From Nereocystis luetkeana (lineage: Eukaryota; Sar; Phaeophyceae; Laminariales; Laminariaceae), in contig JARUPZ010000016.1 in assembly GCA_031213475.1 (NCBI GenBank), forward strand, positions 9,626,270 to 9,690,269: DNA of 64,000 nucleotides, in the 5' to 3' direction. The position numbers and the translations under genes are program-made. This document shows positions 1 through 64,000 of this stretch, one piece after another (positions within the stretch are counted from its first letter, which is position 1; each line of letters begins with the position of its first letter). The notes beneath the pieces were generated by a model. That model was not told where the DNA came from, ran no database searches, and worked only from the letters and a program-made list of their open reading frames with translations.

Positions 1-644
1 ACCCAACGGGCGCGGGGGGGGGGGGGGGGGGGGGAAGCAAAAGTGATGATGTTTTGGGGCGCGGGGGGAGGTGGAGGGGGGGCTCAAGGGTCGTTGACGT
101 TTTTTAGCGGGGGGGGTGGGGGGTTCAAGGTGTGTCGGTGTTTTGTGGCGAGGGGGGGGGGGGGTCTCAAGCGGTGTTGCCGTTTTGTAGCGAGGAGAGG
201 AAGAGCTCAAGGTGTGTTTGGCGTTTTTTTAGTGGGGCGGACGGGGGGGGGGGGGGGGGGGGTACTCGATGTTGTGCATGGTCGTAGTCGTATCACCATA
301 GACCCTCGCGCCCCTACAATGCCGGGACGGAGCACGTCGGGGAAGGGGCTCAAGGTGTGTTTGTCCTTTTGTAGTTCGGAGAATAGAGGGCTCAAGGTGC
401 GTTGGGAGTTCGTAGCGCGCGGGGGGGGGGGAGGGGGGGGGGGAGGTGCCAGAAGATGAAGAGAAAAACGATTGGTGTTTCGATACGTTGAAAGCTTCGA
501 TTCTACAGTATATCCCAACACTATTAGTGTAGTATTCATGCTGTGATCGTTCGTTTCTACAGTATGTAACACTTTTAGTACCAGGTATAATAGTACTCAT
601 GCTTGTGTGTTGTTGGTTCATTTTTTCATTTTGACTGTCTCCAG

Positions 645-719
645 GTTGGGCTGGACGACATGATCCAGGATGGCACGGCTGGGCTGGTGAAGGCGGTAGA
701 GAGATTCAACCCGGAAAAG
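645..719 (+). CDS. Sigma factor exon: region 2.1-2.2
   Basis: Follows acceptor ctgtctccag at 644; 25 codons in phase 0. The donor (ggaaaag|gtgcga) splits the classic FNPEK-GF junction of region 2, whose continuation opens the next exon. Confidence 0.8.
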
Positions 720-3700
720 GTGCGACGGCAGAGCTTCACCATCATGGGAAGCCCACCGCTTCTCCTTTGTAACCCTACCCACAGTACTGTTCCGGCGGTC
801 ATAGCCTAGTTCCTACCATCGTGACAAAGTTGGGTCTTCTTCTCCATAACCCTGTCGGCATTACTGTACCGGTGGTCATGGTCTCATTCGTTGGCGGCAA
901 GCCACAATATTACAGCGTGTCTTTCGGGTTAGTGCAGTGTCGGTCGTTCGTGAACCTGAAGGCCGCCTACGACGCATGGGCGCGGCATCTTGGGACACTC
1001 TTGTATTGCTTCGCCGTCCCTGCTCTCGCTGGGAAGCTATCAATGGCGCGCATCTTACAGATCATGATCTAGATCATCCAGATCATCGATCGCCACTTCA
1101 TGATCTAGATCTGTCAGGGCAGATACGTGCCTGGATCGCACCACTGGATGTGTGGGGGGTTTTGTAGGGTCCACGAGGTATGCTCACCACGTGGGGCCGA
1201 TGTATGATGATACCACCCAGCTTTCAAAGCTGAGCACGGGCGACTCCATCGGTCGATTTCACGGCTGGGGGTGCCTTTGATATTCGTGTTTATAGCTTTT
1301 TTGTAACCGTCCGATCCTCTCTGGCTCTTTCTCTTTCTCTCCCCCCCCCCCCACAAAAGGGTTTCCGGTTTAGCACGTACGCCTCATGGTGGGTGCACCA
1401 GGGGATACACTTGGGCCTCGCGGAGTCCGGGAGGCTCGTCCGGCTCCCCATGAACATGCACACCATGGTGTGCCGGGTGATTCGCTTGCAGTCCAAGTTG
1501 TTGGAGCAGCTGGGGAGGGACCCTACCGCCGACGAGATCGCGATCGCGAGCGGCCTCGGAGTGGAAAAGGTGATGGTCGGGGGTGGCTGGGTGTGCATTG
1601 GCTGTTTTGAGGTCGGGTGCGTGTGATATGTTTGCGGGATTCTCTGTATTTTGTGTCTGGCTTAAAGAGCGTTTTGTGGCTGGACTTTTTGTTTTTTTGG
1701 GTGTTAAGTACAAGACCTGCCGGTAAGTCAGTTAGTTGCCTTGCTACATGAGTTAGTTAGTTGGCACTCAACTAATAACTAGCCTTATCAACGAAGTCCA
1801 GTCAAGGCATGCCTTACGCACAGGCCTACGGTAGTCGGCTTATTCCGCCGCCCAACTACTGGTATAACTAGCCTTGATAACTAGCCTTGCCAATGAAGTC
1901 CAGCTTCAGCCAAGGCATGCCTTAGTCACAGCGCTAGTTGGCTTACTTTAGCCACCCAACTAGTAACTAGCCCTTTTAATGGAGTCCAGCCAAGGCATGC
2001 CTTATCCACAGCGCCTTACCCACAACCCTGGTCGTTGTAGGTTCCACCGATCACGCGCCCGACGTAAAGGTGGCGTTGTCTGCCAAGGACCGTCATTAGC
2101 GACACGGCGCGAAAGGCAAAAACTAAACACCATGTTGACAGGTTTTGTTTTTCAAAAGTATTGAAATACTTGGTAGCACAAAATAATACCTGGTACGTTA
2201 GTTCGTAAATTTTCAAACGAAGGGCGCTATTAGTCCGAAAATACCCAAAATAGATATAGTGCAAGCCGGCGTCCCCGGTGGCTTGGTAGGTGGTCCGCGA
2301 GCCTATCAAGATCAATTTCGTGGGTTCAAGTCTCACCGAGTGCATGCTCGTAGGGGTTTTTTCTTGCATTAAAAAAATGATTAGCGGAAAGCGCGAGAGC
2401 GTGAGTTAGCTACATTCGATGATAATCGACGAGCAGCGGGAATGCTGAACCCTATGCGCGACAAATAATGAAAGGCACGTACCGGGGGGGAGAAGGGCAG
2501 ACACTTGTGACCACGGGCAGACACCTGTGACCATGGCTTGTCCAGAACTTGTGTCGTGGGTAAAACCTCCTACGAGTTAGGCTGGAAAGTAAAAGGGATA
2601 ATTAAAAAACAAAGAACAAAAAGTCGGGTTTTTCATGTTGGGCCATTTTTGCAAGTATTTCTGCTAAAAAAAAAACAATTCGTGTACCTGGTAGATGATA
2701 GCGGCCCTGCGGTAAGCTCCGACCCTTCTCTCGGCCCTGCTAGGTCCAGCGGTATCTGGAGGTGAACAAGGTGGAGCCGATGTCTCTGGACGCTAAAGCG
2801 TGGACAAAGAACTCCAACAACGATAACCACAAAGCCTACAAGGTGGAGGACGCCATCGACACGAAGAGCAATAAGGTGACGGTGATGCAATGAATTATTA
2901 CGGGGGGGGGGGGCATAGTTAACAGGACCAAATATTGTTCGTAAAAATGGTTAAATATATAGGTTTTTTTATGTATACCATAGGTCCTATTAACTATGGT
3001 CCCCCGTAAACCCTCGAGGGGCTTGTGCTCGTGCGCGGAAGGGGGGGGGGGGGGGGGGGGTCGTGGTGATGTGTGCGTGGGCGCGGCTGTGTGCGGGGTG
3101 TACTCATGCCATGCATGGCCGTGGTCGTGTAGTCTGTGTGTGTTGGGGGGGGGGGGGTGTAATCAGCAAGCGTGTGAAGGTTAAGGTGGAGGACCCCATC
3201 GGCATGGAAGAGTAAAAAGGAGAGATTGATCGCCTCGTCGTCGCTGCTGTTCACCGACGAGGAGCTTCAAGAGAGGAAACTCGAGAAAAAATTAGCGACG
3301 ATGATAGCGTAGGCCACACGAAAGCAGCCCCGGCTACTGGGGAAGGGGATGAAAAAACTGGTACCCGCTCTACGATGCAAGGAGTTGAGCAGCACCGCCC
3401 GCGCATGGTACTAGTCGTACGGCTGCGCGCTCGCACAGGAGAGTTGCGAGTGCCGCCATATTGTTTTCTTTGTTGCGATATGTTGGTCCCTGAAAATTGA
3501 AGGAGAGATGCGGGGGGGGTGGCTCGTCCAAACGCATCTTTTCTCGCCAGCGTGGTTTTTGTATGGCGCCCTCTCTTTTTCTTATTTTTTCCCCCGCGGC
3601 CACTTTCCTCGGTGCCGCACTGCCACGGCAGCAATGCCTAATTGGTTGATCGATCATCAAGGCACGAAGTCGTCAGTAGCATGTCTGCACGCGCCTCCCA

Positions 3701-4913
3701 GTTCTCCTTCCCCCTCCTCTCCCCCCCCCTCCCCCTTCTCTTCCCTCTCTCCCTCCCTTCATACAAACGAACCCCTTCAAGTACAAACTACTGTAAGTCA
3801 ACTCCCACCCACCCCATCCCACCCTACCCACCCCACCCTACCCACCCCACCCCATCCCACCCCATCCCATCCCACCCCAACCCATCCCACCCCATCCCAT
3901 CCCACCCCAACCCATCCCACCCATCCCACCCCACCCCATCCCACCCTACCCCACCCCACCCTACCTACCCCACGCCATCCCATCCCATCCCATCCCACCC
4001 CACCCCATCCCACCCCACCGCACTCCACCCCATCCCACATACCCCACCTCACCCCACCCACCCGCCCGCGCATGAAACCCGCCAAAAACTGTCCCGTCTT
4101 TGACAGGAGCCGCTGTACGACGCGGACATCACCCTCCTGCGCACGGACGTGGAGATCATCCTCTCCGACCTCACCGCCCGCGAGGCTGCCGTCCTCCGGA
4201 TGCGCTTCGGCATCGGGGGGCTGACCCCTTCCACCCTGGAGAGCGTCGGGCGCCGCCTCTGCGTCACGCGGGAGAGGGTGAGACAGATCCAGGTTGGAGC
4301 GCTGGAGAAGCTGAGGGGGACGGCGCCTACCCATGGGGGGCTCTACGCGGACCGGGCGGTGCGGAGACCGCCGCGCGAGTGGAAGAAGCGGCAGCCGTTG
4401 CCGAATTCGCTCCTCCTGGAGCTTGTCGAGCAGTCCCGGGGCTCGAGGTTGGGAGGGAGGGGGGCTGGGCGGGAGCGGGAGCGGGAGCGGGAGCGGGAGC
4501 GGGAGGGCGGGGTTGTTGGGAGGCCGCGAGACGACGCGAGATCAGAAGGTTTAAGGCGGGGTGAGGAGAACGAGGAAGGGGTTGTCGATTTGGCGCGAAA
4601 CGCTAGGTTGAATGGAAGGGAGGAGGAGGAGGAGGAGGAAGAGGAGGAGGAGGAGGAGGGGGTTGTTGTCGGCCAATCGCGTCACCCAAGATTACCTGGA
4701 AAGAAGAACGAGCAGGATCGGGGGGAGGAGGGGAAGGAGGGGGAGGAGATGGGGGCTAGGCGACAAGCGTTGGAAGCGGACCGAGGGGGGGGGGTGGCGG
4801 GTGCGGGGGAGGGGCGGCGACGGATAAACGGAGAAATTGGAAGCTGTGCTGGGGAATTAGAGGATGGAGCGTCGTCGGCAAGAAACGTGTTTTCGTCCTT
4901 GCAGTCGGCGTAG
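645..4913 (+). CDS. Sigma-70 family RNA polymerase sigma factor, 5'-incomplete, four visible exons
   Basis: Exons 645-719, 1360-1569, 2750-2875 and 4107-4913 join in phase 0 throughout to about 405 residues plus stop. Order of sigma domains: region 2.1-2.2 (DDMIQDGTAGLVKAVERFNP), 2.3-2.4 (GFRFSTYASWWV then LVRLPMNMH), region 3 (LEQLGRDPTADEIAIASGL), a linker (VEPMSLDA), and region 4 with the -35-binding helix-turn-helix (VTRERVRQIQVGALEKLR). Known: sigma factors direct multisubunit bacterial-type polymerase to promoters; in eukaryotes they are nuclear genes acting with the plastid-encoded polymerase. Region 1, any transit peptide and the start codon are not in the window. The tail after region 4 (about 200 residues of RE and E runs, Gly/Arg-rich) is unusual and could partly be unrecognised intron. 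Splice sites are inferred; family assignment is secure. Confidence 0.85.
1360..1569 (+). CDS. Sigma factor exon: regions 2.3, 2.4 and 3
   Basis: Begins after ccacaaaag at 1359 behind a poly-C/pyrimidine tract. 70 codons carry the promoter-melting FSTYASWW segment and the -10 recognition helix, then the region 3 helix. The usual IRQAI is VHQGI here. Donor is ggaaaag|gtgatg. Confidence 0.85.
1735..2015. repeat. Three diverged ~85-100 bp tandem units in sigma intron
   Basis: The motif actagcc....aagtccag..caaggcatgcctta recurs three times (about 1770, 1870 and 1970) with variable spacers. It lies in the intron between sigma exons 1360-1569 and 2750-2875. Confidence 0.6.
2255..2345 (+). other. 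tRNA-like module (SINE head?)
   Basis: A T-arm-like hairpin is present: GTGGG (2320-2324), loop TTCAAGT, CTCAC (2332-2336), a good B-box. An A-box-like TGGCTTGGTAGG lies upstream. No complete cloverleaf or acceptor stem is evident, so this is likelier a tRNA-derived repeat than a functional tRNA. Confidence 0.4.
2750..2875 (+). CDS. Sigma factor exon: region 3/3.2 linker
   Basis: 42 codons between acceptor taggtccag (2749) and donor agcaataag|gtgacg. It contains VEPMSLDA, the counterpart of the conserved SLD linker, and ends VEDAIDTKSNK. Phase 0 at both ends. A mutated partial copy of its 3' end occurs at 3181-3215. Confidence 0.75.
2896..3009. mobile_element. Fold-back MITE family 1
   Basis: Inverted termini ttACGGGGG...CCCCCGTaa surround the conserved core (taaaaatggttaaatatatagg). 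The G-run of the left arm is expanded. It lies 20 bp past the sigma exon 2750-2875 donor. Confidence 0.8.
3181..3290 (+). pseudogene. Decayed partial copy of sigma linker exon
   Basis: gtggaggaccccatcggc here matches gtggaggacgccatcgac at 2851-2868, but one extra base after it moves the following AAGAG out of frame and gives a stop. The downstream frame KSKKERLIASS...DEELQERKL is open for about 34 codons. Read as a tandem exon duplication relic; alternative exon use is possible but not supported. Confidence 0.45.
3795..4065. repeat. CCCAY pentanucleotide array
   Basis: About 270 bp of CCCAT/CCCAC variants forms the 3' end of the intron, stopping about 40 bp before the sigma exon 4107 acceptor. 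It opens spurious His/Pro/Ser reading frames on both strands. Confidence 0.95.
4107..4913 (+). CDS. Sigma factor terminal exon: region 4 plus low-complexity tail
   Basis: Starts after tttgacag (4106) with EPLYDADITLL, then LSDLTAREAAVLRMRFGI (region 4.1) and the region 4.2 HTH. Stop TAG at 4911-4913. Beyond LEKLRG the tail holds a GGGAGC repeat (RERERE, about 4470-4505) and a GAG repeat (poly-E, about 4620-4660). An intron hidden in this tail cannot be excluded. Confidence 0.8.
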   Translation, partial: EPLYDADITLLRTDVEIILSDLTAREAAVLRMRFGIGGLTPSTLESVGRRLCVTRERVRQIQVGALEKLRGTAPTHGGLYADRAVRRPPREWKKRQPLPNSLLLELVEQSRGSRLGGRGAGREREREREREREGGVVGRPRDDARSEGLRRGEENEEGVVDLARNARLNGREEEEEEEEEEEEEGVVVGQSRHPRLPGKKNEQDRGEEGKEGEEMGARRQALEADRGGGVAGAGEGRRRINGEIGSCAGELEDGASSARNVFSSLQSA

Positions 4914-5049
4914 CGACGGGATAGTCTAGGCGGCGCGAGCGCGCAGCTTGTTGTACGTAGAAAATCGATGGGTTTTATTCGCCCTCGAGAGGCATTTTTT
5001 GGGAGGGGGGGGGAGGGTTATTTCGTCCTCGAGGAGCCCTTTGGAATGA

Positions 5050-5270
5050 GGCGGGGGGGGCTCATGTTATGCAGGGGCATAGTCGTATGACCACAGAGAC
5101 CCTCGCATCCCTACAATGCCGAGACAGAACACGTCGGGTTTTCACCGACTAGGCAGACATTGCTTGCACCACGCGCGAAGCGCCGTGAGGTGTTCGGCGA
5201 GTCCCATGAAAAATGAGGTGCATCTTGCTAGAACCGCGTGTGTGGCGGGCTTTTTGCATTTGGATGACAG
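5050..5270 (-). mobile_element. Poly(C)-end element, 5'-truncated copy
   Basis: Read on the minus strand it ends in the poly(C) run whose complement is the G-run at 5050-5058. It carries the family-specific CATGCA.., GTAGGGATGCGAGGGTC and CGGTGAAAACCCGACGTG segments and stops about 210 bp in. Family hallmark: all copies share the C-run end, not the other end. Confidence 0.65.
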
Positions 5271-5319
5271 CGTGGAAGCGCTCGAGGAGGGGGGGCAAGT
5301 GCTTCTTTATTTGGAGTGA

Positions 5320-7380
5320 TTTTGTCTCGACGGTCGATTCGCTGGTTGGTATGGAGATGACCCGAAGTAAAGATGAAAGACGGTGACCAGCTCTTTCGGG
5401 CGGCCAGCCTTTTTAGTTGGGTTGACTGACCCGTGCCGCTCGTATGGTTTTAGGCTGCGCTGCAGTTATCTGGGAAGTTGGTAGGACAGGGCCAGGCCAA
5501 AGACCATTGCATATTGTACCGCGGTTGGGCCGCTTCCACAGGGGTTTTGTTTTACGGGCGGGGGGTAGACGGGGTAGATGAGGGGGGAGGCGGGGGGGTA
5601 CTAATGTCATGCATAGCCGTAGTCGTATGACCGTAGACCCTCGCATCCCTACAGTGCCGGGTCGGAGATGGAGGCGGTGGATATCCAGGATGGGAAGAAT
5701 GATAACGACATCTGGAACATGTAAAAAGGACACAGAACAGAAGGAGCCGAAAGGGATCACAAATGGAACGAGAGGAATGGATCACACTGAATTGAAAGCA
5801 GTTTATTAAACTATGATTCCCACAGCACGCCGGGCAAAGAAAACTCTGCAAGAGGGTTTGTTTGCATGGGAGCAGGCGTATGACTTGAGGGGCGATGGAA
5901 GGACGTACGTGTTGTGTTTGTGTGACGCCCCCGATGCCGTTTGTTCTTGTTTTTTTTTTCGTCGCCGCGATGATGTGATAATAGCGACGTAGGAACGGGT
6001 AAAAGACGAGGAAGCCGTGTGTTACGTGCGGCTGTTGATCGCCTCCTCGCCGCTCTGCAAGCTTGGCGAGAATATCCCCACGTACGAAATATGTTTGGTT
6101 CAGGCTTGTTGTGGTGTGTTCTCGTCCGGTTTGTTTTTTTTGTGCTGTATGGTGGTTGGGTTTGATGGTTGGTTTAATCCTCTGGTTTGATTTGGTGTTG
6201 GTGCTTGTCGCACACACGTCGCGGTGATGCGAGCGGGTCCTTCGAGAGGGAAACGGTGGGTGGCGCGGTGGCCGGTCCAACTGAACGGTATCATAGGTTG
6301 TTGCTTCCCGGGCGCGTCGAGCGGCCCAGTAGCTTCGGCCAGCAGGCCCAGAAGCTCCGGCCAGGAGGCCCAGTAGCCTCGGCCAGTAGACCCAGTAATT
6401 GCGGCCAGTAGGCCCAGTAGCTTCGGTGAACAGGCAGGGTGGAGCGCTGCTAATATAACTCGCGCGCGCGGGCACGCCATGCAAACAGAAGATCGATGCT
6501 GGTGTGTCTTCGCGCTACGCCGAAATACACTGCTTGTATATATTTTTTGCCCGACAACTCTAGGTGCGCGAAGTTAGACTGTGCACGTTACCGGACACCT
6601 GGTACGTATCAACGTAATGTACTGCGAACAGTATCCGACTCTGAACTAAGAGTACTGTAGAGCAGCGCCAACGATATGTGATGCCCTGCTGTTCCCCAGT
6701 GTATATGTAATGAGGGTCTTTCCGTACGCGTGCAATGGATGATGATTATTTACCTGACTCCCTCCAAAAAAACACTGCCTTGGTGAAAAAGCAAGTCAAT
6801 ATCCAACAATGACTTCCATGTGTTTGTGATCACTGCTGTGCAATATTCCTAAAAAAAAATGTACTATTAACACGTACTCGTACCACCACCGTTGATGGGC
6901 TCGATCCGACAAGGATAGGCTTAGCCATTTACACCCCAGGTATAAAACACCAACAAACAACGTTCGCCCCCTTGCGCGCCCCCGGCAGCGGCAAGACAGC
7001 GGTCCTCCTTCCGTGCTGTCGAATATGTTTCTCTTCGTTTCTGCGTTCTCTCGATATTTACCCCACCTGCGAGCCAGGTTATTCACTTGCTGATGTTACG
7101 CTAGACAGACATGGGACCTTTCTAGGCTTCACACATACAACGAACATACACCATACACCCGGCCCGCCTTTTTTTCGGCACGCATCTCCTGATTTTTTCC
7201 CTACGCTGTCATACCCTACGAGTATACGTTCCGGTTCCGACCTTTTCGTCTCTGTCTCCGAGGTTTGCCTCTTCTCCGAACGTTTCGAACTGTAGCCTGT
7301 TTCACGCTACAATACTATTACTAACCTGTCACGCCACACTCCTATAGCCTGTCATGTTACAATACGCATTATACATCGAG
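5320..7380. other. Non-coding stretch without a recognised gene
   Basis: Holds an 85-bp poly(C)-end element fragment (about 5590-5675, G-run upstream) and a ~20-bp minisatellite (6310-6425). A 310-codon minus-strand frame (5552-6484) is open, but its sequence is the translated minisatellite plus low-complexity sequence, with no family resemblance. Confidence 0.5.
6310..6425. repeat. ~20-bp minisatellite
   Basis: About six variants of ggcccagtagcttcggcca in tandem. Confidence 0.8.
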
Positions 7381-7384
7381 CCCC

Positions 7385-7862
7385 GAAGTGGACGAATGCC
7401 GTTACATCAATCCCTGAAGAGGACACGCCTTGGTTGATTGCCGGTACAACAATCTCCGACTAGGATACGCCTCGGACGAATGCCGGTATATTAATCCCCA
7501 AAGAGGACATGATCTGGCCATTTTCCGGTACATCAACCCCCAAAGTGGGCACGTATCAGCATATAAAGCCCCGAAGAGGACGCGCTTTGGACTATTGTCG
7601 GTACATAAATTCCTGAAGGGGGCCGATTTGGATGCTTGTCGGTACCCCAATCACGAGGGAACGCTTCGGAAAAAATCCGGTACATCAATCCCCGTAAACG
7701 ACACCCTTTGGAAAGTTTCCTGTACATCAACCTCCGAAGAGGACACGCTTTGGACACTTGCCGGTGCATCAATCCCTGAAGAAGATATATATGCTTGGGA
7801 CATTCATCGGTACATAATTCCTCCTGGGCGGGACACGCTTTGGACAGTCGCCGTACACTCGT
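7385..7862. repeat. ~43-bp diverged tandem array
   Basis: About ten units built on ccgaagaggacacgctttgg and a following cggtacatcaatcc. Both strands give repetitive peptides (RYINPQ / YRQSTKACPL), but units vary in length, so frames are not maintained and coding is unlikely. Confidence 0.8.
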
Positions 7863-7869
7863 AGGCTAC

Positions 7870-9390
7870 CTGCCTCGGCCATGGGCTACTCGACGAAAAA
7901 AATATGCAGGGCTGTATGGACCTAATATTGTACTGTAGGGCCCGCCTACTGCTATACTATTCTACCAGGTATGCACTACACAGGTATTTGGGCTATGATG
8001 GCGCAAGAAAAATGTTTCCGTAGAAACGGTATCGGCAGATTTTAGTCCCGTGATATCATACGAGTAACCCATCATCTATAGATGCAGGTTGCCTCCGGCT
8101 CACAAAATAAACGAACGTCGAACAAACGAACGTTCAACAGACGCGCCGAAACGCAGACCGACCGGGCTGCTGCTGACCCCTGTCCTTAAACGTTTCGGGA
8201 GGCGCTTCCATCCCGGCCGATCACCGCACACAGATGAATGACCGTTACCCCGAAAGACATCAACAAGACCACCCCTGCCCTCAGCACACATCTAATTATT
8301 ACCATCCTGCCCGGAAATGTAAGGACATTTTGGGTAACGATATGAGTGAAAAAACTCGTTATAGTTTCAGACAGACGGGTATATACACCCTAAGCGGAAC
8401 CTCCTCATCCTCCTCCTCCTCCTCCTTCTCCCCCAAACGAAGCCGCGACAAAAGCCACCGGAAAATAGCGGCTTATGCACCTCGGTATCTCGCAGGGCCC
8501 GTCACCAACAAGCATGCTAGGAGCCCGCCTCCATACACTATAACTAGCATGTTACCAGTAAGGCCCAAGGAGGCCTTGATGCACCCGACAATCTCCTTTA
8601 CTGGCTGTACCTACATCAACACGACCCCTCGATGGAGGTGACAAAGTCAAGTTAACTGGTAGCACATACTGCTAGGCCACATGGACCTACTACATATACA
8701 GGCATTGCCACAGACTGATCCCAGAAGACACCTGGTGTGTGATAACAGTCTGGCCGATAATCCCCGTTTGGGCTCTGGTGCGAACATGAAATGCTCATTA
8801 TATTCCCGGCCAGAGTGATATCACATATCAGGCACCAGGTATGCGATTACCGAAGTGCGGTAACGAGACAAAAATCATGGATCACATGCGAAACCGGAGG
8901 GTCCTTTCCCCGCAGTACACGGGACGACGCGCGGGCCAGGGGACGGGCCCAGAGCTATCAATTACATGAGGTACGAACGCGCAAAATATACACATCAGCT
9001 ATCATGCGTGCTGGTACGATACCTTCAACAGGTCTGACGCGTTACATATGCGCGAACACGTGGCGGAACACTAACCGAGACGAGAAACGCATAAACAACC
9101 AACATCAACCAACATATACCAAAAAGGCAACATAAAACAACAAAGGCGAAAACCTTGGCTCTCCGTGAAGACAACTCAATATCAAGCGACACACACACCC
9201 GGACGACACCCACGTCTTCCCCCGCCCCCCTCCCCCCACCCCGACATTCTCCCCCATTACACAAAGCCAAGTCAGCTCCATCTACAACTACGCACAAAGC
9301 CTCCCCCCCCCGCCCCCCACCTCACTGCACGAAACCAATCCAGCCCCATCTACCACGACAACTACTAGGCACCCCCCCCGGTCACCCCCC
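7870..9390. other. Stretch with no recognised feature
   Basis: Only a short CCT run (about 8400-8430), a pyrimidine-rich zone near 9220-9320 and single TACCWGGTA motifs (for example 7962) are visible. No convincing exon or repeat family was found. Confidence 0.4.
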
Positions 9391-9391
9391 G

Positions 9392-9817
9392 CTAGCTGAT
9401 AGTGCAGCACTTGCTCCTGCTGTTGCCGAACGAATCTCGGAACGACCACTGTGGGTTGAACATCCTTCGCTGCTGGTCCGAAGCGAGCCCCGGCACGTAC
9501 CCGGGCTGCAGGCTTTCGCGGGTCATACCCGGCGGCACCGCCACCCTAGTCTGCGGCAACCCCATGTACTGCTGTTGCCCGTATTGCGGCGGCGTCGAGT
9601 TGTTGTACACGGTGGGGGGTGGGCCGTAGCCAGGCGCGGCACCGCCAACATACTGTGGCTGTTGCTGTTGTGGGATGGAGGCGAAGGTCTGTTGCCCCCC
9701 GTAGACTTGACCGACAGGGGCTGCGCTCATGCTAGGGGCATAAGGGAAGGCGGTATACGGCGGAGGCTGCAGCTGCTGCTGCATCTGGGGTTGCTCGTAC
9801 AGCGGGACCTGCGTCAT
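9392..9817 (-). CDS. Pro/Gln-rich protein, C-terminal exon with CaaX-like end
   Basis: About 141 codons from ATG at 9817 to the stop at 9392, read leftward. The sequence is rich in Q, P, Y and G (MQQQLQPPPY, IPQQQQPQYVGG) and closes with FNPQWSFRDSF...SRSKCCTIS. CTIS fits a CaaX prenylation box with an adjacent palmitoylatable Cys, so a membrane-anchored adaptor-like protein is possible (inference). The ATG sits directly after a good acceptor (ttgccgcaacag), so it may be internal, with exons upstream (higher coordinates). The plus-strand overlapping frame is a shadow. No family recognised. Confidence 0.6.
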   Translation of the reverse strand: MTQVPLYEQPQMQQQLQPPPYTAFPYAPSMSAAPVGQVYGGQQTFASIPQQQQPQYVGGAAPGYGPPPTVYNNSTPPQYGQQQYMGLPQTRVAVPPGMTRESLQPGYVPGLASDQQRRMFNPQWSFRDSFGNSRSKCCTIS

Positions 9818-10850
9818 CTGTTGCGGCAAGGCAAAGGGGCGGCGTCATCGTAGGTGATTGGTGGGATTGTGAACGGATAGCACGATCTGCGGCGATAGGG
9901 TTCATCGTCGTCGGCGATCATCGGCCAAAACCTAGACACGAAGCGTTATTTCGGCTTGGTCAAATTTTGAATAGTTGGCGTAATCTGTCGTGGTAAGGCA
10001 AGGGGGCATCATCGTCGTCGATCACTGGTCGTGTTCCGGCACAGAACGCCTATTTTGATAGGTCGGACTATGAGCAGTTTCCGTCATCTGTCGTCGCAAG
10101 GGAGCATCATCACGGTTGGTGATTGGCCATGTTTGGCAAGAAAACGTACGATTCGATTGATCAAAATTATGCACACCTACAGTAGGACATATCATGGCCT
10201 ACAGATAGATCATCTATATAATTCATCACCTGCCGTTGTGAGAGGCTGTGCAGGATCTGCCTTATAGGGCAGATCCAGCCCAGGAAACATGTCCTAGCAA
10301 TTGCGAACGGTACGGGGCCCATCCGGCAAAATGAGCTAGATCATAAAATATCGGGAATATATCTGTCTTGAAAGATCTAGATCATGATCTATCTGTACAT
10401 GATCTGTACATGATCTGTCCGAGTTGTGAAATAATGAATAGTTAGCGTCATCTGTCGTCGCAGGGGAGCATCACAATCGTCGGTGACTGGTAGTGTTCCG
10501 GCATGAAATTCACGTTTTGATCGGTCGAACTACCTATCAATAGTTAGCGTCCGCTGTCGCCGCAAGGGGGAATCGCCATCGCTCATAATGGATCGGGTTC
10601 CGGCACGAAAAGCAACTTTCGACTGGTCTGATGACAAAAAGATAGCGACATCTGTCATCGCAAGGGAGCATCATCATCATCATTATCATTATCGATGACT
10701 GATCGTGTTCCCGCACGAAACGCACGTTTTGATTGGTCTACGTATGACTAGCTAGCGCCATTTTGTCGCGGCAAGGTGAGGGAATACCTTCGTCGTCGAT
10801 CAACTTGTCGTATTCCGGCACAAAACGTGGGGTTAGATAGCCCACAAATT
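9813..10850. repeat. ~100-bp satellite seeded at an exon acceptor
   Basis: Units starting near 9977, 10082, 10446, 10546, 10647 and 10753 share cgtcatctgtcgtcgcaagg and tgttccggcacgaaacgc. The first part matches the acceptor/ATG border of the minus-strand exon at 9813-9825. The array is split by a GATC-rich element at 10192-10430. Confidence 0.75.
10192..10430. mobile_element. GATC-rich dispersed element
   Basis: Shares gatcatctatat, ccgttgtgagaggctgtgca, cagatccagcccaggaaaca and runs of GATCATGATCTA with copies at about 36060, 39623, 40775, 43505, 46905, 48515 and 57712. It interrupts the satellite array. Confidence 0.7.
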
Positions 10851-11007
10851 AGTTTCTCGAAGATGTTCGTCATTCGGCAATGTGCAGAAGGAGAAACAAC
10901 GCCGATCAGTCATCAACATTCATACCCAGACAGAAGCGAAAAACCAAGGGGAGTCAAAGAAGGACCTACCTGGTGCACGGGGTCTAACTCCGTTCTGTAC
11001 CTCCTTC

Positions 11008-11170
11008 CAGCTTACCACCCTTGTAAGACCGCAGTCCCGTTTTGGGAACGAACTACTCAAGAATTAGAGTAGTTTGTCCCCAAAACGGGACTTTGGGAAC
11101 AAACTACTTCAGAATTAGAGTGGTTCGTCCCCAAAACGGGACGCCCCGTTTTGGGGACAAACTTACTTGA
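11008..11170. mobile_element. Fold-back family 2, compound copy
   Basis: Two overlapping hairpins of ccgcagtcccgttttggg and ccccaaaacgggac around the usual spacer (actactcaagaattagagta). The extra arm suggests one copy partly duplicated in place. Confidence 0.75.
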
Positions 11171-13390
11171 AATTATAATGAGATATTGTTTCTGCACAGC
11201 AGTGCAGTTCTAAAAGGGTCAACACCGATCTACTGTACCCTTCCTTGTCCCATACCACTCTGGTCGGAATATAAGGACCGATTCGACGGCAATATAACTA
11301 CCAAATGGCCCTTATATTTACGCCCAGAGTGGTGAGTATTGATTGATTACAAGACCTGTGAGTCGGCAGGATTTCACCGGTAAAAAACTCATCGGTAGGT
11401 GCCGTTAGCCAACTAACCGAATTTAGCCGGCAAGTCGGCTGGGCAAGTCAGTCGATGGGCAGCCGACTGATTTGCTGACTTAATTCAGGTGAGCGAACCG
11501 AGCCAAATCAGCCCCACCCATCACCCCCCCGAGCCAAGGGGGTCCTGCCTAAAATTAGGGGAAAACGTATCCAGCATTCAACTATCCTTGCTATTAATAA
11601 AAGTGCGGAACCCGATAAGTCGGATAGTCGGCACCTCAAGGAAACGACTATTAATAGCTTTCTTTCCGGTCAATCACTAGCTGGTAACTTAAGCCGTGCC
11701 GACTCGCTACTCCACCAGGTACGATATCTGGTACTGGTATAAATTAGCGTTTAGGAGGTTTTAGTAGTCAGGTATATATCCGGCGTGCGTGTGATTGGAA
11801 TTCGCGCGGTTGGCGATGGCTGTAAATTTTGTGCTACAAGCACCAGCTGGAACTGCACCTAAATTTTCGGGACAAAGTGTCATTGATAGGAGTAAAACAC
11901 TGGAATCTCCCTGCCGTCGACGCCATTCTAACGTGGGACGTTGTTTTCTAGCTGTGGAAGTGTTACGAACACACTTGGCCTTGGCGGCAAGCGCCTTGGT
12001 TCTCACGCGAAGCACAGGCATCATAGTAACGGGGTGAAATCTACGTGACGTTCTGACCGACAAAACAGGAGACTGACAGGACAGGAGACATAGACAGGAC
12101 AGGACAGAACACAAAAATACAAAAGCGTGAGAGAGAGGAAGACTTCGCACAACCCACGAGAGGCACAACGTCCCGTGGGGAAAAATAAAAGCCCCGCGGG
12201 GGAAGACAACGTCCCGCGAGTACGTAGTATACGGGCTCCCACGAGATAGAGGACGAGTGGAGCGTCCTTCGAGAAGGGCTGAAGCGTTACGAAGGGTTTT
12301 CCTATATTCTGAATAGCCGTGTTGGTTTAGGGGACACGGCATTCACACAACACTACGTATTATTCTACCTAAGCTGCATAAAAATACCGAATTATATTTT
12401 CAAGTAATAACAGCTTGTCCCCAACGATCTCACACGGTGCGTCTTTAAAATTAAATAAAAACACGGGTATATATTATATGCATACTTCGTATTATTAGAC
12501 TATTAAAATAGTAGTGGGTGGTACGTCTCTGAAAATAAAAAAAAAACGCGGGCATATATTATATCAGGTATTCATGTAACGACTCGAAGTTACTATTTGA
12601 AACCGGATCGACCCGTCGTAGGAATGTATGGATACATGAATACTGCTGTGTGTGATGGACACCTGGTGCTGAATACAGAGAAGAACGGACCGAGGACCGA
12701 ACCGCGGATTGGTACCGAACAAACTGTGTGGAGCTCTGAAAACTGAAAGCCACCGACACCGAGCCCCCCAAAAAGAAGGCCTCCGCACCCGACCGAAGCG
12801 AAGGGCCCCACAAGCCAACCACCAACGTTTCGACATTTCGACACATTTTCACCGGGTAGTCCATAGATAGGTGGCCGTGTACGGAATATTATAGCAAGAG
12901 GCGGGGCCATTGAATATTAAAATGACCCTTTCTGCCGGTCTCAGCGACATTTTTTTGCGGTTTGTGGCGTCAGGCGTCAGGGGGAAATCGTGCGGCGGCT
13001 GTGGACCAACACACCAACACGAAATTACTCCATTAACACCACTCGACAGGCTTACCGTGCGTTCATAATGATACATATTTGTACGCCACCAGTGTACTAA
13101 TATCTCCAAGTACGGAGTATAATACCTGTGCTCAGTACATGCAATATCATCAAATGGTTGATGACACTGTTATTCACACAATATATTCTATTCAGCAATA
13201 AATACCTGGTATATATACTACTGCTGTATATAACACAACTAATTCCTGCATGCAGTTCGTTATTTCGGATAATCTAGTGCCGCCGCCGCGGGTCGGCTGC
13301 TTCAACATGACAATACATAAAAAGGGTCAGCATGGAAAAGGATGTGAGACTTCTGCTAAGGTCTTAGTTTCCAAGAACCCCCCCCCCCCC
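11170..13390. other. Stretch with no recognised gene
   Basis: AT-rich in 12350-12560, with a short (ACAGG)-like run at about 12060-12110. A 193-codon minus frame at 11761-12342 has no recognisable domain and a biased composition. Poly-C run at 13379-13395. Confidence 0.4.
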
Positions 13391-13395
13391 CCCCC

Positions 13396-13960
13396 GTACC
13401 ACCCAACTCAAGATGACGTTTCGATTCCTATTCAACCACTCGAAGTGCAGAAGGTCACCGGACACCAATCCGTTCGAGGTCGAGGTGAGGTTACCACGGT
13501 GATGTACGAGATGCATTGGACGGGACTCTCTCGACCGTCCTGGGAACGGGAAATGTGGGCCTCCAGATCTCCCCAGGCGATATTTTTTCGCCACGAATAA
13601 ATACTAGCTGGGCCGGCACCCCGAACCAGCAACGTCAATCCAATCACCTGCACTGCTGGATGCGAACACGCGCTGCACAACGGGAACTTCCTTGGAGTAG
13701 GTACTCCGTACGTACCGGCGAGCGTTTTTTGGCTCTCGGCCATGAAGGCTGCGTACCTCACGCACGATTGGTTGCGCCGCTTACAGTGCCACGGTGCTTC
13801 CCAACGGGGCTCACATTTGGTACAAGGTCGAAGACGGTTTTAGGTGGCTTGGGAAAATCAGCGTGAGCATATACAACGAACGACGGATGGGTGGGGGAAT
13901 ATTTTAGTCGAGTTTTGGATGAGCCCGAACTCATGAAATCTTTCTCTTCCCTCGGCGCAC
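13396..13960 (+). pseudogene. Chromodomain retroelement relic
   Basis: One frame (13432-13557) reads VQKVTGHQSVRGRGEV..YEMHWTGLSRPSWEREM, the pattern of a chromodomain beta-sheet and its W-x-G...P(S/T)WE core, as at the end of chromovirus (Ty3/Gypsy) integrases. About 190 bp on, in two other frames, come KAAYLTHDWLRRLQC (13742) and IWYKVEDGFRWLGKISVS (13815), resembling the segment that follows in stramenopile elements as I remember them. Frameshifts and stops show it is dead. A family 1 MITE sits at its 3' edge. Confidence 0.5.
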
Positions 13961-14165
13961 TATTACGGGGGACTGTTAAGGTCTTAGTCCGTAGGGCTAA
14001 AGGTAAAAGGTTAACCAATCGCCTACCCAATCTAAGCCGCATAACAGGACCATAGTAAATACCAGGTAGGACCCACGGTATACACGAAAACCTAAATATT
14101 TTCCTATTTTTACTACAGTAAAAATATTTGGTCCTACCAGGTATTTACTATGGTCCCCCGTAATA
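13961..14165. mobile_element. Fold-back MITE family 1, interrupted by family 3
   Basis: Left arm tattacgggggac stops at 13973 and resumes with gaccatagtaaat at 14048; the 73-bp insert is a family 3 element. Both arms carry a TACCAGGTA (14060-14068 and 14135-14143) absent from most copies. Confidence 0.85.
13974..14046. mobile_element. Mini fold-back family 3 (73 bp)
   Basis: Ends TGTTAAGG..CTTAG and CTAAG..CATAACA are imperfect inverted repeats. Flanked by GGAC on both sides (13970-13973, 14047-14050), a likely target duplication, inside a family 1 MITE. Confidence 0.75.
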
Positions 14166-14640
14166 GGCGACTTCAACGGGAGCTGTAACTTGGTGTTCAC
14201 AAGTACCTTAAGCTAGCGCGTGTGCACGGGGGGGTCCAACGTACAGCGTAGACAAAATCTCGAGGCGAAAAGCCAGCCGTGGATAGCTGTGATTTTCGCA
14301 TCGCCACCGTAGTACCCGATATTTTTTCGTTTTGCTGGCTTTTGGGGGCCAGGGGCAGTTTCTTACGCGTACGTAGTTTTATCTTTTGACATTTTCCGAG
14401 CTTTGGGGTCCGGGGCTTTCTTCTTTGAGGCTTTTTGAGTTTTTGGGGTGGATTTCGAGTGGTTCCGGTGTATTTCGCCCCACTTATCCCGCCCCCCTCG
14501 GCGGAGCCGGCCTATGGTAGAAATTCGGGCCACTCATCTGTGGCGCTGGACACGGTTTCTGAGGTTTTGGCGAGAGGGTTTGGGGTGGTTATTATTGCAT
14601 ATTTCGTCCTGCCGACGACGCCCCTTTGAGTACTGCATTC

Positions 14641-14730
14641 CCATATTGGGGACAAACCACTCAAACTACAAATTGTAAGTAAAGTGCCCCCAAAAAAGGG
14701 ACTGCAGCCGTACTTTAAAAGGGCTGAACC
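14641..14730. mobile_element. Fold-back family 2, diverged
   Basis: Arms attggggacaaaccactc and gtgcccccaaaaaagggact remain recognisable; the outer tail is aaaagggctgaac. Confidence 0.55.
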
Positions 14731-14756
14731 GTTTTTTAATAATAATACAGTCGTCT

Positions 14757-14822
14757 GTTACGCTGCTACTGGGAAGAGGTTAACCGATCGCCCACCCAGA
14801 CTACGTAAGCCTTGCCTTGTGC
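14757..14822. mobile_element. Mini fold-back family 3 fragment
   Basis: Contains aagaggttaaccgatcgcccacccagactac, the family 3 body, with degraded ends. Confidence 0.5.
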
Positions 14823-17230
14823 AGCATAACACTTCAACTTGGTGTGCGGTCGTGGGAACAGGAAGCGGCTTGTTACACACAACAGGCAACAACAACGACA
14901 ACAACAACAACAACGACAAAATTTACCTGGTACCAGGTACCAGGTACCGAGAGGTACTTATTAGTGCTGCTGTAGCATGATACGAATGCGTCATGTCACA
15001 GAAAAGCGGTACTAGGCACCAGATTATACCTGGTATTCCATACCATATGTGTACCAGTTTCACCTGTTTTTTAGCGGTACCAGGCACCAGATTATACCTC
15101 TGGTATCCCACACCGCGAGTACCAGTTTTACCAGTTTAGGGTGTAACGCGGCGCAAACTACAAGGCACTCGTTTACATACCCTCAATTTCGTATCTAGTG
15201 GCTTCATAAGCACACCCTGCACCACACACTCGCAAGAGAGGGAATCGTCGAACTTGAAAAAAAATATCAAAAATTAAAAAAAAAAATAATGTAAACATAT
15301 TTTGGAAAAAATCTTGCTCTCTTTGTTCGAAGAATTAATTTTTTGACGCGGTAACACAGGGGTGGACTCCAATAGGACCGAGGTCGCTTCTGACTACCCG
15401 ATGGAGACACGTCAGATGGTTGTCAGGTTGCCTCTCTCTCACCCTCCCTCGGCCGGCTATCTGCAGCAGCTCTGGCAACCCCACCGCCCACCACCTCACA
15501 CCCCGGTTCGGCAGTTATTGCTTCTCCATGTATGTGTGTATACAGCAACAGCAGCAGCAGGAAAATCGCAAACGAATTAATACACTACTGGTGCTGCTTG
15601 TAAAATACCTGGTATGCGTACCGCTGATGTTGTGTTCTGTGTGTATCCGCGTTCGTTCGTGCGTAGTCAAACTCTGTCACCAGAGTATATACAGCAGCTG
15701 CTGTTGCTGCTGCATCATCGTGCAGCAGCAGCAGTTGAGAGCTGAGAGAGAAGCGAAGCAAATGTCCTCAGTCTTCATCAACGGCCTCTTCTCTCTCTCT
15801 CTCTCTCTCTGACTTTCATGGCAACAACGCCAGCGCTCATACGAGTATGATACCCCTGATCTGGAAGGAAATACCTCGTGGATCTTAACTCTTAACTCAG
15901 TACATTGCCAGGAACACACGTAGGCAAAAACGTTGCGCGTATGTACACAAATAATACGTGTTGGTTGGTTGTGTCCACATCTACTCTACGAATGAGTACG
16001 ATGGAAGCAAAATATTTTTGAAAAAAGTGATCCAAAAAAAAACTGTCACACCAACGAACAGAACATCAGCAGCAGCAACAGAAGCAGCAGCAGCAGCAGC
16101 AGCAGCAAAAGTGAGTCTAGCACAAAGTGATGCAACACTGCGTCTCTGGATCTAGCGCCAACGACTACAGCACCCAACACAGGCGGCTTGACTGCCCTCC
16201 GCCCCTCCCTCTCGCCGCGTCGTGCCTCTCGGACACGGGCACGAGCAACCCTCGCCGAAACGAGCACTCACACACTCACCTCGAAGTCTGTGCGTTTTAT
16301 CTTCAACCTTGCCCACGAGCCTCTCAAAAGTCCTGAATCTCTCTCACACAGGGCGGCTGTCTTGCGTGTAATCCGTGGAAATGACAATCTCCTCCCTGGA
16401 GCTCGTTGCTGTAGTCGCTGGATTGGTGATCGTTTCTGGCTGCAACTTGGTTGCGAGGACGGCCGGGGCAGTGGATGGTTGCGGGGTGCTGTCAGCTTGG
16501 CGGAGTAGGGAGGGGGGAGGCGAATGTGAGCCCAGCGAAAAGTCGAAAGTTCGAGTGTGTTTGACCGACGATCGAATCGGAAAACGCGGCGGGATCAGGG
16601 GATGTCGGGATGTGTGGGATGTGGGACGTGTGACGTCAAAATATGTCATTATTATGATGTGATAGACGGGCTATATTTGACCCATCACTTGACCCGTCAA
16701 AAGAGTCTCCAGACCTACCTACGGTATTATACTATACCCTGTCATTTATAATAGTGATATACCCTGGTATTTTTGTATTCCCTTGACAGCGGCTGTCCGT
16801 CAAGCGGGGAAGGTACCGTCAACTATGACGTCTTTCTTCGTGGGACGTGGTGGTAAACTGTGGCCGAAGTTTGACATCTTGACTGACCGGCCCCCTACGT
16901 ATTTGTACTAGAAATAAAACTATCTAGAGGGCACACATACGAGTACGATAGGCCTTGACGCATCCATATACAATTAGAGCTGCTCATCATGCGAGATGCG
17001 AGACATATACGGTAGAACAGTGTACAAAAGATGAAGAATGCCAAAGCGAATTGCATGTGTGTGGTATGGTACGTAGCTCAACAACTTTGGTTTCGGGCTG
17101 TTGTTGTTGTTGTTGTCGTTGCCTGTAACAGACTTGTTCTTCATGTTGCTACCAGTACTCCGCTATTATTATTACTGCTGTAGCAGCAGTGTTGCTGTTG
17201 ATATAAAAACAGTATAATAATAGTATCAAT
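14823..17230. other. Repeat-rich stretch without recognised gene
   Basis: Triple overlapping TACCWGGTA at 14926-14948, (CT)n at 15788-15811, (AGC)n at about 16080-16108, and TTG and TAT short runs near 17100-17170. A frame at 16375 (MTISSLELVAVVAGLVIVSG) begins with a hydrophobic signal-like segment but has no family support or clear donor. Confidence 0.4.
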
Positions 17231-17242
17231 AGTACCTGGTAT

Positions 17243-17372
17243 TAATGAAGGCACGTACCGTAGCAGGAAGGGGGGAGAAGAGCCTGCTATGTGACCCCGG
17301 ATCTAAGTTTACGAGTGGGAAGGAGAGAGAGAAGAAGATGTGCGAAGATAATGAATGGGATGAGAAAAAAAA
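17243..17372 (+). mobile_element. SINE-like element, 5'-truncated
   Basis: Matches the 3' half of the copy at 24062-24300 (gaaggcacgtaccgtagc, ctatgtgaccccggatct, gaatgggatgag) and runs straight into an A-rich then AAT tail. Confidence 0.75.
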
Positions 17373-17381
17373 TAATAGTAT

Positions 17382-17457
<76 letters not shown>

Positions 17458-17458
17458 G
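17373..17458. repeat. (AAT)n microsatellite
   Basis: About 25 AAT units continuing the SINE tail; probably grew from it. Confidence 0.95.
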
Positions 17459-17986
17459 TAGTAGTTGTGCTGTTAATTTGTTGAGCTTCCAGCTTCACAA
17501 GCAAGCTTGAAGTATTGTGTATATAACCTCTAGATCTATATAGATAGGCTCAACCTGGCTCAACCACAACTTCGACTGACGTCGAAACGGGGGATTATTA
17601 TTGACTGGGTTCCGTCCCTCAAAAGGCCTGCCGAAGGGAGCCTGTGCGCTGCAGCAAGCTACGACATCACGGCAAATGGCATCGGCTTGGGAACTCTTGT
17701 GGCAAAAACGACAGGAACAACAACGAGCAAACAATGGTTGGTCCGTTTGATTTGTCCGTATCTTTTTTTACCGTTCGTATTATTTGTCAGAATTTGAACT
17801 TTCAGCTTTGAAGTTTGATCGTCCACAAACAAAGACGAGACTCTGCGCTCTGCAGAAGACAGACTACTCATCAACTACTGCTGCTGTGGTGGCTGCTGTG
17901 CACAAGACTGGTAAAGACGGGCCGAATAACCGCAAGACGGGCAGAACGATAAGGAGAGGACCGATCCTCCTCCTTGAGAAGAAGCG

Positions 17987-18084
17987 ATGGCAGCCAGGAG
18001 GAAGCTGACGCGGCAGGAGGTGACGGAAAGGTGCGCGAAGCTTGGCGTCGCCCTTGCTGGGTGGCAGCCACCATACGATTCAGA
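17987..18084 (+). CDS. Possible first coding exon (weak)
   Basis: ATG at 17987 opens MAARRKLTRQEVTERCAKLG, continuing to GWQPPYDSE before a possible donor (cagA|gtatac). The codons look protein-like (helix then W-x-P turn) compared with the surroundings, but no downstream exon was found and I do not recognise a family with confidence. Confidence 0.25.
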
Positions 18085-18089
18085 GTATA

Positions 18090-19270
18090 CCTCCTACCTG
18101 GTGCTACTACGTAGATCTACAGTATCTACGGTACTACGGTTGTATATAGTGGAATTGTACCAGGTACCTGGTACTCGTACCCGTACGTCATACGTGCGAG
18201 TATCTTGTGTCCTATCGATCATATCTTCTGCTGCTAGCAGCTGCTGGCGGTGCCTGCCTACAACTGCTGCCTGTGCTGTATCCACTATCCAAAGCATTAT
18301 GATTAATAATAATAGTAGTTTAGATGCGTCGCATTTTTCTCCATGATACGTACCACTGCTTGTTGTAGCAGCAATAGACATACACATACATACGTGCCTG
18401 GTGCGCTACACGCGGGACGTCAACTACCTACCTGTGGGTTTTTCATTTTTCGCGTTCTTATGTGCATCGGCACATAATAGCATACCAGGTAGAATGCAAC
18501 AAATAAGTGAGAGCACCGTGCCCGCTGGGGCAACGTGCCAGGTTCAGTCATTTCAGAGAAAAATACTTGCAGACTCTGCGACAAACTCAACTAATTATAG
18601 GGTAAAATAATCAGCGAAACAAACGCATTTTTTATTGTTGAAGAAGACCGGCAGTTGGCATGTACATTGTACTGGTCCAGGTGGTGGTGGTGCAGTAGAA
18701 TCTAGAAGCATATTTCTATATACATACGCATACGTCATGATCGGTCACACCATCAACAACACCTCTGAGCAAAGAATAGGCTTGAATGCTCATCGTTTAA
18801 ATAACAACAGCTATGCGATCGAGGACTTTTCGTATTAATGCCACACCAGCACCTCGAGCAACCTTGAGCATAACATTAGATAGGCTATCATATCGTTCGT
18901 TCTGTCTGTGGGATGTGGGATACATACAGAAGTGTGGCGCTCGTCGTTGAAACGAAACAAAATATATTATTAATAGAACAAAAGCTCAACACGATTTCTT
19001 AATCTGAATTTCACAACGTCCCCGAAAACAGGTTTAAATTACTACAGTATTAATAGTTGTTTATCTTTCGTGGACCTATCTGTGCTACATAATACGTGCA
19101 CGTACTTGTGTTTGGTTGCTCTGTTCAGGCTCAGCCGCTCCGTAGAGCAAGAGCTATCCCACTTGGATAATGCCGTTCCGGCGTCTTCCACCCGGCGATG
19201 GGCCTGCGATGCCCCAGTCCCCCCACACGAAATGAACGGGGGTGACATCATGGGGGTTAGCGACGGAGGG
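18090..19270. other. Stretch with no recognised feature
   Basis: Overlapping TACCAGGTACCTGGTA near 18157 and single TACCAGGTA at about 18482; otherwise no repeat family or exon is visible. Confidence 0.35.
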
Positions 19271-19275
19271 GGGGG

Positions 19276-19278
19276 TAA

Positions 19279-19340
<62 letters not shown>

Positions 19341-19358
19341 CATTATTATTATTATTAT
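19276..19358. repeat. (TTA)n microsatellite
   Basis: About 27 units with one CAT interruption. Confidence 0.95.
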
Positions 19359-20099
19359 GCTTGCCATCCGACAATGTGTAGTGTTGTTCTAAAAAACGAT
19401 TCACAGAAAGTGAAGAACTCTCCAGAAGAACAAAAGCGCGGCAATATCATATTGTCTATATATCTGAACTTATGCGATCTGTCTGATCTATCTGATCTTT
19501 CTTGCCCATCTGATATGTCTGGACTACGTACGTACCTGATCTATGTTTTCTCTCTGAACTATCTGGTGTGGTGGTGTTGGTGATTGTTTTGAGGCCATAA
19601 CTAGTCCATCTGACAAGGAAGAAAGTTTAGGCTGTTAACCTAGCGTGTCAAGACTACAAAAACTCTATAAGTATTACTGTGAGCAGAAGTACTTTGATTC
19701 TGATTCTTTAGAAATGGAGTTGAGTAATTTGAATATCAATGTTAGTAGCTAGATTTTGATTGTTTAGCGTTGGAATTGAGCGTTGTTGAGGTACTGCAGT
19801 AGAGCGAGCTGTCAATATCATGTTCTTGTGTACGCCTGCCTTTCTTTGCTAGTACTTCAGAGAGCCCATACTACTGCTGCAGAAATAAACCGTACACGGA
19901 GATGGGGGGGGGGGGGGGGCGTGTGTCGGTCATGGCCGTTGGTCATAGTCGCACCAACATCCGATAAGTCTGACCGTTCGGATTAGCGTGAGTTGTGTAG
20001 CTACAATTCATCTACGGAGATCGCGGCGGGTTGTTCATTGCCCCGAATGGGAGCGCTTTCACGGGGCCCCATTTTGAATATTGATCAGAGAGGATTCCG

Positions 20100-20192
20100 C
20101 AAGTGAATTGCCCTCTCTCACTTCGACTTTATACTGCGATATTTGATAATTGCCCTCTCTCACTTCGACTTTGTACTGCGATATTTGATAAG
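20100..20192. repeat. Two-unit ~46-bp tandem repeat
   Basis: tgccctctctcacttcgact and tactgcgatatttgataa occur twice in immediate succession, nearly identical. Confidence 0.85.
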
Positions 20193-20349
20193 TTTCTTCC
20201 TCTATTTTTTGTCCCCCGCCCCATGGCGAGCTTGAGGTTCAAGTCACCCAACCACACCCGGCGCACGAGCTGACCCTTCAAGTCGGGGGGGGGGGGACTC
20301 GGGCATCAACTGCGAACGCGCGAAAACCCCCTGCGGATTGATGTTTACC

Positions 20350-20455
20350 CTCTTTAACCCTTTTAGAACCGCAGTCCCATATATATGTGAGGACAAACCA
20401 GTCAAATTCCAAGTAGTTTGTCCCCAAAACGGGACTGCGGTCCTGGAAGGTTTAA
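20350..20455. mobile_element. Fold-back family 2
   Basis: Left arm ttagaaccgcagtccc and right arm ccccaaaacgggactgcgg flank a spacer with caagtagtttgt; outer TTTAA on both sides. Confidence 0.75.
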
Positions 20456-20605
20456 ATGACTTGGAATTGGAATTACCCATACATTTCTGTGCTGTGCGGT
20501 TCTGTACAGTGCGGTACTATCACGGTTAACCTGCTGCCGTTCGATACATACATGCTGGCCGTGTCATGCTACTACAACAACAAACAACGGACGTTTCTGG
20601 AACAG

Positions 20606-20735
20606 TCCCCGCGGCCAAAGAGCGGGCGACAGGCGGCGCAATCGCGACAGATCCGGCGAAGGAGGGGGGAGAGGGCGTGGATCTTTTGGACAAGCTAGAG
20701 ATCTCTCGGCTACACGCGCTGGAGGCGCTATCCAG
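20606..20735 (+). CDS. Orphan coding exon candidate
   Basis: Between acceptor ggaacag (20605) and donor tccag|gtaggc lies an open, codon-like segment: PAAKERATGGAIATDPAKEG then VDLLDKLEISRLHALEALS. The amphipathic end resembles a coiled-coil start, and its exit phase (2) matches a possible acceptor at 30402 just before the coiled-coil gene's ATG, so it could be an upstream exon of that gene. This is inference; a 9.7-kb intron would be needed. Confidence 0.3.
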
Positions 20736-20739
20736 GTAG

Positions 20740-21385
20740 GCTCTTCTCTTCTTTGGTCTTCCGTAGCAAACACAGAATAACATGATTGAGACGCGCGCGC
20801 TTATTCGACAGGTATGAATAAGTCGTGGGTGCAGTAGTTCCTTGCCGATGACATATTTCGTCAGATAAACCTCGGTCGGTACGAAGTAACCCATCGGGAA
20901 CTTACATTGAATGCAGTATGGAGAGAGAAAGTGTGCGTCGGTCACACGAAGCAGTCCGGGCTGCCGGGATAGGAGAGACGCCCGAAGTCCAGAGAAGGGA
21001 GAGGTAAGGCGCACAATCATGCAGGAGAGTGGTCAATACTACATGTTGTCCTGCAGAACGTTCTTTGTAGACGATTGGCACACCGCGTAGTACCGGTGTC
21101 TTGGTTTTAGGGCCTTTATTTTATACTGGGATCAAGCCACAACAGGGTTAATATCAGAAAGCGCACTGCCGGCCGCTGAAATGATCAAATAATGTGCATC
21201 ATCCGCTGTGGCATCATCATCACCGTCATCAATTGCTTTGGCCATTGTGTTTGCCATTCGACAATGTGCAGGTAGCACGAGCTCCAACGCTGATCGCTCA
21301 TAAACATTAGACATTCCCAGAAGGAAGAAAACCAAGATCGCTGACGTGCAATTAGCAATTCAGTAATTTGATATTGATATTAATG
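20740..21385. other. Stretch with no recognised feature
   Basis: A 164-codon minus frame spans 20526-21020 but overlaps the plus-strand exon candidate and has no recognised domain. Confidence 0.35.
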
Positions 21386-21387
21386 GT

Positions 21388-21496
21388 ATTACCGGGAACC
21401 ATAGTTAATGGGACCTATGGTATACATAAAAACCTATATATTTGACCATCTTTAGCGACATTATTTGGTCCTGTTTATTATGGTTCCCCGTGATAG
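21388..21496. mobile_element. Fold-back MITE family 1, diverged ends
   Basis: Termini degraded to accgggaacc / ggttccccgtgata; core aaaaacctatatatttg intact. Confidence 0.75.
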
Positions 21497-21884
21497 TATG
21501 GTTCTTGCCATCCGACAAGGCGTAGCTTAAGCTTCAACGTTGACTCATAAGCACTCCAAAAATTGATGAAAACACACACAGTAATTCGAGCTTTTCCAAG
21601 TACACCCACCCTCGGGTGCGGACACACAGCAGTAGACACATATTTAGTACAGTACTTGGAGTAGGAGACGGGACCATTTTTTCAAAAGCCGTGTGTTGCG
21701 GGAGGGGCATAGTAGCACATTGAAATCAGAACCCACGATTGACCCATTAAGCATGCATCCCCCAGTCTATGTTTTCACAGCGTACTGTTTTATCTGGTCG
21801 TGGTTGCTATGTTTCCTCGCAGCGGAGTTACTCACTGTAGCTGCTCTACAGCTACTATTGGTCTATTTTCGTCCAAAAAAATAT

Positions 21885-21950
21885 TACTAGGCTTACAGTG
21901 GGTAGTTAGGTAACAGGCTAACCTTTTTGCAGTCGCCCAAAGGGAGAAAT
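21885..21950. mobile_element. Mini fold-back family 3 fragment
   Basis: aggcttacagtgggtagtta and ggctaacctttttgcagtcgc match the family body in reverse orientation. Confidence 0.45.
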
Positions 21951-21959
21951 ATCTTAACG

Positions 21960-22030
21960 AATGGCGTCGTCGGCAGGACATACGTTGAAGTGCTCTCGTG
22001 AGTTCGAATCTCACGTCCGCCACGAGCACG
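21960..22030 (+). other. tRNA-like module
   Basis: Perfect T-arm CGTGAG (21997-22002), TTCGAAT, CTCACG (22010-22015), with short outer complementarity TGGCG (21962-21966)/CGCCA. About 61 nt, too short for a full tRNA and lacking a clear anticodon arm; read as a tRNA-derived remnant. Confidence 0.4.
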
Positions 22031-22189
22031 GTGATAAAAAAAAACGAATTTCCTCATAATGCCTAATGTCGACAATCTCATCAAACACTCTTCCTGGGTC
22101 ACCAGAGATCGTGAAGAACTTCGGACTGCTGTAGGCACGTACGGCCCCATACGAAGACCGAGGACCCGGCTGTTCTGAAGGGGGGGGGA

Positions 22190-22268
22190 GGGTGTTATAA
22201 GGCTTAGGTTGGGTAGGCAATTGGTCAACCTTCTACCAGTAGCCCAACGGACTAAGACCATAATAACA
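22190..22268. mobile_element. Mini fold-back family 3
   Basis: gttataaggcttaggttggg ... cggactaagaccataataac, reverse orientation relative to 13974. Confidence 0.65.
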
Positions 22269-22379
22269 TGTTCAGGTCTGATCGGCAACAGCGTCCATGT
22301 CTGAAATAATACCGGATGCTGGGTTCCCTTTTGTATGCGAATGGTATGGTTGGAACAAGCGCTGCTAATTGTCAGATGG

Positions 22380-22478
22380 CCTTAACCTTTTTAGGACTGC
22401 AGTCCCGTTTTGGGGGCAAACTACTTAGAATTTGAGTGGTTCTTCCCCAGAACGGGACTACGGTTCTAAAAGGGTTAA
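22380..22478. mobile_element. Fold-back family 2
   Basis: ggactgcagtcccgttttgg and agaacgggactacggttcta arms, outer TTAACC/GGGTTAA. Confidence 0.8.
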
Positions 22479-22479
22479 T

Positions 22480-23200
22480 GCAACTGGAATAATTAGGAAT
22501 ACTTTTTACATCACATGTTATCGTACGAACGGAGTTGTGTTGTTTTCTCCTACAGTAGAATGTCTTTGTACGACCCTCGTCGCCAAAGAAGCTAAACGAC
22601 CGCCCAATCTTGTTTTTTCGGGACGTCACAGTCGTTGCGTCCGCGCAAAAAAATTAAACATCATCGCCGACCTCAGCATGAAGCCCCTACTACTACTACT
22701 GCTGTCGTAGGGTCCCTAGCGTCGACCCGCTATCAGGGGCGGCTGCAGTTCGCTTTCTTCCGTCAGCTGTAGGCAAGGAGAGAGCAAGGCCCTCACGTGG
22801 TAGGTGGAGAGAGTGAAACAGTAACAGTGACAGTGACAGTGAGAGAGGGAGAGTCCGGGCGGGCAGGCAAACAAGGCCGGCCTCGGGACACTAGTTATTA
22901 TACGGAGCACCGCAATGCGTCGGTGAGATTCCCCGATTGGATACTACAGTGAGTTGTGTATGTGTACGTATTCCTTCTTCTTCTTCTGGTGCACCTTTCG
23001 TCGTTGCGTACATGTGTGAGGACCATTCTTCGGAACATTCTACGGACCATTCCCGAAACCTGCCCTCCACATTTATTTGCCCTACCGAAGGAAATACCGT
23101 GAAAGACGGATTCATAAATCTACAAGCATTGTGTTTCTTTTTTTTCCGATTCCATTTATTGTCTCCGCCTTCTCTTGCTCTCTCTCCCCCCCCCCTTGCA
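22480..23200. other. Stretch with no recognised feature
   Basis: No exon or known repeat seen; a short GTGACA run near 22820-22845 only. Confidence 0.3.
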
Positions 23201-23201
23201 C

Positions 23202-23311
23202 TATTACGGGAGACCCACAGTAGTAAATAGGACCTACGGTACACACAAAAACCTATATATCCCCCTATTTTTACTAAACATACTTGGTCCTATTAACTAT
23301 GGCCCCCCGTA
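23202..23311. mobile_element. Fold-back MITE family 1
   Basis: Left arm attacgggagaccc, right arm ggccccccgtac; core aaaaacctatatatcc. Confidence 0.8.
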
Positions 23312-23317
23312 CATATT

Positions 23318-23450
23318 CGTATCTCAGGTCCGGGGTCAGCAAGTAGGCTCTCTTTTCTTCTCTCCCCTCACCACAACGGCACTATGGCATTTTTTCCTTG
23401 GGAAGATTTTGCAGTAGCCATTTCTTCCCTCGCCGACTCGCATCTGAGTC
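23318..23450 (-). mobile_element. SINE-like element, diverged
   Basis: Reverse-orientation match to the 24062-24300 body: tcaggtccggggtcagcaag, gaagattttgcag, cgactcgcatctgag. Directly abuts the family 1 MITE. Confidence 0.55.
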
Positions 23451-23819
23451 AAACTCTACTGCTTCTACTATTAATACTCATGTGGGGTGGGGCGTAGCAG
23501 GCACCAGGTATATTGCTGTTGTGTACCAGGTAAGCAACACCCCGAGGTATACTGCAATCAAGCAACGAAGGGTCCACAGGAAACCTTGAGGGAAAACAAA
23601 ATTACCCCGAAAGGAAGTATCGGTGATATCTTCCAACATCTACTATAGTACACTACACCTGGTATGTATTAATATGCCCGATACATCTTCAGAACATGTA
23701 TTAATAGTACATTTTACACGCATATATATACGTGTGTCACATACTTAAGAGTGCAAGGATAAGAGTTTCGACGAAAGTTTCGACGTCACAGCTGGTTGTT
23801 CAATGCTCACTATTCATAG

Positions 23820-23884
23820 CTGATGCCTGTCTGTCCATCTGTCCATCTGTCCATCTGTCCATCTGTCCATCTGTCCATCTGTCC
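23820..23884. repeat. (TCTGTCCA)n minisatellite
   Basis: About eight 8-bp units. Confidence 0.95.
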
Positions 23885-23945
23885 TCACTAAGTAAGTGCG
23901 ACTTGCGGTACGAAACACCAAGTCACCGTGCTACCGTTGCGGTTC

Positions 23946-24300
23946 GTAGCCGGTCGCCCCGGTGGTTCAAGTGGTTAACCTCGAATTCTACTTGTTTGAG
24001 TCCTGGGTTCGTACCCCAGGTGGGTCGGACCTTTGACTTTATTTATTTAATTTGCAAAAATAAAAAATAAAAAGGATTCAATTGTTGAGAGCGCCTTGCA
24101 GCGTGGGTAGGCACAATTCGATGCGAGTCGACGAGGGAAGAAAAGGCTGAAATCTTCTCGCGATAATAATGAAGGCACGTACCGTAGCGGGAAGGGGGGA
24201 GAAGAGCCTGCTATGTGACCCCGGATCTGAGTTACGAGTTGGAAGGAGAGAGAGAAGAAGAAGGTGGGCGAAGATAATGAATGGGATGAGAAAAAAAAAA
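23946..24300 (+). mobile_element. SINE-like element with tRNA-like head
   Basis: A tRNA-like head (A-box-like GTGGTTCAAGTGG; T-arm CTGGG-TTCGTAC-CCCAG at 24003-24019) is followed by an A/T-rich linker (24020-24061) and a ~240-bp body ending gaatgggatgag plus an A-run. The body alone recurs at 38308-38563 (-), 17243 (+), 23318 (-) and 35778 (+). Whether head and body are one unit or two adjacent repeats is open, because other copies lack the head. Confidence 0.6.
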
Positions 24301-24303
24301 GTG

Positions 24304-24440
24304 TTATTATGACGGGGGGACATTCATTGTAACTAGGACCAAACATTGTTAGTAAGAGGAGGAGGTAAATATATACCAGGTAGGTTTTTGTCTGTACCAT
24401 AGATAGGTCCTAGAGTATTTACTAGGGTCCCCCGGAATAG
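24304..24440. mobile_element. Fold-back MITE family 1 with a TACCAGGTA insertion
   Basis: Where other copies read aaatatatagg, this one reads aaatataTACCAGGTAgg (24374-24382). Lies just behind the SINE tail. Confidence 0.8.
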
Positions 24441-24459
24441 TACCTTTTCTGTTGAGGCT

Positions 24460-24532
24460 TTTCCTTGTTAGTCCTCTGGGCTAGTAAAGGTAAAAGGTTA
24501 ACCAGTCGCCTACCCAATCTAAGCCTCATAAC
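24460..24532. mobile_element. Mini fold-back family 3
   Basis: gtcctctgggctagtaaagg ... caatctaagcctcataac, same orientation as 13974. Confidence 0.65.
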
Positions 24533-24534
24533 AA

Positions 24535-25140
24535 TCAATCAAAAACATTCCTGAAAGAAAAAATCTTGGTGCAAGGGAAACTTCTGCTAATAATTATTAT
24601 ATAAGTGCTGCTCGGTAGCATGTAGCAGTATTTATGGCCCCACCGCAATAGTAGTAGCATTTGGATCATAGCATATTGATAGGCCATTCATAGCGAAACC
24701 GGTCTTTTTGGGTGTGTCAAGGTATTTTTTTGTGGCCTTACACCATACTCTACAGTAGTATTAGTCAAGGGGTTACTATTAATAGATTCACAGCAGTAGC
24801 ACTCTGTTTGACGGAAATATAACGGCCGCTTGGTGCTCATATTTATTTCTGAATGATCCATAATCCATATATTTCCGTCGTAGCCGTCAAGACTGGTACC
24901 TGGCACCGGGTAGATGCCATTATGATATTATTATTGTATTACGATATGATGATATGATGATGTGATGATATTGTGATACGATGATATTATGATATTATGA
25001 TATTGTGATATTGTGATATTATTATCGTAGCATGGTAGCTCTGGCGGACTTTCCGGCACACCAAAATACAACTGCAGTTAACCTGCTATTAGTATAGTTG
25101 CTTCATAAGAAAGTAAGTCGTGGTCGGTGTGCGCGTGTGT
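24535..25140. other. Stretch with no recognised gene
   Basis: Contains a GAT(A/G)T(G/T)AT-rich run at about 24940-25025 and nothing else recognised. Confidence 0.35.
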
Positions 25141-25142
25141 GT

Positions 25143-25240
25143 ACCCTTTTAGGACTGCAGTCCGCTTGTCTTGGGGGCAAACTGCATATAATATGAGTCG
25201 AGTGTCCCCAAAACAGGCAGACTGCAGTTCCTAAAGGGTT
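25143..25240. mobile_element. Fold-back family 2
   Basis: cccttttaggactgcagtcc and ggcagactgcagttcctaaa arms. Confidence 0.75.
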
Positions 25241-25930
25241 AAACCAATCTTTCTACCCGTCAACATCCATCACAACCAGTGTAATTTCCCGAGAGGGGAG
25301 CTGACAAGCTGACCACCTCTTCGAGAAAATGGTTGAGGGTCATTGCTGTGTACGGGACGAATAAGAGCCTAACCCGAAGGCTGAAGTTACCGGACCCAAT
25401 CAACCATTGGTTTGGTTATTATGAGCGCCTTCGTCTTGTACACAGTCTGCGCCAACCATTTGTTTCTTGGACGAGTTGTGAGCTCTACTGTTTGCCGGGG
25501 CACCCACGGGGAGAGAGCTAAGGTCTACACGTTGCAAAAATGATGAAAAAAGAAGTTGTTAATAGTACAAGAAAGAGCTGAACACATGTTAGATTTGAAC
25601 GCCCATTACAAGTATGTAGTAACAACCTAGACGTACGGCACGTTGTAGAAAAGGAAAGTACAAAGTTAGAGCTCGCGTGCCGCCCGACCGGCTGAACTTC
25701 CGTTTCTGCACCCAGGGCGCCGTTTTACCGAACGGGTTCAGCTTCGTTTTGACCCCTAGAAAGCCCATTGGATTGGTCGGCGGGTTGTTGAGCGTACCTG
25801 GTACGGCACACTCCTTCTCGGACTTGATTTTTGGATGAGATACGTTCTACTATAGAGGAAGCCAGTAGCACCATTTTTTGTGCCCCGCCTTTCTTCACAT
25901 GGGGGGGGGCTCCATTCTATGAACTATTAA
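25241..25930. other. Stretch with no recognised feature
   Basis: A 62-codon plus frame at 25333-25521 is open but unsupported. TACCTGGTA at about 25796. Confidence 0.3.
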
Positions 25931-25932
25931 TA

Positions 25933-26041
25933 CTATTACGGGGGCCATAGTTAATAGGACCTATGGTTCACATAAAAACCTATATGTTTCACCATTTTTA
26001 ATAATAATATTTGGTCCTATTAACTATGGCCCCCCGTAATA
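25933..26041. mobile_element. Fold-back MITE family 1
   Basis: Well-preserved: attacgggggccatagtt ... aactatggccccccgtaat. Confidence 0.85.
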
Positions 26042-26077
26042 AGTAATACTCCTACTATGCACTGGATACGTCGCAAC

Positions 26078-26212
26078 CTAGTATCTCTATCTGTGGCGTA
26101 GCTCTGTGACCACAGAACTTGTATATCTTCAAGGATTGAAGAATCGGCGCGGACACTGGTTGTGCTGGATGTCGACGGGTAGAAAGAACGGTTTTATGTG
26201 AAGAACACACAC
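26078..26212 (+). mobile_element. LINE 3' end, severely 5'-truncated
   Basis: Matches the complement of 58936-59055 (gaccacagaacttg, ggttgtgctggatgtcgacg, gtagaaagaacgg) and ends gtgaagaac(ac)n. Confidence 0.75.
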
Positions 26213-26261
26213 ACGTATGTAGGACAGGTTTTGGGAAAGGTTCGTAGAACGGTCATCGCGC

Positions 26262-26385
26262 ATGTACAATGAATGGAACTTGTATCTCTTCTAGAATTGA
26301 AGAAACGGCACGGACACTGGTTGTGCTGGATGTCGACGGGTAGAGATAACGGTTTAATGTGAAGAACGCACACCCACACACGCCA
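26262..26385 (+). mobile_element. Second LINE 3' end in tandem orientation
   Basis: Same 3' terminus (ggtttaatgtgaagaac then a CA-rich tail) as the copy 50 bp upstream, but diverged from it. Confidence 0.7.
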
Positions 26386-26615
26386 GGAGTGGTATAATAT
26401 CACATCTGTCTGGGAATCCTAATCTTTTCCGACAACCGGGAGAACTCGGCTTAATATCCCGATGAAGTCGGGTAGACGGGCCTTGTTTGCCCGTACGTAC
26501 GAACCTCACTCGATATCTCTCTTCTCCACGCTGCTGCCATCTATCCCAACGTGAAAGGCTCTCTCCCTGCCCAGGAAAGGAAACGTGTAGCCTTCGGTAG
26601 TGGGCCAAACCTACT

Positions 26616-26726
26616 ATTATTACGGTTGACCAGAGTTAATGGGACCTATGGTGCACATAACAACCTATATATTTAACCATTTTTACTAACAAGATTTGGT
26701 CCTAATAACTATGGTCCCCCGTAATA
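26616..26726. mobile_element. Fold-back MITE family 1
   Basis: tattacggttgaccagagtt ... aactatggtcccccgtaata. Confidence 0.8.
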
Positions 26727-26749
26727 CAACACTGGGGACCTTTAGGAGT

Positions 26750-26830
26750 CCGTGTTGGCCAAAACAACGATATTCGAACTCACGCGGACAAAGCCCGACG
26801 GCTTAGCGATTTGTCCTGTTACTGGTAGGA
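26750..26830 (-). other. tRNA-like remnant
   Basis: The complement reads CGCGTGAGTTCGAATATC (T-loop TTCGAAT) behind a GGACAAA..TTTGTCC stem resembling an anticodon arm with a class II-like variable region. Acceptor stem not found. Confidence 0.35.
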
Positions 26831-26832
26831 AC

Positions 26833-26940
26833 TATTACGGGTGCCCATAGAAATCAGAACCCATCACACACACAAAAACCTATATATTACAGTATTTTTA
26901 GTAATCACATTTGGTCTTGATTACTGTGTACCCCCGTAGT
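26833..26940. mobile_element. Fold-back MITE family 1, diverged
   Basis: attacgggtgcccatag ... tgtgtacccccgtagt. Confidence 0.7.
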
Positions 26941-27039
26941 ACGTGTGCTATTAATATTAGCACTATTTGTAAGTCACCCGAACACTGACTCTGAGGAAGT
27001 TGGTAGGCTCAACCCGATTCACAATCCCACGGCCGAATA

Positions 27040-27105
27040 CCGGGGGGGAGGGGGGGGTGTACTCGATAGGAGATATGTACTCGATCTCATGCATGACGGG
27101 GGGCA
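27040..27105 (-). mobile_element. Poly(C)-end element, ~60-bp remnant
   Basis: Anchored at the G-run 27041-27056, followed by the family end (tactcgataggagatatgt, actcgatctcatgcatg). Confidence 0.6.
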
Positions 27106-27462
27106 TATGTAGTAGGGATCAAAGCCTGTTACGGACCCCCCCCGAAAAAAAAACGTATCTCGCTATGTTCGCGCAGCGTGTTGACCCGTCATAGGCTGGC
27201 CATAGGTGTACAACGAAAAATAGTGTGCAGCACAAGCGAACGTTGTACTGTAATTCGAGGTGTGTGCATACATGGTACCTGCTATTAATAGTTCCTCAGT
27301 CGATCGTAGTCAATAAGTTAGCCACAAAAGATTTGACTTGCAAGGCAAAAAAAGGGCTGCCTCTACTGTAGCAGCAACCCCCGTCGGAACAGACAGGCTC
27401 GAAACTAATTAAGTCGCACCCCCTGCCGTCCGTAGCATTGATTACGTCTAACATCCCCCACC

Positions 27463-28028
27463 CCCCCCCCTATTTTAAATATAGGTTGGGTTGGCGACGG
27501 TTGGCAACGACACTGTAAAACATGCCGCTCACTACGTGAGCTAGACAACCAGGGTACCGATTTTTCTTGTTCTTCTTTTTTGGCGGTCACCCACAGCTGG
27601 TTGTCGAGTTAGATCATTTGTGCGAGGTAAAGAACCTTTACTCCGCACAAGTGGGAATTATCGTATCACGTACCAAGTAGTGTTCAAGATAAGGCACCCA
27701 AGAGGCAGTTACATAGTACTCTCATTGCTGTCTCTGGAAATGCGTACACCGGAAATTAAAGCAACTTATTGAAGATGTCATCCATATGCAAGTCCGCCTC
27801 TCAAGCGGTTCTTAGTAGGATGCAGCTCATCCTTCATGCGACTCGCCGGACACCTCACGGTGGTTCGCGCTTGGTGCAAGCAATGTCTGTCTGGTCGGTG
27901 AAAACCCGACATGCTCCGTTCCGGCATTGTAGGGATGCGAGGGTCTACGGTCATACGACTACGGCCATGCATGAGATCGAGTACATCTCTCCTATCGAGT
28001 ATACCCCCCCCCCCCCCCCCCCCCCCCC
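27463..28028 (+). mobile_element. Poly(C)-end element, long copy A
   Basis: Runs from a C-run plus tattttaaatataggttggg to the terminal C-run (28004-28029). Contains gtccgcctctcaagcggttc, ggtgcaagcaatgtctg, gaaaacccgacatgctccg and gtagggatgcgagggtc. Sits head-to-tail with copy B, sharing the C-run between them. Carries the variant scar TACCAAGTA at 27671. Confidence 0.8.
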
Positions 28029-28568
28029 CGCCGTCCCTATGTATTTTGGGTAGGTTGGGTTGGCTCGGTTGGCAACGGCTACGTAAAACATGCCGCTGAC
28101 TACGTGAGCCAGACAAGCCGGGTGCCGTGTTTTTGTTTTTTGTTGGCGGTCGGTTACAGCTGGCGAGCGAGTTTTCCAAAAATTGTGCTCGGTGGAGAAC
28201 CTCTACTCCGTACAAGGGAACTGAACGTATCATGTACCAGGTAGTGTTGGTGGTGAAACACCCACGAGGCAGTTACATAGTAATCCCATTGCTGTCTCTG
28301 GAACTGGTCGCGCCGGATATTAAATTGACCCATTGAAGCTGTCGTCCACATGCAAGTCCGCCTCACAGGCGGTTCTTAGTAGGATGCAGCCCACCCTTCA
28401 TGCGACTCGCCGAACACCTCACGGCGCTTCGCGCTCGGTGCAAACACTGTCTGCCTGGTCGGTGAAAAACCCGACGTGCTCCGTCCCGGCGTTGTAGGGA
28501 CGCCAGGGTCTCATGGCCATACGACTACGCCCATGCATGGCATCAATCAAGTACACCCCCCCCCCCCC
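28003..28568 (+). mobile_element. Poly(C)-end element, long copy B
   Basis: From the shared C-run through tattttgggtaggttggg to a terminal C-run at 28556-28568. Carries TACCAGGTA at 28235-28243 where copies at 29941 and 37192 have a plain TA. Confidence 0.8.
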
Positions 28569-28938
28569 TGCACACAAAGTGGGCGGAAAAACATCCTTCC
28601 TTGCGTGGGGGCATTAAACAACATACCAATAGCATATAGCACACCATTTTTAGAAATACCGAATTTTGAGGTTGTCGACACCTGAGTAGGGGTGGCTATC
28701 ACATTGGTACATTGGTCAATGTCTCCACAAGTATATTTTTCACGCCGTGGAAGATATTTTTTACGCCGGCGACGTTTCCCTTGTTGCCCTCTCTCCCCCT
28801 CCTCCTCCTCCCTCTCCTCCTCCTCACGCCACAGTAGCACATCGGAAGAGTTTTCGATCGCTCGGACGGCCTCCCTTCACGCATGGAATATTCCCAGGAA
28901 CTTTGTTGGAAGGGTCACGATATGCATGATAGATATAC
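28569..28938. other. Stretch with no recognised feature
   Basis: Pyrimidine-rich CTC run at about 28795-28825; nothing coding recognised. Confidence 0.3.
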
Positions 28939-29105
28939 CTACTACGGGGGACCATAGTTAATAGGACCTATTGTATACATCAAAAGCTATGTATTTAACC
29001 ATTTTTACTTTTAATATTTGGTCCTAGTAACTGTGGTCCCCCGTAATATATGCCATTTTTACTTTTAACATTTGGTCCTATTAACTGTGGTCCCCCGTAA
29101 TATAT
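28939..29105. mobile_element. Fold-back MITE family 1 with duplicated right arm
   Basis: Complete copy to 29049, then a second copy of its right half (ccatttttacttttaacatt to cccccgtaatata) directly behind it. Confidence 0.8.
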
Positions 29106-29309
29106 GTAACACCAAGTGGAGAAAAGGCCTCTCCCGGCTAGAATTTCTTCTCTCTGGGAGGGGGCTGTTGTGTCGCGCGGACTTCAGAATGACGCGAGAT
29201 GTATGCCTGGTACGTACATACATACTGCATGCATACCGGACAAAAACGAGAGTCAGATCGACATCCTCCCGGCTGAAAGTCTAATCGTCGCTCTTTCTTC
29301 CAACGCGAA

Positions 29310-29515
29310 TATACTGTCAGCATATACTGCCAGTATATGCCGCCAGTATATTGGCAGTATACGGGCCAAGTAGAGCCCAAACCCTGACATATCTTCGGCG
29401 CAAATAGAATGGATTGTTGCTCCTCAGCTTATACTGCCAGTACATACTGCCAGTATACTGGCAGTATACTGGCCAAGTAGACTCAAACCCTGACATATTT
29501 TCGGCGAAAATAGAA
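29310..29515. repeat. Two ~115-bp units with nested palindrome
   Basis: atactgccagtatactggca is its own near-inverse; both units continue ccaagtag..caaaccctgacatat and (t)tttcggcg.aaatagaa. Confidence 0.75.
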
Positions 29516-29604
29516 GGGATGGTTGCTCCCTACTTTACCCCGACGTTCTTCGAATCAGGCGCACGGATATATGCCCTTGTGAGCGTATATCTCACATCGT
29601 AGCG

Positions 29605-30140
29605 CGGGGGGGGTGTACTCGATAGGAGAGATGTACTCGATCTCATGCATGGCCGTAGTCGTGTGGCCATAGACCCTCGCATCCCTACAATGCCGGGACG
29701 GAGCATGTCGGGTTTTCACCGACCAGGCAGACATTGCTTATTGCACCAAGCGCGAAGCACCGTGAGGTGTCTGGCGAGTCGCATGAGGGGTAAGCTGCAT
29801 CCTACTAAGAACCGCTTGTGAGGCGGACTTGCATATGGATGACAGCTTCAATAAGTTGCTTTAATTTCCGGTGTAGGCATTCCCAGAGACAGCCATGGGA
29901 GTACTATGTAACTGCCTCTTGGGCGTCTTACCATAAACACTACGTGATACGGCCATTCCCACTTGTGCGGAGTAAAGGTTGTTCACCTCGCACAAACGAT
30001 CTAACTCGACAACCAGCTGTGACCAACCGCCAGAAAAAAAAGGAAAAAAAAGCGGTTCCCTGGTTGTCTAGCTCAAGCAGTGAGCGGCATGCTCTACAGT
30101 GTCGTTGCCAACCGACGCCAACCCAACCTACGGGTACTCA
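29605..30140 (-). mobile_element. Poly(C)-end element, long copy C
   Basis: Opposite orientation: G-run at 29606-29613, then the family end, ending ccaacccaacctacggg. Has the empty TA site (29941-29942) for the insertion seen in copies A, B and D. Confidence 0.8.
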
Positions 30141-30412
30141 CATCGTGTAAGGAGGGACTGGATGTGTTGAAGGGGGAGATGAGGCAAATAGACGAATGTG
30201 AACATGGAGAAGTTTGGTACCAGGTACACTAGATAGTAGCGAGAAAACGATCGCTATCCTACGGGGTAGATGGCGGACACAGGCGGCGAAACAGGAAAGG
30301 GACTAGTCTGGGAAAAATACATAGTGATGAACGCCCAGATATTGGAGGTGTCTCTATCAGGAGCAGGAACGGTGCTCCGTCTTGAAAGGGATGCCTGAGC
30401 AGTAATGGTCGA

Positions 30413-46068
<15,656 letters not shown>

Positions 46069-46904
46069 TTTGAGGCCGGGGGGTGTGTCTTACTATACCC
46101 GTGGGGGGAATTCCCACACACGAAAAATAACAAAATGTCACGATTCGTGACAGAAACAAAACAAAAACAAAACAAAAAAGTTACATTTTCGCGTGATCAT
46201 TTCCATCATCTGTCTCGACCGCTGGCGTAGGCATACCGTAAGTAATGATCGTGTCCTTTCCATCACATCAATTTGTCGCTTTACAAAATGCCAAGAGAAA
46301 CGTTGGGCGTACGTACATACCTATAATATGCGGGTCATTTAAGAGCAGTTGCCGACAAAAGCCGAGCGTATGCGCCACACGAGCACTTGTCTCGCTACAA
46401 AAAAAAAGGGAAAATATCAGTCACCACTAGAAAAGACGATGAAAAAAGACCGGCCTCCAAGGAAATCGACCGTTCCAAGCAGGGGTTCATCCGTTCCGTG
46501 CCGCACACCTCCTCACGCTGCACGGAGCCTAAACTTCCCGCTCCGCAAACGGAACCCTCCGCCTCCCGCCAACGCTACACTGCGCGAAGCCTGTTTTGCT
46601 CGCTCTTCGCTCTGCTAACCGAGCCTTCCTTCCCCCACTTCACGGTACTCAACGCACGCATTTGCGCTGCGATTGAGCCGGCACATCCACTAGACCAGGG
46701 TTTTCCCACCAATCAAAAAGTCCCTTCGGAAAAAAATGACGACTAATGGGGGGGAAAAAGGGCAGCGCCGAGCGTCGTTGCCTTCACGTTCCAACAGTCA
46801 ACATCCCACACACTACCACCCAAGTACCATGGTATTGTCGATCGTCTCGACCCGTCTTCGAAAGCAACACAAAAAATATATCGGACAGTTCATATACAGT
46901 TCAT
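46069..46904. other. Intergenic, no recognised feature
   Basis: Space between the convergent coiled-coil and reductase genes; no clear poly(A) signal chosen, open frames unsupported. Confidence 0.4.
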
Positions 46905-47165
46905 CTGCAGATCGTTCCCATTCGATGATCTAGATCATTCCGAGAGGAGATATATTCCTGATCTGTATGATCTAGCTCATGTTTTCGGTTGAGACCAGTA
47001 TAATCTGCACGACCTATCTAGCACGTGTTTCCTAGGTTGGATCTGTACTATGCACAGATCTTGCACAACCTCTCACAACGGCAGGCGAGGAACTAGATCA
47101 TCTGTAGATAGATAGATCATGATCTGTATGATCTGTAGATGATTTGTCTATCCGAGGTGTGAAAC
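46905..47165. mobile_element. GATC-rich dispersed element
   Basis: gatgatctagatcattccga, tctgtatgatctagctcatg, aggttggatctgtactatgc, agatcatgatctgtatgatc. Confidence 0.75.
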
Positions 47166-47535
47166 AATATCAATCCTTGCCACGTTCCAACATGCAATCA
47201 GAGCATTCGACATACCACCTCAAAGAGAGGAGTGCCACAGCAGTCGTCTCATCTCGTCTTGAACTCAGGTAATATGTATGAAACACGCACTGCACTGCAC
47301 CGCACTGCATCTCAAAATTGGGGTAGCGATGTAGGCCCCAGCCCTCTACAAGCGGAACACAGCCGATTACACAGTAGATCGATTACACAACGAAAAAAAA
47401 GCATAGAAACGGGTAGAAAGACGGTTGCCAAAACTGGTTGGGTCGATTCGCCGGTGTCCAAACCGTTTCGATTCTCGCCGGTTTTCAGACACCGCTTCGA
47501 CGGTTGCGTTTTCGACGGTTTTAACGCTTGTTTAC

Positions 47536-47699
47536 GCCTCGACGGCTACGCCTCGACGGCTACGCCTCGACGGCTACGCCTCGACGGCTACGCCTCGACG
47601 GCTACGCCTCGACGGCTACGCCTCGACGGCTACGCCTCGACGGCTACGCCTCGACGGCTACGCCTCGACGGCTACGCCTCGACGGCTACGCCTCGACAA
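47536..47699. repeat. 14-bp minisatellite adjoining a stop codon
   Basis: About 12 units of cctcgacggctacg. On the minus strand the unit reads GGCGTAGCCGTCGA, and the reductase CDS ends ..CAGGCGTAG, so the stop is the first GGCGTAG of the series. Confidence 0.9.
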
Positions 47700-47852
47700 C
47701 TACGCCTGGTCGGCCATGACCATCTCGAGGGCCTTGTTCACCGCGGGCGTGCGGTAGGTCTTGATGAACATGTTGGCGGCCTGTCGGATGCACTCGGCCG
47801 CCGTGGGGTACGGGTGGATCGTTCCCGCCAGCTGCCCCATGGATACGTTGTT
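47700..47852 (-). CDS. Reductase exon 11 (terminal)
   Basis: NNVSMGQLAGTIHPYPTAAE to KALEMVMADQA, stop TAG at 47702-47700. HPYPTAAE supplies the catalytic His-Glu pair that serves the partner subunit. Acceptor: cgcccag. Confidence 0.85.
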   Translation of the reverse strand, partial: NNVSMGQLAGTIHPYPTAAECIRQAANMFIKTYRTPAVNKALEMVMADQA

Positions 47853-50800
47853 CTGGGCGGGTAAAATGCGAAAAGAGGGCGAGAGCATCCAAGGAACGCT
47901 ATCTGTTAGGGTCCTTCTTTACGAAAAATAAATGCTCACTACTGCAGTCGCGAGGAACAAAAAACTCATATTTTCGCCAATCGTGAAACCGGCACGTCTC
48001 AAGTCACGAAATCGTGACAATAAAAAGTCACTTAAAACATCAGGAAATGCTGATATCTCCCTGTCAGCTGCCCCATGGATACGTTGTGCTCTGGACGGGC
48101 ACAATATGGAAAGGGCCAAGCGAGGGTGTGGGCCTGGAGAATTGCGTTTGCCCGGATTTTTTAGTCGGTGACGGTCTAAGCCGGCCTTGAGCCTCTCGTG
48201 TACTCCGTTTGTTTCGTTCATTTTGGTCCTTTCCCGAGGGCTGTTATCTTACAACAATCCAAAGAAAAACCCGCGGTACCAACGATTTCAATGCAAGAGC
48301 CGGGTGGAGGGTGACACGCAAGCCTCGACAAGGACAAATGGCCACACCACCAGATGGAAACTTCCAACAGCAACAACAACAAACAACGAACAACGAACAA
48401 ACAACAACACCGTCAACACAAACGCCAACCACCACGAACAACGAAAAAACCATCACCGCCGTCTCTCGGAACAAAAAACGAAACGCTCGGTTGCACAAAC
48501 ACTTCACACGACGGACAGATCATGACCTATCTTATCTATCTACAGATAGATCATCTAGACCCTAGCCGGCTGCAATGACGTAACAGGTACCTACTGTAGT
48601 ACAGATCCAACCCAGGAAACCTGTACGGCAGTAGACAATGAACATTATACCGCTCCCATGCGGCAAAACATGAGCTAGATCATACAGATCATGCAGATCA
48701 GGGATCTATATATCTGCCCTGAACTACAGTAGTGCCTATGGGTATACGTCATGGGACTGGTAATCGATGTTCTATTCTGTCCTGAGGAGCGGAACAGTTC
48801 ACAAGATAACCACACCAAGCAAGAACCACTTTACCCCAGCAGCGGCGTGTCGGGGTAAAAGACAACAGCCCCGGTGTGTTTGTTTCGCCCGCGACAGCAG
48901 TACTAATGCGGTGGAACACATCTATTTTGATAGTAATGACAACCAAGCACATAAATGGGGGGGAGTCCATCGTGGGTTCTAACTACGACCACTCTGCGTG
49001 TGAACATAAGGAGTGTTTACACGTTAATCTGAAGACGAATCGACCGTTATACTTCCATCCAGACCCCCGTAAGATAGCGGTGGCCTTCCCGAACAAAGGC
49101 CAATAAGAGCAGACTAACCTGGATGCAGATAGAAAGTTCTGAGATCATGCTTCCGGCGTTCGGGCCCACCACGGTGGCTCCCAAAATCTTGCCCCCCGAG
49201 TTTTTCTGCACGGTGATCTTGGCGAAACCCTGGGTGATGCCCTCGCACTTGCAGCGGTCGACTTCCGCCATTTGGCGCTGACGGTTACATTCGGATGAAG
49301 TGACGGTTACATTTATTTAGATGAAGCGACGGTTGCGTTTATTTATGGATGAAGTGACGGTTACATCTATTTAGATGAAGTGACGGTCACATATATTTAT
49401 GGATGAAGTGACCGTTGCGTTTATTTATGGATGAAGTGACGGTTACATTTATTTAGATGAAGTGACGGTTACATATATTTAGATGAAGTGACGGTTGCGT
49501 TTATCTATGGATGAGGTGACGGTTATATATATTTATGGATGAAGTGACGGTTACATATATTTATGGATGAAGTGGCCGTTGCGTTTATTTATGGATGAAG
49601 TGACGTTTACATTTATTTAGATGAGGTGACGGTTACATTTATTTATGGATGAAGTGACGGTTACATTTATTTAGATGAAGTGACGGTTGCGTTTGTCTAT
49701 GAATGAAGTGACGGTTACATATATTTATGGATGAGGTGGCCGTTACGTTTGTGGTAATATAAGGGCATGAAACGACGGTTAGATGTATAGATGAAACCAC
49801 GACCACATTTCGATACATATAACGATGGTTGCATCTTGAACCTATAGTGAAGATGCCACATCTACTTTCAACGATGACTGTCGCATACCAGGCGCCTGGT
49901 ATACATTAGAAGACGGCAATATCTCGACCGCCCAAAGACCGACCGTGATGGATAGGCTAAAAAAAAGCAAATCATTTTTTTCGCCCACAAAAACAAGCAC
50001 ACACGTTTATCGCAATCTTGAGAGCAAGAAAAAAAAAACACCCTTGCACACAGCCTTACCAGCGCACAACAACAAAAAAAGCCAACAAAAAATCGTCATC
50101 TGACACACCAAAACCCCTCCCTCAGTCCTTCCCGCTGCCTACAAATGTGAACGCACTTTGAAAAAAAATCTCACCATGTAAGACTCGAACTCCACCCCCG
50201 CTTGCGTGAGCTCGGCCTCGTATTTGCCCACGTGCGCCACCTCGGGCTCGGTGTAAGTGCACCACGGGATGAGGAGGTCGGACTCCTTGTTCTTGTCGCC
50301 TAGGAACATGTTCCTGATCGCCACGCGCGCCTAGGACACGCCAACAACGATGACGGTAACGCCGAAAACCCGTGGATTATCGTCACAACCCCGGCCACAG
50401 CGGAAGGTTGGGTTTGCTATCACGGGGGGCCATCGTTAATAGTTAATAGGACCTATGGTAATACATAAAAAACCTACCCTGGTATAAATTTAACCATTTT
50501 TACCAACAATATTTGGTCCTACCCTGGTATTAACTATGGTCCCCCGTAATAGTGTACATAGAGGAGGGCGATCGAAGACAGGAGTAGGCTTTGTACTGAT
50601 GACGCGAGAGGGGCTACTGACAGCGCAATAGAAGGGAAAAATCAGCTCAGCAGACTCGCGCAGCAAAGGGGCGATCCATCGAGCAGTTGGCTGGGACATG
50701 GGAACAATCGCAGCCGAAGCTCAAGCTTACAGTAACAGAGGGCGATCACCGCGACACACTGCGTACAGCTCAACAACCAGCGATCGCTTGCGGTAGAGTA

Positions 50801-51113
50801 GTATCACAGCCCAGTAGACTGTCCATAGCGCAGCTCGACGACAGGAAGCAGCAGACTACTCGTAACCCAATAGCAGAAGACTATCACAGCTCAGTAGACG
50901 ATTACTAGCGCACCTCGGCATGAACGGAGTCGAAACATACTATTGTACGCGTCATCCCCCCCCCTCTCCCCCACCGCAACAACGCCTCCAAACAAAAAAA
51001 AACGCCTCACCTGCCAGTCTGCCGCGTGGGTAAACTTGTACGGAGATGCGCAGTCACCGCAAGCGTAGATGTTGGGGGATGTCGTCCTGGTTCAGGAGAT
51101 CGGAGGAAGGAGG

Positions 51114-51150
<37 letters not shown>

Positions 51151-54100
51151 GGGGGGCGTTCTCATTTGTTGCTGGCGTTGGTCGTGTGACCATTGACCGG
51201 TCATCCCTTTCGAGACGGAGCACAGAGGCGGAAAAGGCGATGCGCAAGTAAGACAAGTAACAAGGTACCGGCACCTGGTACATACACTATGTGGCGGGTA
51301 ATAAACAGTACCTGGTACAGCAGTAGTATTCAAAACCAAACATGGGGTGAAAACACAGGGGGATGCCTGGTTTTAGGGTCCATCGTGGGAGTCTGATTAC
51401 AACATTTAGCCCCCCTTGTAATATTGCAGCAGTCTTTTTTCCCTCTAGGGACGATCGAGGGAGTAACCTTACGTACGCAAAATTCTAATTTTCCAAGGGA
51501 CGATAAGGAGGTCTGCCGTAAATGCCACACCAGCCACGTTTCATACCGGCAATTTTATTTCATTTTTCAATCCTCCTCCATCCCTTTTACTAGCTTCGTC
51601 CTTCTTCTTCTCTCTCCCTCCTATTACGGGGGGCTATAGTTAATAGGACCAAACATTGTTAGTAACATGGTTAAATAGATAGGTTTTTATGTATACCAAA
51701 GGTCCTATTAACTATGGTCCCCCGTAATAGTCGCTCCTTGCATGGTATTTAACTTGAGCAGACTCACGTAACCCCCATCGATTTAGGGGATAAAAAAAAG
51801 GCGAACCCGCTGTATAGATCGGACCATCTCCGAGACGCAGCATTAAGGGCAAGCGTAGGTCAAGTACCCTCCATGACCCATACCACCTCTACAGAGGCCG
51901 CACCGCCTGAATGACGCACGCACATCGCAAAGGAGTACATGCCGTCATCCGACATTTTCCCTTCCGTTTCATTGAAAAAGAAAAGAAAAAGAGACCAAAG
52001 TGATGGGACGGGGGAGGCGTTCTACGATAGAGATTCACCCTAATTTTTCTGAGGCTCCTCACGTGAGGAGCTCCATGCCATTATTAAGTCACCCGAAAAA
52101 TGGCTCCAGTAACAATCAAATTGCACCCCGATGAATAAATCCCATGGCCGAAGTATGCAAAAGCGTCATTTTTCGAAACAATATTGGCATTCGCGCGATT
52201 TTTGTTTTGGGGTTAAGGGTCCCCGTCATTCAGAAACCATTTTAGCGGAAATGTGTTACCTCTATCGTAGAACGCGTCGGGGCCAGCCAATCGGAATCCC
52301 CTATAGGCCGGTCGTGCCACCTCTGTGGCCCACGCCACAACATGGCCTGCCCACAGGCTCCAGGCTCCACAAAACGCCTGCCACTGTTGTAGCTCCACGA
52401 TACCCCTACTTGTAACGACGCGCACCGCACTGTTACGTGGGACCATAGTAAAATAGGACCAAATATTGTTCGTAAAAATGGGGAATATATAGGTTTTTGT
52501 GTGTACCGTAGGTCCTATTTACTACGGTCCCCCGCACTACAGGTACACATGCCTGCAAGCGTGGCGGCGATTTGGGTATTTGCTTGCTTCGCTTGCGTTC
52601 GACAACCAACCAAGCGGTGGGACGGGACCAATCAACCGACAAAACCAACCGATCCCGCAACAAGCAGTCACGGATGCCACCGCCATCGCCCTCCACCTCG
52701 TCGGTGAAAACCCGACGCTCCGTCTCGGCATTGTGGAGATGCGAGGGTCCATGATCGTACGACTGTACGGCTATGCATGACATGAGTGCACCCCCCCACC
52801 ACCACCACATTTTCAGTTTATCTTTCATCCTCCGGCGGATTGGCTAGGCTTAACGCTCAAGCTCACCGCACTTCCACATCTAAAACATGCGTCACGTATC
52901 AATATATAAAAACGTCGCTAACACCCCCCCCCCCCCCCCCCCCGCCCCACCATCCACCACCGCCACCTCCTCACCTGAAGTAGTCGTCGATGACCACCCC
53001 CTGTCGGTTGTTGTAGTCCACGCCGGCCTCTTCCAGGCCCACTCCGAACACGTTAGGGACGCGGCCGGTAGCGTTGAGGAGGCAGTCACACTCGTACACC
53101 TCCTCCTCTGCCGGAAGGGAACGGCACAAGACCGCCACCACACGAAAAATCAGCCACATAGCGCAAGGAGTGAGAAACGACCGAATAAAAACGTACCAGG
53201 GTGCCAGGTGAGGCTCACGTTCGAGGGACATCGCCAAGATACTTGTATCAAAAGCATCGTGTTCCGTATACCGTGGCTGCCTCGGAGAATAGAGCTTGAA
53301 GGGAGGCGCGACACGGATACAGCAGCACAGAGCACAAAAAAAAAAAGAAGCTGAAAAAAAAAATCAAGAGTCCATGTGCCTTGCTCTGCGCGGCTCGGCA
53401 GGGCGGAACGCAATCCCTCAAAAGTCAGAGCCAGCTCGCGCGACTTTGAGCGCCCAGAGCATGGACCCCAGAGCTCGTCCAGGAACCTACAGTAGGCGTG
53501 CTTCGTAGCCGAAAACAAAAGCGCGAGAAAAAAAAGACCAGCGCCCACCGGAGAAAGAGCCTTGCAAAACGTGCGAAGAAACAACTTATCACACATTTAC
53601 CTATCATGTACTGTACCACTTTGGCCCGGAATATAGTATCCATTCGTGGTGTGGCATGAACATAAGACAGATCTTATATTATCGGTCAGAGCGGTACCCC
53701 TCACCCACGAAATAGAAGGCCCGTTTCGATTGAATACCACGGTACAGCTATAGAAGAGGCCCTTATTTTGTTAAAGGGGAGGGGGGGACAAGAGCGGGGG
53801 TCGGCGGTCTCACCCCCGTTTTTGTCTAGGATGACCCGGTAGGCCTTAAAGGGGGCCTTGAACTGTTCCCCTCCCTCATCGCACTCCACACGCTTGATGC
53901 GGGCACCTGGACACAGCACATATTAGGATGGCGTTGGGGGGGGGGGGGGGGCGTACTCATTATCGTGCATGGCCGTAGTCGTATGACCATAGACCATCGC
54001 ATCCCTACAATGCCGGGACGGAGACCCTCGCATCCTTTCAATGCCGGGACGGAGACCCTCGCATCCTTTCAATGCCGGGACGGAGACCCTCGCATCCCTA

Positions 54101-57100
54101 CAACACCGGGACGGAGACCCTCGCATCCCTACAAGGCCGGAGCGGAGCACGTCGGGTTTACAGTAGGTTGAACTCGATGCGTTGTTGACGCTGAAAAACA
54201 AGGTCCATGGTTACACAGCGCAACTATGAAATGACAAGTACGTACAAGCTTCCGCTTCGGGACTTTGGTTCCATGACTTCAAACCCCGGGGGGTGTCGCA
54301 AACTGAAAAGGGACAACACGATCAGGCTATGTTCGTTCCTCGTACCAGGTACGATCGTACTCGTAGTATATACTCCGCATTCGTTTTAACAGTGCAGTGT
54401 ACATGTACCTACATTTGACTCTAATTCCAAGTGAAATGTCCCCACAACGGGGCTGCCGTAGTAATAAAAGGCTATTAAAAGGGTCAAGAGAAACACCGAT
54501 TCAAGAGAGCTTAGTGTGCCACAAAAGGGACGGCGACAGCAACAGCAACCAATATCTCCCCAACACACAAAAAAAGATGCTCTACCAGGAAAACCGCAAG
54601 CAAGAAAAACAAACCAAACTTAAAGCAGTCTGATCCTCCTCTTCGCTCCTCCAGCTAGAATACATTCTGTACCAATCCGCAAAAGGGGAGGCGGACAGCA
54701 ACAGCAGCAACACTCCCGATCAAGCAAAAAAGGCGTAAACGCAAGCAAGCGTGAGGAACCAAACCGAAACTAAACCAACCTAGTCTGATCTCCAGCCCGT
54801 CCTCGAGCAGAGCCTTTTCGAGGCACTTGGCGGCGTCCGGGTCCTCCCTAGGCAGAAGCTGGTCGGCGTACTCGAAGCAAGTCACCTGAGCCGATAACAA
54901 CCAGAAGTAACGACCAACTTGCGATTACTAACAACCAAGGAAACGACCAACTTCGTTCAGCGTGCGATTATTTACAACTAAAAGTCAACAACCAGAGCAA
55001 CTATATACCTGATTAATAGCAACAGCCAGGGTTACAACCAGCTTCGTTGAGCGAATGAATAACAACCAGAGGAACAACCAACGCTACAACTATCTTCTTT
55101 CAGCGTGCGGTTATTAGCAACCAGACCAAGAACCAAAACAGAAACGAACTTCGTTCAGGGTGCGATTATTAACAAACAGAGGAACAGCCAGAGGAACAAC
55201 CGTTTAGGACCCCAGGCTCTACATATAGCGCCCGAAACACACCGGAAGCGCGGTCATGGCACGAACGCGCAGCACTAGAAGTAGCACGACGCTGCATGCG
55301 TGTCGTTAACGGCTAACCTTACCGTTACCGGCTAACGCCAACGATCACAGCTACATGAACATGAAACAGTAACGCCCTTGAACACCCGACAGTCGCCGTA
55401 GTACCCACCTTGCACCCAAAGCGCTGCATGGCCTGAGACATCTCTAACCCGATGGGCCCGGCGCCGATCACGCCCATGCGAGGCGGCAGCTCCTCCAAGT
55501 TCCAGAAGTTGGAGTTGGTAATATGAGGCATGTCCTTCAGCCCAGTCACGGGAGGGATGGACGCCGAAGCGCCGGTTGCCACCATCGCCTGCGCACAAGA
55601 TTACCAAAGGTGACTTAAAGACGGACGTTGTGGAAGCGTTTGGGATCGAGATGTGCCACCTAGACTAGGGGGTGGGGGTGGGGTACACTCAAGTCATGCT
55701 CGTATGACCATAGACCCTCGCATCCCTACAATGCCGGGATGGAGCACGTGGGGTTTTCACCGACCAGGCTTGCATATTGCTTGTTAGCACCAACCGCGAA
55801 GCGCCGTGAGGTGTTTCGGCGAGTTGCATTAAGGGTGAGCTGAATGCTTATACGTGAAAACCGCTCGTGAGGCGGGTTTCGGCACCTTGGGCGCATTTTC
55901 TTGCATAAGCAGGAGGCTGCGCATTTGCTGCTTGCCTTAGTTATTTGACCATTGACCACGCCTCCCTTCGAGACGCAGCAACGCCTCTACTCCTAATAGA
56001 GACACTTCCAACAACTGGGCGCTCGTTACGTTTTTCCATACAATGCATAGAACCTTTTCGCTTAACTTATCCCTTTCGAGACGGAGCGGGGAGAGGTATC
56101 CTAAAACTACGGCGAGAAAAAAACAAGCAAACGAACAAAAACAGGGGTGTTAATTATTACTTTTAATAATTCGTACAGAAACTCCCTCCCATCCCGATTA
56201 CTGAGTTTCCGTATTCGGACTCGGAGAAGGGAGAGCGATATCGTTCCCCTCTTCTGTTCTGTCGGGGCACCCAACCCAGCCTCACCTTATCGAACTTGAG
56301 CGTCTTTCCGGCAACCTCCACGGTGTCGGCCGACGTGAACACTCCCCGGCCCAGGAATATGTGTTTTACGAAGTCTCGCGAGTAACGGGCGACGGAGTCG
56401 TGCTTTACGTTTTGAGGGGACGGGGGACGGGCAGCGGGAGAAGAAGCAGCAACCGCAAAATCATGGACATAAGTTGAGACGTGGCGCTTTTGTGTACAAG
56501 AAACTCGGCCTTGGGGGACTTGAACATCTCACAGCTGTAGAAGAGCAGGTCAGGGCAGTACCTTGCACGGCACACGAGTCAGCGAGAGACAATCAAAAGC
56601 GGCAATCGTAATAACACAAAAAATGATCAAAATACAAACTCGAGATAACAAAGTAAAACTAGAACACCTCGTGAGAAACGCGAAAAAAAGAACTAGCCAA
56701 AAAAGCAAACGAACAGCTTATCAAAAAGGAAAACACCTTTCGTGAAAACCCGAAAGAGAAGAGATAAAAAAAAAAGTCAATCAGTAGAAACACACCTCTC
56801 GCAAGAAATGCGATGAGCAAAAATAGTGTAGTGAGAAAAAGAAAAGCGCCTCGGAGAAGCCTGCCTCACCCACCCACACACTCACGAACTCACGAACTCA
56901 TTAACTCACCTCCGAGATGTCCGAGCGTATCCGGCGCATCCTCCTCATGACCTTGCCGAAGTCCACGGTCACCTCCCCCGGAATTTCCACTCCGAATTCC
57001 GCAGAGGTCTTGACCTCGTGCAGCCTGGTCGCGCACGCAATGAGCGCCTACTCGACACAAATTGTACACAGACGTGGGGTGGGTGGGGGAGGGGGTACTC

Positions 57101-57631
57101 ATTTGCTGTTTGCCTCAGTCACTTGACCATTGACCACGCATCTCTTTCGAGGGGGGTGGGGGGGGGGTAACTGAGCATGCCCCAGGAGGATAAGCTAGAA
57201 GGGCGTGATACAAGGCGAGAAGCGAAGCGCCTCGCATCGTTTACAGATATCAACTGCTTGGGGTGGGGGGTGGAAGAGGAGGGGGGTGGGGGGTGGTGGT
57301 TGGGGGGGGGGGGGGGGGGGAGGATGGGGTGGGATGAGGGTTGGGGGGGGTAACGTGGGGGTGGGGGGTGGAGAGGGTACGAGGGGGGGGGTGTACTGAG
57401 GGCGTGGGGGGTAGAGGGGGGAGGGGGATAGTGGCGTGAGCGAGTTGCGGTTTCGCTCTTCATTATGCAGCCGCTCGGTTCTCACTGCCCAGTGCACACC
57501 TTGGACGGCACGCAGCCGACGTTGAGGCAGTCCCCTCCCATGGCGTGCTGCTCCACCAGAGCGCACGTCTTGCCCAGGCCGTTGGCGATGATCACGCTCA
57601 GCAAGCCGGCCGCGCCCGAGCCGATGACAAC
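47700..57631 (-). CDS. Class I pyridine nucleotide-disulfide oxidoreductase, 5'-incomplete
   Basis: Eleven exons, from 57500-57631 leftward to 47700-47852, join with consistent phases to about 480 residues. FAD-binding VVIGSGAAG and redox disulfide GGDCLNVGCVPSK come first; then the ATGA motif (MVATGASASIPP), the NAD(P)H dinucleotide fold (GVIGAGPIGLEMSQAM), the second FAD motif (NIYACGDCASPYKFTHAADW) and the C-terminal dimer/active-site segment TIHPYPTAAE. Known: these flavoproteins use NAD(P)H to reduce a disulfide or metal substrate. The KFTHAAD and HPYPT patterns match the mercuric reductase-like branch rather than glutathione reductase. No merA-type C-terminal Cys pair, so Hg specificity is not supported. 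N-terminal exon and targeting peptide not found. Confidence 0.85.
48060..48125. pseudogene. Duplicate of the exon 11 acceptor region
   Basis: cagctgccccatggatacgt repeats 47830-47849 exactly and continues tg.tctgg.cgggcacaata.gg.aaag like the intron side, 230 bp upstream in gene orientation. Confidence 0.65.
48515..48735. mobile_element. GATC-rich dispersed element
   Basis: tacagatagatcatctagac, acagatccaacccaggaaac, aaaacatgagctagatcata, ctatatatctgccctga. In reductase intron 10. Confidence 0.75.
49119..49277 (-). CDS. Reductase exon 10
   Basis: RQMAEVDRCKCEGITQGFAK, KILGATVVGPNAGSMISEL: dimerisation-domain beta-strands with the conserved ILGA-x-hydrophobic-VGP-x-AGEMI pattern (Ser for Glu). 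Donor cag|gttagt. Confidence 0.85.
49279..49770. repeat. 24/28-bp minisatellite abutting exon 10
   Basis: About 18 units of gatgaagtgacggttacatt plus tattta(tg). The unit's tgacggttacatt is present at the exon acceptor itself (49279-49291). Confidence 0.9.
50175..50330 (-). CDS. Reductase exon 9
   Basis: ARVAIRNMFLGDKNKESDLL, IPWCTYTEPEVAHVG: the PWCTYTxPEVAxVG motif opens the interface domain. Phase 0; acceptor gtgtcctag, donor atg|gtgaga. Confidence 0.85.
50418..50552. mobile_element. Fold-back MITE family 1 with two CCCTGG insertions
   Basis: TACCCTGGTA at 50475-50484 and 50520-50529, both where other copies have TA. Confidence 0.8.
51011..51086 (-). CDS. Reductase exon 8
   Basis: TTSPNIYACGDCASPYKFTH then AADWQ: second FAD-binding motif, Asp of ACGDC contacting the ribityl chain. 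76 nt, completes an Arg codon split by the intron. Confidence 0.85.
51116..51150. repeat. Poly(G) tract
   Basis: About 33 G in the plus strand; in the transcript a C-tract about 30 nt upstream of the exon 8 acceptor. The flanking ttctcatttgttgctggcgt .. gtgtgaccattgaccggtc resembles sequence at 55930 and 57095. Confidence 0.9.
51621..51730. mobile_element. Fold-back MITE family 1
   Basis: tattacggggggctatagtt ... aactatggtcccccgtaata. Confidence 0.85.
52432..52539. mobile_element. Fold-back MITE family 1
   Basis: gttacgtgggaccatagtaa ... tttactacggtcccccgcac. Confidence 0.8.
52700..52800 (+). mobile_element. Poly(C)-end element, ~95-bp copy
   Basis: gtcggtgaaaacccgacgct, ttgtggagatgcgagggtcc, catgacatgagtgcacccccc. 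Confidence 0.65.
52975..53107 (-). CDS. Reductase exon 7
   Basis: EEVYECDCLLNATGRVPNVF: the D-x-hydrophobic-hydrophobic-x-ATGR-x-PN motif before the second FAD segment; ends GVVIDDYF plus a split Arg. A C-run (52923-52943) follows within about 35 nt of the donor. Confidence 0.85.
53814..53906 (-). CDS. Reductase exon 6
   Basis: ARIKRVECDEGGEQFKAPFK then AYRVILDKNG: beta-strands of the NAD domain. Phase 1 in and out. Confidence 0.75.
53935..54160 (-). mobile_element. Poly(C)-end element with internal amplification
   Basis: G-run 53937-53952, family end, then five tandem ~31-bp units gaccctcgcatcc(c/t)t(t/a)caa.gccgggacgga. Confidence 0.75.
54405..54485. mobile_element. Fold-back family 2, partial
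   Basis: tttgactctaattccaagtg, ccccacaacggggctgccgt, aaaagggtcaa. Confidence 0.5.
54540..54660. pseudogene. Duplicate of exon 5 donor region
   Basis: cagcaacagcaacc, cgcaagcaag, aaccaaac.ta.a and agtctgatc.tcc recur about 155 bp on at the true donor (54781), so the intron contains an older copy of its own 5' end. Confidence 0.5.
54780..54885 (-). CDS. Reductase exon 5
   Basis: VTCFEYADQLLPREDPDAAK, CLEKALLEDGLEIRL: helix after the NAD fold (E.ad.lLPreD.daa..l...L...Gi). Phase 0 in, 1 out. Confidence 0.85.
54890..55202. repeat. ~75-bp diverged tandem array
   Basis: Four units of attatt.acaaccagaggaacaacc with acttcgttcagcgtgcg; begins within 10 bp of the exon 5 acceptor. Confidence 0.65.
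55409..55588 (-). CDS. Reductase exon 4
   Basis: AMVATGASASIPPVTGLKDM, then SNFWNLEELPPRMGVIGAGP and GLEMSQAMQRFGCK. ATGA motif plus Rossmann GxGxxG for NAD(P)H. 60 codons, phase 0. Confidence 0.9.
55665..55885 (-). mobile_element. Poly(C)-end element, ~215-bp copy
   Basis: ggggtggggtacactcaagt, ccctcgcatccctacaatgc, gttttcaccgaccagg, cgcgaagcgccgtgaggtgt. G-run short and interrupted. Confidence 0.7.
56286..56402 (-). CDS. Reductase exon 3
   Basis: HDSVARYSRDFVKHIFLGRG then VFTSADTVEVAGKTLKFDK: the G-x-G-x-F-x-d-x-x-TV-x-V-x-G segment. 39 codons; acceptor gtaaag. Confidence 0.8.
56910..57047 (-). CDS. Reductase exon 2
   Basis: ALIACATRLHEVKTSAEFGV directly continues CVPSK of exon 1; then VDFGKVMRRMRRIRSDISE. 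46 codons, donor gag|gtgagt. Confidence 0.9.
57060..57445. repeat. G-rich tract, strong strand asymmetry
   Basis: Runs of G with sparse T/A through 57250-57440; C-rich in the reductase transcript (intron 1). Confidence 0.85.
57500..57631 (-). CDS. Reductase exon 1 visible: FAD motif and redox disulfide
   Basis: VVIGSGAAGLLSVIIANGLG then GGDCLNVGCVPSK. The two Cys of C-x4-C are the charge-transfer disulfide. Acceptor catggcag shows at least one upstream exon (start, ..YDV..) remains unidentified to the right. Confidence 0.9.
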
Positions 57632-57711
57632 CTGCCATGAAAATGTTGGTGGAAGACGTGCGTGCGCATACGGTATTTCCGTACGATAAAATGTTATCAG
57701 TACAATGTTGC

Positions 57712-57970
57712 ACGGATCGGGCAGATCACGAGCTACAGATACATCATATATATAATCTAGATCCTACATCTCCCGTTATGAGAACCCGCGCAAGAGCTGT
57801 GCCACACAGATCCCATACGGAAAACATGGGCTCAAGTCAAAAGAGCCGTGTCATACAGGCCTCGTACAGATCCCAACCGGCAAGAAAAAAAAATGATCTA
57901 CACTACTGCAGATCGTGCAGACCATAGAGATCAGGATGATCTATCTGCCCCTGAAGATCTACCAGGAATA
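57712..57970. mobile_element. GATC-rich dispersed element
   Basis: tcgggcagatcacgagctac, gatcctacatctcccgttat, gagaacccgcgcaagagctg, agatcaggatgatctatctg. Lies where the missing reductase 5' exon would be expected. Confidence 0.65.
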
Positions 57971-58531
57971 CATCATGAGATGGCAGCACGATGGTGCTGC
58001 TGTACTTGTGCTGCTACAAGCTCTCTCTCTAATAGACGCGTGGCGCAACGGTACTCGTCGTTATTTTGGTACACAACTAATCGCCGTGTCGCTACGTACA
58101 CCTAATACTGCGAAGCCTCATATTCATGAAATTGAGAAAAAACAACGGGGATTTCTTCGAAGCTCATCTTCGCAAGCTGCGTGTGATACATGCTTAGATC
58201 GCGCGTACAACGGGTTTTATATGGTATCATGCAGGATACGCACATTCCGTGTATGAGCAAGACAATATCTGAAGCGGCAGAATTCAAGGGGAGTGTGTCT
58301 AAACGTATTAGGAAAAAAAATGAAAATATTTTTCGAGGTTGCACGTATAATAGCTCGCCACGAGCCACGAGAGGGGATTTTCTTCCGGAGTGTATTTCAT
58401 TACCAGGGTACCTATTATAACTGCTGCACTGTTTTATAAATGTACATATGGATATCATGTCATAGGTTATCGGTAAGTACTACGTATATGACGGTAAAAA
58501 AGTAAAAAAGCGAACATGAGGGTAAAAAAGA

Positions 58532-58756
58532 GCGCTATTACGGGGGGCCATAGTTAATAGGACCTATAGTATACACAAAAACCTACTGGTATATGTTCAA
58601 CTATTTTGACTAAAAATATTTGGTGCTACTACGGGGGGCCATAGTTAACAGGATCAAATATTGTTAGTAAAAATGGATAAACATATAGGTTTTTATGTAT
58701 ACCATAGGTCCTGTTAACTATGGCCCCCCGTAATAGTACCTACGGTCCCCCGTAAT
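58532..58756. mobile_element. Fold-back MITE family 1 inside another copy
   Basis: Outer copy 58532-58627 is cut near its right arm by a complete inner copy (58628-58736); the outer terminus cctacggtcccccgtaata follows at 58738-58756. TACTGGTA at 58584 in the outer copy. Confidence 0.75.
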
Positions 58757-58913
58757 AAAAGATGGCGGCGAAAAACAGAGGGGATGAAAGAGACGGACAA
58801 AAAAGAGGCCGACATTTTTACCGCCATAGCCTGGGTGCTTGGTATTACATTATAATACTTCGTACAGCGGTTGGCGGCTGACGGTATGCTTCTTTCGTAA
58901 TACTGACTATTAA

Positions 58914-61860
58914 TGTGTGTGTGTGTGTGTGTGTGTGTGTGTTCTTCACATTAAACCGTTCTTTCTACCCGTCGACATCCAGCACAACCAGTGTCCGTGC
59001 CGATTCTTCCATCCTAGAAGAGATACAAGTTCTGTGGTCACAAAGCTACGCCACAGAGATACTACGTTGCCACGTGTGCAGTGTGAACTGCAGTGGGCAA
59101 TGCAAAGCCATGTCATCATACTAGATACGACAGGCACGACATACGCAATCTATGAAATAGTGAAACGAAAAGAAACAATCAAAGAGAAAACAAAAACAAG
59201 GTAGACAAGTCGAAAAAGAAAAAGAAGAAAAATGAAAGCAAAATCTAAGAGAAACAATCTGTCGTGCCCCCCCCCCCGCAGGCGAGGTGGCCTACACTTG
59301 AAAAAGAACGAGCTGGAAAAAAGAAGAAATAACAAAAGACACCACTGCTTGTGAACAGAGTAAGACAAAGAACCAAGGAGAAAGTAACAAGGAAAAAATA
59401 ACAAAGGGGAAATAACAGGCAGACCAAAGCCCAAAGCACCTTCTAGGTGGCGGCAGCAGCTTGTGGTACGAGTAGTATAGCCAGGTTCTCCCTGCTAATC
59501 CGCCTGGTACCTTGCTACCCAGACTGCCGTCTCCGCCCTGCGTTCGTCAACTATGCCCAGCCCCTTGGCGTCAGACAATACGAGCCGAGCAGAGCAGGTT
59601 CGTCTTCCAACCACGCCACACGGCTCCTTGAGTACGGCTTATCAATCAGAAAAGGAAGAGGAAGAGAAAAAATGAAATGAAAATCACGGAGAGTCAGCGC
59701 AAGAAAGAAAAAAAAACAAAACTAAAAGAGAAGACAAGGGAAGACCACGTTCGAGCCAGCTGCACCAGTTGGTAGCACTAGTAGTATGGTCATATTCTAC
59801 TTACTAGTCGACTTGGTGCCTTGCTACCCTGTCTGCCATCTCCTTCCTACTTTCGTCTACCGCCGTTTCCCTTCTACCCCTCCTGTTCCCCCCCCTCTCC
59901 GCATTCACTCGGTCGGGCTTTATGCCACTTCTCCTGTTGCCCCCTCCCCCCCCGTTCCTTTGGGCACCAGCCACGGCGGATGCGCGGCGCTGTCTACTCA
60001 TCTCAGCCTCAGCCTCGTGCCACCTCACCATGAACCGTTCGGCTGCTTCAAGGATCCCCCGGTACCACTTCCCCACCTTTTTGGCTGCAGTGGACCACAA
60101 CGCGGTCTCAACTCCAAACACCAAGGGGGCAACTTCCGTTGACCCTTCGGTGGCTCGGAACTCCCTAAGGTCTTCGACTATGCATCTATGCCAAGTCTTA
60201 CACTGTCCGCCTGGTCTCGGGTTCTCCCCACCAGCTATCGTCCCGAGCATTACCCGATTGGGTAATCGCTCCTTGCTTTGCCGTGCCACGCCCCCCGCAA
60301 AGAAGAGCCGCCGTTTGCGAATGGTCGTTTCGATGCTCTCGCAACGTGTCATCTTGAGGGCCTTCGCGTACGAGAGGGTGGCATGGTCAGTACGAAGTCG
60401 GCGCTGGAAGCCAATGACTCGCAACAGGACTTGGTGGTGAGCCGTTCGAAGCTTGGCAAAGTGTTCCGCTCTGAGGGTCCACGTCACACACCCGTACAGC
60501 AGGGTCTCAATCACCTCGGCCTTCAGCATTCGGACTTTAAGGCTAAGGGGGGCGGTCGTCCTATCATACAACTCCGGGCCGAACCGTTTGAAGCATGCTC
60601 GCATGAGGCGGATCCGTCGGTCGATTTCGAGCGAGAGGTCAGCGTTTTCGTGGATAACGCCGCCTAGGTATAAGAACTGGGTCGTCTGCTTATACCTCTG
60701 ACCTGCCGCTTCGATGACGAGCGGTGGTGCGAAGGTTGTCCGGTCTGGTGTTTGTAGGACCATTGTCTCAGTCTTCTTTTCCGACACCGTGAGGCCTGCT
60801 GCTTCGAAGACAGTCACGATGACTGTCATCATTTTTGCGAGCCCTTCAGCCGACTTCGAGACAATTCCTGCATCGTCGGCGTACAACATGCCCCATACAG
60901 ACCTTCGCACGCACGCCAATGGCTCCTCCTTCCCTGTTCGAACTACTCCAGCTTCCAAGAGTTGGACCAAATCCCTTACAATGGCTTCGTCTTGGCTGAA
61001 GCGTACTAGTACGACGTGTAACGCAGCAGCGAAGAACACGTTGAACAGTAACGGTGACAGTACACAGCCTTGCCGCAGCCCCTGCGTGACATCAAACCAT
61101 TCCGAGAGCTCGCCGTCATCAGTACGCACGCGAGCCCGCATGCCATCGTGGAAATTACGGATAATTCTCAGCATCTTGGTTGGTACGCCAAAGCGTGTGA
61201 GTACCTTCCATAACAGCTCTCGGTCGACAGAGTCGTACGCTTTCTGCAGATCGATGAAGCACACGTATAAGGGGATTTTCCTCTGTCGTCCGAGCTCTTG
61301 CAGCCGGCGCACGACGAACAACATATCAATCGTTGATCGTGCGGGGCGGAAGCCGCACTGTTCCTCGGGGAGTAGTTCCTCGGTCTCGCAGTAGTTGCTG
61401 AGGCGGGACGCGACGATTTTCAACAACACTTTGCCTGCGTGGGCAACAAGCGAGATCCCTCTATAGTTGTTGCAGTCAGTTCGATCCTTCTTTTTGTGAA
61501 GGACCTTGATGATCGCATCTTTCCATTGCTGAGGGACTTCTCCTGTTAACCAAACATTGACAAGGATGTTGTGAAAGCGCTGGGCGAATGCCGGGTGGTC
61601 GATTTTTAGGAGTTCGACCGGGAGACCATCTGGCCCGACAGCTTTCCAATTCGACATCCCCTTCAGTGCTTCGGTCATCTCGTCTATGGATGGTTCATCT
61701 TCAAGCGACAGTTTAGGCGGTCGCGGTGGCAAGAGGTCGATGATCGTGGGATCGAGTTTCAGCGACTTCGTGTTCAAGAGTTTGTGATAAAACCCCGCCC
61801 ATCGTTCACGAATTCGCACCTTATCCCATAGCGAAGGGGTATAAATATCGCATTTTAGAT
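58914..61860 (-). mobile_element. Non-LTR retrotransposon (LINE), 5'-truncated, (CA)n tail
   Basis: Minus-strand order: RT reading frame, ~900 bp of 3' UTR with A/T-rich runs, then ggtttaatgtgaagaac and (AC)n (complement of 58914-58942). At least six shorter copies in the window share this 3' end and differ in 5' breakpoint, the mark of target-primed reverse transcription. No endonuclease domain is present upstream. Confidence 0.8.
59804..61853 (-). CDS. LINE reverse transcriptase ORF, N-terminally truncated
   Basis: About 680 codons open from ATG at 61853 ([17 protein letters not shown]) to 59804. RT blocks in order: [80 protein letters not shown], catalytic YADD (60874-60885), then the LINE C-terminal region ([22 protein letters not shown]). 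No frameshift seen, so the insertion is young or the RT was under recent selection. The apurinic endonuclease that should precede is missing: a 5'-truncated, presumably non-autonomous copy. Confidence 0.85.
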
Positions 61861-61862
61861 CT

Positions 61863-62136
61863 ACATATAATACGTAGCCTTGCCCCCTCCCAACGAAACG
61901 AAAGTGTTTTCATGTTTTACTTTGATATATTAATATATGAGAGCAGTAGTTTCGCCGCTCTCTCTAACCACCAAACACGTTGCTGTTAACGCTGTGAGGA
62001 CATATAATACGTAGCCTTGCCCCCTCCCAACGAAACGAAAGTGTTTTCATGTTTTCATTTGATATATTAATATATGAGAGCAGTAGTTTCGCCGCTCTCT
62101 CTAACCACCAAACACGTTGCTGTTGACGCTGTGAGG
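61863..62136. repeat. Two 137-bp tandem units
   Basis: catataatacgtagccttgc to cgctgtgagga repeats almost exactly (61863-61999, 62000-62136). A related fragment (tagtttcgccgctctctcca) occurs at 63950-63990. Starts right at the LINE's 5' break. Confidence 0.9.
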
Positions 62137-62222
62137 ACTGCAGTCCCGTTTTGGGGACAATCTACTTGAACTTTGAGTCGTTTGTCCCCAAAACGGGACT
62201 GCGGTTCTAAAAGGGTTAATAC
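62131..62222. mobile_element. Fold-back family 2, well preserved
   Basis: gactgcagtcccgttttggg and ccaaaacgggactgcggttc around tctacttgaactttgagtcg; outer aaaagggttaa. Confidence 0.85.
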
Positions 62223-62300
62223 TACTGCCTGTATTAATGGACTAGTACAGAAAAATAGCAGCAACCCCTTGAAGACTCAGACACCCTTTATTACTATTAA

Positions 62301-62410
62301 TATTACGGGGGACCATAGTTAATAGGACCTACGGTACACACAAAAACCTATATATTTCGCTATTTTTGCTAACAGTATTTGGTCCTATTAACTATGGTCC
62401 CCCGTAATAG
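62301..62410. mobile_element. Fold-back MITE family 1, well preserved
   Basis: tattacgggggaccatagtt ... aactatggtcccccgtaata. Confidence 0.9.
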
Positions 62411-62550
62411 GATGTGGTGGTATCGTTTCTTTGGGTTGTTTTCGCTATTGTTTGCCACACCTCCTTCTGCGTGGCACAACACTTTTCCTTTCCTCCTTTT
62501 ACTGATTTGTTTCGCTTTGTTTCCTTCAATTCTTCATATATTTCATAGAA

Positions 62551-62697
<147 letters not shown>

Positions 62698-62715
62698 GTA
62701 TCTTTACGTCATAGA

Positions 62716-62760
62716 GGAGTGGTTTTGTGACCACAGAACTTGCATCTCTTCTATTCATAG
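62716..62760 (+). mobile_element. LINE 3' UTR scrap
   Basis: gttttgtgaccacagaactt then gcatctcttct; lacks the terminal CA tail. Confidence 0.45.
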
Positions 62761-62764
62761 CAGT

Positions 62765-63640
62765 GCTGGGGATTGCCTCCGAAAACAGTGCCGATCAATT
62801 CTTGAAAAATATTGCCCGAAAAAGGGCAATCTTGATATTTTCGGCAATCTTGGCGAAGGGAAATCTTGATATTTTCGGCAATCTTGGCGAAAAGAGGCAA
62901 TCTCAATCTCGATCTCAATCTTGATCTTCAGTGCGCCAAATTTCAAGGTATTTTGATGTTTTACACGCGTGGTTTCTGAATATTCTACGACATGTATGCT
63001 GCTGTATGCTCAAAATGCACCAGCTCCTATTTCGGCAACAATATAGATCACTATTGCTACTACTACTGTAGGAGTGCACGAGTCGCATTATGCATCCTCA
63101 GTATTTCACGGAAAGGTGTACAGCAGGGTGTAGCGTTTCATCTGAACAACAAGCAGTAGACATCAAAAAAAAATTGACAACAAGGTATCAGTACCAGTAT
63201 CAAATATAAACCCTGGAGGAGCCCAAGAGCGCAAGGCGCACACGTACCAGAACACCACCCACGGCGCAGCTTCTGGCATAATATCTAGTGCACAACAACA
63301 AGCGCTAATCGTTACAGCAAGGGAGCATATAAACATATACCTGGTACCAGGTATCCATACATCTGCATGAGGGTGCCTGGGCACAGCTGGTTTTTGTGGG
63401 CGTAGAGCAGGGGAGATAGGCGAAGATATGCGTTTTCAAGGGGTTTCCAGTGATATAGTCAGGCGTTGTTTGAGCGAGATCCGAAATATTGAGATTGGAA
63501 GATTGAATCAACCAATCTTCGATTCTCAATCTAGATTGAAAGATCGGCCGTCAAAACCGCCAATTCAATCTCGAGATTTTCCAAAAGATTTCGATTTTTT
63601 CAGGGCAATTCAATCCCAATCCCCCATCACTGATTAATAC
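62765..63640. other. Stretch with no recognised gene
   Basis: Contains a tatttncggcaatcttggcg repeat near 62810-62900 and (AATC/TCTCAATC) runs at 62895-62925 and 63530-63625. Overlapping TACCTGGTACCAGGTA near 63337. Confidence 0.4.
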
Positions 63641-63642
63641 CT

Positions 63643-63735
63643 GGTAGGATGGAAGAACCGACACGGGCACTGGTTGTGCTGGATGTAGACGGGTAGAAAG
63701 AACGGAGTAATGTAAGAAAACATACACACGCTGCT
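63643..63735 (+). mobile_element. LINE 3' end
   Basis: ggatggaagaaccgacacgg, ggttgtgctggatgtagacg, gtaatgtaagaaaacatacacac. Confidence 0.7.
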
Positions 63736-63825
63736 CTCTTTTTTTTTTGGGAAAAAATGCCCGGAAATAGATTGAGATGTGCTGTACTGCTGTAGGTACG
63801 GCAGTTCGGTAGTGCGGTACTCAAA

Positions 63826-63930
63826 GGGGTTATAACCCTTTTAGGGCCGCAGTCCTGTTTTGGGGCCAAATTATGAAGAATTGGAGGGGTTTGCCCCCAA
63901 CAACGGGACCGCGGTTCTAAAAGAGTTAAT
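63826..63930. mobile_element. Fold-back family 2
   Basis: ttttagggccgcagtcctgt and caacgggaccgcggttctaa arms; outer aacccttt/aagagttaa. Confidence 0.75.
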
Positions 63931-64000
63931 CAAGAACGACACGAGGCCGCTAGTTTCGCCGCTCTCTCCACCAGCAAACATGCTATCAATAATCACAGGA

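Follow-up and report, generated by a model that had tools for sequence, protein, structure and literature searches.

A TA-flanked palindrome of the Nereocystis luetkeana genome as the probable excision scar of a cut-and-paste DNA transposon

The 9-bp palindrome TACCWGGTA (TACCAGGTA or TACCTGGTA, W being the central base) is highly repeated in the genome of Nereocystis luetkeana and, judging from sequence comparisons, is probably what a TA-inserting DNA transposon of the cut-and-paste type leaves behind on excision. The analysis was centred on a 64-kb stretch of the assembly (C16:9626270-9690269, hereafter the window), for which an earlier note had proposed about 40 copies of the motif, left at TA sites by a Tc1/mariner-like element.

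Abundance of the motif and its gain at TA sites

Exactly 40 copies of TACCWGGTA were counted in the window, versus 0.65 expected from 100 dinucleotide shuffles (maximum 4), and the 13 example coordinates of the earlier note were correct within two bases (581 is in fact 579, 7962 is 7963, 13204 is 13203, and 63637 is 63638). These copies form 34 runs, five of which are tandem (Table 1). In the window and the next 200 kb taken together (hereafter the 264 kb), 143 copies were found versus a single one of the reversed word, and the genome-wide count that the note had called for showed the same excess, with 182,395 copies versus 1,744 of the reversed word in the assembly of 465,085,209 bp, or about one copy per 2.5 kb. 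The 9-mer observation is confirmed. Among the 16 palindromic classes of the form TA-xyWy'x'-TA, CCWGG ranks first in the 264 kb with its 143 copies (2.57 expected), followed by GGWCC, whose 36 copies we attribute to the arm of a MITE-like family (see below). The central base of the core is A or T in 143 cases and C or G in five.

The before/after pairs described for repeat families proved to be real when paralogs were aligned at five scars. At 14060, the empty length was exact in all 19 aligned stretches, with the TA itself retained in 12; the corresponding values were 19 of 22 (TA retained in 13) at 14135, 15 of 19 (14) at 24374, 16 of 22 (15) at 33635, and 14 of 19 (13) at 38275, the remaining stretches being filled, one to two bases off, or variants, and the counts including cross-matches between the two MITE arms. 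The net change put forward, from TA to TA-CCWGG-TA, was seen as a gain relative to paralogous sites that hold TA only, and the variant cores CCAAGG, CCCTGG and CTGG occupy the same TAs (Table 1).

The MITE-like family is about 115 bp long with long inverted arms (CTATTACGGGGGACCATAGTTAATAGGACC); 23 copies were aligned in the window and 73 in the 264 kb, and exact empty arms with the word CCATAGTTAATAGGACC number 21,233 genome-wide. Most copies have TA at places where others have TACCWGGTA, and three places are affected: site B, a TA of the loop, which is filled in five of the 23 window copies with variants included, the right arm (three copies) and the left arm (one copy). Of the 73 copies of the 264 kb, 56 could be read at site B, 40 in the right arm and 38 in the left arm (17, 33 and 35 being unreadable), and 6, 3 and 1 of these, respectively, are filled. 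When the comparison of occupied and empty MITE sites suggested in the note was made genome-wide for site B with identical flanks, 5,640 empty and 501 CCWGG-filled places were obtained (8.2%); the fill of an average TA is about 0.7% by our arithmetic, which uses the genome motif count and the 15,163 TAs of the 264 kb. Among 100 filled site-B places listed, CCAGG was found in 59 and CCTGG in 41 when read in the direction of the MITE (hand count), and the subtypes TATAT-A and TATAT-G of the MITE were both represented. Given that both centres and both subtypes occur among them, most of the fills appear to be independent gains rather than one inherited state. The five fills among the 23 window copies require five changes on a poorly resolved tree (20 inner branches, one well supported and 11 open), in which the row of the copy at 14035 is misaligned with its scar letters included; we lean more on the mixed centres and the two subtypes among the genome-wide fills. 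In another, non-MITE repeat, the scars at 28235 and 32432 and the point variant at 27671 occupy one position and probably share descent.

Small inserts that distinguish diverged repeats were also surveyed without reference to the motif. Among the window paralogs, 24 of 115 inserts turned TA into TA-X-TA, with X most frequently CCWGG (7) and CCAAG, CCAAGG, CCCTGG and CTGG found once each; some of the other 91 inserts are alternative alignments of the same ones. The 264 kb gave 62 such inserts out of 663, again with CCWGG the most frequent (10) and CCAGGG and CAG found three times each, and among inserts of length at least 5, TA was the most frequent duplicated dinucleotide (37 versus 23 for the next). 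Since other short X are present in these surveys, some TA inserts belong outside the CCWGG family.

Table 1. Scars, tandem scar units and variant scars located in the window
Feature	Position	Strand	Basis
Scar TACCAGGTA	579..587	.	exact match
Scar TACCTGGTA	2187..2195	.	exact match
Scar TACCTGGTA	2685..2693	.	exact match
Scar TACCAGGTA	7963..7971	.	exact match
Scar TACCTGGTA	13203..13211	.	exact match
Scar TACCAGGTA, left arm of MITE copy; relatives TA	14060..14068	.	exact match, paralog alignment
Scar TACCAGGTA, right arm of the MITE copy also holding 14060	14135..14143	.	exact match, paralog alignment
Three scar units in tandem	14924..14946	.	exact match
Scar TACCTGGTA	15027..15035	.	exact match
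Scar TACCTGGTA	15606..15614	.	exact match
Scar TACCTGGTA	17233..17241	.	exact match
Two scar units in tandem	18158..18173	.	exact match
Scar TACCAGGTA	18483..18491	.	exact match
Scar TACCAGGTA	23524..23532	.	exact match
Scar at MITE site B (element strand ACC-TA-TATATTT)	24374..24382	.	exact match, paralog alignment
Scar TACCTGGTA	25795..25803	.	exact match
TACCAAGTA, scar point variant; repeat position as 28235, 32432	27671..27679	.	paralog alignment
Scar TACCAGGTA, dispersed repeat; copies aligned at 29995, 37133 TA only	28235..28243	.	exact match, paralog alignment
Scar TACCAGGTA	30218..30226	.	exact match
Scar TACCAGGTA, repeat and position as 28235	32432..32440	.	exact match, paralog alignment
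Variant scar TACCAAGGTA (CCAAGG), MITE right arm	33590..33599	.	paralog alignment
Scar TACCTGGTA, MITE site B	33635..33643	.	exact match, paralog alignment
Scar TACCTGGTA	33922..33930	.	exact match
Two scar units in tandem	34325..34340	.	exact match
Scar TACCTGGTA	34389..34397	.	exact match
Scar TACCAGGTA	34514..34522	.	exact match
Scar TACCTGGTA	36693..36701	.	exact match
Scar TACCAGGTA, MITE site B	38275..38283	.	exact match, paralog alignment
Scar TACCTGGTA	39396..39404	.	exact match
Scar TACCAGGTA, dispersed repeat; absent in 5 aligned relatives, TA kept in 2	40928..40936	.	exact match, paralog alignment
Scar TACCAGGTA	41579..41587	.	exact match
Two scar units in tandem	44555..44570	.	exact match
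Variant scar TACCCTGGTA (CCCTGG), MITE site B	50475..50484	.	MITE alignment
Variant scar TACCCTGGTA (CCCTGG), MITE right arm	50520..50529	.	paralog alignment
Scar TACCTGGTA	51309..51317	.	exact match
Scar TACCAGGTA	54343..54351	.	exact match
Variant scar TACTGGTA (CTGG), MITE site B	58584..58591	.	paralog alignment
Two scar units in tandem	63338..63353	.	exact match
Scar TACCTGGTA	63638..63646	.	exact match

Target preference and the cores that carry it

When both flanks of 124 runs were pooled and compared with all TAs, T was depleted at position -1 (0.28x, chi2 40.6), A was enriched at -6 (1.81x, chi2 59.0), A and T were favoured at -7 (chi2 73.6), and T was enriched at -8 (1.56x, chi2 30.2). 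The left and right flanks agree, and the preference is symmetric, of the form TWA-N5-TA-N5-TWA. A matrix derived from 98 single non-MITE scars and cross-validated on the rejoined empty sites placed these at a mean percentile of 0.811, with 46 of the 98 in the top tenth, and a second one, built from 75 scars that all lie outside the window, placed the 34 window runs at a mean percentile of 0.827 (null 0.500, sd 0.049), 16 of them in the top tenth. An extended symmetric target preference of the transposase type is present and is reproduced on unseen sites. This palindromic preference is evidence beyond the case made in the earlier note and points to an integrating TA-specific recombinase, of which it would be the expected mark. 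Using a matrix without MITE or tandem marks, site B came first among the 17 TAs scored in the MITE consensus (99.9th percentile), so that scars recur at the best-scoring TA of the MITE, and the arm sites were placed at percentiles 93.7 (left) and 85.7 (right). Against the scar reading, three further MITE TAs, at percentiles 98.2, 97.2 and 97.0, have no CCWGG in the 23 window copies. An example of a poor-scoring MITE TA is CCATAGT-TA-ATAGGACC.

The flanks of other cores were compared in the same terms, with MITE copies excluded. The preference is carried by CCAGGG/CCCTGG (4 of 6 sites in the top tenth), TACCSGGTA (2 of 5), CCAG/CTGG (8 of 30) and CACCWGGTA/TACCWGGTG (13 of 31). It is nearly absent from CCNNGG cores besides CCAGGG/CCCTGG (2 of 9, which is 6 of 15 minus the CCAGGG/CCCTGG sites), and absent from CG (9 of 145), CCA/TGG (7 of 88), CCG (4 of 77), CTC (3 of 29) and CCGG (1 of 9). 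CAG-type sites, which we relate below to pogo-like elements, differ from the CCWGG scars in lacking the target preference as well (12 of 113, mean percentile 0.56). The flank test thus sets the CCWGG family apart from other TA-X-TA words. A three-base scar, CCA/TGG, is disfavoured, its flanks being without the target signature; the core has five bases, with minor forms of four and six. Among one-base changes of the motif, the one most in excess is that of an outer TA to CA/TG (CACCWGGTA/TACCWGGTG), with 31 cases versus 5.0 expected in the 264 kb, about sixfold, and this excess of outer T to C scars is unpredicted by the excision model.

Search for the parent element and its transposase

The earlier note had stated that no parent element lies in the window, and our scan of TA-bounded inverted ends agrees with this, as no CCWGG element was found there among the best 40 of 59 pairs. 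The wider search that it had proposed, for elements of the form TA-CC...GG-TA, came back empty as well in the window, the 264 kb and 12 to 14 further loci. In the 264 kb, 387 pairs of TA-bounded inverted ends held no CCWGG element among the CC-starting pairs listed; the 264 kb plus 12 loci held no TA-bounded CCWGG element; and well-scoring half-sites next to TACCWGG without the second TA, in the 264 kb plus 14 loci, revealed no element among the best 45 of 121. These scans cover about 0.3 Mb of the 465 Mb; what they returned were decayed scars, MITEs already known and inverted repeats of other kinds. A trap for site B (CATAAAAACCTACCWGGV with a non-scar continuation) had 101 matches, and the 20 that were fetched were all short scars or variants. 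Since cut-and-paste leaves one scar per hop, few element copies suffice, and the rarity of the parent is no contradiction; a low-copy parent may lie elsewhere in the genome.

One candidate was rejected. A CCTGGG-ended inverted pair at 135358-138093 of the joined 264 kb, 2.7 kb apart, is internal to a longer repeat, because the flank outside the TA is common to all five copies of the end word that were found. The dispersed repeat word concerned, TACCCTACCTGGG(G/T)TATG, has flanks conserved on both sides and lies at about 124.8, 125.9 and 135.4 kb of the 264 kb and in two further loci (L013 and L056); it mimics the end of a TA-CCTGGG transposon while being internal.

Regarding the transposase, profile searches were run on six-frame translations, without introns and for the best candidates only. 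DDE_3 (PF13358) had no match, while 3 of the 14 controls were positive; Transposase_1 (PF01359) had none here and was also silent in all controls, so that its negative carries no weight. For the Tc1/mariner-like excision proposed in the note, the gain from TA to scar and the excess therefore stand, while neither a TA-CCWGG...CCWGG-TA element in the sequence scanned nor a Tc1/mariner transposase in the family searches was recovered. The DDE_1 profile had 28 matches in the genome, and none of the 10 loci fetched has CCWGG ends. A single one of these 10 has clear terminal inverted repeats, a pogo-like element of about 2.6 kb (L056, about 2551-5162) that is flanked by TA and has ends CAGTGGGG, with 26-bp identical inverted ends TA-CAGTGGGGGGCCC; another locus (L054) has the same left-end sequence. 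This pogo-like element is TA-flanked too, and the over-represented TA-CAG-TA matches its ends: TACAGTA/TACTGTA, the scar expected of it, occurs 121 times versus 39 in the 264 kb. As a positive control this is weak, because other three-base words are also in excess (CCA 112 versus 38, CCG 98 versus 38). In the MITE copy at 14035-14170, TACAGTA is found at 14114-14120 where relatives have TA, and it is possibly a scar of a pogo-like family with CAG ends.

Proposed mechanism, alternatives and known systems

The constant letters between two TAs make the two ends of an excised element their simplest source, and the self-complementary core with its free A/T centre is as expected if two identical 3' overhangs of 5 nt annealed with one mismatch. 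From the scars, we infer an intermediate element, its end sequence, its overhang length, DDE chemistry and a family affiliation. The element would insert at TA, which would be duplicated on both sides, and would have ends 5'-CCAGG...CCTGG-3' or CCTGG...CCAGG. At excision, the cut in the non-transferred strand would lie some five (or four) bases inwards of either end, giving 3' overhangs that would anneal except for one A.A (or T.T) mismatch at the centre, and its repair to A or T would produce TA-CCAGG-TA or TA-CCTGG-TA. The rarer CCAG and CCAGGG would come about via trimming or extra fill-in, and a 5-base core could also result from a shorter overhang with fill-in. The scars would then be inherited and eroded by point mutation, and the TAs on either side of an old scar, which look like a good target because each has a second TA 7 bp away, would take up new insertions that help to build tandem runs. 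Beside the 143 perfect copies, the 264 kb contain 113 one-mismatch derivatives versus 52.7 expected, an excess by which the scars seem to be inherited and decaying. That derivatives are few, and that MITE copies differ more among themselves, suggests that the scars are younger than those copies.

A stagger of 4-5 nt exceeds the 2-3 nt known for Tc1/mariner and would be a new variant. We tentatively consider, as a possibility that falls somewhat short of an even chance, a TA-targeting transposase lineage beyond the 2-3-nt range that cuts 4-5 nt inside its ends and whose scars vastly outnumber its elements. If this is true, the approximately 180,000 scars are a readable log of past transposition, including re-insertion into the element's own scars. 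To our knowledge, transposon excision has mostly been studied in assays or at single loci, and this genome offers that number of candidate scars with both mismatch outcomes, a graded series of repair variants and, in one MITE, matched empty sites by the thousand, so that the choice of target, the length of the overhang, the result of repair and re-insertion become measurable from sequence alone. It also poses the puzzle of which element left the scars and where it is at present.

The target preference would look identical if an endonuclease or a domesticated transposase cut specifically at TA and repair added CCWGG as a short templated filler, with no element involved, and the absence of a parent from the sequence scanned would be accounted for. 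We nevertheless regard such cutting as unlikely, given that only a donor end supplies a constant CCWGG plus a duplicated TA, and that the minor cores CCAG and CCAGGG, which share the flank signature, as well as the three successive units at one MITE site-B copy (L052), read as repeated end-remnants.

Tandem runs bear on a second alternative, slippage or satellite growth of the 7-bp unit TACCWGG. Runs of two to three units do exist, and the tandem form TACCWGGTACCWGGTA occurs 15,917 times genome-wide versus 2. Among 59 doublets listed for the + strand, those with the same base at both centres are in excess (AA 23, TT 17, AT 14 and TA 5, by hand count); in the 264 kb, the doublet centres are AA in six, TT in six, AT in four and TA in three. 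The rate predicted by the matrix is 4.09 for TAs adjoining a scar versus 1.12 for all TAs, because a scar places TA at -7/-6. By our arithmetic, this accounts for about 3.7-fold of a tandem excess of about 13-fold, and thus local re-insertion or slippage must contribute, and slippage may explain part of the excess. As the source of the motif, however, slippage is very improbable: 107 of the 124 runs in the 264 kb are single units, the centre base often differs between adjacent units, and slippage cannot produce single insertions at TA. The tandem word was also found in nine viral contigs, eight without further units and one, a 2.3-kb piece, with one more; there was no sign of a scar-rich genome in these contigs, and neither the MITE arm word nor a relative of the reverse transcriptase described below.

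An odd palindrome with constant letters and a very high copy number could also be a conserved functional palindrome, the binding site of a regulatory or chromosomal protein; this is hardly credible here, since the motif is gained in one piece, by insertion of 7 bp into TAs of MITEs and of further repeats, and its indel variants keep the flanking TAs, unlike a site arising by substitution. For annotators, this is a warning that an over-represented short palindrome need not be a binding site. Programmed DNA elimination, with germline segments lost at TAs in the sequenced cells, would suit about one mark per 2.5 kb with no element seen, but is scarcely conceivable, as the excess of one-mismatch derivatives (113 versus 53) and the scar common to the repeat copies at 28235 and 32432 make the marks look old and germline-inherited.

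Excision of a TA-inserting element, which remains our preferred reading, can be compared with known systems. Tc1/mariner footprints are similar in the TA target, the TA duplication and the few terminal bases between two TAs, and insertion at TA with a TA on both sides is what was found here. Unlike those footprints of 2-3 bases, the core here has five bases and the scars are very numerous. The Sleeping Beauty footprint, reportedly TACAGTA/TACTGTA, would be the 3-base analogue of TACC(A/T)GGTA, and the ends of Mos1 are said to begin with CCAGG. Sleeping Beauty is described as cutting three bases inside its ends, with 3-nt overhangs and a footprint identical to the 3' overhang (PMC7827188); staggers of two to three nt are given in transposon papers (PMC2170065, PMC4505599), and Mos1 cleavage leads to a 3-base overhang (PMC4505599). 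The word CCAGG does not occur in the latter paper. Mariner elements of the Mos1 type also have a TA target, but their 3-base overhang is unlike the 4-5 nt that we propose. Plant Stowaway MITEs target TA and leave short relics of their ends after excision (PMC3660474, PMC4561436), and the copy number of grass MITEs is high (PMC1925063); in plants, however, the elements themselves are seen, whereas here only scars are. In Ectocarpus, Mariner-Tc1 elements are reported as 17 families with almost 12,000 copies, diverse and mostly non-autonomous (PMC12477816), and the words footprint and excision do not occur in the main text of that paper. Among open-licence papers, none was found that combines TACCAGGTA or TACCTGGTA with a transposon, and no title or abstract on footprints, mariner or algal genomes showed a comparable scar density.

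A few other features of the window were recorded. The MITE copy at 24307-24443 contains the further inserts TAGATA and TAGAGTA at 24400-24417, which are two other kinds of TA-X-TA. An open frame at 59804-61819 (-), 671 aa long, encodes a LINE-type reverse transcriptase (RVT_1) and is 82% identical to a protein from a short JGI contig, and the named relatives among 120 of 893 listed are from Ectocarpus (49 and 52%) and from a bacterial MAG fragment (77%). Finally, the relatives of an open frame at 4149-4913 (+) carry sigma-70 region 4 (PF04545), and this frame is probably an exon of a nuclear gene for a plastid sigma factor.
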